Of a stretch of 64,000 nt of DNA, positions 1 through 64,000 are shown piece by piece. The notes below the pieces were generated by a model. That model saw only the letters and a program-made list of their open reading frames with translations. It made no database searches and had not been told where the DNA came from. This stretch comes from Eunapius fragilis (lineage: Eukaryota > Porifera > Demospongiae > Spongillida > Spongillidae): positions 1,423,350-1,487,349 of the forward strand of contig OY811990.1 in the NCBI GenBank assembly GCA_963681505.1. The letters are read 5' to 3'. Made by a program: the position numbers and the translations under genes. Position 1 is the stretch's first letter, and each line of letters begins with the position of its first letter.

Positions 1-63
1 GACTCACCGTCAGCAGAGAAGTTGTTGAGGATAAGTGGGAACTAGATGCAGTGATGAAGATAG

Positions 64-429
64 TTGAGAAGGAAATCAATGCCAGGGAGAGGGCAGCTGC
101 AAGTTTGTGTATGGGTGGTAAAAGACAGAGCACTCCTGACGCCTTCGACTGAGGGTTGCTGCTATTGTGGGCAGTCACATGTCCCAAATTCTTGTGGGAT
201 AGTGAGTAACCCGGAGGCACGAAAAAAGGCACTCTTGAAAGGTGGACAATGCTTTGTGTGTCTGAAGAAGCATCACATGGCGAAGAAGTGCAGATCTCCT
301 CTTCGATGTTCTACCTGCAATGGAAGACACCATTCCAGCATCTGCTCCGAAACGACTCAAGGCTCAAGTCCATCAGGTGCACTACCCTCCAGACAGACAT
401 CATCGACACAGGCACTGTCATCACCATAA
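64..429 (+). pseudogene. BEL/Pao gag C-terminal zinc-knuckle fragment
   Basis: The translation contains three cysteine-histidine knuckles in a row: CCYCGQSHVPNSC (Cx2Cx3Hx4C), CFVCLKKHHMAKKC (Cx2Cx4Hx4C) and CSTCNGRHHSSIC. In BEL/Pao elements such knuckles bind the RNA genome and sit just ahead of the protease. The start is cut off by the window edge and an in-frame stop follows the third knuckle, with the protease continuing in another frame. Confidence 0.8.
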
Positions 430-444
430 TCGACAACATTTTCC

Positions 445-972
445 ATGTACATTGACATGAAGAATCCTGTCCTCCTGCATACAGTTACTGCAACTGTGTA
501 CTCCGCTGATAGACCCTATGCTACCACTGTCATCAGACTGATCCTCGATAGCGGCAGCCAGAAGTCGTACATCACAAATAAGCTTAGAGACTCTCTTAGG
601 TTACCAAGGAAGCAGTCGCAAGCAGTGTCAATCAAGACGTTCGGGTCTCAAGTTGAGAGGGTGGAGACGTGTGATATTGTGGAGCTCAAATTCAAGGCAA
701 GGATGGGGACGGACTTCGAGCTTTCCTTGTTTACTGTTCCCATGATTTGTGAGCCTCTATCTGGACAGCCAATAAATTGGGCAGTTGAGCAGTTTCCATT
801 CCTTCAGGGACTTGATCTAGCTGATTCATGTGACTCAAGCGATGCACTAGAGTTGAGTATCTTGATTGGAGTGGACCAGTATTGGAAGGTCGCCACTGCG
901 TGGCAACACCGGGCCTACAGCAATGGAGACGAAGTTAGGATGGGTTCTCTCTGGGCCCGTTCCTGGACTTAA
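445..972 (+). pseudogene. BEL/Pao aspartic protease region (DUF1758-like)
   Basis: The reading frame contains the aspartic protease signature LILDSGSQKSYI, with the catalytic Asp in D-S-G, about 30 residues from its start. The sequence then matches the linker toward the polymerase, ending in an I-G-V-D-Q-Y-W motif typical of the segment before the Pao reverse transcriptase. The true frame moves to the next ORF near 890-900, so the last 25 residues of this ORF are out of frame. Its role is polyprotein cleavage inside the particle. Confidence 0.8.
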
Positions 973-2092
973 CCGTGATCCATCAATGGCATGTCTGACT
1001 TGCTCACATGTTTTGAAGGTCGATACATCCATCAACTCGGTGCCACATCGACTCGCTGACTTGGAAAAGAAGCTGCAAGCATTCTGGGACTTAGACACTC
1101 TTGGGATAGTAGATGGTGAAAACTCAGTTTATGATAAGTTTGTTGAGAGCGTCTCCTTTCAAGATGGTCTGTACTGCGTGAGTCTCCCTTGGAAGACACC
1201 ACGTCTCATGCTCCCTGACAACTTTGAACTGAGCCAGAGGAGACTCTTCAACTTACTTAAGCGACTTCGCCAGACGCCACATGTCTTGACCCAGTATGAC
1301 ACTGTTATTCGAGAACAGATTAAGAGTGGCATAGTGGAAATCGTCGAAAACCCACACGATGGACCGATTGGAGCAACACACTACATTCCCCATCATACAG
1401 TCATTAGGGAGGACAAAAAGACAACCAAGATGCGAATTGTATACGATGCTTCCGCCAAGAGCACTGGACCATCCCTTAATTGTTGCTTGTATGCTGGTCC
1501 AACCTTTGGCCAAAACATACTGGACATACTGATTCGGTTTTGTGTTTTTCGGATTGCAGTGACTGCAGATATTGAAAAGGCGTTTCTGATGGTATCTGTT
1601 GCAAGGGAGGACCGCGATGCACTGAGATTCCTCTGGGTTGACGACGTCATGGCACCACTACCCAGACTTGTCACTCTGCGATTTGCTCGTGTTGTATTTG
1701 GCGTATCCTCAAGTCCCTTTCTGTTGAACGCCACGATCAGACGTCATGTGGAGGGCTATCAACTCAGCGATCCATTGTTTGTGGAAAGGTTCATCCGTTC
1801 AATCTACATCGATGACCTTACTTGTGGATCAGACAGTGAAGAAGGAGCTATTGAACTGTACACTAAGTCCAGGCAGTGTATGGCTGAAGCGGGATTCAAC
1901 CTAAGGAAGTTCATCTCCAATTCGTCAGCTGTTCAAGCTCACATTTCTTCTCAAACATCATCCACAACAGAGATTGGTGATGGCCTACTTACACATGATG
2001 ATGAATCCTACACGAAGACCACCCTAGGGGAGCATGAACAGTCGGACAACTCTGGGACTGCGAAGGTGTTGGGGGTGGAGACCAAGAGATGA
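866..2092 (+). pseudogene. BEL/Pao reverse transcriptase
   Basis: A 408-codon frame with reverse transcriptase motifs in order: Y-D-A-S-A-K (about 1440), T-A-D-I-E-K-A-F with a catalytic Asp (about 1565), R-F-A-R-V-V-F-G-V-S-S-S-P (about 1680) and Y-I-D-D with the two catalytic aspartates (about 1806). The 5' end overlaps the protease frame and the last about 50 codons drift out of frame before the RNase H region. Core motifs are preserved, so the frame breaks look comparatively recent or are assembly errors. Confidence 0.88.
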
Positions 2093-2792
2093 TGTCCTCA
2101 TCTTTGATATCAGCAACCTTCACAGTATCGCTACCGTTACAGAACCCACCAAACGGAACATTATTGGGCTCTGTGCAAGGTTCTACGACCCTCTGGGATT
2201 TGTTTCGCCTGTAACAGTGCGATTTAAGATGCTATTCCAGGAAATTTGCGCTGCCAAGCTGGACTGGGATGCTCACTTAGATGGTGAATTACTGAAGAAG
2301 TGGAATGGATTGCTGTTGGGTCTTCGACAGTCACAACCACTCTATGTTCCATGTTGCTACTTCCATGGTCTTGACAAGCCTACTTCTTGCAACCTCGTTG
2401 GGTTTTGTGACACTTCAAAAAGGGCATATGCAGCAGTTGTTTACCTGAAAATGAGACTTGCAGATAAATGTGTCGTACGATTCGTAGTTTCAAGAACAAG
2501 GGTCGCCCCTCTGAACACGCAAACAATACCAAGGCTTGAACTGTTGGCTGCTCTTCTTCTTTCTCGACTATTATCCAGTGTAGCCAGTGCCCTAGGACCA
2601 GAGTTAGTACTTGGTGAACCAGTGTGTTATACTGATTCAAATATTGCACTGTTCTGGATCAGGAGATATGAGAAAGAATGGAGGCAATTTGATCAAAATC
2701 GTGTCAATGAAATTCGATCCTTGATTCCTACCAAGTATTCGCACCATTGTTCTGGCAAAACGAATCCAGCTGATCTTCGTCGATCTTTCTGA
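2034..2792 (+). pseudogene. BEL/Pao RNase H domain
   Basis: This frame carries the Pao-type RNase H: G-F-C-D-T-S (first Asp), T-I-P-R-L-E-L-L-A (catalytic Glu) and C-Y-T-D-S (third Asp) followed by R-V-N-E-I and an N-P-A-D motif. It begins out of frame relative to the reverse transcriptase and ends at a stop just after N-P-A-D, before the expected linker. Confidence 0.85.
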
Positions 2793-2850
2793 GCTGACCG
2801 AGAGCACATTGTGGTTCACGATACCCCATCACATTTAAGAACCTGAGCAA

Positions 2851-3183
2851 TTGGACTGTGATTCTGCTTCAGAAGTTGTCCCAGAGGAGTGCTTGGCAGA
2901 ACTGAAGACTGATGCTCGCCCTCAAGGCATCCATAACTTATTGACCCATGCTTCTGCTCGTCTGAACGATGCCATAAAGTGTGAAGACTTTAGTACGCTC
3001 AAGCACCTTCTCAAGGTGATGGCTCTCGTAATGAAGTTCGTTGCGCTTCTAAGGTCAAGAGCAAAGGGTGAAGAGATGACAGCAATGATTAGCACAGTAG
3101 ATATTGCTAATGCAGAGTTGAGCTGGATCAAGTTGTCACAAACCTTTGTGCATGACGAGAAGTTTAATGCACACTATCAATAA
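2851..3183 (+). pseudogene. BEL/Pao linker between RNase H and integrase
   Basis: A 110-codon frame without a catalytic motif, in the position where BEL/Pao polyproteins have a helical linker before the integrase zinc-binding region. It ends with residues resembling the start of that region, and the next ORF continues in a different frame. Assigned from position and continuity only. Confidence 0.5.
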
Positions 3184-3212
3184 CTTGCTGTATATTGTGA
3201 CAAAGATGGTAT

Positions 3213-4160
3213 TTGGAGATGCAAGGGAGATTGCATCATGCTGACCTACCCGAATCAAGCAAGCATCCTATTCTTCTGGATAAGTCGAACTACTTCACCA
3301 CGCTGATTGTGAGAGACTGCCACGCTAGAGTTATGCACAGTGGAGTTAAGGCAACCCTCACTGAACTGCGGTCAAGGTTCTGGATAGTGAAGGGGAGACA
3401 ATTTGTGTGGAGACTGGTACATGAGTGTAAGGTTTGCAAACGGTTTAACTCCAAACCTATTGTTGGACCACCTCCTCGTCCTTTGCCTGACTTCAGAACA
3501 CAAGTGTCACAGCCATTTAGTTTCACTGGTGTCGATTACATTGGGCCTCTGTTTTTGAGGAATGGTGATAAGATATGGATCTGTCTTTTCACTTGTTGCG
3601 TTGTTCGAGCTGCCCATTTGGAGTTAGTTCCAGACTTAACAGCAGAAGCGTTCATCCGATGCTTGAGGCGATTTACTGCTAGGTGCGGCATTCCCTGCAA
3701 GATTGTCTCAGACAACAGCAAGACATTTAGATCTGCCAGTAAGATGGTGACTTCGCTCCTAGGCATGCCAGAGACGCAACAGCATTTCAAGAACCTTCAC
3801 TTGCAATGGATGTTCATTCTGGAGAAGGCACCGTGGTGGGGAGGGTTCTATGAGAGGATGGTTCAGCTTGTTAAGAGATGCCTGCTGAAGGTCGTTGGGC
3901 AAGCCAGATTGTCACATGATGAATTGTTCACAGTTCTGGTGGAGGTCGAAGCCACTCTCAACTCTCGCCCCATTTCTTATGTGTCATCAGAGGATGTGGA
4001 TGAACCGCTCACACCATCCCACTTGCTTGTTGGTCGCCGTCTGCTCAATTTACCTGATTCGGTGAACAGTGAGACAGACCCAGACTTTGGAACCAATCCT
4101 GACCGAATTGGCCTGACGCAGCGGATGGTCTATCTGAACAGAATTCTGCACCACTTCTGA
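3213..4160 (+). pseudogene. BEL/Pao integrase
   Basis: The frame starts in the zinc-binding region (H-S-G-V-K-A-T then C-K-V-C-K-R-F), followed by the catalytic core: Asp in G-V-D-Y-I-G-P (about 3535), Asp in I-V-S-D-N (about 3712) and Glu in G-G-F-Y-E-R (about 3850), then the L-N-S-R-P motif (about 3960). It would insert the element's cDNA. A stop at 4158 separates it from the C-terminal module. Confidence 0.88.
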
Positions 4161-4244
4161 GAAAGATGGAAGGCTGAGTATCTCACCGGATTGAGAGCAA
4201 ATCACCGTAACTAACAAGCAAGGCCTACCAACGATGCTATCGCC

Positions 4245-4583
4245 GTGGGAGATGTAGTACTGATTCATGAGCCTAACAAACCAAGGTCCTTGTGGCGAAT
4301 GGGTCGAGTTGTGGAGCTGCTACATGGTTCAGATGGAAACATAAGGGGGGCATCCCTACGCGTGCAATCAGGTGATAGACGTCCAATACTGTTGAGGCAA
4401 CCTGTTCAGCACATCTATCCACTCGAGACTGATGTTGTACCTTCAGGATTGCAAGAACCAGCCACTGACCAAGGAGAGCGTTTGGTTGATCCTATCATTG
4501 AGGAGGATAAGGATTCTCATCGTCCTATAAGAGCAGCAGCCCAGGCCGCCAGATTTAGGATACAGGAATTACAGAATGATTGA
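4245..4583 (+). pseudogene. BEL/Pao C-terminal DUF5641-like module
   Basis: The translation starts V-G-D-V-V-L-I and continues W-R-M-G-R-V-V-E-L, then R-P-V-Q-H-I-Y-P-L-E-like residues, the pattern of the small beta-rich domain that ends BEL/Pao integrases. It is split from the integrase by a stop and a frame change. The stop at about 4581 is 55 bp before the LTR. Confidence 0.78.
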
Positions 4584-4635
4584 ACCCTTTGTTAACCATG
4601 TCCCTTGTTGACCAGCTATGCCAGTCAAGGGGGAG

Positions 4636-5029
4636 TGTCTGATATTTAGTTGTTACGTAATTATTGTAATGTGGATCGCGTGAATCTTTATTCCTTTGAA
4701 CGTGAAGAGAGGGAGGATTGTCGCGTACGAAATCTACAGTGATCCTGCGATTGTAAAGATCTTGCACACCAATATATATAGGCCGTGTTTTAGGCTCAGT
4801 GAATTTCAGCTTATTTTTGCCAGCCTTGTATGTGTCTGACATTGAATAGTGCAGTGTGCTCTGTGTCTGTCATTGAATAGGGCAGACTGCTCTGAATGTG
4901 GCTTGGTATGTACACGCTTGCCAGTCCAGCCATACCGTTGCTGTAGTTAAGAGAGCACCATTTCCAGGCTTGTATCCCTAATGACCATCCAATCGTTGCA
5001 TGTGCCGCACCAAATTAAAGTAATCTACA
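4636..5029 (+). repeat. 3' LTR of the BEL/Pao element
   Basis: The segment begins TGTCTGATATT right after the purine tract CAAGGGGGAG and ends TAATCTACA. Its second half recurs with small differences at 58438-58683, which supports it as a discrete repeat and fixes the right end near 5029. A TATATATA-like stretch near 4770 could be the LTR promoter. Confidence 0.8.
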
Positions 5030-6173
5030 TATCGAGAAATTGGCGGTCAAAAGGATTACGCGGTATTCGGTCATTGCGTAATTCTATGTCCATAGAAAAT
5101 GTATGGACGCATTCAGAAAACTGCATCGAACTGCAGAAAAAAAAATTATATTGACTAGGTGCTCTCGGATTTGCAATGTGGGGACTATTTGGCATATTTT
5201 GAGTACTTTCACGCACCGTAGGTACCTATATCCGCACTTCCACATTAATTATGCAAGGTTTCCAATGTCCATTCATTTTATCTCATTTACTTATTCAGTC
5301 ATCAATAGTTTCCCAACCAAATTATATTTTCCTTAGGTGCCACCGGATTATATGAGAGTAATCAATGCACTTATTTATCATTATTTTTTCAGAGCTTAGG
5401 GCCTTCAAATCGCGCTTCCCTTGAATGGTTAGTGAGACACACCCCACATACAAAACGCATAATATCACGTGCTACCCTTTCGTCAGTTAGCCGTGCCCAG
5501 ACCGAACTGTTTTTGCAAGTAGTTAAAATATGTGTTGACGTCTATAACTACGACCCCACCCACCACTATAATGACACAACAACTTAACGTGCATGCGATT
5601 TATTAACCGTTATTTACGGTACTAGTGGCTCTTCGCTTTTGGTTCGGTACTTCCTAATCCACGGACGATTTCGAACGGTACAAAGACGACGATATCTGAG
5701 ATCAATCCCACGAGGTTTAAGACCTGGAAGGCTACCTGTGGGACCCTCCATTGAATACCGGTATATACGTACATATATATGGAATACCTCACAGCTAACA
5801 GCTACAGTACAGTATGGAGTGGACCCTATGGCGACATATGGCGAGACAGCGCTACGTACGGAATACCCGACAGCTAGCAAACAAGTACTGTATGTGTATG
5901 TGTGACTGTATGCATGTGTTGTGTGAGTGGCTATGAATCCTCTCTCCCCCTCTCTGTGCACGTATGCCAGTATGTACATGTATATGTACATGTATGCTAA
6001 GAATCAGTTCTTGTGTGTTGTTGTGTTACCTTGTGCATACGTACATGAATGTACATGTAATTGGCTTGTTTTGATGACATTCTGCATTGTTTTCCACAGT
6101 ACACAGCTCAATCTCCAGCTATCAATGCTCACCAAAGGCAAGTTTAGCTTTGCAGGGTTGGCCTATTTACCCA
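5030..6173. other. Intergenic, no gene recognised
   Basis: AT-rich sequence with short ORFs lacking splice context or recognisable motifs. Two diverged copies of a short segment (GGAATACC-TCACAGCTA near 5780 and GGAATACCCGACAGCTA near 5860) suggest a small local duplication. The segment 6101-6170 just after a possible acceptor (CCACAG at about 6100) might be coding, but I could not identify it. Confidence 0.5.
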
Positions 6174-6281
6174 CTCCCTCCCTCCCTCCCTCCCTCCCTC
6201 CCTCCCTCCCTCCCTCCCTCCCTCCCTCCCTCCCTCCCTCCCTCCCTCCCTCCCTCCCTCCCTCCCTCCCTCCCTCCCTCT
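6174..6281. repeat. (CCCT)n microsatellite
   Basis: About 27 nearly perfect CCCT units. It forms an exceptionally long pyrimidine tract ending some 50 bp before the RNF113-like exon acceptor at 6333. Confidence 0.97.
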
Positions 6282-6333
6282 CCTTGCCTCTTCCCTCCTT
6301 CCATGATCCTCTCCTTCCACTTTCCTTCAACAG

Positions 6334-6534
6334 AGGAGGCCCAGAACAGTGACGAAGATAAGGACAGACTCAGCAAGGTGACCCACACATACCAGTCTGA
6401 GAGGAAGGCGGAGCCAGCAGGCCTGGGGGCCATTCTCACCTTGGAGATGGAGACAGAACAGAACAGGGACCAGCGGGGTGTCGTGGAGAAGGCACAGAAT
6501 TTGAACCAGGTCTGGGCACTGGGCACCACTTGCA
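6334..6534 (+). CDS. RNF113/Cwc24-like exon (partial gene)
   Basis: After the acceptor TTCAACAG the frame reads a short acidic stretch and then H-T-Y-Q-S-E-R-K-A-E-P-A-G, L-G-A, L-E-M-E-T-E-Q-N-R-D. This matches the conserved segment before the CCCH finger in RNF113A/Cwc24 family splicing factors (Y-x-S-x-R-x-A-x-P-x-G, M-G-A-T, E-x-D-T-E, R-D). The family has a CCCH zinc finger plus a RING and associates with the spliceosome. Two donors are possible: GT at 6510 (phase 0) or GT at 6535 (phase 1). Only the latter matches the phase of the next exon if that starts at 6986. No CCCH or RING exons could be found downstream, so the gene is partial or broken. Confidence 0.6.
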
Positions 6535-6727
6535 GTAACCTTTTATAGGCCAGTCAGATACAGTGATATAAGACACCAATATTAGCATTATTAATTTTTA
6601 TTTGTATCCGTACATATGTCTAGTTGCCATGGTGATTTTACCATAGTACATGTCCTCGTACTATGCAGCAAAACTCATAGTCTGTTGTATAATGATTTAA
6701 AAATATTGTTTGTTTATATATAGTATG

Positions 6728-6983
6728 CAGGGTTTCATTGAGAAAAAACCTCAAGGGGGGGCAAAAGTAGAGTTTATATTTTTTAGAGGAGGCAATTATA
6801 AGGCAAATCAAATTACTTTTAGACTACAGACTGGTGTTACAGTATATGTTGTATTCATCACGTGTGTAGTTATGGTGCATTTATTAAAGATCACTCCATA
6901 AATACCAAGGGGGGGCAATATAATGGCAAGGGGGGGCAAATGCCCCCCCCCCCTGCCCCCCCCCCCCCCCCGATGAAACCCTG
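6728..6983. mobile_element. 256-bp MITE at a splice acceptor
   Basis: The terminal inverted repeats share the first 11 bases, CAGGGTTTCAT, and the element is flanked by a 6-bp target duplication AGTATG (6722-6727 and 6984-6989). The interior has repeated AAGGGGGGGCAA blocks and ends in two long C runs. The right-hand target duplication carries the AG that acts as acceptor for the following exon-like segment. Confidence 0.85.
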
Positions 6984-6985
6984 AG

Positions 6986-7070
6986 TATGGAAGAGGACAA
7001 TATACAGAGGACAGGACTACACCAAGTACATTGAGAGGAGGGAGACCTCACAGAGGAGTGCAGCCAGCAG
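6986..7070 (+). CDS. RNF113/Cwc24-like exon, continued
   Basis: The frame reads T-I-Y-R-G-Q-D-Y-T-K-Y-I-E-R-R-E, matching the I-Y-R-G-x-x-x-Y-x-K-Y segment that follows the 6334 exon's homology in RNF113 proteins. A donor AG/GTGGGT lies at 7071 (phase 2). The acceptor is either AG at 6984-6985, inside the MITE target duplication, or AG at 6992-6993. The following intron begins right before the 22-bp minisatellite. Whether the locus still makes a full protein is unclear. Confidence 0.55.
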
Positions 7071-7148
7071 GTGGGTGTGATCAAGGGAGGTGTGGTAGCA
7101 GATGTGATGAAGCCAAATATTGTGGCATACAAATGTACGATTACATGT

Positions 7149-7714
7149 GGTGTGTTGTATGTACTGGACTGGTGTGTTGCAATAACTGGACTGGTGTGTT
7201 GTATGTACTGGACTGGTGTGTTGTATGTACTGGACTGGTGTGTTGTATGTACTGGACTGGTGTGTTTCATGTACTGGGCTGGTGTGTTGCATGTACTGGA
7301 CTGGTGTGTTTCATGTACTGGGCTGGTGTGTTTCATGTACTGGACTGATGTGATATATGTACTGGACTGGTGTGTTGCATGTATTGGACTGGTGTGTTGT
7401 ATGTACTGGACTGGTGTGTTGTATGTACTGGACTGGTGTGTTGTATGTACTGGACTGGTGTGTTGTATGTACTGGACTGGTGTGTTGTATGTACTGGACT
7501 GGTGTGTTGTATGTACTGGACTGGTGTGTTGTATGTACTGGACTGGTGTGTTGTATGTACTGGACTGGTGTGTTGTATGTACTGGACTGGTGTGTTGTAT
7601 GTACTGGACTGGTGTGTTGCATGTACTGGACTGGTGTGTTTCATGTACTGGGCTGGTGTGTTGCATGTACTGGACTGGTGTGTTTCATGTACTGGGCTGG
7701 TGTGATATTGGACT
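7149..7714 (+). repeat. 22-bp minisatellite, forward orientation
   Basis: Around 25 copies of a unit near TGTACTGGACTGGTGTGTTGTA. Most middle copies are identical, while flanking copies carry TTTCA and GGGCTGG variants. Because 22 is not a multiple of three, 66 bp make a 22-residue period that is open in several frames on both strands, so the long Cys/Trp-rich ORFs here are artefacts. Confidence 0.97.
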
Positions 7715-8122
7715 GGTGCTTTTACTGGTGTATGCACTGGACGAGTATGTTGTAGGTGTGATGTGCCTACTGGATTGCAATGTGGCACTGTGGTCACTGT
7801 GATCCAGAAGCCTCTGATTATGGGTGGGTGTGTGTCACTAGTTCCTGAGTCCTACATGCAGTACAGAGGCATAAGCTATTAGTTGGCCTATCTGCTTGCC
7901 ACCACCTCACATATTTCGTCATAGCAAACTGTGTGTGTGCTTGTGTTTTTTTGTTATGTACATGGTCCATTTCTAGGGTCTGTAGCTTTTTACTGGAGGG
8001 AAGCCTTGATAGTGGCAGTGAAACCCTATCTCAATAGATTTGTAAGGACTGGGCCACTGGAAAGTTTATATGCTGAGCTATTCACACACATGGCTTCATA
8101 TAAACCCATGGCTTCTCCAAGG

Positions 8123-8123
<1 letters not shown>
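7715..8123. other. No gene recognised
   Basis: Degenerate edge of the minisatellite followed by unique sequence. I see no exon or element with support. Confidence 0.4.

Positions 8124-8183
<60 letters not shown>
8124..8183. repeat. (GT)n microsatellite
   Basis: An uninterrupted run of about 30 GT units. Confidence 0.97.
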
Positions 8184-8185
<2 letters not shown>

Positions 8186-8358
8186 GGGTGGGGGCACTCA
8201 CCTAAATTTACAAATTCTGAGGATGATACACTGGTGTCTACTGTATCTCACCACCACCCTTCCTCTTTACCAAAGGTGCAGGGGCAATGCCCCACCCCCT
8301 ATCCTCCCCCTCATACAACATACCAATTGAGTACATGCAACACAGCACATACAGTGTA

Positions 8359-8612
8359 TTATGTACTGGACTGGTGTGTTGAACTGGACTGGTATATGTA
8401 CTGGGCTGGTGTATTGGACTGGTATGGCCAGTCCAGTACATACAACACACCAGTCCAGTACATACAACACACCAGTCCAGTACATACAACACACCAGTCC
8501 AGTGCATACAACACACCAGTCCAGTACATACAACACACCAGTCCAGTACATACAACACACCAGTCCAGTACATACAACACACCATTCCAGTACATACAAC
8601 ACACCAGTCCAA
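8359..8612. repeat. 22-bp minisatellite, mostly inverted orientation
   Basis: The same unit as at 7149-7714. A few diverged forward copies (8359-8425) meet about eight near-identical reverse-complement copies (8428-8612) at the palindromic junction CTGGTATGGCCAG. The two arrays therefore form a head-to-head pair about 700 bp apart. Confidence 0.95.
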
Positions 8613-9003
8613 CACAGGATGGATGGGTCTCTTCTAAAATAAAGAATGGTGTGGCAGTAAGTCCTGAAAATAGTGTGGCAGTAAGTCCTGAAAATAGGAA
8701 GGGGATTTTAGATTGGAAGACATGTGGGTTTGAAATTGATGCTAGTCCTTTTATCTTATACATGTATACCACAAGCGTGGTTTTGTAGGCCACAGCATGA
8801 AGCAGTATGTAAACTACCTTAGTCCAGGTAACCACAAATTTGACAGAGAGCTGATAATTCTAAAACTTTGTTTTTGAATGTCAATGTCTCTGTCTTTGAC
8901 AATGTGTATGACATGATTTTTGAAATAGATGCTGCCCTCATGAAGGCACTTGCCCAGGAGACTACTGCTGATTGCAGATTTCCATCTTAATGTGCCCCTC
9001 CTC

Positions 9004-9006
<3 letters not shown>
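8613..9006. other. No gene recognised; short tandem duplication
   Basis: Contains a direct duplication of GTGGCAGTAAGTCCTGAAAATA (about 8651-8694). A 40-bp exon-like stretch at about 8790-8828 is bounded by TTTTGTAG and GTAACC, but its peptide is not recognisable. Confidence 0.4.
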
Positions 9007-9061
<55 letters not shown>

Positions 9062-9068
9062 TGTGTGT
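9007..9068. repeat. (GT)n microsatellite
   Basis: About 30 GT units with one CTGTGT interruption at the right end. Confidence 0.97.
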
Positions 9069-9448
9069 TCAGAACCCTGCCTACCAACCCATATTGGAGT
9101 AAGGTCTGGAGAAGAAAATGGAGGTCACTACCATGTGCAGGAATCAAACTTTTATGTATGTGTGTTAAATTTGTTTGGTAGTGTGAACAATTCGGTTCTC
9201 TCCACATAAACTGATTTCTGTCACAATGGGCAAATGCCACAAATGGCTCAGCACAGCAGGGGACTTTCATGATGATTCACACATGTGTGTGTAAAGCATG
9301 GCATGGGACATTGGCTACAAAATTGAAATGCAATGTAGATGTGACAAATCAATTTGGGATCTGTTTATACAACATGACACTACTGATGTGATGTGGTCAA
9401 GAAACCTTATGAGCATGCAACATCTACACACACACACACACACACACA

Positions 9449-9602
9449 CCAGCAAACAGTTCTTGGACAAGATCTTGCCCATGGTGGCAAGATTATGCTG
9501 GCAAAGATCGTGGCCAAGATCTTACCCAAGGTATGGCAAGATCTAGGCCTCCTGCCAAGATCTTGCTCTTGGCAAGAATCTTGCCCAAAAACTTTTTGCT
9601 GG
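9449..9602. mobile_element. 154-bp MITE
   Basis: The ends form an imperfect inverted repeat of at least 23 bp (CCAGCAAA-C/A-AGTT at the tips, about three mismatches). The interior consists of repeated AAGATCTTGCC-like palindromic words, so nearly the whole element can fold back. It sits immediately after a (CA)n tract, which hides any target duplication. Confidence 0.75.
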
Positions 9603-10183
9603 GACCAGACCCCTGAATAGACATCACTGCATGCATGAATTGCTACCACACAAAAAGGGCTATGTTATAAAAGTACAGGTCCTGCTATGAGGTTCTCAAC
9701 GTGACATCACAGTATCTTAGAGCGTACAATAAAAAATAATAAAACAGTAGCCATACATATCTTGAAAGAGAACTACGGGGTTCCGAAGGCTGTAGGGGTT
9801 AGCGCTTAAGTTTAACAGACTGCCCTGGAAAATGGTCGCGGCCGACGTCCGAGTTTGTGCTAATTGATGCGCATCCACCTCTTGTCGGATGGGTGGGGGC
9901 TGCTGTTACGTTACAGTATAGGAGTTTATTAACGAAGCGCAATTAAAATGACAGTTATTGAACTGTGCAATTACAAGCAAGTCTCGTTCCCAGGCCCAGG
10001 AACGAGACTGCGACGGTAATTAATTTTTTGTCTTGATTTTTGTATAACATTGCTTTATTGCAACGCAATGAAAACTACAATTCAAATTCAGACTAATTTT
10101 TAGTATTTTCCGTGGTCATTTAAAATTCAATTTGAAATAAAATGCAAGATGACCGCCGATGTATGGCCATTTCTCCATATGAC
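9603..10183. other. No gene; perfect 11-bp hairpin inside
   Basis: Unique AT-rich sequence with no supported ORF. AGTCTCGTTCC (9980-9990) and its exact complement (9999-10009) flank an 8-nt loop. Confidence 0.5.
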
Positions 10184-11122
10184 AAGAGACTTAACATAAA
10201 ATGTAATTTGCGCTAGTGCCAGAGCGATGTTCAGGCCCTAGGCGGCCAGTGGATGGTGGTTGATTTTGAGTATTGCCTCGTGTGTGATAAAATGCCCGTG
10301 CAATCATGTCAGAATCTAACTGGCCGCATGTTGCATCAATATACAGTCGTAAATGAATATATTTGCACTGCGTTTGTAATAATTGGGACAGTTCACATGA
10401 AAATGGCCCCTCGCGTATATGTATAATTATTATAGTTATTAAAATGATTCACTTTGAAATTGCTACATCTCCCGAACGGTAAATGCTATTGACTTTCTAT
10501 TTTCAAAACTTCATACTACATCATTTCTCTCTGCTAAAATCGATCTTGGGCTCTTTGATTAGCTTCGTGCCAGTGTTACAACATCCGATACCCCTTGGGG
10601 CCATATCTTTCGGCAGGAAAATTCAATTCACTCCTAATTTGGTTTGTACGTAGAGGGATCCTGTACCTATTGATTTGTTCTGTTCGTTACTTTTTTCTTT
10701 ATCCGTTACAGGGATACAACTGTGCAAAGTAACTGCATTTTTCCCGGTCGTTTCGCGCCATTTACCTATTACGAGGACATGAAATGCAATTACTTCCTGT
10801 TAAATAACTATGTCTCCGCCCATCTATACAAGTACGGCGTTTTCGCTTCTTGCAAACGTCTGGTTCTGTTCCCCTTCTTGGCTTCTTCAACATAGCGAGC
10901 AGAAACTAAAGATTCGTTATACGTGGATTCAGCTGCCATCAGCCTGCGCAACACGGTACGTACCGTAGGCCTACTAGTACGCGCATGCACGTAGAAATCG
11001 AGCGTGTTGGCCAGGGCCGGCGCTTTTATCCCGAAATGAAGGCGTGTCTGACCACGCCCATAAATAAAAATTGTGTGACCACAATTAATTTTTGATTGCT
11101 CAATGAAATTAATCAGCTGCTC

Positions 11123-12250
11123 ATGGCGAATCGCATCTCTTATCCAATAACATCCGAATTTCCAGATAATCCACATCAGCCTCAACATTTTTCGTTCCCT
11201 AAGCGCTCTTTTGGGAAAAAGAATATAGTTATGGGATCTTTCCAGACATTGTGGTTTAAATCATGGCCTTTTCTTCACTATGATGAGGCACGCAATCTAG
11301 CTTTTCGTCATATATGCGTAAAAGGATTCAAAGAATAAATAATGAGGTCTAACACTAGAGCTGATCCTGCATTTGTAAGTTCTGTCATTGAAATATTATT
11401 GCCTACTTCTAGGTTGTAAATTTTCAATGTAGGTTACTAATAGATTTTCCAATTGGAAGGATGCATGGCACTTTGTCCTTTAGTAGCCATGAAGTCAGTG
11501 CCTGCCATCGAGAAGCAGTGGAGGTTTGTGTTACTCTACCAGCCACCTCGGTACATATTGGTGAGCAATTATCAACCCTGTTTGCGGAAGAAAATAAGAG
11601 TAATCGTAAGATGCTGATTATAATACTGTCTTGCCTTCAGTTATTGTCCCGTCAAGGTTTAGCAATTAGGGGAGGGTGATGAGTGTGATTCAAATTTTAT
11701 CCAATTGTTCAAGGTTTTGGGACAGGATGATGTCTGTATTAAGGAAGGGTTGAAAAAAGATGGACAAGTACACATCTCATGATATCCTAAATGAGCTCCT
11801 CAAAATTATGTCGCATTATGTTTTGAGAGGTTTTGCTGAAAAAATTCAAAATTCTTCTTTTTTAACTGTGATGATTGATGAAACAACTGATGTCACTAAC
11901 CAGGAACAGGTAACAATTATTTTTAGAACGGTAGACAATGACTTGAGTGTTAAGGAAGAGTTTGTTGGGTTGTACAATGCGGATTCCATTACATCAGTCA
12001 CTCTAACTGAAGTTATAAAGGATGTCATGTTAAGGTTAAATCTTTCAATGTGCAAATTTGCACATTGAAAGATTTAACCTTAACATGACATCCTTTATAA
12101 CTTGCAGCCATCATAACATTGTCCACGAAGCTTAAACTTCGTGGACAATGTTATGATGGCTGCAGCACAATGAGTGGAACAAGGTCAGGAGTTGTTAAAA
12201 GAATAATGGAAGAAGAACCAAGAGCAGTATATACACACACTGTTACTGTC
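11123..12250 (+). pseudogene. hAT transposase (ZMYM1/DUF4371-like), truncated
   Basis: Pieces in several frames match the DUF4371-type hAT transposases of animals. There is a TTF-like N-terminal region (H-F-S-F-P-K-R-S-F-G-K-K, then H-Y-D-E-A-R-N-L-A-F), a region with H-R-E-A-V-E-V and I-G-E-Q-L-S (11461-11679), and the catalytic segment with M-I-D-E-T-T-D-V (11760-12056). The catalytic Asp and Glu are kept here, whereas copy 2 has a stop at that Glu. Frame breaks near 11340 and 11680, plus a palindromic rearrangement at 12057, destroy the gene. Confidence 0.82.
12010..12164. repeat. Two adjacent palindromes within the hAT copy
   Basis: 12010-12056 and 12057-12103 are perfect reverse complements (47 bp, no spacer). 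12103-12130 and 12137-12164 are perfect reverse complements (28 bp, 6-nt spacer). Copy 2 (about 62710-62790) has the two outer arms directly adjoining, so about 80 bp of inverted sequence was added here. Confidence 0.95.
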
Positions 12251-12439
12251 ACTGTAGCTAGCACATGGTGATGCATCCAACCATGAAACAAAGCAAATTG
12301 TATTAACATAGTATGTTGATGCTAGACCTCCATTAGCCATAGCATTGGCCGCTTTTGACTCCTCCTCCCCCTGTGGGTTTTCTTAGAAGTGAGGGAGTGG
12401 AGGATGAGGCTTTCTACAGTTTTGGGATTCTTTTTTCAA

Positions 12440-12640
12440 TCCCCCATGCCTCAACCCCCCCCCCCCCCCCCCCCCCTCACATATGCCTCCACCCCCTCCC
12501 TATGTCCCTATGCCTCAATCCCTCTTATGCTTCCATCCCCCCCCTCCCCCTCCTTTATTCTTCCACCCCCCGCCCCCTCTACCCTACGCCTCCCGCTATA
12601 TGTCTCAATCCCCCTCATTCCCCTATGTCACTATCCTTTT
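12440..12640. repeat. C-rich low-complexity tract
   Basis: A run of about 22 C followed by degenerate CCTCCACCCCC/ATGCCTC words. The Pro-rich ORFs across it are composition artefacts. Confidence 0.9.
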
Positions 12641-13296
12641 TTCCTTGTAAATGAATTGATTGTATCAAGGTAAATTGTAGTCCATTATCGTTTTGTTTAT
12701 GCCACCCTCCTTACTCTTCTGTCATGCACTTGAATCATATATACAACTTCATGAACACGTTATGTGGTGGGATATCACTGCTGTGCATTGTTATTTATGG
12801 TCCTTTTAAATCCTCAATTACATTATATTCATGTCAACTCGTTATTCATGCGTGTATGCAATCAGTGTATGCAGTACTATTCCACTTCAAAACAAGGTAG
12901 TGTGTTCATTGTATTCAATTATAACGCAAGTGCATAACTATAATCCAAGGCACCATAACTGCGCATGCTTGGAGAGTTGGGTATATAGTGGCTAATGGAT
13001 ACGTTTTGAAACTTCAAATGAATTGTTTTTATTTTTTTAGTCATTTAAAAGAAAATGCTAAAAAAAAAGCAGATCGTGCGTTTGCAACAATAAATAACAA
13101 ATGAGATGTGTCATTTTCTCCGGCGAATCGTTTTTAAGCAGGCGAATACTAACTATACACTAACTATACGTATACGTTACTGTCATTATTATCTTCCTAT
13201 GCTGCACTTATAGACACTTGCATGCTGTATATTGTCCGTTTCATGCATATGACAAGCATCACGTGAGACCAATAACTGGTATAGCAATTATACATG
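12641..13296. other. No gene recognised
   Basis: AT-rich unique sequence, possibly upstream region of the Ig receptor gene. No ORF with support. Confidence 0.4.
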
Positions 13297-13303
13297 TATA
13301 TAG
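13297..13303 (+). promoter_or_regulatory. Possible TATA box of the Ig receptor gene
   Basis: TATATAG lies 61 bp before the candidate start codon, which would place transcription start near 13328 and give a 30-nt leader. Support is positional only. Confidence 0.35.
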
Positions 13304-13357
13304 GCGCATCCTGTTGCTGTTTTCAACTGTAAAAAACAAGAAATTGTGTCCTTATTG

Positions 13358-13406
13358 ATGGAGTCTCATATAATCTTTGCTGCTGCACTCCTACTGACGG
13401 CTGAAA
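13358..13406 (+). CDS. Ig receptor exon 1 (signal peptide), inferred
   Basis: An ATG opens MESHIIFAAALLLTAE, a typical signal peptide (hydrophobic I-I-F-A-A-A-L-L-L core), and is followed immediately by a strong donor GTAAGT at 13407. The exon ends in phase 1. The next plus-strand exon that fits is the first Ig exon at 40088, which begins in phase 1 and lacks a start of its own. Signal-peptide exons ending in phase 1 are the usual arrangement in IgSF genes. The link across a 26.7-kb intron is an inference. If wrong, this is the first exon of another secreted protein. Confidence 0.5.
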
Positions 13407-14050
13407 GTAAGTCAAATCGGGCGCTGCATGTAGTTCGGTTCCATACAACGAATATACGCGCATATAAATGTGTTCTTCCCCTCTCGATCCCTAAACTGTT
13501 CGCTCTTTCTGTGCGTTGTTTTGTGTTCAAACTATACATTGCCAATGGAATGCGCCTAAGGAGCAATTACGCGCACATCCAGCGTACATTGTAGTAGCAA
13601 TATTTTGTATTGCCTTCTTTGCCTTATTGACCAGTTGCGGCGCGAAACCATCACTGTATAAATATTTTAACCTTTGCCCGAGGTTTATTATGAAATCATT
13701 CCTTTTTGTTCGTCGCCAATTAGATGGGAGTTGTTAGACTAAGTGCGCTCTGCTGGAAAACATGCGGCAGGTTTGAACATGCCAATACGTGTGCTGTAGT
13801 AGATTGCAAGAATGGCTATAGCAAGGGGGAAAATAAGAAATTATAACATTTTCCGACAGACAAGGATATGGGTTGCGGTGGACAACGTGAATCCTGATAG
13901 GCGAAGGAGTACAAGACATGAATTTGGCTGCATAGTATGATGTTAACGTTGGAGAAAGCTCAGGTTCTGTAGCACAAGCAGACTTGGAAGGTGTACAAAT
14001 AGGCACAGGAACCCTGGAACAACAGGAACAACACTAAATGTTGCTGCCTT
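13407..14050. other. Start of inferred intron 1; nothing recognised
   Basis: Short ORFs without homology. Ends at the left terminus of the CCCGGGTG-bounded unit. Confidence 0.4.
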
Positions 14051-14130
14051 CCCGGGTGAAAAAAATCGCGATAATATCGCGATTTTTTTAATCGCGGCGA
14101 TTATCGCGATAATCGCCCATTAATCGCGCT
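14051..14130. repeat. Left terminal repeat of the large intronic unit
   Basis: Starts CCCGGGTGAAA and is made of nested ATCGCGATAAT palindromes. Its first 33 or so bases match, with about three mismatches, the reverse complement of 38802-38834. The region is rich in TCGCGA. Confidence 0.75.
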
Positions 14131-14666
14131 AAACCCAAGCACTGTTCTGTAAAGATGGCGTATCATACCGTATATCATCAATGCCTCGCCCCCCAGGAGG
14201 GCGTATCACATGCATCGTTAAATCACGAGATCCATATAGTACAGAGCAGTCGTTCAGGTTGGTAACTTGAGCTAGCTCGATCGATAAGTACGTTAGATCA
14301 GTGTGTGCATGTGCGCGCGCGCGCGTGTCTAGATGTACTCAACTGTTGTAATGGTATCAATACGTTGTACTTTGCTTCTGGGTGCATGCAGCATGGTCTG
14401 TGATTACGTGTCTTAAATGCTTTTCTTCAAACCAGTGCTATAATGGAACACCGAATATAAAATGGCAGAATATACCAATATTGGCAATAAATAATGAGTG
14501 CGTGCGTAGGACAAATGGTGTTCATTCTTCTATGAAACGGAACTAAAAAAGACTATGATCCACTTGTATACATGTAAGTGTCCATTGCAATTCTATACGG
14601 GAATGAATGAATTTGTGTATTGTGTATGTGTGGACACCAACATGCACTTTTGACCTATATGCATTA

Positions 14667-14764
14667 GGTCACTCCGAACTGCACTTTAGTTTCCTGTCCA
14701 CCCTTCCTCGAAAATATTTAGCATGTGGTGGGGATGGAAAACTAAAGTCGACTTCGGAGTGGCC
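14667..14764. mobile_element. 98-bp Tourist-like MITE (PIF/Harbinger type)
   Basis: Inverted termini GG-T/C-CACTCCGAA are followed by ACTTTAGTTT in both arms and flanked by the trinucleotide TTA on both sides (14664-14666 and 14765-14767). A TTA target duplication with GG-starting termini is the hallmark of PIF/Harbinger MITEs. Confidence 0.75.
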
Positions 14765-14767
14765 TTA

Positions 14768-15136
14768 CACCTGCTCTGTGATATGTGTGAGCTTGTGTAT
14801 GTGCTATGTGTGTGCTGTGTATATTACAAGGTTTCTAGGTGCACAATGACTAGTTTCACATGCGTGCTAGGACTTTGCCAATAGACAACAGTCCCCATCT
14901 TCCACCCCTGAATAGTAGAAATGGGACTTGGGGATGAATATATATGTGTGTTCCAAATGTGGATGTTGATGTATGCATCATTTCATAGTCATGCATACAC
15001 ATGCATACCAGAACACTTTGCACATTAAAAGACACCTCCATAGTGTGTTCAAGTCAAACCACTGTCAAATGCAAAGCAATTAAAATCAAATAGCACGTAC
15101 AATGAACAAATGATATTGGGGGGGGGGGGAGCTTCT
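14768..15136. other. No gene recognised
   Basis: Unique AT-rich sequence ending in a run of 11-12 G at about 15118. Confidence 0.4.
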
Positions 15137-15604
15137 TCAATCTCTTAATAAATTACTAGGAAACCTAGAAAAAAAACACAAGGTACTCCTTGAATGACCG
15201 GTGTTTGGTAGATGCACACACTTTTCACATATAGCTGACAGTGGGACAGCTTCAAAGTTATCCACTATTTTTGCACATAGATAGCATGATCGGATGGCAT
15301 TGACAACATCATCTGCCAGATGTAACACATTTTTCAAACCGTCATTACGCAACAATGGTTTTTTCATCAGCACTACTAGTGAGCCATTGAGGTGAATAAA
15401 CTTGGTGACAATACCAGCTCTAAGTTTTCCTGACTGGGAACGATACAATACAGCAGAATTATACCTTGTTTTTCCGTTTATGTCTTCTGCATCAATTGTC
15501 ATTTGCTTGTGGATCACTCTTCCCACAACTGAAACAATTGTTGTGTCCTGTACAGTGCTATGTCCCATGTAAGCATTTATTGCCTCAGCACCCTTCACTC
15601 CCAC
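15137..15604 (-). CDS. Unidentified ORF, terminal part of a transposase-like protein?
   Basis: A 155-codon minus-strand frame, open further upstream to about 15655, that ends in a natural stop. It reads E-K-C-H-E-I-W-K-V-G-V-K-G-A-E-A-I-N-A, then R-Y-N-S-A-V-L-Y-R-S, and two Cys pairs (C-Y-L-C and C-E-K-C). G-x-x-G-A-E-A-I-x-A is also present in the transposase of the element nested at 59306-61502 (G-E-Q-G-A-E-A-I-H-A), hinting at a shared type of transposon protein, though this may be coincidence. Copy B encodes the same ORF with a single N-to-D change. A possible acceptor AACAG lies near 15635. Function unknown. Confidence 0.45.
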   Translation of the reverse strand: MGVKGAEAINAYMGHSTVQDTTIVSVVGRVIHKQMTIDAEDINGKTRYNSAVLYRSQSGKLRAGIVTKFIHLNGSLVVLMKKPLLRNDGLKNVLHLADDVVNAIRSCYLCAKIVDNFEAVPLSAICEKCVHLPNTGHSRSTLCFFSRFPSNLLRD

Positions 15605-15849
15605 TTTCCAGATTTCATGGCACTTTTCATCACTGCTGTTATTTGAACAAAAAGGCTATAGTGGAGAACCCATGCCATCACTTGATTTCCTTGAGTGAGT
15701 TGAGAAATATTAGGCTCATGCATTTGCTACATAATATCGTGCATTATCATGCTACCTTTCCAGGTTTTGTAATCACATATGGGGCTGGGTGTTCAACTGA
15801 TTTCATTTGGAATCAGTACACTTTGTAATCGATATTGTTCCATTCACAG

Positions 15850-16028
15850 TGACAATACAAGACAGATTTCAGATTCCTATTAAAGATGAAGAAAACAACT
15901 GGAAAGAGATAGTGGGCAAACTTAATTCTAAGTGCCGGAATCTAAGAGCGAAGTTTAGTCTCACCGGCAAGAACAAGGAAGCAGCCACTGATCTGGACAC
16001 AGAGAACATAGATACACCAATCATATGA
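15850..16028 (+). CDS. Unidentified terminal exon
   Basis: A clean acceptor (TTCCATTCACAG) is followed by 58 codons of protein-like composition (D-R-F-Q-I-P-I-K-D-E-E-N-N-W-K-E-I then K-C-R-N-L-R-A-K-F), a stop TGA at 16026 and a polyadenylation signal AATAAA 88 bp later. This is the classic layout of a last exon of a plus-strand gene. I do not recognise the domain, and no upstream partner exon is certain. Confidence 0.45.
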
Positions 16029-16115
16029 TCCAGAACTGCATGCTTCCTACATGTATCTATATAAGCTGTTGCTTTGTAACTTGTCTATCATACTTTTTTT
16101 GTATATGTGCAAATC

Positions 16116-16121
16116 AATAAA
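16116..16121 (+). terminator. Polyadenylation signal AATAAA
   Basis: Canonical AATAAA 88 bp after the stop of the 15850-16028 exon, followed by T/G-rich sequence (CCTTGTGACTG). Confidence 0.5.
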
Positions 16122-16599
16122 CCTTGTGACTGACTCCATCCTCCTACAATTTATAGTACTGATCATCATCATTACAAAGCAAATATGTTATACGATATAC
16201 AAAATAAAGCATCAGTAAACGTCCGTAAACTCTTCAAGAACCAATGAAATGCTTGCTGCTGAGAACAACAGAGGCTCCCTACAAAACCAAAAGTGTGACT
16301 GCATGTGTGTGAACAGAGCACATTAAGTACACACCTCTTCATTATAAACACACCTCCACACCTCTTCATTACATACACACAGCTCCCATATGAAGATGGA
16401 GGGAGCCTACATGTAAGTTGCATGTCGTGTGCTGTGCAGCAGTGTACATGTAAGCATGTAGATCGATAAAGATGGTAAGGGTGTATATGAATGTGCAGCT
16501 GTAGATATCAGGTGATGAGGAGCACATGTTCTGTGCAATGAGTCTTCAGCTGTGTTTACATACAATGTTGGGGAATGTGTGTTACAACCAGTCCTCACA
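16122..16599. other. No gene recognised
   Basis: Downstream of the candidate last exon. Contains a short duplicated ACACACCTCTTCATTA word (about 16330 and 16358). Confidence 0.4.
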
Positions 16600-16770
16600 C
16601 CTGACCCCTCCCTACTATCACACCCCTCCCTACATCACACCCCTCCTTACATCACACCCCTCCCTACTATCACACCCCTTCCTACACCACACCCCTCCCT
16701 ACACCACACCCCTCCCTACCATCACACCCCTCTCTACCATCACACCCCTACCTACTATCACACACCTCCT
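16600..16770. repeat. Short-unit minisatellite, CACACCCCTCCCTAC
   Basis: About ten degenerate 15-18-bp units alternating CATCACACCCCTCCCTAC and CACCACACCCCTCCCTAC. His/Thr/Pro ORFs over it are artefacts. Confidence 0.9.
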
Positions 16771-16972
16771 ATTAATGTGTTCTCCAATAAGTTACATGAT
16801 AACACGCTTAAGTCATTATGCCCCCCCCCCCCCCCCCCCCTCCCCCTTCCCCGACATATCACCCATGCATATACTATTCTAACCCTGTCCTGAGAGTAAA
16901 CTTAGGGGGAAAACTTCACTGCAGTCTGGTGATTAGTTACACAGAAGTCATTTGGCATTTACCCCCCCCAAA

Positions 16973-18510
16973 CATATGACCCAAGTATGCTACCTAAACA
17001 TTACATAGTGTCCTAATGATGTTCCAGAGTAGGGGAAACACTTCACTGTCTATTGTTTAAGTCAGGTGATAGAAATTTTTAGTTACTCGAAAGTCACTTA
17101 CCCCCCCCTCCTCCCTCAAACATATGACCCATGCATATTGCTATGCTACCTAAACATTACATAGTGTCCTAATGATGTTCCAGAGTAGGGGAAACACTTC
17201 ACTGTCTATTGTTTAAGTCAGGTGATAGAAATTTTTAGTTACTCGAAAGTAACTTACCCCCCCCCTCCTCCCCCAAACATATGACCCATGCATATTGCTA
17301 TGCTACCTAAACATTACACAGTGTCCTAATGATGTTCCAGAGTAGGGGAAAACACTTCACTGTCTATTGTTTAAGTCAGGTGATAGAAATTTTTAGTTAC
17401 TCGAAAGTCACCTACCCCCCCCCCCTCCTCCTCCCCCAAACATATGACCCATGCATATTGCTATGCTACCTAAACATTGCATAGTGTCCTAATGATGTTC
17501 CAGAGTAGGGGAAAACACTTCACTGTCTATTGTTTAAGTCAGGTGATAGAAATTTTTAGTTACTCGAAAGTCACTTACCCCCCCCTCCTCCCTCAAACAT
17601 ATGACCCATGCATATTGCTATGCTACCTAAACATTACATAGTGTCCTAATGATGTTCCAGAGTAGGGGAAACACTTCACTGTCTATTGTTTAAGTCAGGT
17701 GATAGAAATTTTTAGTTACTCGAAAGTAACTTACCCCCCCCCTCCTCCCCCAAACATATGACCCATGCATATTGCTATGCTACCTAAACATTACACAGTG
17801 TCCTAATGATGTTCCAGAGTAGGGGAAAACACTTCACTGTCTATTGTTTAAGTCAGGTGATAGAAATTTTTAGTTACTCGAAAGTCACCTACCCCCCCCC
17901 CCCCCCTCCTCCTCCCCCAAACATATGACCCATGCATATTGCTATGCTACCTAAACATTGCATAGTGTCCTAATGATGTTCCAGAGTAGGGGAAAACACT
18001 TCACTGTCTATTGTTTAAGTCAGGTGATAGAAATTTTTAGTTACTCGAAAGTAACTTACCCCCCCCCCCTCCTCCCCCAAACATATGACCCATGCATATT
18101 GCTATGCTACCTAAACATTACATAGTGTTCTAATGATGTTCCAGAGTAGGGGAAACACTTCACTGTCTATTGTTTAAGTCAGGTGATAGAAATTTTTAGT
18201 TACTCGAAAGTCACTTACCCCCCCCCCCTCCTCCCCCAAACATATGACCCATGCATATTGCTATGCTACCTAAACATTACATAGTGTCCTAATGATGTCC
18301 CAGAGTAGGGAAAACACTTCACTGTCTATTGTTTAAGTCAGGTGATAGAAATTTTTAGTTACTCAAAAGTAACTTACCCCCCCCTCCTCCCCCAAACATA
18401 TGACCCATGCATATTGCTATGCTACCTAAACATTACAGTGTCCTAATGATGTTCCAGAGTAGGGGAAAACACTTCACTGTCTATTGTTTGAGTCAGGTGA
18501 TAGTTACACA
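16973..18510. repeat. 157-bp tandem array with higher-order structure
   Basis: Ten units of about 156-167 bp, each starting near CATATGACCCATGCATATTG and ending in a C-rich tract of variable length. Unit starts are at 16973, 17121, 17278, 17441, 17598, 17755, 17922, 18082, 18241 and 18397. Sequence variants recur every third unit, giving a 477-481-bp higher-order repeat over the first six full units. Confidence 0.95.
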
Positions 18511-18944
18511 AGTCATTTGGCATTCCCCTCCCCTTCCCCAAACACACCTACTACAAAAATTTTAGTATCAATACCATGCAGCTATTAGTGAGTCCCTAAC
18601 TCCCGATCACAACTCTCCCAACAACAGAGTCACTGAAAAGACCTGCCTGTGTAACGTAGCTCATGCCTCTACAACACTGTAATTTGTCAGTAGGTGTGCC
18701 TTTTTAAGATATCAATAACAACTTTAATCAATAACCATACAACTGTATAAAAAAGTGTGTTAACAAGGCAATAAGAATGGAGCCACAGTTTCACAATGAA
18801 AATGTTCATATAATGACAGCTGCACAGGATTTCTCATTTTCTCATTGCCATAATCTATTGAATGAGAAGAAGAGGGTTAATGAAATGGCCCGGCATATAA
18901 CATGCACATTGTCAATGGGTTGGTTCCCAGTGGCAGGGCAACAT
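18511..18944. other. Unique sequence; part repeated at 20.5 kb
   Basis: 18557-18622 (ATTTTAGTATCAATACCATG onward) recurs at about 20540-20602, and 18860-18900 has a diverged relative at about 21085-21125. These are remnants of an older local duplication. No gene. Confidence 0.6.
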
Positions 18945-18945
18945 G

Positions 18946-19013
<68 letters not shown>

Positions 19014-19040
19014 ACACATACATACACACACACACACAAC
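18945..19040. repeat. (CA)n microsatellite
   Basis: About 33 CA units with ATACACA interruptions at the right end. Confidence 0.97.
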
Positions 19041-19227
19041 CCCAAGTAGGTCCAGTACAAACCAATGTGCAATGTCAAGCTGGAGTGATTATGGGGGACA
19101 TGCACACATCTGCATGTCTGCATTGCCACCGTATCCCCCCTGGGCTTACAAGAGCACAGGGAATACTGTTATACATCAGATGTATTTAAAGGTGTGGTAT
19201 GGGGACAAACTCATGGGCGTGTCTATA

Positions 19228-19258
19228 GCGGGGTGGGGGGGGGGGGGGGGGGGGGGTG
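19228..19258. repeat. G homopolymer tract
   Basis: A G run broken only by single Ts. It is shorter in copy B (about 31591-31617), one of the few differences between the copies. Confidence 0.9.
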
Positions 19259-19587
19259 GGAGAAAGAGCTTAGTCCCATCCCCCGCCTCCCCTCTTAGGG
19301 CATCCACCATCTGAAGAGAGTGCAGGTGTCAGTACAATATTTGGGTGGTCACAATAAGCTTCTCTAGCAAGCTTTGCTAGCAAGCTATACATGTAATAAA
19401 AAATAGAGACCTCACAAATCCACAATCAGATAAAGGTACATATAGGCAGCTGGAACAAACAAATACACAACCACATATGTACATAGGCTTTGAATATTAA
19501 CAAACAGTAGTTCCTTCTCACACTCAGGGCTCTTTGGTAGATCTGGCTTGACCCTTTGCACTATTGGAACACAACTGACAAAAAAAA

Positions 19588-19743
19588 CCCTGTGGGTGTG
19601 GTGAGGAGTGTGTGGATTGTCGGCTATGTTCCTTAACCCCTCACACTCCTGGAAAATACACCACACCCACAGGGGTCTTTTATTAGGCTATGTTACATAA
19701 CCCCTCACACCTTAACCAGAAAGTTCACCGCACCCACAGGGGT
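19588..19743. mobile_element. Small foldback element with duplicated right end
   Basis: CCCTGTGGGTGTGGTG (19588-19603) and its complement CACCACACCCACAGGG (19659-19674) form a 16-bp stem. The right half (AACCCCTCACAC ... CACCCACAGGGGTCTTTT) occurs again at about 19697-19747, so the element is partly duplicated in tandem. Confidence 0.65.
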
Positions 19744-19812
19744 CTTTTTAGTCAGATATACTAAAGAGATTCTCCTAATATACATCCCAGGAAAAAGAGC
19801 CCACACACACAC

Positions 19813-20002
19813 CAGGGATTTACCGCTTCCACCCCCTACCCACCCCCTGGTTTGCCACTAATTTGACTAACCCACCCCCTGGTTTACATGCTAAAACTCC
19901 ATGGCATACCATGTAACAGTGCAGAGGGAAGACTTTCACCCCCCTATATTTTTATGTATTCCAAAACCCACCCCCTGTTGCAAACTTGGCGGTAAATCCC
20001 TG
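19813..20002. mobile_element. 190-bp MITE inside a CA tract
   Basis: Perfect 14-bp inverted termini CAGGGATTTACCGC, with internal CCACCCCCTGGTTT repeats. CA repeat on both sides indicates insertion into a microsatellite, which masks the target duplication. A CAGGG start is common for hAT-type MITEs. Confidence 0.8.
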
Positions 20003-20004
20003 CA

Positions 20005-20063
<59 letters not shown>

Positions 20064-20064
20064 G

Positions 20065-20103
<39 letters not shown>

Positions 20104-20270
20104 ACAAACACACACACATGCACATATATTCATGCCCAGGGTACAGACCATACCCAGATGAAACAACTGACTAGTGTTTAGAGATATGTAACTCTTTCTT
20201 GCATAGGGCTCAGACCAACCCAACCGTTGGAGAGATTCTCCTAATATACACACACACACATATATATATA

Positions 20271-20329
<59 letters not shown>

Positions 20330-20331
20330 TC
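20005..20331. repeat. Two (CA)n tracts in a duplicated segment
   Basis: CA arrays at 20005-20120 and 20247-20329. Each is followed by a related 60-bp sequence (CCCAGGGTA-C/T-AGACCAT then GATATNTAAC), and AGAGATTCTCCTAATATAC recurs at 19764 and 20231, showing a tandem duplication of about 220 bp. Confidence 0.8.
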
Positions 20332-21307
20332 CTGCCCAGGGTATAGACCATGCCCAGATGACATAAATGACTAGCGGCTAGAGATATTTAACCCAGGGTA
20401 CAGACCAACCCAAAATTCAAATAATCAATCTGTAATTTTGCACTGTAGGGACAGTATGACTCTCAAAGTCCATGTTTTTGTACTGTGCTTCCTCTTTTGT
20501 AAAAACTAAAGTTGTTGCATCCTTGTGATTAAGTCAACAATTTTAGTATCAATACCATGCAGCTATTAGTGAGTCTCTAACTCCCTATCACAACTCTCCC
20601 TCACCATCCTATAGCCCTCTACATGTACATGTCTCTCCCTCCCCACTTATCCCTATGGACATCCAGCTCCAGGGATCGAGTGTGTGTAGAGGGTGGGTAT
20701 GTACAAGAGTGTGAATGAGTGTGGATGTGTGAATGAGTGTGGGTGTGTTCAAAGAGGGTGTGTGTAGTGAAGGTGTGTGTAGAAAGGGTGCAGAGGATGT
20801 GTGCATAGTGACAGAATGTACAGTGGGTGTGTGACAAGGGAGTACATGTATGTGTACAAGGGGGGCGTGAATTAGATGGAGAGAGAGAGTGGGTATCATC
20901 ACACCCGCCTAAATCTGAACTGATATACTGGTTACCAAGTTTGCCTCAAAATGGCTGGCTGAAGACTAATAGGGAATGTAAGTTAACCTTATCAGTCATT
21001 AAACACAACCTCAGGGCCATAAACTCTCAACCCTGCACATGTATGTGTGGGTGCCCATTGAAAAGGGCATAATGGATAATGAATGATCTATTAAGTGAGG
21101 AGAGGGTAAATGAAATGGCACATATGCCAATAATACAACATCAATAGATGGCATGGGCACACATACACACACATACACACACGCATAGACACACACACAC
21201 ATATGAAATGCATCCAGTGTCATCATGTGTGAAGGGTGCTGTGTTTGGGAGGGGTGCTGTGTGTGAGAGGTGTGCTTTGTGTGGGAAGTGTACACATTAA
21301 TGTCAAA
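20332..21307. other. No gene; TG-rich
   Basis: Includes degenerate GTGTGAATGAGTGTGG words (20690-20840) and a short CA tract (21155-21200). No ORF has splice or homology support. Confidence 0.5.
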
Positions 21308-21601
21308 TGTCTAAGGTCCTGGGCTTGCTCCGAGGTGCATATACATGTATGTACATCGCAAGGTACGCAAAGCGAGTTTTTTTTTTGGCATTATAGTGAA
21401 GTTTGACAGCTTTACCACATTGCATAAGAGCAGCAAAAGGTATTAGGCCTTCAGAGCAGCTTCGGCCCAAACAGATAAGGTCTTATGCAATGTGGTAAAG
21501 CTGTCAAACTTCACTATAATGCCAAAAAAAAACTCGCTTTGCGTACCTTGCGATGTACATACATGTATATGCACCTCGGAACAAGCCCAGGACCTTAGAC
21601 A
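21308..21601. mobile_element. Foldback element, about 121-bp arms
   Basis: Left arm 21308-21429 and right arm 21481-21601 are reverse complements with one substitution (CTTGCTCC against CTTGTTCC) and a one-base T-run difference. The loop is 51 nt. Tips are TGTCTAAGGTCC. No coding capacity. Confidence 0.92.
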
Positions 21602-22289
21602 ATATAAATAACACATACACACACATCCCACAGCCCTATGCGGCCATACATTTTGTGGACAAAAGACATACCATAGAAGTATTGAAAAAGTGGCGTAATG
21701 CCTTAGCAACCACCCTTGACAACCGACAACATTATAAACTTTGCACTACGTGTTAACAAGTTGAACTTGTCGCCATTTAAAGGCCATACATGGAATGAAG
21801 TACCTTTGTTCTATTAGTAGCCAATGTCACATGGACTAATATTCTAACATGTACGTACTGGTATGGTCATGTCATATTTATATAAAGGTATATATCCACG
21901 ATTTTGTTACTTTGTTTGGCGGTGGAATTGCTTTCACAATCTGGGGTGCAATGGATAGCCTGTGCTCTTGAACAATAAGAGTGGGGTGTGGACCTTCTTG
22001 TAGATACATTGATACGCTCTCTGTGTGGGCATGGATAGTCAGGATAGACTCTACCCCCTGTTAACCTAGGACACCAAAGCCTGCACCCATCCACCTTGCC
22101 CATTGTTTTAGATAAGATCAAGCAGCCTCATGTGTTAGACAACCCTACACTTCTCAGGTGTGCCTACCCATATGTTATGGGAAGGAAGTGACTACTATTG
22201 TGACCCCAATCCATTGGTCCCTCCAGCTGTTCCTGTTCTCAGCATTTTAAGTGGAAATGGACCAGGGACATTTTTAACTTAATGGGTAT
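21602..22289. other. No gene recognised
   Basis: Unique sequence with short ORFs only. No motif found. Confidence 0.4.
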
Positions 22290-22299
22290 AAATGTGAAG

Positions 22300-22568
22300 C
22301 CATCTCCCCTTTCCTCCCTCTTTTGCCCTCCTCTCCTCCCTCCTCCCTCCCCTCTCCTCTCTCCCCTCTTGCCCTCCTCTCCCTCCCCTCTCCCTCCTCC
22401 TCCCTCCCTCACCACCCCTCCCCCTTCCTCCTTTTCGTCTCCTGCTCCTTTTTCTCCCTCTCCTCCCCTCTTCTTCCCTCCCCCACTCCTCCTCACTCTC
22501 CTCCCCCTCTCCTCTCCTCTCCTTCCTACAACTCCCTCTCTCTCTCCTTCTCCCCCATTCTCCCTTGA
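22300..22568. repeat. Polypyrimidine tract, about 270 bp
   Basis: Almost pure C/T on the plus strand (CCTCTCC, CTCCCT words), with only scattered A and G. The Pro/Ser ORFs on one strand and Arg/Gly/Glu ORFs on the other are composition artefacts. Confidence 0.95.
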
Positions 22569-23879
22569 TGTTACACTTTCCCTTCAATCTATTTACTGCA
22601 CTACACTAATGCCAGTCTGTTGGTTCTCATTGTTTACACTTATAACTACATTGTCAAAGTACTGCTCAGACACGTCACAAGCACCTACAGTGGGTGCCAT
22701 CAGGGGGTGTATACTTATGGTAACTCGGAACATTGATAGACTGCCCTCCTTATCTTCCCTGTAGCTACCAAAAGGCTTCCATAGACTATGCAACATTTCT
22801 GGAGCTGGTCTCTGTGGTGGGCACTGTGTGTAATTCTGTGTATTGTATCTGTGGTATTGTGCGTAGTTGACGATGCGGCATACCATCCGTCTTGAGAATT
22901 TGTCTGTGCTTGGTAAGCTACCCCTCTCCCTTACGATATCCATATATAAATTGGCTGTGTGTGATATGAAGAGTGCGCATAATAGTATAGTCTCTACTAT
23001 GATGATACACCAGCTAAATGGGAGGGATCAACGGGTATAAAATGAACAAGGCGCATCTAGCTGCAATTGGTTTACGGTATTGTCTAATTATGGACCCTTT
23101 TGTCCACCCGCAAAGGGCTATGATCCACAAAAACACACACGCTGATCTATTAATTAGCAAAAGGCAACCCCAAGTAAGCAGAGGTCATTGGACCAGTACA
23201 AACCACTGAGAGGGGGATCATGGTAAGGGAGCACACATACCTCTCCACTTTCCTGCAGTACAAATTAGTAACAGAATAGTACAGAAAATGTTCAATGACT
23301 TATCTGTGCCCATACCCCCCCACTTCCCTTGTAGTGTGAAAGGGTTGGGTTGAGGAGAAGGTTGGTATGTGTAGGGAAAGGGGTGGAAAAGGGTGGTGGG
23401 TATGGATCAGAAGTGTTACCAGGGAGAAGGGTGGCATGGATTGAAACTGTATCAAGGCATCATAATAAGAATGGATCCCCTTTCGTACAATGCACATCAC
23501 ATCAGCATAATGTCCGAATTGTACACCCCACCTACATATATGAACGCTGTACCCTGCATAGGCATTTGGGTTACTTACAGAATGAAGATGAGGACAGGGA
23601 ATACATTTTGTAGTGCTACACATGTATCTCGAGATTTCCAATAGTCACATTCAGGGTGCTGTTTTGGACAAGCAGGTTTGGCTAAGTACTGCCTGGTAGA
23701 CAGCATATATGTACAAGTAAATGATCAAACTCACCACCCCAGTGTCCTTCCATTGTCCCACATGTAAGTAAAAACGTACAATGTAAAGTAGTAAATGTAA
23801 GTAGACCAATGTAAGGCGAATGTGGAAATGTACTCCGTGTGTGTATGTAAAAGCCAACGTGACAAAATTACTACCTTAC
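22569..23879. other. No recognised gene; possible minus exons
   Basis: A 116-codon minus ORF (22593-22943, starting M-D-I-V-R-E-R-G-S-L-P-S) contains a possible acceptor GTAGCTACAG near 22760 but no recognisable domain. 23300-23640 has overlapping ORFs on both strands, none convincing. Confidence 0.35.
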
Positions 23880-24093
23880 CCCATTTTAAAATCCAGATTG
23901 TTCCTCTGCTTTCGCGGTCTGTCCAGACTGAAACAGTGCTTTCATGCAGGTAGCGCACCAGCTCAAGCACCTGCTTACTAGTAGAGACATAGTTGAAGCA
24001 CCATATGCAGATAGCGGCTTCGCTGTGACACATGATACACATCACATAAACATATAGATCGACACAATATGCCTGCTCGTTTACCGCTTCCAT
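23880..24093 (-). CDS. Unidentified Cys-rich first exon
   Basis: An ATG opens 71 codons with M-C-I-M-C-H-S-E-A-A-I-C-I-W-C (Cx2Cx6Cx2C, zinc-finger-like) and L-V-R-Y-L-H-E-S, ending in phase 1 at a consensus donor GG/GTAAGG (23874-23879). It could be the N-terminus of a minus-strand gene running toward 15137, because transposon proteins of early animals often begin with such fingers. The intervening exons were not identified, so the connection is speculative. Confidence 0.4.
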
Positions 24094-24259
24094 ACAGAGA
24101 ATGTCTACATATGTAGCGCGAACCGAGTCACCATCGATATGTGCTACGGCTACGTCCGCTCCCTCGTTTAATAGTAACTGTTAATTAGAGTTCCGCTAGA
24201 TCCTCTCCGACCAGCTCCATCTTAAATACAAGGGAATATTAAAATCCAGACCTACTAGT

Positions 24260-24544
24260 ACAAGTGATAAAAACATTCTCTATGCGAGAAGGTTGGTGGT
24301 ATATAGGAATCAAAGGCGGTGGTGGTGTAAAAAGCAAGGGAACAAGGATTGTGATTGAAAAGGAAAAATGAAATAGACCTATATTAGCACACACAGTTAA
24401 ACATGACGACATGCTGCTAATATAGGTCTATTTCATTTTTCCTTTTCAATCACAATCCTTGTTCCCTTGCTTTTTACACCACCACCGCCTTTGATTCCTA
24501 TATACCACCAACCTTCTCGCATAGAGAATGTTTTTATCACTTGT
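24260..24544. mobile_element. Foldback element family FB1, 130-bp perfect arms
   Basis: 24260-24389 and 24415-24544 are exact reverse complements (130 bp) around a 25-nt loop. Tips are ACAAGTGATAAAAACATTC. A diverged relative with its own perfect 134-bp arms lies at 56222-56518. The short ORF on the minus strand is an arm translation, not a gene. Confidence 0.95.
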
Positions 24545-24733
24545 TTCCTACATTTTTTGGTAGATTTAGTATTGTATTTAGTTCTTGAAAAGTAACCATG
24601 TAGCAAGAATGTCAAATGACAGTTTTATTTTAGAATCTCGTGGCCATGCAATTTTTTGAGGTGTGGGTGTACCATTAAAACACACAGTATTACTATTTAA
24701 ACAGTAAGTACAAGTATTTCATTTATAACCCAG
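24545..24733. other. No gene recognised
   Basis: AT-rich spacer between the foldback and the candidate exon. Confidence 0.4.
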
Positions 24734-24879
24734 GAGCATGTCATCTTGTATAGGATATACTGCTGTATATTCTGGACCAGGATATACTTCTGTATATCCA
24801 GGATATATAGCAGGTAGAGCAGGTGGAGCTAATCCTGCAGCTGGACATGGAACCACTCCTGGACCTGGACCTGAAACAG
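24734..24879 (+). CDS. Candidate Gly/Tyr/Pro-rich exon
   Basis: Acceptor TTATAACCCAG precedes an open 146-bp stretch and donor GTGATT follows. The frame reads G-Y-T-A-V-Y-S-G-P-G-Y-T-S-V-Y-P-G-Y, then A-G-R-A-G-G-A, G-P-G-P-E-T, a low-complexity pattern like extracellular or tail regions. Upstream and downstream exons are not found. Repetition of GGATATACT-CTGTATAT words could also explain the periodic translation. Confidence 0.3.
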
Positions 24880-25174
24880 GTGATTTAAACAACCATTAGT
24901 TACCCTCCACTGGCAAGTGAAGCCATATAATACATCAGACAAAGATTACATGTACCCACTGATCTCACGCTATTATCAGATAAACCACAATACGAATACG
25001 TTGTCATCAGCAACTTTGATACTATTAGATATAAATTATGCACCACAATACACATTAACATTATTACGAAATTGTTGTCAGCGAACAGCGTGCACATATT
25101 TCAAACAACAGCACGGAGAGAGATGCAATATCTTCCGCTGTAACTGTTGATATTTTAGCGATACACTTTTCATG
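24880..25174. other. No gene recognised
   Basis: Overlapping short ORFs on both strands, no support. Confidence 0.35.
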
Positions 25175-25298
25175 CTATAATTTATGTCCAGATCCAACAT
25201 TCATGGTGTAACGCACCTTCGGGGTGGTCGCTTTGATGGTCCTTTCAGTAGCGCGCTTGACACCTTGTCGTGTCTTGTATTGCACTCGTTTGGCATAT
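25175..25298 (-). CDS. Candidate basic terminal exon
   Basis: On the minus strand, acceptor CACCTACAG precedes Y-A-K-R-V-Q-Y-K-T-R-Q-G-V-K-R-A and T-T-P-K-V-R-Y-T-M-N, ending at TAG. The peptide is strongly basic and reads like coding sequence, but there is no homology or partner exon. Confidence 0.22.
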
Positions 25299-25935
25299 CT
25301 GTAGGTGTACGAGTGGCTAGTTGTTGCCGGGTTTTTTTTCTGTAAGGGCGGTGGTGTGGGGGAGACACATTCTAATTGGAGCCTCTTGCTTCACATTATC
25401 TGCTGTAGACTGTATACCGTAGTATCTGATCGCGTATGTAGTTCCACCGACAGAATTCGAAAGTTATGCTATATAAGAAGCTATAGTATAGAAATCAATT
25501 CGGTCAAAACAATTATATGCGATAGTGTCGGGTACTTACGTGTATGGTAGTTTTGGCTTTCATTTCAAGCTGCGTAACGAATGATAAGAGTTGTAGAGTA
25601 ACGCACAGGCGTCATGCAGAAAATGATACCTTGAATATTCGTCAGGAGCCTTCCTATAACGTTATCGCTGCTCCATTCCGTTTCTCAACCATTTGGCATT
25701 ATGGTTGGACATTTATACATGGAGCCGTAGGGACCCGAAAAGGCTCTTGGATTCAGTGCGTATACCTCTTCCACAGCGTGCGGGAATATTAAGAATTTGA
25801 ATCACGCCCACGACACGTGGCTATTATTGCATTTAAAAATAGCTAGCTGATGTAATTGGGTATTTTTAACCGAATACCAAATGAGGTACTATTCGCTTTA
25901 GTTAATTGCCCGAACAGTTAGGCGTCTAACAGACC
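25299..25935. other. No gene recognised
   Basis: Unique sequence with two 80-codon plus ORFs lacking any motif. Confidence 0.35.
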
Positions 25936-26296
25936 CCCGAAGATAACCTGTGGACGCATCCTGAAGCGATTGGTACACTTGGCGTGCTTTACAAACGTTC
26001 CTGTCGTGAGTTATACTCTCCGGAAGGAAGAAGAAGAAGAATAAGAAGCCGACGGAGGAGAAATTTTAGGTGGGACTGGGTACGGACGATGGGGACGAGT
26101 ATTTTTGTTCTCTAAAAGTACACCGTCTTGTGACACAAATACAACGCAGAACTGTTGTCCTTTTTTATATCGCTCGAATGCCACTAAGAGCGAAGTGACC
26201 CGATTCTTAAATGTCCCGCTAGACGTGAGTGACGTTTTTTTAATGACATTCATGATACTGTTGGATTCCTATATGGAACCTACTCGCGTAGGTTCC
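25936..26296 (-). other. Hairpin-plus-conserved-block module, copy A
   Basis: On the minus strand it begins with hairpin GGAACCTAC-GCGA-GTAGGTTCC (26296 to 26275), then ATATAGGA, then ATGAATGTCATTAAAAAAACG. The ATG opens an 80-codon ORF (M-N-V-I-K-K-T, then Q-Q-F-C-V-V-F-V-S-Q-D-G-V, E-N-K). A TTCTTCTTC tract and GTATAACTC ... ACCAATCGCTTC follow. The same order occurs at 42108 and 43266. Its role is unknown; at the other two sites it is the leader of a Helitron first exon. Confidence 0.7.
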
Positions 26297-26395
26297 GATA
26301 GGCGTACAGATAAAATATCAAATTTTCTATCGTCCAAATACATGTAATTGGATATCATCCCGTCATAGAATGGTTGTCATGACAATTTACTTGAC

Positions 26396-26595
26396 NNNNN
26401 NNNNNNNNNNNNNNNNNNNNNNNNNNNNNNNNNNNNNNNNNNNNNNNNNNNNNNNNNNNNNNNNNNNNNNNNNNNNNNNNNNNNNNNNNNNNNNNNNNNN
26501 NNNNNNNNNNNNNNNNNNNNNNNNNNNNNNNNNNNNNNNNNNNNNNNNNNNNNNNNNNNNNNNNNNNNNNNNNNNNNNNNNNNNNNNNNNNNNNN
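26396..26595. other. Assembly gap, 200 Ns
   Basis: Exactly 200 N, a conventional scaffold gap of unknown size. It sits precisely between the two copies of the 12.16-kb duplication. Confidence 0.99.
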
Positions 26596-27030
26596 CCATA
26601 TAGTACAGAGCAGTCGTTCAGGTTGGTAACTTGAGCTAGCTCGATCGATAAGTACGTTAGATCAGTGTGTGCATGTGCGCGCGCGCGCGTGTCTAGATGT
26701 ACTCAACTGTTGTAATGGTATCAATACGTTGTACTTTGCTTCTGGGTGCATGCAGCATGGTCTGTGATTACGTGTCTTAAATGCTTTTCTTCAAACCAGT
26801 GCTATAATGGAACACCGAATATAAAATGGCAGAATATACCAATATTGGCAATAAATAATGAGTGCGTGCGTAGGACAAATGGTGTTCATTCTTCTATGAA
26901 CGGAACTAAAAAAGACTATGATCCACTTGTATACATGTAAGTGTCCAGTTGCAATTCTATACGGGAATGAATGAATTTGTGTATTGTGTATGTGTGGACA
27001 CCAACATGCACTTTTGACCTATATGCATTA

Positions 27031-27128
27031 GGTCACTCCGAACTGCACTTTAGTTTCCTGTCCACCCTTCCTCGAAAATATTTAGCATGTGGTGGGGATG
27101 GAAAACTAAAGTCGACTTCGGAGTGGCC
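27031..27128. mobile_element. Tourist-like MITE, copy B
   Basis: Same element and TTA flanks as 14667-14764. Confidence 0.75.
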
Positions 27129-27498
27129 TTACACCTGCTCTGTGATATGTGTGAGCTTGTGTATGTGCTATGTGTGTGCTGTGTATATTACAAGGTTTCT
27201 AGGTGCACAATGACTAGTTTCACATGCGTGCTAGGACTTTGCCAATAGACAACAGTCCCCATCTTCCACCCCTGAATAGTAGAAATGGACTTGGGATGAA
27301 TATATATGTGTGTTCCAAATGTGGATGTTGATGTATGCATCATTTCATAGTCATGCATACACATGCATACCAGAACACTTTGCACATTAAAAGACACCTC
27401 CATAGTGTGTTCAAGTCAAACCACTGTCAAATGCAAAGCAATTAAAATCAAATAGCACGTACAATGAACAAATGATATTGGGGGGGGGGGGAGCTTCT

Positions 27499-27966
27499 TC
27501 AATCTCTTAATAAATTACTAGGAAACCTAGAAAAAAAACACAAGGTACTCCTTGAATGACCGGTGTTTGGTAGATGCACACACTTTTCACATATAGCTGA
27601 CAGTGGGACAGCTTCAAAGTTATCCACTATTTTTGCACATAGATAGCATGATCGGATGGCATCGACAACATCATCTGCCAGATGTAACACATTTTTCAAA
27701 CCGTCATTACGCAACAATGGTTTTTTCATCAGCACTACTAGTGAGCCATTGAGGTGAATAAACTTGGTGACAATACCAGCTCTAAGTTTTCCTGACTGGG
27801 AACGATACAATACAGCAGAATTATACCTTGTTTTTCCGTTTATGTCTTCTGCATCAATTGTCATTTGCTTGTGGATCACTCTTCCCACAACTGAAACAAT
27901 TGTTGTGTCCTGTACAGTGCTATGTCCCATGTAAGCATTTATTGCCTCAGCACCCTTCACTCCCAC
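27499..27966 (-). CDS. Unidentified transposase-like ORF, copy B
   Basis: Same as 15137-15604 except Asp for Asn in the V-V-(N/D)-A-I-R segment. The reading frame is equally intact. Confidence 0.45.
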   Translation of the reverse strand: MGVKGAEAINAYMGHSTVQDTTIVSVVGRVIHKQMTIDAEDINGKTRYNSAVLYRSQSGKLRAGIVTKFIHLNGSLVVLMKKPLLRNDGLKNVLHLADDVVDAIRSCYLCAKIVDNFEAVPLSAICEKCVHLPNTGHSRSTLCFFSRFPSNLLRD

Positions 27967-28211
27967 TTTCCAGATTTCATGGCACTTTTCATCACTGCTG
28001 TTATTTGAACAAAAAGGCTATAGTGGAGAACCCATGCCATCACTTGATTTCCTTGAGTGAGTTGAGAAATATTAGGCTCATGCATTTGCTACATAATATC
28101 GTGCATTATCATGCTACCTTTCCAGGTTTTGTAATCACATATGGGGCTGGGTGTTCAACTGATTTCATTTGGAATCAGTACACTTTGTAATCGATATTGT
28201 TCCATTCACAG

Positions 28212-28390
28212 TGACAATACAAGACAGATTTCAGATTCCTATTAAAGATGAAGAAAACAACTGGAAAGAGATAGTGGGCAAACTTAATTCTAAGTGCCGG
28301 AATCTAAGAGCGAAGTTTAGTCTCACCGGCAAGAACAAGGAAGCAGCCACTGATCTGGACACAGAGAACATAGATACACCAATCATATGA
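28212..28390 (+). CDS. Unidentified terminal exon, copy B
   Basis: Identical to 15850-16028, with the same acceptor and an AATAAA at 28478-28483. Confidence 0.42.
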
Positions 28391-28961
28391 TCCAGAACTG
28401 CATGCTTCCTACATGTATCTATATAAGCTGTTGCTTTGTAACTTGTCTATCATACTTTTTTTGTATATGTGCAAATCAATAAACCTTGTGACTGACTCCA
28501 TCCTCCTACAATTTATAGTACTGATCATCATCATTACAAAGCAAATATGTTATACGATATACAAAATAAAGCATCAGTAAACGTCCGTAAACTCTTCAAG
28601 AACCAATGAAATGCTTGCTGCTGAGAACAACAGAGGCTCCCTACAAAACCAAAAGTGTGACTGCATGTGTGTGAACAGAGCACATTAAGTACACACCTCT
28701 TCATTATAAACACACCTCCACACCTCTTCATTACATACACACAGCTCCCATATGAAGATGGAGGGAGCCTACATGTAAGTTGCATGTCGTGTGCTGTGCA
28801 GCAGTGTACATGTAAGCATGTAGATCGATAAAGATGGTAAGGGTGTATATGAATGTGCAGCTGTAGATATCAGGTGATGAGGAGCACATGTTCTGTGCAA
28901 TGAGTCTTCAGCTGTGTTTACATACAATGTTGGGGAATGTGTGTTACAACCAGTCCTCACA

Positions 28962-29132
28962 CCTGACCCCTCCCTACTATCACACCCCTCCCTACATCAC
29001 ACCCCTCCTTACATCACACCCCTCCCTACTATCACACCCCTTCCTACACCACACCCCTCCCTACACCACACCCCTCCCTACCATCACACCCCTCTCTACC
29101 ATCACACCCCTACCTACTATCACACACCTCCT
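28962..29132. repeat. CACACCCCTCCCTAC minisatellite, copy B
   Basis: Same array as 16600-16770. Confidence 0.9.
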
Positions 29133-29334
29133 ATTAATGTGTTCTCCAATAAGTTACATGATAACACGCTTAAGTCATTATGCCCCCCCCCCCCCCCCCC
29201 CCTCCCCCTTCCCCGACATATCACCCATGCATATACTATTCTAACCCTGTCCTGAGAGTAAACTTAGGGGGAAAACTTCACTGCAGTCTGGTGATTAGTT
29301 ACACAGAAGTCATTTGGCATTTACCCCCCCCAAA

Positions 29335-30871
29335 CATATGACCCAAGTATGCTACCTAAACATTACATAGTGTCCTAATGATGTTCCAGAGTAGGGGAAA
29401 CACTTCACTGTCTATTGTTTAAGTCAGGTGATAGAAATTTTTAGTTACTCGAAAGTCACTTACCCCCCCCTCCTCCCTCAAACATATGACCCATGCATAT
29501 TGCTATGCTACCTAAACATTACATAGTGTCCTAATGATGTTCCAGAGTAGGGGAAACACTTCACTGTCTATTGTTTAAGTCAGGTGATAGAAATTTTTAG
29601 TTACTCGAAAGTAACTTACCCCCCCCCTCCTCCCCCAAACATATGACCCATGCATATTGCTATGCTACCTAAACATTACACAGTGTCCTAATGATGTTCC
29701 AGAGTAGGGGAAAACACTTCACTGTCTATTGTTTAAGTCAGGTGATAGAAATTTTTAGTTACTCGAAAGTCACCTACCCCCCCCCCCTCCTCCTCCCCCA
29801 AACATATGACCCATGCATATTGCTATGCTACCTAAACATTGCATAGTGTCCTAATGATGTTCCAGAGTAGGGGAAAACACTTCACTGTCTATTGTTTAAG
29901 TCAGGTGATAGAAATTTTTAGTTACTCGAAAGTCACTTACCCCCCCCTCCTCCCTCAAACATATGACCCATGCATATTGCTATGCTACCTAAACATTACA
30001 TAGTGTCCTAATGATGTTCCAGAGTAGGGGAAACACTTCACTGTCTATTGTTTAAGTCAGGTGATAGAAATTTTTAGTTACTCGAAAGTAACTTACCCCC
30101 CCCCTCCTCCCCCAAACATATGACCCATGCATATTGCTATGCTACCTAAACATTACACAGTGTCCTAATGATGTTCCAGAGTAGGGGAAAACACTTCACT
30201 GTCTATTGTTTAAGTCAGGTGATAGAAATTTTTAGTTACTCGAAAGTCACCTACCCCCCCCCCCCCCCTCCTCCTCCCCAAACATATGACCCATGCATAT
30301 TGCTATGCTACCTAAACATTGCATAGTGTCCTAATGATGTTCCAGAGTAGGGGAAAACACTTCACTGTCTATTGTTTAAGTCAGGTGATAGAAATTTTTA
30401 GTTACTCGAAAGTAACTTACCCCCCCCCCCTCCTCCCCCAAACATATGACCCATGCATATTGCTATGCTACCTAAACATTACATAGTGTTCTAATGATGT
30501 TCCAGAGTAGGGGAAACACTTCACTGTCTATTGTTTAAGTCAGGTGATAGAAATTTTTAGTTACTCGAAAGTCACTTACCCCCCCCCCCTCCTCCCCCAA
30601 ACATATGACCCATGCATATTGCTATGCTACCTAAACATTACATAGTGTCCTAATGATGTCCCAGAGTAGGGAAAACACTTCACTGTCTATTGTTTAAGTC
30701 AGGTGATAGAAATTTTTAGTTACTCAAAAGTAACTTACCCCCCCCTCCTCCCCCAAACATATGACCCATGCATATTGCTATGCTACCTAAACATTACAGT
30801 GTCCTAATGATGTTCCAGAGTAGGGGAAAACACTTCACTGTCTATTGTTTGAGTCAGGTGATAGTTACACA
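29335..30871. repeat. 157-bp tandem array, copy B
   Basis: Same unit order and variants as 16973-18510. C-tract lengths are nearly unchanged, as expected if both copies derive from one molecule or allele. Confidence 0.95.
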
Positions 30872-31305
30872 AGTCATTTGGCATTCCCCTCCCCTTCCCC
30901 AAACACACCTACTACAAAAATTTTAGTATCAATACCATGCAGCTATTAGTGAGTCCCTAACTCCCGATCACAACTCTCCCAACAACAGAGTCACTGAAAA
31001 GACCTGCCTGTGTAACGTAGCTCATGCCTCTACAACACTGTAATTTGTCAGTAGGTGTGCCTTTTTAAGATATCAATAACAACTTTAATCAATAACCATA
31101 CAACTGTATAAAAAAGTGTGTTAACAAGGCAATAAGAATGGAGCCACAGTTTCACAATGAAAATGTTCATATAATGACAGCTGCACAGGATTTCTCATTT
31201 TCTCATTGCCATAATCTATTGAATGAGAAGAAGAGGGTTAATGAAATGGCCCGGCATATAACATGCACATTGTCAATGGGTTGGTTCCCAGTGGCAGGGC
31301 AACAT

Positions 31306-31306
31306 G

Positions 31307-31374
<68 letters not shown>

Positions 31375-31401
31375 ACACATACATACACACACACACACAA
31401 C
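31306..31401. repeat. (CA)n microsatellite, copy B
   Basis: Matches 18945-19040. Confidence 0.95.
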
Positions 31402-31945
31402 CCCAAGTAGGTCCAGTACAAACCAATGTGCAATGTCAAGCTGGAGTGATTATGGGGGACATGCACACATCTGCATGTCTGCATTGCCACCGTATCCCCC
31501 CTGGGCTTACAAGAGCACAGGGAATACTGTTATACATCAGATGTATTTAAAGGTGTGGTATGGGGACAAACTCATGGGCGTGTCTATAGCGGGGTGGGGG
31601 GGGGGGGGGGGGGGTGGGAGAAAGAGCTTAGTCCCATCCCCCGCCTCCCCTCTTAGGGCATCCACCATCTGAAGAGAGTGCAGGTGTCAGTACAATATTT
31701 GGGTGGTCACAATAAGCTTCTCTAGCAAGCTTTGCTAGCAAGCTATACATGTAATAAAAAATAGAGACCTCACAAATCCACAATCAGATAAAGGTACATA
31801 TAGGCAGCTGGAACAAACAAATACACAACCACATATGTACATAGGCTTTGAATATTAACAAACAGTAGTTCCTTCTCACACTCAGGGCTCTTTGGTAGAT
31901 CTGGCTTGACCCTTTGCACTATTGGAACACAACTGACAAAAAAAA

Positions 31946-32101
31946 CCCTGTGGGTGTGGTGAGGAGTGTGTGGATTGTCGGCTATGTTCCTTAACCCCTC
32001 ACACTCCTGGAAAATACACCACACCCACAGGGGTCTTTTATTAGGCTATGTTACATAACCCCTCACACCTTAACCAGAAAGTTCACCGCACCCACAGGGG
32101 T
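31946..32101. mobile_element. Small foldback with duplicated right end, copy B
   Basis: Matches 19588-19743. Confidence 0.6.
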
Positions 32102-32170
32102 CTTTTTAGTCAGATATACTAAAGAGATTCTCCTAATATACATCCCAGGAAAAAGAGCCCACACACACAC

Positions 32171-32360
32171 CAGGGATTTACCGCTTCCACCCCCTACCCA
32201 CCCCCTGGTTTGCCACTAATTTGACTAACCCACCCCCTGGTTTACATGCTAAAACTCCATGGCATACCATGTAACAGTGCAGAGGGAAGACTTTCACCCC
32301 CCTATATTTTTATGTATTCCAAAACCCACCCCCTGTTGCAAACTTGGCGGTAAATCCCTG
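32171..32360. mobile_element. CAGGGATTTACCGC MITE, copy B
   Basis: Same 190-bp element as 19813-20002, with the same CA flanks. Confidence 0.8.
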
Positions 32361-32362
32361 CA

Positions 32363-32421
<59 letters not shown>

Positions 32422-32422
32422 G

Positions 32423-32461
<39 letters not shown>

Positions 32462-32628
32462 ACAAACACACACACATGCACATATATTCATGCCCAGGGT
32501 ACAGACCATACCCAGATGAAACAACTGACTAGTGTTTAGAGATATGTAACTCTTTCTTGCATAGGGCTCAGACCAACCCAACCGTTGGAGAGATTCTCCT
32601 AATATACACACACACACATATATATATA

Positions 32629-32687
<59 letters not shown>

Positions 32688-32689
32688 TC
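32363..32689. repeat. (CA)n tracts, copy B
   Basis: Matches 20005-20331. Confidence 0.8.
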
Positions 32690-33665
32690 CTGCCCAGGGT
32701 ATAGACCATGCCCAGATGACATAAATGACTAGCGGCTAGAGATATTTAACCCAGGGTACAGACCAACCCAAAATTCAAATAATCAATCTGTAATTTTGCA
32801 CTGTAGGGACAGTATGACTCTCAAAGTCCATGTTTTTGTACTGTGCTTCCTCTTTTGTAAAAACTAAAGTTGTTGCATCCTTGTGATTAAGTCAACAATT
32901 TTAGTATCAATACCATGCAGCTATTAGTGAGTCTCTAACTCCCTATCACAACTCTCCCTCACCATCCTATAGCCCTCTACATGTACATGTCTCTCCCTCC
33001 CCACTTATCCCTATGGACATCCAGCTCCAGGGATCGAGTGTGTGTAGAGGGTGGGTATGTACAAGAGTGTGAATGAGTGTGGATGTGTGAATGAGTGTGG
33101 GTGTGTTCAAAGAGGGTGTGTGTAGTGAAGGTGTGTGTAGAAAGGGTGCAGAGGATGTGTGCATAGTGACAGAATGTACAGTGGGTGTGTGACAAGGGAG
33201 TACATGTATGTGTACAAGGGGGGCGTGAATTAGATGGAGAGAGAGAGTGGGTATCATCACACCCGCCTAAATCTGAACTGATATACTGGTTACCAAGTTT
33301 GCCTCAAAATGGCTGGCTGAAGACTAATAGGGAATGTAAGTTAACCTTATCAGTCATTAAACACAACCTCAGGGCCATAAACTCTCAACCCTGCACATGT
33401 ATGTGTGGGTGCCCATTGAAAAGGGCATAATGGATAATGAATGATCTATTAAGTGAGGAGAGGGTAAATGAAATGGCACATATGCCAATAATACAACATC
33501 AATAGATGGCATGGGCACACATACACACACATACACACACGCATAGACACACACACACATATGAAATGCATCCAGTGTCATCATGTGTGAAGGGTGCTGT
33601 GTTTGGGAGGGGTGCTGTGTGTGAGAGGTGTGCTTTGTGTGGGAAGTGTACACATTAATGTCAAA

Positions 33666-33959
33666 TGTCTAAGGTCCTGGGCTTGCTCCGAGGTGCATAT
33701 ACATGTATGTACATCGCAAGGTACGCAAAGCGAGTTTTTTTTTTGGCATTATAGTGAAGTTTGACAGCTTTACCACATTGCATAAGAGCAGCAAAAGGTA
33801 TTAGGCCTTCAGAGCAGCTTCGGCCCAAACAGATAAGGTCTTATGCAATGTGGTAAAGCTGTCAAACTTCACTATAATGCCAAAAAAAAACTCGCTTTGC
33901 GTACCTTGCGATGTACATACATGTATATGCACCTCGGAACAAGCCCAGGACCTTAGACA
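33666..33959. mobile_element. Foldback element, copy B
   Basis: Same 294-bp foldback as 21308-21601, including the arm mismatch. Confidence 0.92.
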
Positions 33960-34657
33960 ATATAAATAACACATACACACACATCCCACAGCCCTATGCG
34001 GCCATACATTTTGTGGACAAAAGACATACCATAGAAGTATTGAAAAAGTGGCGTAATGCCTTAGCAACCACCCTTGACAACCGACAACATTATAAACTTT
34101 GCACTACGTGTTAACAAGTTGAACTTGTCGCCATTTAAAGGCCATACATGGAATGAAGTACCTTTGTTCTATTAGTAGCCAATGTCACATGGACTAATAT
34201 TCTAACATGTACGTACTGGTATGGTCATGTCATATTTATATAAAGGTATATATCCACGATTTTGTTACTTTGTTTGGCGGTGGAATTGCTTTCACAATCT
34301 GGGGTGCAATGGATAGCCTGTGCTCTTGAACAATAAGAGTGGGGTGTGGACCTTCTTGTAGATACATTGATACGCTCTCTGTGTGGGCATGGATAGTCAG
34401 GATAGACTCTACCCCCTGTTAACCTAGGACACCAAAGCCTGCACCCATCCACCTTGCCCATTGTTTTAGATAAGATCAAGCAGCCTCATGTGTTAGACAA
34501 CCCTACACTTCTCAGGTGTGCCTACCCATATGTTATGGGAAGGAAGTGACTACTATTGTGACCCCAATCCATTGGTCCCTCCAGCTGTTCCTGTTCTCAG
34601 CATTTTAAGTGGAAATGGACCAGGGACATTTTTAACTTAATGGGTATAAATGTGAAG

Positions 34658-34926
34658 CCATCTCCCCTTTCCTCCCTCTTTTGCCCTCCTCTCCTCCCTC
34701 CTCCCTCCCCTCTCCTCTCTCCCCTCTTGCCCTCCTCTCCCTCCCCTCTCCCTCCTCCTCCCTCCCTCACCACCCCTCCCCCTTCCTCCTTTTCGTCTCC
34801 TGCTCCTTTTTCTCCCTCTCCTCCCCTCTTCTTCCCTCCCCCACTCCTCCTCACTCTCCTCCCCCTCTCCTCTCCTCTCCTTCCTACAACTCCCTCTCTC
34901 TCTCCTTCTCCCCCATTCTCCCTTGA
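34658..34926. repeat. Polypyrimidine tract, copy B
   Basis: Matches 22300-22568. Confidence 0.95.
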
Positions 34927-36237
34927 TGTTACACTTTCCCTTCAATCTATTTACTGCACTACACTAATGCCAGTCTGTTGGTTCTCATTGTTTACACTTA
35001 TAACTACATTGTCAAAGTACTGCTCAGACACGTCACAAGCACCTACAGTGGGTGCCATCAGGGGGTGTATACTTATGGTAACTCGGAACATTGATAGACT
35101 GCCCTCCTTATCTTCCCTGTAGCTACCAAAAGGCTTCCATAGACTATGCAACATTTCTGGAGCTGGTCTCTGTGGTGGGCACTGTGTGTAATTCTGTGTA
35201 TTGTATCTGTGGTATTGTGCGTAGTTGACGATGCGGCATACCATCCGTCTTGAGAATTTGTCTGTGCTTGGTAAGCTACCCCTCTCCCTTACGATATCCA
35301 TATATAAATTGGCTGTGTGTGATATGAAGAGTGCGCATAATAGTATAGTCTCTACTATGATGATACACCAGCTAAATGGGAGGGATCAACGGGTATAAAA
35401 TGAACAAGGCGCATCTAGCTGCAATTGGTTTACGGTATTGTCTAATTATGGACCCTTTTGTCCACCCGCAAAGGGCTATGATCCACAAAAACACACACGC
35501 TGATCTATTAATTAGCAAAAGGCAACCCCAAGTAAGCAGAGGTCATTGGACCAGTACAAACCACTGAGAGGGGGATCATGGTAAGGGAGCACACATACCT
35601 CTCCACTTTCCTGCAGTACAAATTAGTAACAGAATAGTACAGAAAATGTTCAATGACTTATCTGTGCCCATACCCCCCCACTTCCCTTGTAGTGTGAAAG
35701 GGTTGGGTTGAGGAGAAGGTTGGTATGTGTAGGGAAAGGGGTGGAAAAGGGTGGTGGGTATGGATCAGAAGTGTTACCAGGGAGAAGGGTGGCATGGATT
35801 GAAACTGTATCAAGGCATCATAATAAGAATGGATCCCCTTTCGTACAATGCACATCACATCAGCATAATGTCCGAATTGTACACCCCACCTACATATATG
35901 AACGCTGTACCCTGCATAGGCATTTGGGTTACTTACAGAATGAAGATGAGGACAGGGAATACATTTTGTAGTGCTACACATGTATCTCGAGATTTCCAAT
36001 AGTCACATTCAGGGTGCTGTTTTGGACAAGCAGGTTTGGCTAAGTACTGCCTGGTAGACAGCATATATGTACAAGTAAATGATCAAACTCACCACCCCAG
36101 TGTCCTTCCATTGTCCCACATGTAAGTAAAAACGTACAATGTAAAGTAGTAAATGTAAGTAGACCAATGTAAGGCGAATGTGGAAATGTACTCCGTGTGT
36201 GTATGTAAAAGCCAACGTGACAAAATTACTACCTTAC

Positions 36238-36451
36238 CCCATTTTAAAATCCAGATTGTTCCTCTGCTTTCGCGGTCTGTCCAGACTGAAACAGTGCTTT
36301 CATGCAGGTAGCGCACCAGCTCAAGCACCTGCTTACTAGTAGAGACATAGTTGAAGCACCATATGCAGATAGCGGCTTCGCTGTGACACATGATACACAT
36401 CACATAAACATATAGATCGACACAATATGCCTGCTCGTTTACCGCTTCCAT
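36238..36451 (-). CDS. Unidentified Cys-rich first exon, copy B
   Basis: Identical frame and GTAAGG donor to 23880-24093. Confidence 0.38.
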
Positions 36452-36617
36452 ACAGAGAATGTCTACATATGTAGCGCGAACCGAGTCACCATCGATATGT
36501 GCTACGGCTACGTCCGCTCCCTCGTTTAATAGTAACTGTTAATTAGAGTTCCGCTAGATCCTCTCCGACCAGCTCCATCTTAAATACAAGGGAATATTAA
36601 AATCCAGACCTACTAGT

Positions 36618-36902
36618 ACAAGTGATAAAAACATTCTCTATGCGAGAAGGTTGGTGGTATATAGGAATCAAAGGCGGTGGTGGTGTAAAAAGCAAGGGAA
36701 CAAGGATTGTGATTGAAAAGGAAAAATGAAATAGACCTATATTAGCACACACAGTTAAACATGACGACATGCTGCTAATATAGGTCTATTTCATTTTTCC
36801 TTTTCAATCACAATCCTTGTTCCCTTGCTTTTTACACCACCACCGCCTTTGATTCCTATATACCACCAACCTTCTCGCATAGAGAATGTTTTTATCACTT
36901 GT
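36618..36902. mobile_element. Foldback family FB1, copy B
   Basis: Same as 24260-24544. Confidence 0.95.
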
Positions 36903-37091
36903 TTCCTACATTTTTTGGTAGATTTAGTATTGTATTTAGTTCTTGAAAAGTAACCATGTAGCAAGAATGTCAAATGACAGTTTTATTTTAGAATCTCGTG
37001 GCCATGCAATTTTTTGAGGTGTGGGTGTACCATTAAAACACACAGTATTACTATTTAAACAGTAAGTACAAGTATTTCATTTATAACCCAG

Positions 37092-37237
37092 GAGCATGTC
37101 ATCTTGTATAGGATATACTGCTGTATATTCTGGACCAGGATATACTTCTGTATATCCAGGATATATAGCAGGTAGAGCAGGTGGAGCTAATCCTGCAGCT
37201 GGACATGGAACCACTCCTGGACCTGGACCTGAAACAG
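37092..37237 (+). CDS. Candidate Gly/Tyr/Pro-rich exon, copy B
   Basis: Same as 24734-24879. Confidence 0.28.
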
Positions 37238-38293
37238 GTGATTTAAACAACCATTAGTTACCCTCCACTGGCAAGTGAAGCCATATAATACATCAGACAA
37301 AGATTACATGTACCCACTGATCTCACGCTATTATCAGATAAACCACAATACGAATACGTTGTCATCAGCAACTTTGATACTATTAGATATAAATTATGCA
37401 CCACAATACACATTAACATTATTACGAAATTGTTGTCAGCGAACAGCGTGCACATATTTCAAACAACAGCACGGAGAGAGATGCAATATCTTCCGCTGTA
37501 ACTGTTGATATTTTAGCGATACACTTTTCATGCTATAATTTATGTCCAGATCCAACATTCATGGTGTAACGCACCTTCGGGGTGGTCGCTTTGATGGTCC
37601 TTTCAGTAGCGCGCTTGACACCTTGTCGTGTCTTGTATTGCACTCGTTTGGCATATCTGTAGGTGTACGAGTGGCTAGTTGTTGCCGGGTTTTTTTTCTG
37701 TAAGGGCGGTGGTGTGGGGGAGACACATTCTAATTGGAGCCTCTTGCTTCACATTATCTGCTGTAGACTGTATACCGTAGTATCTGATCGCGTATGTAGT
37801 TCCACCGACAGAATTCGAAAGTTATGCTATATAAGAAGCTATAGTATAGAAATCAATTCGGTCAAAACAATTATATGCGATAGTGTCGGGTACTTACGTG
37901 TATGGTAGTTTTGGCTTTCATTTCAAGCTGCGTAACGAATGATAAGAGTTGTAGAGTAACGCACAGGCGTCATGCAGAAAATGATACCTTGAATATTCGT
38001 CAGGAGCCTTCCTATAACGTTATCGCTGCTCCATTCCGTTTCTCAACCATTTGGCATTATGGTTGGACATTTATACATGGAGCCGTAGGGACCCGAAAAG
38101 GCTCTTGGATTCAGTGCGTATACCTCTTCCACAGCGTGCGGGAATATTAAGAATTTGAATCACGCCCACGACACGTGGCTATTATTGCATTTAAAAATAG
38201 CTAGCTGATGTAATTGGGTATTTTTAACCGAATACCAAATGAGGTACTATTCGCTTTAGTTAATTGCCCGAACAGTTAGGCGTCTAACAGACC

Positions 38294-38654
38294 CCCGAAG
38301 ATAACCTGTGGACGCATCCTGAAGCGATTGGTACACTTGGCGTGCTTTACAAACGTTCCTGTCGTGAGTTATACTCTCCGGAAGGAAGAAGAAGAAGAAT
38401 AAGAAGCCGACGGAGGAGAAATTTTAGGTGGGACTGGGTACGGACGATGGGGACGAGTATTTTTGTTCTCTAAAAGTACACCGTCTTGTGACACAAATAC
38501 AACGCAGAACTGTTGTCCTTTTTTATATCGCTCGAATGCCACTAAGAGCGAAGTGACCCGATTCTTAAATGTCCCGCTAGACGTGAGTGACGTTTTTTTA
38601 ATGACATTCATGATACTGTTGGATTCCTATATGGAACCTACTCGCGTAGGTTCC
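38294..38654 (-). other. Hairpin-plus-conserved-block module, copy B of the duplication
   Basis: Same as 25936-26296; the hairpin is at 38633-38654. Confidence 0.7.
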
Positions 38655-38773
38655 GATAGGCGTACAGATAAAATATCAAATTTTCTATCGTCCAAATACA
38701 TGTAATTGGATATCATCCCGTCATAGAATGGTTGTCATGACAATTTACTTGACACGTTGACGTCATTTCTGTC

Positions 38774-38834
38774 CGGCGATTAATCGCCAGAATCGCCAAA
38801 TATCGCGATATTATCGCGATTATTTCCACCCGGG
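38774..38834. repeat. Right terminal repeat of the large intronic unit
   Basis: Read on the minus strand it starts CCCGGGTGGAAA and carries ATCGCGATAATATCGCGAT, matching the left terminus at 14051. It ends in GGCGATTAATCGCC, itself a palindrome. Confidence 0.75.
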
Positions 38835-39124
38835 TTTGGGTAGGATTTGAAGGAATGGTCTATAGAATGACAAGTGGAGGAGCAAGGGGTTGGAGGGTGA
38901 CGAATTCATCTGGGCTTCTCTGAGCCAAGGGCAGCTCAAACTGATGTCAGAAACAGGATATGCCCAACCTACAAAAAGCTAGCTAAAGAATGCATCGTAC
39001 GCTAATGCTATGCTTACTGCACAACTCTATTACCTTCTTAGAATATGCATTGTTGTGATGTGTATGTGTATACAAACCTCACCAAGTCTGTATAATATAA
39101 ACCTTGTGTGTCCAGCTCTACACA
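38835..39124. other. No gene recognised
   Basis: Unique sequence between the unit terminus and the SWIM-type remnant. Confidence 0.4.
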
Positions 39125-39572
39125 TAACATAGCACCCCTGCAATGCAGGTACAATTTCCAGTAATGATGGCGCCTGTTTTCTTGATCACTCAAATCCAGG
39201 CCTCGTGTGGTTTATCGTTTATCCGCTGTGATGGTGTTAATTTTGCCATGAGGATACTATTTTCATTACCAATGTCACGATGATAGTCTGTTCGAACCCA
39301 ACCACTGACATGGAAGTAGTGAAAACGTAACATATTTTTAGTTATAAGCATCCCCTCATGTAATAATTGTACGGCTGTAGGGCTTTAAAAGCCTTCAGCT
39401 TCTCTCTGGTGAATTCTCCAGAAGTGTTCATCAAATACGTATAAACGCGAGGGAACTCTATTGGAGGCCCGCGCGAGAGATCATCGATCCATAATTCAAC
39501 ATTTAAATTGTTAAGAACTTCTACACTCTTCTCCTTGCTGCTCGCCATATAGACACTGTAGTGTTCGCTCAT
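39125..39572 (-). pseudogene. SWIM/YqaJ-type protein remnant
   Basis: The minus strand starts with M-A-S-S-K-E-K (about 39550) and continues F-P-R-V-Y-T-Y-L-M-N-T and L-K-A-F-K-A-L-Q-P-Y-N-Y-Y. After a stop the neighbouring frame gives V-S-G-W-V-R-T, T-P-S-Q-R-I-N-D-K-P-H-E-A-W, another stop, and C-T-C-I-A-G. This order is the N-terminal part of the SWIM zinc-finger proteins, often with a YqaJ-like exonuclease, that are expanded in cnidarian and sponge genomes. Two frame disruptions and loss of the second half of the SWIM finger mark it as a broken copy. It lies antisense within intron 1 of the Ig gene. Confidence 0.65.
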
Positions 39573-40087
39573 ACTGTTTCAGGTCTCTTCAGCGAATCAC
39601 TGTACGTAACTCATTTCTTCTGTATTCGACACCACGATGTTATTTATTAGCGAAGCACACTCAGCTACTCAAAAATTTGCCCACCAAAATGGCGACCAGC
39701 AAAGAACAATAATTTCACAACAAACTTGAGTCAAAGGTAACAATTTTATACGATAATGGTCTCAAGCCGCAACCGGTGTATTCCCGTAATCTCAAAGCTA
39801 TGACTTGAAAAAGCACGAAATGTGGGTCACAAAAAGTACGATTTGTAATGAGCTCTAAAAGTACATTATTTTACACCATTCAAAAGGTATACCGTATTAG
39901 CCAATTATCTGAATTGTGTCCAGCCGCAAACCGGCATGGCACCTCGGTTCTGTTGATAACTGTGCATATGCATGTCAACGTATATGCATGCCATTTAAAG
40001 TACAACATATTTGCTGTGTGTACATGTACATGTAACTATTCAGAGGACATGAATTTTTGTGACCGCTGGCTCTATTCCATACTTCAG
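39573..40087. other. End of inferred intron 1
   Basis: AT-rich; a 90-codon ORF at 39848 lacks support. Confidence 0.4.
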
Positions 40088-40426
40088 TTCAGTGCTCATT
40101 TGGTGCCACTATTCTAAATAGTCCTCAGGACCTTGATGGTCTTAATGATAACTCCAGTGTGATAGTAGCGGGATCAGCCATCCAGCTCTTCTGTTCAGCC
40201 AGTGGACAGTTCACTGCTCCCCACATACAGTGGACCAGGAACAATATCACCATTCCAGAGACTGCACAGTTGCCTCATCTGATGGTCAAGAGTAGGACAG
40301 AGAACAACACCATCACTTCTTCAATCCTCACTATCTATGGTTTCTCTTCAAGTGATACTGGAAGCTATCAGTGCAGTGCTTCGGAAATCAACTGCAGTAG
40401 TTTGAGTTATCCATTACTGCTAATAG
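40088..40426 (+). CDS. Ig receptor exon 2: first Ig domain
   Basis: Acceptor ATACTTCAG opens a frame containing one complete Ig fold: I-Q-L-F-C-S-A-S-G (first Cys), I-Q-W-T-R (core Trp) and S-S-S-D-T-G-S-Y-Q-C-S-A (D-x-G-x-Y-x-C). It ends at donor G/GTTAGT. Both borders are phase 1, the norm for Ig-domain exons, and there is no start codon in context, so an upstream exon is required. Several N-x-T/S sites suit an extracellular domain. Confidence 0.8.
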
Positions 40427-40482
40427 GTTAGTATCATGCAGATCTGTGGCTTCAATCAAATCACTCACCCTTTACTCTGCAG

Positions 40483-40863
40483 CTATCAATGGCTTCAACA
40501 TGTTGAAGATAATACGAGAACTTAGTAGCTCCACATCAGACAGAACATATGTTCCTGTTGGAAGTTCAAATATTTCAACCACTGGAACCTTTCTGAGATG
40601 TTCAGCTGAACAGCCTTCTTCATCCTCTCTTGCTGCACCCAGTGTGATATGGTTGAAGGATGGGACACAGCTATCTGGTGATGGGGTTAGGGTTGTTGTG
40701 ACAACTACCAATACCACTATCATTGGGTCAAACAGGACTGTAAGCTTTGTCCGTATCTTCAACTTCAGTCAGTCTGATGCTGGAGTGTACCAGTGTGTGT
40801 TCTATGACACTCCATCCCAGGGAGGAGAGGTCATCACCACTAGACCATACAAAGTGGACACAG
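40483..40863 (+). CDS. Ig receptor exon 3: second Ig domain
   Basis: Acceptor TTTACTCTGCAG and donor G/GTTACA, phase 1 on both sides. The Ig motifs are T-F-L-R-C-S-A-E, V-I-W-L-K-D-G and S-Q-S-D-A-G-V-Y-Q-C-V. A 30-residue stretch rich in Ser/Thr precedes the domain. Confidence 0.82.
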
Positions 40864-40940
40864 GTTACAAACAATCTAATTTACATGAATAATGTGGTAA
40901 TTAATGGAAGTATTCTTTTTTTAATTTTAATTTCTATTAG

Positions 40941-41231
40941 GTCCACTCTGCTTAACTGCCCTGGTCCCCTCATCAGTTACCCTCTGTCCCCCTGAGCCTC
41001 TGGTCCTCCAAGTGGAGGCAGGGGGAGAGTATGCTGGTATACAATGGACCAGGACACCAATAGCTCTGAATGTCAGCAATGGTGAACTGGTAGACTTCCA
41101 GCAGATATTTGTGAGGACTGTGACATCAGAGGAGGACTGGGGACAATATTCAATTGTCTTGTCAACTCAAGGAATAAATACTTCACTGCACTTTACAAGT
41201 GTGAACATTTCTAATTGCAGTGGAACAAACG
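40941..41231 (+). CDS. Ig receptor exon 4: degenerate third Ig-like domain
   Basis: Acceptor TTTCTATTAG and donor G/GTAAGA, phase 1 on both sides. It has T-L-C-P-P, the core Trp in I-Q-W-T-R and E-E-D-W-G-Q-Y-S-I, where the second Cys of the D-x-G-x-Y-x-C motif is replaced. The fold is likely kept without the canonical disulfide. Confidence 0.75.
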
Positions 41232-41315
41232 GTAAGATGCCATGGGTATCAGTATTATGCCTCTTCTATAAATTCCAACCTCCCTTGATCACTTTTATTT
41301 CCCCTACTTTTGTAG

Positions 41316-41487
41316 CTATGGCAATCCCAAGTAGCCATACGTCTTATGCGACCGTCACCGTGGGTCACATATTGCCACCAATGTTGCCTGTATACGTTTC
41401 TGTGGCAGGAGCCATCCTCATCATGGCCGTGGGTATCGCATCTGTGATGATTATTATTATATTCAGATGGCGCAAGAAGCATAAAAG
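41316..41487 (+). CDS. Ig receptor exon 5: transmembrane segment
   Basis: Acceptor TACTTTTGTAG (phase 1), then a short stalk, a hydrophobic helix (V-Y-V-S-V-A-G-A-I-L-I-M-A-V-G-I-A followed by M-I-I-I-I-F) and a basic stop-transfer R-W-R-K-K-H-K-R. It ends in phase 2 at G/GTATGG. This fixes type I topology, with the Ig domains outside. Confidence 0.82.
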
Positions 41488-41545
41488 GTATGGGTGACCC
41501 ATAATTTATCCATGTACTGTGCTGACCAGCGCACATCCCGTGTAG

Positions 41546-41963
41546 GATAGAAATAGCTGCGGCCATGAAGTGTGCGCAAAGATCAGATAGGGCTGACTCC
41601 AATGTTCTGCACGCCACAGATTGGACGCTCCCGCAACGTTCCCATGGGGACCTCAAGGCGGAGGACCTTGAGGACACTTTGGTATACGACTACGTGCGCG
41701 TTGCCCCACAACCCAAGCAGTATGCGTTTGGTAATGGTACCAACGGAGGCGATGAAAGGTCACGTGTCCCAGCCTGGGCCCACTTGAGTGCCGCAGTAGG
41801 GTCTCTCCCCTCTGACCACGCCTTACCAGCTGACCGGGACATGGAATACAGTGTCCCAAGCCATCCAATGGCACTAAATGCGAGTTCTAACGTGCAAGAT
41901 GGTGCAGCGGGCGACTATTCATTCCTGAACTCGAATGATAGCTTTGACTACACGAATTTTTGA
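41546..41963 (+). CDS. Ig receptor exon 6: cytoplasmic tail
   Basis: Acceptor CCCGTGTAG continues the frame in phase 2 and runs 139 codons to TGA at 41961. The tail has tyrosines in signalling-like contexts: L-V-Y-D-Y-V fits the ITIM pattern (L-x-Y-x-x-V), D-Y-T-N-F near the C-terminus fits a Grb2-type Y-x-N site, and M-E-Y-S-V-P and G-D-Y-S-F-L are further candidates. No kinase or other enzyme domain is present. With exons 1-5 the protein would be about 550 aa. Confidence 0.78.
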
Positions 41964-42107
41964 TACCCACGCATGTATTTTGGAAAACTGCACGTGATTG
42001 ACTTTATAGATCAACATCTTATAGTGTATGTTATTTTGAACAGCGCGTTAATTATAAAATACTCTTATCTGAACCTGAACATGCGCTTTAATACCAAACT
42101 ACTAGTC

Positions 42108-42612
42108 TGAACCTGCGGCAGCAGGTTCAAAATAGGAATGATTGAGGGTTGATGAATGTCATTAATAAAACTTCACTAGCGTCGGGACAACGGAGAAACG
42201 GATCGCGTATCTCTTTATCGCGATGTAATGAGGGTACAACGATCTACAGTTCTACGTTGGTTCTGTGTCATAAAACGGTGTGGTTATAGAGAAACAAACA
42301 ATTTCTTGTTTCTCGTGTCAAGTCCTAAAATAATTCTTGGTCGTCGTCGTCGTCTTCTAATTCTTCTTCTTAGGAAGGTATAACTCGAGCTACGAACGAT
42401 TTTGAAGAACGGCAATAGTACCAATCACTTCGAAATTTACCGGCACGTTATCCTTACATGTCATATAGACACACATATATCAAGTTCCAATTAATAATGA
42501 TATATAATAGATTTTTATTAATAATTTTAGGCAGTATAAATACTCTAACCTGCATTGGTGTTCCTATCGCAGTTTAGTTGTTACTTTGGCTAGTGAAGTT
42601 GTTTTTCTAAAA
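42108..42612 (+). other. Hairpin-plus-conserved-block module C, Helitron leader
   Basis: Hairpin TGAACCTGC-GGCA-GCAGGTTCA (42108-42129), then AAATAGGA, then ATGAATGTCATTAATAAAAC and the downstream landmarks of the family (AAACGGTGTGGTTATAGAGAA, TTCTTCTTCTT, GTATAACTCGAGC ... ACCAATCACTTC). The short ORF of copies A and B is interrupted by stops here. An AATAAA at 42164 could serve the upstream Ig gene. The broken Helitron first exon follows. Confidence 0.7.
42535..42542 (+). promoter_or_regulatory. TATA box of the broken Helitron copy
   Basis: TATAAATA lies 78 bp before the ATG at 42613, which would give transcription start near 42566 (TCGCAGTTT, initiator-like). Confidence 0.5.
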
Positions 42613-43243
42613 ATGCCTTCACGTAATCAAAAGAAGAGATCTAAGCAACGAGCGGAATACCTCCAAAAGCAAGACGAGAACATAGCTAAAGCCCGAGTGC
42701 TCTACAAGCCAATCCAGAAAAAAAGAAGACCTCTGTACGCGACAGCTACAAGGCCGATCCAGAAAAGAAGAAGGCCTCTGTACGCGACAGCTACAAGGCC
42801 GATCCCGAAAAGAAGAAGGCCTCTGTACGCGACAGCTACAAGGCCGATCCCGAATAGAAGAAGGCCTCTGTACGCGACAGCTACAAAGCCGATCCCGAAA
42901 AAAAGAAGGCCTCTGTACGCGACAGCTGCAAGGTCGATCCCGAAAAGATGAAGGCCTCTGCACGCGACAGCTACAAGGTCGATCCCGAAAAGAAGAAGGC
43001 CTCTGTACGCGACAGCTACAAGGCTGATATTGAATATAAGCGATCTGCTTAAAGGCGGCAATATGAAGAGGACCTCGAGGAGAACCGCGCTGCTAAAAGG
43101 CAGAAATACGAGGACAATTCAGCTACCATTAAAGCATCTGAAAGGAGTCGGTATTGGAATGACCCTGCTGTCCGATTGGCTAAAGGTGCTGCCGAGAGGA
43201 CGCGGTACCGCAGGGGTCACAGAATTACCACTACCACCCAAAG
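42613..43243 (+). pseudogene. Broken Helitron first exon
   Basis: Starts M-P-S-R-N-Q-K-K-R like the intact copy at 43933, also preceded by AGTGAAGTTGTTTTTCT. After about 32 codons the natural frame shifts near 42708. The rest, read in the next frame, is seven or so 45-bp repeats coding V-R-D-S-Y-K-A-D-P-E-K-K-K-A-S, then an in-frame TAA near 43049 and a tail ending at the same ACCCAAAG/GTATGT donor. Exon 2 is absent: 22 bp after the donor the next module begins. It is a truncated relative of the downstream Helitron, clearly diverged in repeat sequence. Confidence 0.8.
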
Positions 43244-43265
43244 GTATGTTATGGCATGTTGTATC

Positions 43266-43932
43266 GAGAGTTACGTTAGTAACTCTCATATAGGATTTGA
43301 CCCCGATTATGAATGTCATTAAAAAAACGCGACCCGCTTCTAACAAGACTCCCGACGAGCGGATGGCTTACCTTGTTGTCGTCGTCGTACAAGAAGGCAA
43401 CAACAAGCAGTTTCGTGTTTGTTTGATGTCACAAAACCGCGGGGTTGTAGAGAACAAAACAATTTTTGAAACTCGTACCCAGTCCCACGTATTTCTCGTT
43501 CTTCTTCTTCTTCTTCTTGTTCTTGTTCTTGACCACGCATAACTCGGGATAGGAACACTTTTAAGAAATGAAAATCACACCAATGGCTTCAGAATTCGTT
43601 GGCATTTTCGCTTCTGTGGTCAAAACGTCTCGAGGCTACATGACATATATCGGTGGTTGTGTTAGCAAATCACGTATAGTTAAGCTTACTGCACTGACAC
43701 GACTCGGATAGGTCATACTTCGCTCTTTATACGAAGTACTAGTAGTATACATCAGATGTAATCGAATGTGTACGGTCTGGGCACTACACATAGTGGTAAT
43801 TAACTGTGGCATGTATCCGGTCTTGCACTACATGTTTTTAATAACGTGCACGTGCGTACTATAATCATTCTTGTGCTTCGATCGTTGTTGGTTTGACGGT
43901 CTTTGTAACTTAGTGAAGTTGTTTTTCTCAGA
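43266..43932 (+). other. Hairpin-plus-conserved-block module B, leader of the intact Helitron
   Basis: Hairpin GAGAGTTAC-GTTA-GTAACTCTC (43266-43287), then ATATAGGA, then ATGAATGTCATTAAAAAAACG. An ORF of about 80 codons (M-N-V-I-K-K-T, then K-Q-F-R-V-C-L-M-S-Q, G-V-V-E-N-K) crosses a (CTT)n tract, followed by CATAACTCGGG and ACCAATGGCTTC. It ends 5' of the Helitron start codon. Confidence 0.7.
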
Positions 43933-44573
43933 ATGCCTTCACGTCAGGAAAAGAAGAAAGCCAAACGACGAGCAAAGTACCTCAAAACTCGAGATGACGT
44001 ATTAGATTCTGCCCGAGCGAGCTACAAAGCAGAGCCTGAAAAGAAACGGGCCTCTCGAAACGCAAGGTATCGAGCAGAGCCTGAAAAGGAACGGGCCTCT
44101 CAACGTGAGAACTATCGAGCAGAGCCTGAAAAGAAACGAGCCTCTCGAAACGCAAGGTATCGAGCAGAGCCTGAAAAGGAACGGGCCTCTGAACGTGTGA
44201 ACTATCGAGCAGAGCCTGAAAAGAAACGGGCCTCTGAACGTGAGAAGTATCGAGCAGAGCCTGAAAAGAAACGGGCCTCTGAACGTGAGAAGTATCGAGC
44301 AGAGCCTGAAAAGAAACGGGCCTCTGAACGTGCGAAGTATCGAGCAGAGCCTGAAAAGAAACGGGCCTCTGAACGTGAGAAGTATCGAGCAGAGCCTGAA
44401 AAGAAACGGGCCTCTGAACGTGAGATGTATCGAGCAGAGCCTGAAAAGAAACGGACCTCTCGATGCGCCAGGTATCGAGCGGGGCCTGAAAAGGAAAGGG
44501 CTGCTAAAAGACAACGATATTGGCAGAGTACCGAACGTGCTTGCTTGGCGAAAAGAGTTAAGGTCACTCAAAG
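43933..44573 (+). CDS. Helitron RepHel-OTU, exon 1 (charged repeat N-terminus)
   Basis: ATG opens M-P-S-R-Q-E-K-K-K-A-K-R-R, followed by about eleven 15-residue repeats near R-E-K-Y-R-A-E-P-E-K-K-R-A-S-E (45-bp units), a diverged last repeat and a donor CAAAG/GTATGT at 44574 in phase 2. The repeats are strongly basic/acidic and predicted helical, and may act in nucleic-acid binding or assembly. The start is supported by the equivalent ATG and flanks in the broken copy at 42613. The intron is 150 bp. Confidence 0.85.
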
Positions 44574-44723
44574 GTATGTCGTACTTGTGCTTGTACCAGT
44601 AGCTACCTACTCTTACTACATTTGTACGTACCTTTAGTGCGTGTGTTTTTAACACATAACTATTGTAATTATGTAATGTATAACTGCTGATAATTTTACT
44701 ATTTATTTTGTTTACCACTGTAG

Positions 44724-47700
44724 CCAGTCCCTGTATGAACCAAACCATACTGTACTAAGGGAGTATAAAGGTGGCCTTGAAAAGGCTATTCTAAGGAATA
44801 GTACATTGTTAGATGAGTTAAATGATGCCTTTTGCAAAACCCACCCATGGTTAGCACAAAAGGTTTGTACTAGATCTGCACATGCAGCTGTTAGTGAGGT
44901 TAGTACAGGTGCGTTGCTTAACAAAGCACTGAACATGCGTAGAAAAATAGCAGGTGAATTTCTACATGATGTTCGGGCTATTAATGCAATAAAATTAGCT
45001 GATAGCGACATTCTAGGTGGGGCAAGGTACCATACTGCTAATTCAGAGCCTTTCTTCTATGACACCTCTTACAACCACACAAGGCAGCTTGGTGCTATAC
45101 CAGTAGACCTGAATGGTAGGTGTGTAGTGGCAGAGGAGGTAGGCGACAGGCATTTTGTCAGTATGCGTCCACTGAAATGGAAATGTACAAAAGAATGTCG
45201 GCTGCTCACTAAACATGAAATAAACATTGTATTGGGGACAAAGGTGCTATTTCAACAATGCACAGAAGATGTTCGAGCTGGCCTTGACAGTCTTGATTCA
45301 GGGTGTGGTTATGTGCATCATGATAGCACTGTGCAATCAGACTTGCGCTTTAGTGAGTGGCGTGGGCACCCCATTTCCTGTGAGTTCCCAACATGCTCCA
45401 GTCCACTGAGGGTAATAAGGGCAGCTGCACCTCATTATCCTGTGCTAAGGGGCTTCCTTTGGAAACTTTATTCTGTCAACAAAAAACACATGGCCATTAA
45501 AGCTATTGATTCAATGCTTTCTAGTGGGAGTGTTGATGAACTAATAGAGTACCTGGGCTTGAAGGATAACTTAACCGAGTTGTTCAGTGAGGAAGGTGCA
45601 GAGCATCCCATAGTCAGTGAAGACCATTCATTGCCTGGTCTTGGTTGCATTGAAAGACACCTGCTTGTTACACATGCTGAACTCATCGCTGAACTGCAGT
45701 CCAAATTCAATGATGATGCAGAGTTTCCCTGTTGTTGCTGTGAGCGTTTATGTCGACGTACAGCTGTGTCTTGTGTTGACTTCAGTAACCTCAGCAAATA
45801 CCAAACAGCTGCATGGTTGACATTGAAAGCTCACATCCTGCAAAATAGTGGTACCCAAAAACTTTACATTTGTAAGTATTGCCTGCCGTATCTTAATAAG
45901 AACACTATGCCTGCACGATGTGTTCTTAATGGGCTTGTCACTGAACCTGTTCCCGATGAGCTAAAGTCACTTGATGCTCTCAGTAAGCAGTTAATTCAGA
46001 GAGCAAAAGCTTTTCAGACAATAGTGAGATTGGGTACATATTCTGGTAAAGTGCCAGCCTATAATGCCCTCCAAGCCTGTAAAGGTACTATGTTCTTTCT
46101 GCCCTTACCACTAAACAAAACATGGGAGACCCTATCGGAGGTCCATGTCAGTGAAACTGACATAGTGACTTTGCCTGACCCAGAGCTGTTCATAATTTTG
46201 AATGGTGTTCCAACTAAAAATAAGGTTGTCTGGCAGACATTAGTAGATGTAAATGCCTTAAAGTTAGCCATACATAAACTAAAGGAAATAAACTGGCTGT
46301 ATAAAAATCTGGATGATCAAGCTTTAGATGATGCAGCAAAGAAGGTGGTAGAGGTGGTTGACAAGGCCTCTAGCAGAATGTTAGAAAAGGCCTCTGTTGA
46401 TGACATAGCTGCATTACAGTCATATACGATTCGATCACTGGATCAACAAGGGTCAGCATTGATGGACGTTGAACAGTACAAGATGCTGAATGTCAAAGAT
46501 GATCCAATCCAAAGCAGACAGAAACATCTCGATGTGATGTGTTTTCCAACACTTTTCCCCACAGGACAGTTTGGTGAATTTCACCCTCGAGATAAGCCTG
46601 TGTCAGCATCAGAGTATGCCAAGTCTAGGCTACTGAACAAAGATTCCAGGTTTCGAAAAGATCCACAATATGTTTTCTTCTTATTGTGGCAGCAGGAAAT
46701 GAGGCAAATTTCTGCAGGCATTTACAATGTTCTGAAGAGTACAAGTAAAGGCAAAATGCCTGTGCATGAATTCCTTGCTAGAGTGTCGAAATCTGATGAA
46801 AATGTTGAGGCAAATCTTTCCACAATATTTCAGTCCGTTCGTGGTACTAAACAGTACTGGTTTCATAAAAGTAGTGAGCTGAAATGCATGCTTAGAGAAT
46901 ATGGGTCACCTTCAGTGTTCCTTACTTTCAGCTGTGCAGAGTACGACTCAGAGCACATTGCTAGGTACCTCAGGAAGGTCAATGACCAACCTGCTAGCTG
47001 TCCCATATCTAAGCTTTGCACCGAAGATGCAGTTTCTGTCTCCAGAAAATTTTCACAAAATTTTCACGATCTTTTTAATACTGTTATATTGAAAGGGTCT
47101 GTGCTTGGAATAGTTGAACACTTCTATTTCAAGAAGGAATATCAGATGCGGGGAGCCCCACATTATCATGTATTATTGTGGATTCAAGGTGCACCCGTGA
47201 TTGGAAAGAGTGACCCAACAGAGGTTCTTGCATGGATCCAAGAACGCATCACCTGCAAAATCCCTGATGCAATTCTGAATCCTGAACTCCATGCATTAGT
47301 CACGAAGTACCAAATGCATAAGTGTACAGACTATTGCAAACGCAGGAGAAAGCTTAAAAGTGCTTTTATTACCACATGCAGATTTGGCTTTCCTCGTGAC
47401 TGTACCGAGAGTGCAGTGCTAAACTCTGTAGAGGAATGCCTTAAGTCGAGGAAAAAGATATACAATCTTCCACGTTCAGCAGATGAGTGTCGAGTCAATG
47501 ACTATAATCCACTGTTGCTTCTTTTGTGGAGGGCCAACATGGATATCCAGTTCACAGCTGAATCTTCATTGACTCTAGCTCACTATGTCACAGGTTATGT
47601 AACCAAGGCTGAGAAAAGTGGCATGCAGGATGTGTGGCAGGAGGTTAATGCTAACAGTAGCATTTATAGCAAGCTGTGGTCGTTTGGGGTAAGGTCCTTG

Positions 47701-50664
47701 CGTTCCAGAGAGTGCGGCCTCTATGAGGCCAGTGACCTACTGCTTGGTGACCATCTCACTGAAAAATCTGTGACTGTCAAATGGGTTGATGTGGCAATGC
47801 CACATAAGCGTAAGCGAAGGCTTAAGAGTCATGCCCAGCTTGTTCAAATAGAAAAGAACAATCCAGGTTCCACTGATATCTTAGAGGGTAATGTGGTGGA
47901 CATATTTTACCCTACTAGGCCTGTAGAGCTGGAAGATGTGTGCCTGTATGACTTCATAAAGTGGTATGCATACCGTGGGACTAATGAAAATGGTTCCAGA
48001 GTATACCAGAAATTACAGAAACCTGTCCTGCCAAACCACAAACTGTTTGACCCCTCAACTGAAAATCAAAGGGAGGACTATTACTACTCTCTCATGCTGC
48101 TATTCATCCCGTTTCGAGACGAGAGTAGTCTAATAGCAGATGGTGAAACAGCTGAGGTAGCTTTTAATCGCCTCATTGGTGATAATGCTGATCTCTCAGA
48201 GCACCATGATAAATTACAGGCAATACTTAAAGCACAGACAGCTGTAAAAAAGATAAATGAGGCAAGGCAAGAGCAAGATGCACCAGCACCTCCTGCCGAG
48301 GAAGATGCCTTCTTCCATGGCGAGGCAAAGTCAGCAATGGAAGATTTGTTCCATCTCAACGAGTGTAAATCAGGGACAGAGACAGTTGAAGAACGTGTTG
48401 CAAAGCTCAATGCAGATCAGCTACGAGTCTTCAACAGTGTCAGTGACCATCTTTCTCACCAAAAGCGTCATGAAAGTGGTGAATGTTCTTGTACTAAAAA
48501 TAGCCCCCTGTGCATGTTCATAAGCGGGGTTGGTGGAACAGGTAAATCTTTCCTAATTCATACCATCAGGGCTATGGTAAATGAATTGTGGAAGGATAAC
48601 AAAGACTCTGTACGGTGTGCACTAGCGGCACCAACTGGGCTGGCAGCATTTAATATAGATGGTGTCACCGTTCACAGGCTATTCCAATTGCCAATAGAAC
48701 ATGATTCTAAAACATCAAGCTATTGGCCACTTCCAAAAGAAACTTTGAAAGTGATGAGAAATGCTTTCAGACATCTTAAGCTAATCATTATTGATGAGGT
48801 CAGCATGCTTAGCAGTCTCTGCTTAGCTTATGTACACCTCAGACTTGAAGAAGTGTTTGGAAGTGACCAATGGTTTGGGGCAATGAATGTCCTGTTCGTT
48901 GGGGACATATTACAGCTCCCTCCAGTGAATGGCTCAATGGTGTTCCAGAATATTTGCAACAAAGTAATTGCCGCAAGGCTAGGCTGCATGACATCAGTGA
49001 ACATCTGGAGAGAAACTGTAGTATATGATGAACTGACCATTAATGAGCGACAAAAACGGGACCCTGAATTTGGTCACTTGTTAAATGAGGTCAGGGTTAA
49101 TTGTATTTCAGATAAAACATTTGCTCAGTTGCGCAAAGCTGTTATTACATGCACAGCTGTTGAAAAGTTCCAAGAACTTTTAGGTCAGGGTATGTCTCCG
49201 GTGTGCCTATTTGCTACAAGAAAGTCATGTGACCAATTTAACATAGACATGCTCTCTAAAGTGAGTTCAGAGGATGTAAAGATACCCTGTATAGATGAAT
49301 TTGATGAGACAGCAGGGACAGTAAAGTGGACCAAGAGGGCAGCATCTGAACTAGAAAAGCTAAATAAAGATTGTAACACAACTGCTGGTTTGGAGGCAGA
49401 ATTAAAACTAGCTGTAGGGGCTAGGGTCATGCTAAGACGCAATCTAGACACTGCTCAGGGGTTAGTGAATGGTGCACTTGGTACTGTAGCTGCAATCACC
49501 AAGGAGTACATTCAGGTCACATTTGATCACACTCCTAATTTGCAGTTTAAGATTGAACGCATTCGTAGCAAATTCCAAATTCTGCGTCGGTTCTATGTGC
49601 AAAGAAAACAATTTCCCTTGATACTGGCATTTGCTGTAACAATACACAAGTGTCAAGGGTTGTCGTTAGATTGTGCTATAGTCGACCTTTCCAGCAGTGT
49701 GTTTGCAACAGGAATGGCATATGTAGCCATCTCTAGGGTTAGAACACTGGCTGGATTACACTTGCTAGCATTTGATCCTAGATCTATCAAGGTCAGTACT
49801 GAATGTGTTCTAGAAGTAAACAGGCTTAGGCATCAGTTCAAACCTGACCTTCCTCCGATCACACTCTCCAATGACGAGTCCAAACCCACCAAACACAAGT
49901 TGAGTGCTTTTCCATTGGAGGGTGAAAGTGGGTCTGTAACACCTCATCTCAAGAGGCCATCCTCTGTTCCACATAGCAAAGGTAGAAAAAAACAAAAGAC
50001 TCTCGGCTTGGGGTCATCCAAAGCCCATTCAATATCTAATCCTGATGTTATAGAAATTACTGAAGGTGATGTAACAGTTCCACATGCTGAACCTCAGAGT
50101 GCCAGGCCAAGTTACAGGTATTATCAGACTGATGAACAGTGGCAACGGGAAAAATGCAGAGAACTTAACCTTGTATATACCCGTGCATGTCAGTTTGTTG
50201 AGCCTGGTGGTCCAAATGTTGTCTTGAAACGTCCTAACCTCAGAACCTTGGTGAAGGCAATAGGTGATGGGAACTGCCTCTTCAGATGTTTTTCATACAT
50301 CCTAACTGGCTCACAAGACCAACATTTTGCGGTACGAATGGCAATTGTTGCACACATGCTAAACATAGCACCTTTACTAGAATCATGTCACAATGTTAAT
50401 GTAGATGGTAATGTACAACACTACATTATTGCCTCAGACATGGATACAGTTGGTTGGGGTACTGAAACAGAAATGTATGCATTTGCTCACTTGATGAAAT
50501 GCAACATTTATTCCTATAACCCTACTTCTATGCATTGGATGACAATTTTCCCAATAGTTCTTGACAGTGCTTTAATTGATGATGTGCAACAAAAGTCATT
50601 GTATATCGTATGGACTAATAATGACCATTTTGATGTAATTACATCTCAATGCAGTGATGATTAG
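44724..50664 (+). CDS. Helitron RepHel-OTU, exon 2
   Basis: Acceptor TTACCACTGTAG restores the frame in phase 2, reading S-L-Y-E-P-N-H and on for 1980 codons without interruption. The whole protein is about 2193 aa. In order: a DUF6570/Helitron_like_N region; HUH motif in M-R-G-A-P-H-Y-H-V-L-L-W (residue about 1022); catalytic-tyrosine segment H-Y-V-T-G-Y-V-T-K (about 1167); Pif1-like helicase with G-V-G-G-T-G-K-S (about 1481), I-I-I-D-E-V-S-M-L (about 1568), G-D-I-L-Q-L-P-P-V and A-I-S-R-V-R; and a C-terminal OTU cysteine protease with G-D-G-N-C-L-F-R-C (about 2060) and His in N-N-D-H-F-D-V. Rep nicks and joins, the helicase unwinds, and the OTU role in Helitrons is unsettled. Confidence 0.93.
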
Positions 50665-50804
50665 TTTCACTGGATTTGGAGTGCCACAGGTATGATGGGT
50701 TAGCTAGATACCCAATCATAGGCTGGTTTGGTCAAATGATCACAACACATTGATGTGTGCCATCATGATGTCTTTGTCCACAACATGGGCCAGTACTTCT
50801 TGTG

Positions 50805-51182
50805 ATCAAACTATGTGGTCATAAAACAGGGCAAATAGCTGGCTGTGTGCTGGCAAAGGCTGTTATTCAACATGCAGCTAATCAATGACCCTGCATGGAT
50901 CACATATTCTGTGGTCATAAGACAGGGCAAATAGCTGGCTATATGCTGGCAAAGGCTGTTATTCAACATGCAGCTAATCAATGACCCTGCATGGATCACA
51001 TATTCTGTGGTCATAAGACAGGGCAAATAGCTGGCTGTGTGCTGGCAAAGGCTGTTATTCAACATGCAGCTAATCAATGACCCTGCATGGATCACATATT
51101 CTGTGGTCATAAGACAGGGCAAATAGCTGGCTGTGTGCTGGCAAAGGCTGTTATTCAACATGCAGCTAATCAATGACCCTGT
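50805..51182. repeat. 96-bp tandem repeat, four copies
   Basis: Units begin near CACATATTCTGTGGTCATAA at 50901, 50997 and 51093, with a diverged first copy at about 50805. Units are almost identical. Because 96 is a multiple of 3, a 32-residue repeat appears as an ORF on the minus strand, which I regard as spurious. Confidence 0.95.
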
Positions 51183-52689
51183 ACCACTGGTGATGTACTT
51201 GAAGGCACTGTGTTCTATGTTTTAAACACAAGACTCATGTCTACTCAGAATACTATGACTGGTGTGGGCGGGTGTGGTGGGTATACACAAAATGCAATAC
51301 CACATAGAATTTCAGGTGACCAATGTACTAACATGTCCAGCACACATGTGGTCAGCTAATCAAATGCCCTATTCTGTTTGCTGAGTGTATACACCAGTCA
51401 TTGGAATGGCTCATTTGTCAATTAATATGGTACATAATCAAGCTGTAAAAAAGGTAATGGTGGTACTATACATTTTAACATTTGTTCTGAGCCTTTACTA
51501 ACACCAGGTTACAGAGTACAAAGCAGCTTTATGGTACAGCAATGGGTCATACAGCTGCCATCCTTCTCAGCAATCAGCTCCCATGGGAGAGTCAGTGAGT
51601 CAGGGCAGCCTTATTCATCCATCTTGCACATTCTGTCTGTCTGGTTTCTATGTCTGTTCTAATGAGATTTGATATGTTGTGGCATATAGGTGGTACAGCA
51701 AGGTGTAGGTCAATTTAGGAGGATCAAGGAGGTAAGGGTCATGCCATGCTGTAGCATGCCAGAATTCATGATTCTTTTGAAGTTCTGTGCTAGGCCCTTC
51801 CCACTATTGTGGTCTACTGGTTGTTGATATAGCTTCTATGTCTTGCACATTAAGTGTAAACACGTTGGATGCAAGGTAAATTTTTTAAATGTACTGTGTA
51901 CAGGTGTCTGTTGCCATTTTTGAAAATGGTGCATTTGTGTCTGTGTCTCTAACAACACCAGGTTACAGAGTTCTTCATTTGAAAAGCAGCTATGTGGAAC
52001 ATCAGGAAGATATAGCAGCTGGTCGTACAGCTGGCAGTCTGTCTCACTGCAAATGAGTAATCACTGTAAAAAAGGTAATGGTGGTGTACAAGTGACATTT
52101 TCTGAGCCTCTACCAACTCCAGGTTACAGAGTTCTTCTTTTGCAAAACAACTTTATGGAACATTATGTAAGTGTTAATTAACAGGTGGGAAGAAAATGCC
52201 TGTATATGGGTGTGTAGCATGTATTATCAATCAATATTCATTGCTTCTTTGAACATCTAAACTGATGACCATATCTAGATTTGCTGGTGTTGATATGGCT
52301 TCTGTTTACCTGAATGGCCATTGCATACATGTATTGTCAAATGCAAGTGTGCATTTATTTGCTCATATGCGTGTAACTTTACAGTGTCCCTGTAGTCCAT
52401 CAACACGTCATTCTAATACATGCTGTGTGCAGGTGACAGCTCTAACTTCACATAGTATATATAAAGAGGTATGATATAAATATGAGATGATTTACTATTT
52501 GACTGGTGTACTCTACATATAGGAGGATGAGAGTAGTGTTGGCTACAAAAGTGAATGATGCTAGTCCTGAAAATTTGAAGAGGTTTAGGTTGGCATTGCC
52601 ATGTAATGATGGCACGTGCTGCGGTGATTGTTCAGTGGGTGGAGTACGTGTCCAGAGATGGTAATGGTGCATCACACTTATCAGGGACC
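51183..52689. other. Helitron 3' flank with three degenerate repeats
   Basis: A 60-bp motif (CACCAGGTTACAGAGT-C-TT then AAAGCAGCT-TATGG-ACA) occurs at about 51505, 51958 and 52120. AAAAAGGTAATGGTGGT precedes the first and third. No supported gene. The spacing and shared edges suggest duplicated non-autonomous or exon-derived segments. Confidence 0.5.
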
Positions 52690-54460
52690 AGACTTGGCGA
52701 TGGTTGTGTACAATTTATGTGTGTGGAATTAGTCAGTGATGGTGCATCACACTTCGGTGTCAGGGGCCAGACTTGGTGATGTTTGTGTACAATTTAGGTG
52801 TGTGGAGTTAGTGATGGTGCATCGTACTTCAGTGTCAGGGACCAGACTTGGTGATGGTTGTGTACAATTTAGGTGTGTGGAGTTAGTGATGGTGCATCGT
52901 ACTTCAGTGTCAGGGGCCAGACTTGGTGATGTTTGTGTACAATTTAGGTGTGTGGAATTAGTGATGGTGCATCGTACTTCAGTGTCAGGGACCAGACTTG
53001 GTGACCATTGTGTACAATTTAGGTGTGTGGAGTCAGTGATGGTGTCAGGGGCCAGACTTGGTGATGGTTGTGTAAAAATTTAGGTGTGTGGAGTTAGTGA
53101 TGGTGCACCGTACTTCAGTGTCAGGGACCAGACTTGGTGACCATTGTGTACAATTTAGGTATGTGGAGTCAGTGATGGTATCAGGGGCCAGACTTGGTGA
53201 TGGTTGTGTAATAATTTAGGTGTGTGGAGTTAGTGATGGTGCATCGTGCAGGGACCAGACTTGGTGACAATTTAGGTGTGTGGAGTCTGTCAGTGATGGT
53301 GCAACGCACATCAGTGTATGGGACCAGACTGGTGATGGTTGTGTACAATTTAGGTGTGTGGAGTTAGTGATGGTGCATCGTACTTCAGTGTCAGGGACCA
53401 GACTTGGTGATGGTTGTGTAACAATTTAGGTGTGTGGAGTTAGTGATGGTGCATCGTACTTCAGTGTCAGGGACCAGACTTGGTGACCATTGTGTACAAT
53501 TTAGGTATGTGGAGTCAGTGATGGTGTCAGGGGCCAGACTTGGTGATGGTGCATCGTACTTCAGTGTCAGGGACCAGACTTGGTGACCATTGTGTACGAT
53601 TTAGGTGTGTGGAGTCAGTGATGGCGTCAGGGGCCAGACTTGGTGATGGTTGTGTACAATTTAGGTATGTGGAGTCAGTGATGGTGTCAGGGGCCAGACT
53701 TGGTGATGGTTGTGTACAATTTAGGTGTGTGGAGTCAGTGATGGTGCATCGTACTTCAGTGTCAGGGACCAGACTTGGTGACAATTTAGGTGTGTGGAGT
53801 CAGTGATGGTGTCAGGGGCCAGACTTGGTGATGGTTGTGTACAATTTAGGTGTGTGGAGTTAGTGATGGTGCATCGTACTTCAGTGTCAGGGACCAGACT
53901 TGGTGACAATTTAGGTGTGTGGAGTCTGTCAGTGATGGTGCAACGCACATCAGTGTATGGGACCAGACTGGTGATGGTTGTGTACAATTTAGGTGTGTGG
54001 AGTTAGTGATGGTGCATCGTACTTCAGTGTCAGGGACCAGACTTGGTGACAATTTAGGTGTGTGGAGTCTGTCAGTGATGGTGCAACGCACATCAGTGTA
54101 TGGGACCAGACTGGTGATGGTTGTGTACAATTTAGGTGTTTGGAGTTAGTGATGGTGCATCGTACTTCAGTGTCAGGGACCAGACTTGGTGACCATTGTG
54201 TACAATTTAGGTGTGTGGAGTCAGTGATGGTGTCAGGGGCCAGACTTGGTGATGGTTGTGTACAATTTAGGTGTGTGGAGTTAGTGATGGTGCATCGTGC
54301 AGGGACCAGACTTGGTGACAATTTAGGTGTGTGGAGTCTTTCAGTGATGGTGCATCGCACATCAGTGTATGGGACCGGACTTGGTGATGGTTGTGTACAA
54401 TTTAGGTGTGGAGTTATTGTAGTGATTGTGTACTGCACTTGTCAGAGATCGGATTGGTGA
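52690..54460. repeat. About 75-bp VNTR, roughly two dozen units
   Basis: The unit consists of modules GTGATGGTGCATCGTACTTC, AGTGTCAGGGACCAGACTTG, GTGATGGTTGTGTACAATTT and AGGTGTGTGGAGT. Individual units drop or swap modules (TGACCATTG for TGATGGTTG, loss of the CATCGTACTTC block, an ATGGGACCAGACTGG variant), so lengths vary from about 45 to 75 bp. ORFs over it are artefacts. Confidence 0.95.
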
Positions 54461-54870
54461 TGAGTGAGTGATATCTGTCAGATGTGGAGGTTATTCAATC
54501 AAAGCTTCTGCCAGAGTCTTGTAATTACATGGTGATTCAGTGCCATGGGTGGTGTTGGAGTGCTTGCATTTACCTGCAGTGTCGATTGGAGTTCTGACAT
54601 GACTGCTGGTGACTCAAAAATGGTGATTTGAGACTCAGAACAGACTGCTGCACTTGTGTAAATAACTGTTGCTGTGTTGTGTTTTAGTCATGGTGTGCAT
54701 CATATGACACTGCTTTCAATGATTTGTCATTGGGTGTGGCAGTAACGTTGTAATTATTCATCCATAATGACGCAATAATAGTACGTAAACATCAAAAGCA
54801 TGTCACCGAAACTGCGAACCTTCCTGGGATGACAACAGCATCGTCTATGAACATTATAGCACCCATTTTC
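54461..54870. other. No gene recognised
   Basis: Unique sequence between two repeat arrays. Confidence 0.4.
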
Positions 54871-55085
54871 CACTTCAAAGAAGGTTAGGTCCAGCCTTCC
54901 TAGCGAACTAGATTATTCGACACAAGCAATTAATACACTTCAAAGAAGGTTAAGTCCAGCCTTCCTAGCGAACTAGATTATTCGACACAAGCAATTCATA
55001 CACTTCAAAGAAGGTTAAGTCCAGCCTTCCTAGCGAACAAGATTTTCGACACAAGCAATTTATTCACTTCAAAGGCATCAAGTCC
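54871..55085. repeat. 65-bp tandem repeat upstream of a TATA box
   Basis: Three near-perfect units starting CACTTCAAAGAAGGTTA at 54871, 54936 and 55001, and a partial fourth at 55065. The array ends about 27 bp before the TATA box at 55112, so it could be a repeated promoter element. Confidence 0.92.
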
Positions 55086-55111
55086 AGCCTCTTCACCAAC
55101 TTCGTGAGGCC

Positions 55112-55119
55112 TATAAAAG
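55112..55119 (+). promoter_or_regulatory. TATA box of the GRG-repeat ORF
   Basis: TATAAAAG at 44-51 bp before the ATG at 55163, placing transcription start near 55143. The upstream in-frame ATG at 55133 would then be outside the transcript. Confidence 0.5.
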
Positions 55120-55162
55120 CATTTCTAAAACTATGCTCACATCACTTTGCAAAGTACATGTA

Positions 55163-55771
55163 ATGGATTTATCAGAACATGATTTGAGACAGATGGAGGT
55201 AGATCAAGATAGTGATGCAGGAGAAGACGGCGGTGCAAGGGGAGACGGCGGTGCAAGGGGAGACGGCGATGCAGGGGGAGACGGCGGTGCAAGGGGAGAC
55301 GGCGATGCAGGGGGAGACGGTGGTCCAAGGGAAGACGGTGATGCAAGGGGAGAAGGCGATGCAAGGGGAGACGGCGGTGCAGGGGGAGACGGCGGTGCAA
55401 GGGGAGACGGTGGCCCAAGGGGAGACGGCGGTGCTAGGGAAGACGGTGGCGGAGAAGGTGATGTAAGACTAAGATGGGGAGGTGCACGTGGACGCGGAGG
55501 ACACGAAGATGGACTCGGAGCTCGAGGTGGACGCGGAGCTCGAGATGGACGCGGAGCTCGAGATGGACGCGGAGCTCGAGGTGGACGCGGAGCTCGAGGT
55601 GGACGTGGAGCTCGAGGAGGACGCGGAGCTCGAGGAGGACGCGGAGCTCGAGGTGGACGCGGAGCTCGAGATGGACGCGGAGCTCGAGATGGACGCGGAT
55701 ATGGACGTCGAGGGGGAGGAAGAGGAAACTTTTTTTCTGATGTGATACATGTGTACAATTATTATTATTAA
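55163..55771 (+). CDS. Gly/Arg/Asp repeat protein, unknown
   Basis: A 202-codon frame starting M-D-L-S-E-H-D-L-R-Q-M-E-V. About 15 acidic hexapeptide units follow (G-A-R-G-D-G, D-A-G-G-D-G), then some 14 basic units (G-A-R-G-G-R, G-A-R-D-G-R) and a short non-repeat end G-N-F-F-S-D-V. RGG-like tracts often bind RNA. A non-repetitive start and end plus a TATA box at the right distance argue that it is expressed, but an 18-bp repeat can create such an ORF by itself and no homology was recognised. It could be an accessory gene of the Helitron or a host gene. Confidence 0.4.
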   Translation: MDLSEHDLRQMEVDQDSDAGEDGGARGDGGARGDGDAGGDGGARGDGDAGGDGGPREDGDARGEGDARGDGGAGGDGGARGDGGPRGDGGAREDGGGEGDVRLRWGGARGRGGHEDGLGARGGRGARDGRGARDGRGARGGRGARGGRGARGGRGARGGRGARGGRGARDGRGARDGRGYGRRGGGRGNFFSDVIHVYNYYY

Positions 55772-56221
55772 ATGTTACATGTTTGCGCGTCTTTGCAGCT
55801 TCATGATGTTACAGTGAAAATCCATGCAGCTTTAACAGGGTTATAGCGCATGTACTAGGCTGTGGAACAAATCCCTCATAGAAATGCTGACAAGAAAAAT
55901 TCTGTTTCACCTGCCTTTCGCCTCGACAGTCTAGCCTTACAGTGCGATAATGCTCATTACATGAGTCTGGGGACCCACTCTCTAGTGTATGTAATCGGTG
56001 ATGTAATCCATCCTCAGCAGGGTCTGGGCCCGGCTTTATGTTGGAGCCGAACTTTTCAAATTTGTCCGCTTCGTCACACTTTTTCCTCCGTGTCAGGCGG
56101 TCAGTGTAGTTACCCGCGATGATGGTTAAACTCCCTCTCACAGCTTGGCTGCTGCAAATGGACTACATCACACGCTGTAACATAATCGGCTACGTATACA
56201 TGTTTGAACAAAAATCTATGA
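55772..56221. other. No gene recognised
   Basis: Short ORFs on both strands (55809-56141) without motifs. Confidence 0.4.
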
Positions 56222-56518
56222 AACAAGTAGATAAAAAACATTCTCTATGAGAAAGTTGGTGGTATATAGGATTTGAAGGGCAATAGTGGTGTAAAAAGGA
56301 AGGAAACAAGGGTCTAATGATAAGGAAAAACGAAATAGTCCTATATTTAGCACACGGCTAATGTAACTAAACCCATCCTACTATGTGTGCTAAATATAGG
56401 ACTATTTCGTTTTTCCTTATCATTAGACCCTTGTTTCCTTCCTTTTTACACCACTATTGCCCTTCAAATCCTATATACCACCAACTTTCTCATAGAGAAT
56501 GTTTTTTATCTACTTGTT
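56222..56518. mobile_element. Foldback element family FB1, second member
   Basis: 56222-56355 and 56385-56518 are exact reverse complements (134 bp) with a 29-nt loop. Landmarks such as CATTCTCTATG, TTGGTGGTATATAGGA, GGTGTAAAAA and GAAATAG match the member at 24260, but many positions differ between the two members while pairing within each is perfect. Confidence 0.95.
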
Positions 56519-56557
56519 AACATAAAAAAGCTGTGCATGCAACATTTGTACAGCATA

Positions 56558-56618
56558 CTACTACCGCGTTTGGTTGGGTTTGTCACCCTACTACCTGCAT
56601 GACCAAACGCGGTAGTAG
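56558..56618. repeat. Perfect 17-bp hairpin
   Basis: CTACTACCGCGTTTGGT (56558-56574) and its complement (56602-56618), 27-nt loop that itself contains CCTACTACC. Possible remnant of a MITE. Confidence 0.8.
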
Positions 56619-56810
56619 GGCCCGACATACAGCAGGAATCTGCACAAAACCATTCACTTCACATGTAAAGCATACATGTTGTGTGTCTATTGGCTGATAT
56701 ATAAAAAGGCTTCCTTTTCCTTTTGCAACTGTATGAATATAATTGTTGTTGCAAGGGCTGAGAACTAGGTGAAATAAGAATAACTGCAACCATATCCTTC
56801 TCCCATATAG

Positions 56811-57615
56811 CTACTCCTTGTATGAACCCAAATCTCATGCACTAATGGAGTATAATGGTGGTCTTGAAAAAGCTATTCTTAGGGATAGTGAGCTTCTAAG
56901 TGAAGTAAATGATGCCTTTTGTAAGTCTCATCCATTGCTAGCTCAAAAGGTTGTTACTAGATCTGCCCATGCAGCAGTAAGTAAGATTGCGGCAGAGGCA
57001 TTGGTTTCTAAAGCAGTAAGTGTACGAAGAGCAAAAGCAGGGTCATTGCTAAAAACTATCCGTGAAATAAATGCAATGAAATTAGGAGAAAATGATATTT
57101 TAGTAGGGCATAGGTATCATACTGCTGGCTCTGAACCTAAATACTTTGTACACTTCCACAAAACAACTTGGGGCCATTCCAGTAGACCTCAATGGTAGGT
57201 GAGTAGTGTCAGAGGAGATAGGGGACAGAGATAAGGTTACCATGCGCCCCTTGAAATGGAAATGTACAAGTGAGTGTCGCAACCTCACTAGTGAAGAAGT
57301 AGCAATAGTGTTGAGGACAAAGTCACTGTTCCAAATGTCCATTGAAGATCTTCGAGCTGGGCTTGATGATCTTGATTCAGGGTGTGGTCATGTTCATACT
57401 GATATCACTTTGAAATTGCGATCTGGGATTATTGAACAGCTTGGGCATCCTATTAATTGTGAGCTTCCAGAATGCTCTAGTCCATTGCGGGTTATTAGGC
57501 AGCTTCACCTCACTTTCCTGTATTAAGGGCTTTCACTAGGCTGCTTTATAAAGCTCGCAAATGCCACATGAACATTTTGGCTATTGATTCAGCACTTTCT
57601 AGTGGAAGTATTGAT
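56811..57615 (+). pseudogene. Decayed second Helitron, 5' part of exon 2
   Basis: A conserved acceptor (TCCCATATAG) leads into S-L-Y-E-P-K-S-H and on, aligning with the intact exon 2 start over about 270 codons (for example R-S-A-H-A-A-V-S, R-Y-H-T-A-G-S-E-P, M-R-P-L-K-W-K-C-T, D-L-D-S-G-C-G-H-V-H). The frame breaks near 57135, near 57200 (a stop after N-G-R) and near 57500. Homology ends about 57615, before the Rep domain. Divergence from the intact copy is substantial, so this is an older insertion. Confidence 0.88.
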
Positions 57616-58437
57616 CAGCCTTGTACTGTTGCACATCAACTTGTTATAGCCACCATCAGGTACTTCTACTCTCACATTTATGTAGTGAAAAAATCAGACC
57701 TTCTGCCCACACTCATAACGCTGCAGACCCTGTCCACAGATATTACTCACCTGAAAACATATCCTTATCAATCTACGTGGTGCCATGTTATCCCAGATCT
57801 ACATGCAGCCATGTAGTTCACTTCCTGAGTTCCCACACTATCCATCTTTACTGGCTACACCTCCATGATTAGAATGGAGCATTTTCAAATTTGAATATGA
57901 GGCATCAATGAACATGATTATATTACACTGTAAAATAAACTTGTTACTACATGTCGAGTAGGGTAGCACGAGCGGAAATATCTTAGGTGGGGCACGAGCG
58001 GAGATGTCTCGGTACGGCAGAAAGATTCTTGTTCGTGAAAAAATGTTAGTAAACAATTATCCTGTTTACCTGCCTTACTCAGTGACGAGATTGTGATTGT
58101 CCTCTGGTTTTTGGGAGATGCCACTGGAATAATACTGTAGGCTGCGAATACACCGATGTATTAATATTGTAATACTAATATAAGATCAGTGACATGTTTG
58201 GAAGGTTGAATATCACCCTGGTGAGAGCCATAGCAAGGGCCATACTGGCTAGGACTGTGATCCCTATAATAATAATATGTTGGTGTGTATTATGTATATA
58301 TGCGTATTTGTGCTCCCTTCTGACTAAATGCATATATTAATAAATTATGCGTGGCATTTATAATAATATAAGATTCATTCAATTATAATTAGTGGTAAGA
58401 GATCACCAAGTGCCACTGCGGACACCCAATATACGAT
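57616..58437. other. No gene recognised
   Basis: AT-rich. Contains a near-duplicate GCACGAGCGGA-ATATCT / GCACGAGCGGAGATGTCT (57967 and 57994). Confidence 0.4.
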
Positions 58438-58683
58438 TTTTAGGCTCAGTGAATTTCAGCTTATTTTTGCCAGCCTTGTATGTGTCTGACATTGAATAGT
58501 GCAGCTAGAGTGCTCTGTGTCTCTCATTGAATAGGGCAGACTGCTCTGAATGTGGCTTGGTATGTACACGCTTACCAGTCCAGCCATACCGTTGCTGTAG
58601 TTAAAAGAGCACCATTTCCAGGCTTGTATCCATAATAGCCATCCAATCCAATCGTTGTGCCGCACCAAATTAAGGTAATCTAT
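58438..58683 (+). repeat. BEL/Pao LTR fragment
   Basis: Matches the second half of the LTR at 4785-5026 (TAGGCTCAGTGAATTTCAGC to TAATCTA) with small indels and substitutions. The first 150 bp of the LTR are missing and no internal sequence follows: the hAT copy starts at the next base. Confidence 0.9.
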
Positions 58684-59305
58684 AAGAGACTTAACATAAA
58701 ATGTAATTTGCGCTAGTGCCAGAGCGATGTTCAGGCCCTTGGCGGCCAGTGGATGGTGGTTGATTTTGAGTATTGCCTCGTGTGTGAGAAAATGCCCGTG
58801 CAATCATGTCAGAATCTAACTGGCCGCATGTTGTATCAATATACAGTCGTAAATGAATATATTTGCACTGCGTTTGTAATAATTGGGACAGTTCACATGA
58901 AAACGGCCCCTCGCGTATATATATATATATACGCGATAGGCGTGAACTGTCTCATATAGTTATTAAAATGATTCACTTTGAAATTGCTACATCTCCCGAA
59001 CGGTAAATGCTATTGACTTTCTATTTTCAAAACTTCATACTACATCATTTCTCTCTGCTAAAATCGATCTTGGGCTCTTTGATTAGCTTCGTGCCAGTGT
59101 TACAACGTCCGATACCCCTTGGGGTTCAAACCCACCATATTTTTCGGCAGGAAAATTTAATTCACTCCTAATTTGGTTTGTACGTAGAGGGATCATGTAC
59201 CTATTGATTTGTTCTGTTCGTTACTTTTTTCTTTATCCGTTACGGGGATACAACTGTGCAAAGTAACTGCATTTTTCCCGGTCGTTTCGCGCCATTTACC
59301 TATTA

Positions 59306-61502
59306 CACGGTGGTCCAGACGCGGACATTAAGTTGTATAATTAGAACGTATAGTTCTATTGCGGTATACGTAATCGTACATTCATATTTTCGTCGAAAAA
59401 AAACGGCTGTCTTTCCATGCTTATAGTTCTTTCGCACAACGACCAAATGCCAAAAGAATTATATGAACCTATTCACAAAGTAGTGCGATCATAAACTAAT
59501 TCAAATCCGCATAAAAAAGTACCCTCTTGATAAATCAGAAGTCCCGCGCATTGGTGTACCGTAAAGACAGCCATTTTGGTGACTTACTTGGAGAGTCCTT
59601 TTGCTTCCAATCCGCCAGAGGGTTCGAGCTGTCTTTATTAGCATACATTCAGTGGTCCAGGTACAGTCTCTTAAGCATGTTTTTTTTTGTGGCCATTGCT
59701 TTCTTGACCTCTCTTTTATGCCATCAAACCACACGAACCACTTGAATGGTGTGCCCACATAAATCAAGGATGTACGGTGACCTGTTATGCGATCTGAGCA
59801 GTCATTGCACAGTTTGTGGTTTCAAGATAAAGAAAGCAAAGGGAATAGTGATCGTTAAACGTGTATTTGACTGTGCTCCGCATGCAGTCTATTTGCAAAG
59901 GGCCTCCCAAATACTTTCTGTAGGCCATGTTACTGATCGATGGAACATGCTGTTAAGGCAATAAAAGCTAACTTGGTTTCAAGATGCATGGTAAAGGTTT
60001 ATGACTGGTCTAAGCATGCTGCCAACAATTGCAAGGTAAACATTGTAACCCCATCACCAGCCAAACACTTTACACATGCATATATATATTCATATGCAGG
60101 AGTGCACATCATACAGATAATGTTGCTGGACAAAGATAAGCAGGTATCCTGCAAAACAATCCATGGACATAGCACAAACCAAGAACCTTATCCAACACAT
60201 TGAGCAGATTGCCCCATAAAAACTCATCTCTTCCAACGAACATTCAGCAGTATCTGCCAACCAAGTCCTTTCTGTTGCTGAAATGCTGTTATGTGCCATG
60301 CCAGAAGACTCTTGATCAACCAATACAGCTGTCATGTGATACTTTGGTGTGTACAGGATGTTTGGTACAGCAATTAACAGCTTCTGCACAGACGTTCTGC
60401 CCTTTCTGTTCTCCACCACATCAACTGACGCCAGAGACCATCAAACCAGCATCACAGATGATACTAAGGTTGCTGCAAGATGTACTGGTGAAATGCATGA
60501 CATGCAAACGAGATGGGCATTCATTGGAAATCATGTCAACAGGGCACTACAGGTAGTAATTTATACAAACCTGTATCAAAATCTCCATTTCGTATACACA
60601 GACCTTTCGATCAGGGAATTTATGTATGCTTTCACTGCAGCCTTTCCAACAGTACGTCGAACAGTGAAAATGCACCTGCTTGAGGATCATGCTACAGAAC
60701 TAGTAGAGGCAACCAAAATGGGATTTGGCAGTATGGGCGAGCAAGGGGCTGAAGCCATCCATGCACAGTTTAATTCTCTGATGATGACTGACAGCTGCAT
60801 TCACAGTGTATCCAGTGATGATTCCATTCCTTGGTATGGGTACTGACCAGCTAGCAGAGAGCAAAGTTGGTCAACCCAGGACAGGTGATAGTGTGAAGTT
60901 TGAAGGTGAGGATGGATTCCAAACAAGGTGGAAAGGCTCAAAAGAGTCATGCAGGAGCATTTTCTGAACTTGTCACCAAAATTACGGTCTCTTCGACCTC
61001 CACAAGCCAAAATGAAAAAAAAACTGGTCCGTCATGAGCACACCGTACCATTAATTAAATGTATAACATGGCGGCAGTTTACAGGACTTTCGCGAGTGGT
61101 TTATCAAGCCACTAAAGCAATGGCCATCTAAGAAAATACAAAAATATTGTAGCTCGCCTTGTCTATGAAGTACACACAAAGGCTTTAGCCGTTCCCTCTG
61201 GCGGATAGTTCAGTCCAAGACCTTTTCTGAACCCTACCGCAATCGTATAGGCGAGTCTCCAGCAACAAATCCGAGCGCTAAGAAACTGTTATACCAAGTT
61301 GTTGACATCTTTTGGTAGAGCATGGAATGCTAATACTAACCTTATCTTTGTTATAAGTGCCACGTGAAACAGTAACAAAGTGCGAAGCCGTAAACAAAGG
61401 CATGTGGTAACTAAGGACTTAATGGTGTCGTTGCTAGGTAATTAGTAATTCATTGCAGGCGTAGGTTATTGTCCACCTTTTCAATGTAACGTAACCCCCG
61501 TG
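59306..61502 (+). mobile_element. 2.2-kb DNA transposon with ATTA target duplication
   Basis: The insertion is proved by the empty site in hAT copy 1. It is flanked by ATTA on both sides (59302-59305 and 61503-61506), and its ends CACGGTGGT / ACCCCCGTG are inverted repeats matching at 8 of 9 positions. A 4-bp duplication with CAC tips is reminiscent of Chapaev-type elements of the CMC group; assignment tentative. It carries a disrupted transposase. Confidence 0.85.
59746..61131 (+). pseudogene. Transposase with RAG1-like RING/zinc-finger N-domain, disrupted
   Basis: Fragments in different frames. At 60200-60556 is a RING-like finger (C-Y-V-P-C, L-S-C-D-T-L-V-C-T-G-C-L, C-P-F-C) followed about 35 residues later by a second finger start, V-K-C-M-T-C-K-R. 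This is the same arrangement as the N-terminal RING plus zinc finger of RAG1. At 60560-60780 the sequence is T-V-K-M-H-L-L-E-D-H then G-E-Q-G-A-E-A-I-H-A. At 60930-61030 it is R-L-K-R-V-M-Q-E-H and R-S-L-R-P-P, a typical end. The expected catalytic centre between RING and C-terminus is missing, so this is an internally deleted, non-autonomous copy. Confidence 0.6.
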
Positions 61503-61850
61503 ATTACGAGGACATGAAATGCAATTACATCCTGTTAAATAACTATGTCTCCGCCCATCTATACAAGTACGGCGTTTTCGCTTCTTGCAAACGTCTGGTT
61601 CTGTTCCCCTTCTTGGCTTCTTCAACATAGCGAGCAGAAACTAAAGATTCGTTATACGTGGATTCAGCTGCCATCAGCCTGCGCAACACGGTACGTACCG
61701 TAGGCCTACTAGTACGCGCATGCACGTAGAAATCGAGCGTGTTGGCCAGGGCCGGCGTTTTTATCCCGAAATGAAGGCGTGTCTGACCACGCCCATAAAT
61801 AAAAATAATGTGACAATAATTAATTTTTGATTGAAATTAATCAGCTGCTC

Positions 61851-63933
61851 ATGGCGAATCTCATCTCTTATCCAATAACATCCGAATTTCCAGATACTCC
61901 ACATCAGCCTCAACATTTTTCGTTCCCTAAGCGCTCTTTTGGTATAGTTATGAGATCTTTTCAGGCATTGTGGTTTTAATCATGCCCTTTTCCACTTCAC
62001 TACGATGAGGCACGCGATCTAGCGTTTCGTCATATATGCGTAAAAGATGAGGTCTAACACTAGAGCTGATCCTGCATTTGTAAGTTCTGCCGTTGAAATT
62101 TTATTGCCTAATTTCTAGGTTGTAAATATGTAGGTTACTAAAGGAGTTTCCAATTGGAAGGATGCATGGCACTTTGTCCTTTAGTAGCCATGAAGTCAGT
62201 GCCTGCCATCGAGAAGCAGTGGAGGTTTGTGTTACTCTACCAGCCACCTCGGTACATATTGGTGAGCAATTATCAACCCTGTTTGCGGAAGAAAATAAAA
62301 GTAATCGTACGATGATGATTAAAATACTGTCTTGCCTTCAGTTATTGTCCCGTCAAGGTTTAGCAATTAGGGGAGGGTGATGAGTGTGATTCAAATTTTA
62401 TCCAATTGTTCAAGGATTTGGGACAGGATGATGTCTGTATTATGGAATGGTTGAAAAAAGATGGACAAGTACACATCTCATGATATCCAAAATGAGCTCC
62501 TCAAAATTATGTCACATTATGTTTTGAGAGGCATTGCTGAACAAATTCAAAATTCTTCTTTTTTAACTGTGATGATTGATTAAACAACTGATGTCACTAA
62601 CCAGGAACAGGTAACAATTACTTTTAGAACGGTAGACAATGACTTGAGTGTTAAGGAAGAGTTTGTTGGGTTGTACAATGTGGATTCCATTACATCAGTC
62701 ACTATAACTGAAGTTATAAAGGATGCCATGTTAAGGTTAAATATTTCAATGTGCAAACTTCGTGGACAATGTTATGATGGCTGCAGCACAATGAGTGGAA
62801 CAAGGTCAGCAGGTGCTAAACGAATAATAGATGATGAACCAAGAGCAGTATATACACACACTGTTACGGTCACTCATTAAATTTAGCTGCAAGGGATGCC
62901 ATTAGGAACTCAAAGTTTATGAAGGATGCTTTAGATACAACTCACGAGATCGCAAAACTCATCAAGTTTCTCCAAGGTGTGAGGCAGTATTCAGAGCTAA
63001 CAGGCAGGGAAATGACAAGCTCACAGACAGTAGTTCCTGTGTAGGCATTAGGGTTCTTTGTCCAACAAATAGACAGTCAGAGCTGATTCTTTGTTCAGTG
63101 TGATAGAAAACTATACAATCCTCATGAACACTTGGGATGAAGCCACAAGAATAGCAAGAGACACGGAAACCAAAGCAAGGATCCTAGGAGTGCAAAGTCA
63201 AATGCAAAAGTTTAGTTTTGGTGTATACCTTGGTGAGATGATACTTAGGCACTCAGATAATCTCAGCAAAACATTGCAATCCAATACTATTTGTGCAGCT
63301 GAAGGAAAAAATGTAGCTGGCATGGTAGTACTTGAAAAGCTTAGAAGTAGTGAAGCATTTGATTTGTTTTGGCAAAAGTCACTGATAGTTCAGAAACTCA
63401 TGGTGTTGGAGAACCAGATCTGCCTCGTCCACATAAGATGCCTAAAAGGTATGAGGATGGCAATGCATTGTGTGAAATTCACAATAAACTTAAAGCATAT
63501 TATGAGGGAATTGATCTTGCCATTAATTGCATAAAGGATAGGTTTCAGCAGCCTGGGTATGCTGTTTATTGTCAGCTTGAGAACCTCCTATTGAAAGAAA
63601 ATGAAACAAATAGAGCAGTGCACCAACAATAATTGATTTAATTGAGTACTTTCTACCCTCACAAATGCTCAAAAAAGTCTACTCTCTCAAGTGGTCCTTG
63701 AAATGAAATTGCTATTAATAATGCCTGCTAAAAATGCTTCTTCAGAAAGATCTTATAGTGTTCTCAGAAGAGACAAGAACTACTGGAGAAATACGATGTG
63801 TCAACAGAGGTTGAACAATCTCATGGTCCTTCATGTTCATAAAGAGCTCACTAATAGTATCAAATTAGAAGACATTGCTAATGAATTTGTGGGTGATTCA
63901 CATCATAGAGTAAATTTATTTGGACAGGTTTAA
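61851..63933 (+). pseudogene. hAT transposase (ZMYM1/DUF4371-like), copy 2
   Basis: Collinear with copy 1 but extending to the C-terminus. TTF-like region (61851-62050, stop after A-L-W-F), 62161-62380, the catalytic region (62461-62880) with a stop codon where copy 1 has the catalytic-region Glu, R-G-Q-C-Y-D-G, then 63091-63632 (R-D-T-E-T-K-A-R-I, I-K-D-R-F-Q-Q-P-G-Y) and the hAT dimerisation domain with A-S-S-E-R-S-Y-S-V-L-R-R (63730-63870). Multiple stops and frameshifts make it non-functional. A non-autonomous relative could still be mobilised if a source copy exists elsewhere. Confidence 0.88.
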
Positions 63934-64000
63934 TTAATAACTTGACTGGATGCATAACATCATTTGATTGGAATGTGGCGTAATGATTACAGTGGTTATT

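Follow-up and report, generated by a model that had tools for sequence, protein, structure and literature searches.

A paired, lineage-varying hairpin at the probable 5' terminus of Helitron-like elements in the sponge Eunapius fragilis

Helitron-like elements of the sponge Eunapius fragilis carry a small hairpin whose stem varies by lineage, tracks the Rep-helicase lineage of the same element and stays paired. The elements start with TC right before the hairpin, end with CTTG and enter between A and T without target duplication. It is likely that the hairpin and the conserved module around it form the 5' terminus of a group of Helitron-like transposons of the rolling-circle type and of short elements derived from them, with the hairpin serving as a DNA handle for the HUH nuclease. 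The window, i.e., the whole stretch of DNA that was analyzed, comprises 64,000 nucleotides.

Elements and their ends in the window

Seven perfect 9-4-9 hairpins were detected in the window, and four of them are members of the module. These four and the elements to which they belong are as follows:

24261..26298, minus strand: short lineage C element, 2,038 bp
26275..26296, minus strand: 5' hairpin of the short lineage C element, GGAACCTAC(GCGA)GTAGGTTCC
36619..38656, minus strand: twin of the lineage C element, within a duplicated 12-kb stretch
38633..38654, minus strand: 5' hairpin of the twin lineage C element
42106..43263, plus strand: 5' portion of a lineage D element that is older than the lineage B element and split by it
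42108..42129, plus strand: 5' hairpin of the D element, TGAACCTGC(GGCA)GCAGGTTCA
43264..56516, plus strand: complete Helitron-like element of lineage B, 13,253 bp, 5'-TC ... CTTG-3', with an intact Rep-helicase frame
43266..43287, plus strand: 5' terminal 9-4-9 hairpin of the lineage B element, GAGAGTTAC(GTTA)GTAACTCTC
43909..44637, plus strand: upstream exon frame with charged 15-residue repeats (AEPEKKRASEREKYR-like), without Pfam match
44677..50664, plus strand: Rep-helicase frame of 1,995 aa, stop to stop, with Helitron_like_N including H-x-H, PIF1 helicase and OTU
57140..57502, plus strand: N-terminal Rep-helicase fragment containing a single TGA, 66% to the B protein (G000:C20:1480489-1480851)

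Re-reading of the sequence confirmed the positions and stems of the hairpins at 26275, 42108 and 43266 reported by the first-pass annotation, as well as the landmarks shared 3' of them, namely ATATAGGA (AAATAGGA at 42108) followed by ATGAATGTCATTAA. The fourth hairpin, at 38633, had been overlooked and is identical to the copy at 26275. These two copies are not independent, because they are twins in a duplication (12.16 kb, identity 99.93%) that surrounds a 200-N gap and holds both lineage C copies. Computed as single-stranded DNA, the lineage B hairpin folds with -8 kcal/mol (z -3.98). A TA-rich hairpin at 58913, also followed by GATAGGCG, was judged unrelated by eye.

The lineage B element sits between A43263 and T56517 within the older lineage D element. 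The uninterrupted site GTTGTA/TTAACAT (the slash marks the junction) was found in three family D copies (L033, L037 and L016), and these empty sites display insertion without target-site duplication, as in the Helitron superfamily. A further empty site, for the flanks of L001 and located in L037, has C instead of A. The fragment at 57140..57502 is probably the remainder of the interrupted D element.

Two copies had been described as heading Helitron first exons, which holds for the hairpin at 42108, with an ATG at 42613, and for that at 43266, which is followed by the frame 43909-44637 and then by the Rep-helicase frame. The latter combines Rep (HUH) and a PIF1-type helicase in one protein (Pfam PF14214, 3.4e-24; PF05970, 2.5e-22), again as in the Helitron superfamily, with H-x-H at residue 828 and Walker A at 1283, and its helicase part matches Helraiser (7lcc, 1.8e-25). 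No endonuclease domain was detected by Pfam in the Rep-helicase ORF or in six further frames from the element and the adjoining flank.

The bases just 5' of the hairpin were A in 48, T in 50 and C in 49 of 53 rows, a tally that includes at least one palindrome read from the wrong side (L024 minus). A T directly followed CTTG in 49 of 49 rows, which were selected on ACTTG and in which several C copies appear twice, under the labels C and G; the homology break at the CTTG end was visible also without this selection. In coding as well as non-coding copies, 2 nt separate the hairpin from the element end, which supports the earlier suggestion of a DNA hairpin used by a transposase, and short elements without Rep-helicase have the identical kind of ends.

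It is quite unlikely that the hairpin instead represents the right (3') end of an element with an oppositely running gene, as in FoHeli4/5 and Helitron-2_CRe. Such reversed genes have been described (PMC3627910, PMC5148889), and the module read backwards gives an inverted repeat, then the hairpin and the end, as at the Helitron2 3' end. However, the forward reading gives A/TC...CTTG/T with a small hairpin 12-13 nt before CTTG, which is the usual Helitron polarity.

Stem pairing and Rep-helicase lineage

Genome-wide pattern searches found the hairpin module far above chance. ATC-N22-ATATAGGAWT matched 2,831 sites compared with nine for the reversed-pattern control, and ATGAATGTCATTAA had 2,273 exact copies compared with six. 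Among the first 100 of the 2,831 sites listed, 88 displayed 9/9 Watson-Crick pairs, ten displayed eight and one displayed seven, while one unrelated site had two. Stems whose second position is a pyrimidine were sought separately, giving 52 sites (control 5), in which no new paired stem was recognized; by eye, these were mostly decayed forms of stems already known or parts of the 3' palindrome, with some unexplained.

The comparison of stem types used representative copies, first 8 and then 11. Across lineages, both sides had changed in six of the nine stem pairs among 11 arm types. Paired cells accounted for 100%, compared with 80% in shuffles (0/500) and 26-47% when slid, both of which remove relatedness only partly. 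Further pair types showed no excess (10, compared with 10.6 in shuffles; 412/500). The stem lineages are few, about seven, and therefore the compensatory changes represent few independent events.

As a prediction test, nine loci were fetched by protein (98% to 49% identical), and the hairpin was located upstream of the Rep-helicase in eight of them; L052 had no hairpin within the 1.9 kb fetched. The stem fitted the protein group in all eight hairpin loci (98%, B, two loci; 64-65%, D, three; 51%, H, two; 49%, I, one), and one of the stems was of a type not met before. At the level of sequence, these matches suggest that the Rep protein may recognize the hairpin.

The conserved block and the loop

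The hairpin is followed by a conserved block, which in the lineage B element is located as follows:

43309..43542, plus strand: conserved block starting ATGAATGTCATTAA, with a frame that is open in 10 of the 12 rows of lineage B

The first-pass annotation had considered an RNA element, i.e., a hairpin that folds in the transcript and controls translation of the ORF from ATGAATG. In agreement with this, the hairpin ends 21-22 nt upstream of the conserved ATG, and the open frame in lineage B spans 74-77 codons; about 80 codons are open in five of 12 C rows, two of which are the window twins. However, a stop interrupts the frame at codon 20 (A consensus), 41 (C consensus) or 46 (D consensus), and the family E consensus has GTG at the ATG position. 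Since the frame is broken in the A, C and D consensuses, the block is probably non-coding as a module, and its interpretation as a small protein was rejected. The conserved coupling to a downstream frame that characterizes a cis-regulatory RNA was absent. Moreover, the hairpin is kept in one deep lineage in which the ATGAATG block (ATGAATGTCATTAA) is altered and in another, among the protein-found loci, in which the block was not found, and the distance of the hairpin to the element end is constant at 2 nt.

The loop also argues against an RNA element. GNNA loops occurred at 2,673 of the 2,831 sites (94%), mostly with a pyrimidine as third base, and GNRA at only 617. The first G and last A are kept while the two middle bases vary, and the closing pair is C-G in nearly all copies. 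GNNA and GNA are described as stable DNA loops (PMC8373063; PMC4686876), and therefore a DNA hairpin is favored over an RNA one. With such a DNA-type loop rule, DNA hairpins can be distinguished from RNA hairpins by sequence. Taken with the broken frames, these results make translational control by the hairpin very improbable.

The 3' palindrome and comparison with known Helitrons

The elements also carry subterminal inverted repeats and a long palindrome at the 3' end:

43288..43300, plus strand: subterminal inverted repeat, 5' copy, ATATAGGATTTGA
56464..56476, plus strand: subterminal inverted repeat, 3' copy (TCAAATCCTATAT), 40 nt from the 3' end
56224..56516, plus strand: 3' terminal palindrome of the lineage B element, 293 nt in length, whose arms pair over ~130 bp (fold -154.5 kcal/mol, z -37.5)
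56487..56499, plus strand: small 3' hairpin TTCTC(ATA)GAGAA, 13 nt before the terminal CTTG, read from the sequence
24261..24543, minus strand: 3' palindrome of the first C element, 283 nt
36619..36901, minus strand: 3' palindrome of the twin C element, 283 nt

The 5' repeat is 24 nt away from the 5' end and not part of the hairpin; the 3' repeat is 39-41 nt away from the 3' end and belongs to the ~130-bp palindrome. The element ends co-vary by family (ATATAGGA-TTTGA, -ATC, -TTGA or -ATTG) in 33 of 36 rows. This set counts the window twins as two and leaves out one E row as well as two rows that were reversed or mis-assigned. The three rows without exact repeat sharing were L029 (5' hairpin off register), L041 (one base changed) and L048 plus strand.

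The arms of the lineage B palindrome have an identity of 1.0 over 134 aligned positions. Among 42 palindromes (one window twin dropped, shuffles made as derangements), the arms evolve together, with divergent members (window B and L028) inflating the one-copy changes. The spacer is inverted in some copies, in a comparison where the L005 spacer was not cleanly cut and the rows L024-minus, window-D and L047-plus are neighboring elements. Co-evolving arms and inverted spacers are as template switching predicts. Homogenization of arms by repair, which had been suggested for the 5' stems, thus looks right for the long 3' palindrome.

For the 5' hairpin, mutation bias alone, with template switching copying arm to arm in replication and the hairpin itself unused, is unlikely. 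Template switching of such kind has been described (PMC8604942), it can yield compensatory changes without selection (PMC8794818), and the 3' palindrome of the same elements displays its marks. However, the 5' loop keeps its G and A ends and its C-G closing pair, and no inverted 5' loop was seen among the first 100 hairpins listed. Within lineages, changes in the first 100 copies listed were unpaired or wobble in ten and paired in one, which speaks against mutation bias alone but also against the DNA-handle explanation.

The first-pass annotation knew of no described element of this form. However, 5' terminal hairpins with compensatory changes are described in Helitron2 (Bao and Jurka, 2013, PMC3627910), and the kind is therefore already known. 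Helitron2 also shares hairpins at both ends (here the 5' 9-4-9 hairpin, and TTCTC/GAGAA plus the palindrome at the 3' end) and asymmetric short inverted repeats. Its 5' repeat is located 0-2 bp from the end as part of the hairpin and its 3' repeat 20-30 bp from the end, which differs from the spacings found here. Unusual here are the inverted repeats outside the hairpin and the ~130-bp 3' palindrome with co-evolving arms and a sometimes inverted spacer.

FoHeli1 and FoHeli2 from Fusarium oxysporum (PMC5148889) share the TC start (T[c/a] in FoHeli2) with a hairpin directly after it, but have 3-nt loops, shorter stems, 3' ends ATTTT and the target TNAT/T; the accessible text does not mention a long 3' palindrome. 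Canonical Helitrons (Helitron1) and Helraiser (PMC4778049, PMC5876387) share 5'-TC, insertion between A and T without duplication, a small hairpin ~11 nt before the 3' end and, in some Helraiser insertions, CTTG ends. They differ by 3' CTRR instead of CTTG, and the accessible parts of these papers describe neither the 5' hairpin and inverted repeats present here nor a long 3' palindrome. The Helraiser hairpin is only at the right end while its left end is essential, indicating that some Helitrons do without a 5' hairpin, which speaks against the DNA-handle explanation. Helentrons and DINE-1/HINE elements (PMC4067079) share subterminal inverted repeats, a 3' stem-loop, many non-autonomous copies and an OTU domain, but carry an endonuclease domain and insert at TT. 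Helentron identity was rejected, since Pfam found no endonuclease domain and the target is A/T.

As a DNA handle, the hairpin would fold once the element end is exposed as a single strand and, in a lineage-specific manner, would let the HUH nuclease domain place the nick at A/TC. The ATATAGGA repeat, inverted at the 3' end, is probably a second transposase contact bringing the ends together. The TTCTC/GAGAA hairpin and the ~130-bp palindrome would halt the helicase and mark the second nick at CTTG/T, and the palindrome arms may be kept alike via template switching between them. More tentatively, and with considerable doubt, the 5' origin could be a DNA hairpin with a changeable stem and a fixed cap, a lineage-specific key for the cognate Rep-helicase, with foldback or template-switch synthesis restoring the 3' palindrome as the element transposes. 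Such a step does not appear in the rolling-circle models in the accessible parts of the cited Helitron papers. The cap is a C-G closed GNNA here and perhaps GNA in Fusarium.

To our knowledge, left-end choice by Helitron transposases is poorly understood. One genome here provides ~2,800 ends as a natural lock-and-key series; they fall into several lineages, of which five were met with Rep-helicase frames. If true, stable DNA loop caps would be a general mark of Helitron 5' hairpins, usable for finding them, and the co-evolving arms and flipped spacers make foldback synthesis during transposition testable.

The 5' hairpin in the window and in the genome

The first-pass annotation had described three perfect 9-4-9 hairpins (9-bp stem, 4-nt loop). 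Their coordinates were confirmed in the window, and a fourth hairpin, absent from that annotation, was found:

26275-26296, minus strand, hairpin of a short lineage C element
38633-38654, minus strand, the fourth hairpin, in the twin of that element
42108-42129, forward strand, hairpin of the interrupted, older lineage D element
43266-43287, forward strand, hairpin of the intact lineage B element

The twins lie in two copies of a 12.16-kb stretch (14232-26395 and 26596-38753, 99.93% identity) separated by a 200-N gap; the repetition may be an artefact introduced by assembly.

The genome searched comprised 219 Mb in 24 contigs. ATGAATGTCATTAA had 2,273 exact copies versus 6 for its reversed control, and the pattern ATC-N22-ATATAGGAWT was found at 2,831 sites (control, 9). 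Stem pairing was borne out among the first 100 of the 2,831 matches listed: 88 displayed 9/9 Watson-Crick pairs, ten had eight, one had seven, and one unrelated site had two. The hairpin observation is right, and stronger than originally stated.

Eleven arm types were aligned; they come from about seven lineages and therefore represent few independent events. Both sides changed in six of nine pairs, two pairs were invariant, and one (a T-G pair) varied on one side. Pairing was present in 99/99 cells versus 80% in shuffles and the covariation score was 0.68 versus 0.24, values that none of 500 shuffles reached, while six pairs changed on both sides were equalled in 7/500. Pairing dropped to 26-47% with the partner slid 1-3 columns. 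Further pair types showed no excess among the 11 arm types (10 observed, 10.6 in shuffles), and an alignment of eight types gave the same picture.

Element ends, insertion site and terminal palindrome

The hairpin is the end of the element. Similarity within families starts about 2-4 bases ahead of it and sequences further upstream differ between copies, except in the window twins and in L002/L006 (copies elsewhere in the genome), whose flanks are themselves repeats. The three bases immediately preceding it were A in 48, T in 50 and C in 49 of 53 rows, at least one of which is a palindrome taken from the wrong side. The far end is a 273-297-bp palindrome terminating in CTTG, after which homology breaks off; T followed in 49/49 tallied rows (chosen by ACTTG, some copies being entered twice). 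With rows assigned to neighbouring elements omitted, the majority of copies measured about 620 to 2,040 bp, three 3.3-5.0 kb and one 13.25 kb. In L006, near 1557 (minus), the full hairpin is directly preceded by an incomplete second one, which has one arm, the loop and a portion of the opposite arm, an arrangement suggestive of a restarted end.

The large window copy (43264-56516) splits an older element of a different lineage, which starts at 42106. The empty site, GTTGTA/TTAACAT, is uninterrupted in three copies of the older lineage elsewhere (L033, L037 and L016). The L001 flanks in L037 gave a fourth, concordant comparison, but with C instead of A before the junction. A fifth, of the L025 flanks in L028, is compatible but has a T run and gaps at the site. 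From these comparisons, insertion occurs between A and T, with a TC start, a CTTG end and no duplication. This matches canonical Helitrons apart from CTTG, where the canonical end is CTRR; a passage of PMC4778049 mentions CTTG ends for some Helraiser insertions and maize Helitrons.

ATATAGGA with a lineage-specific tail adjoins the 5' hairpin (TTTGA in families A and B, ATC in C, TTGA in D, ATTG in E). An inverted copy precedes the 3' end by 39-41 nt, and in 33/36 rows the two ends had matching tails. Helitron2 has a comparable repeat, but inside the 5' hairpin as described in part of PMC3627910, whereas here it lies beside the hairpin. The first-pass annotation knew of no described element of this form; Helitrons with a 5' hairpin and compensatory changes are already in print. 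The present arrangement is a variant that departs from both Helitron1 and Helitron2 as strictly defined.

The palindrome of the large window copy folds into a single hairpin (-154.5 kcal/mol, z -37.5) whose arms measure about 130 bp. Across 48 palindromes, family averages for the identity between the two arms of a copy were 96-99%; the arms were often identical, though only 86-90% alike in four copies. Between copies, identity was 92-96% inside and 76-87% across families. Of the 104 distinct changes recorded across 42 palindromes, 60 were shared by the two arms of a copy and 44 were confined to one arm. Mispairing arms between copies gave an average of 9.9 both-arm changes versus the 60 observed, and the observed count exceeded the maximum of 300 derangements in 4/4 families. 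The spacer was inverted in L017 and L029 relative to five others of family A, in L031 relative to L020 and the window copy (C), and in L040 relative to L010, L013 and L042 (D); no inversion was detected among ten alike B copies or five of the second C subfamily. Part of PMC8604942 states that polymerase template switching between inverted repeats yields arm homogenisation and spacer inversion, and such switching, either at transposition or at any replication, may explain the pattern found here. No paper on a comparable Helitron palindrome was recognised among the literature matches listed.

Association with the Rep-helicase

The large element carries a long frame:

44677-50664, Rep-helicase frame, 1,995 aa, stop to stop, matching Helitron_like_N, PIF1 and OTU

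The frame contains H-x-H, an NDYN stretch and Walker A. PIF1 helicases and Helraiser 7lcc came up as matches to its helicase portion. Neither this frame nor six others yielded an endonuclease domain. A whole-genome search with 200 residues of the Rep-helicase, in which 150 of 340 candidates were scored, gave groups with near full-length frames at identities of 98-100% (1,995-1,996 aa), 68-69% (1,977), about 65% (1,995), about 51% (up to 2,020) and 49% (1,976).

Several other features were observed. The first exons of B (43909-44637) and D (42613-43245) are 45-bp tandem repeats encoding charged 15-residue units, and repeat number seems variable between copies. Between Rep-helicase and palindrome, 52001-56000 has a strong GC skew (0.326) and several minisatellite-like frames; this stretch belongs to the large element's 3' half. 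Frames at 866-4160 resemble, by eye, the reverse transcriptase and integrase parts of a Pao/BEL-type retroelement.

A hairpin that forms the left end of Rep-helicase elements should occur within about 3 kb ahead of each Rep-helicase. This prediction held. Nine regions were taken, 0.9-2.8 kb ahead of the matched stretch, and eight contained an ATC-hairpin (seven paired 9/9, one 8/9); none was found in the region of the ninth locus, L052. Stem type agreed with protein group at 8/8 hairpin-bearing loci: GAGAGTTAC in the 98% group (2 loci), TGAACCTGC in the 64-65% group (3 loci), and AGGACCTAC with loop GTTA in the 51% group (2 loci, one with a single base changed) and with loop GATA in the 49% group (1 locus). 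The last two groups were outside the starting set; they carry ATGTAGGA where others have ATATAGGA, and their ATGAATG block, conserved downstream of the hairpin, is altered or was not found. A pattern with ATGTAGGATT matched 255 genome sites (control, 6), and the 33 given with their sequence were mostly AGGACCTAC hairpins; a few of the rest belong to different families, and two or three are unrelated. Judged by coordinates alone, GGAACCTAC stems lie 1.9-3.4 kb upstream of the Rep-helicase at three 69%-group loci and AGGACCTAC about 1.7 kb upstream at two 50-51%-group loci, a biased count since all five were picked up for matching.

RNA or DNA function of the hairpin

An RNA element controlling a downstream ORF, as first suggested, is unsupported, since the ATGAATG frame stops at codon 20, 41 and 46 in the A, C and D consensuses, respectively, and starts with GTG in E. 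It extends to 74-77 codons in 10/12 B rows and 79-81 in 5/12 C rows. The hairpin module is not coupled to a reading frame. In lineage B, with most rows open at 43309-43542 and the frame broken in other lineages, a small gene may be either young or on its way out. GYATAACTC and ACCAATVGCTTYAG are possible promoter or protein sites: each of the five family consensuses has both words some 250-350 bp in from the 5' end.

The loop was GNNA at 2,673/2,831 sites and GNRA at only 617. Its middle bases vary (TT, CG, TC, GC, AT, CT, GA and GT were seen) between a constant G and A, and a C-G pair closes it in 10/11 arm types. A passage of PMC8373063 (citing Nakano 2002) calls GNNA and GNA loops highly stable in DNA and a counterpart of RNA GNRA, and part of PMC4686876 likewise reports their stability in DNA. 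The 5' starts printed for two Fusarium Helitron2-type elements in a section of PMC5148889 are readable as C-G closed GAA loops, the GNA case. Among the literature matches listed for such loops and mini-hairpins, no paper mentions Helitrons. The other option originally raised, a DNA hairpin used by a transposase, is supported, and from the hairpin's position, its pairing, its class of loop and the agreement with lineage we infer that the nuclease uses it.
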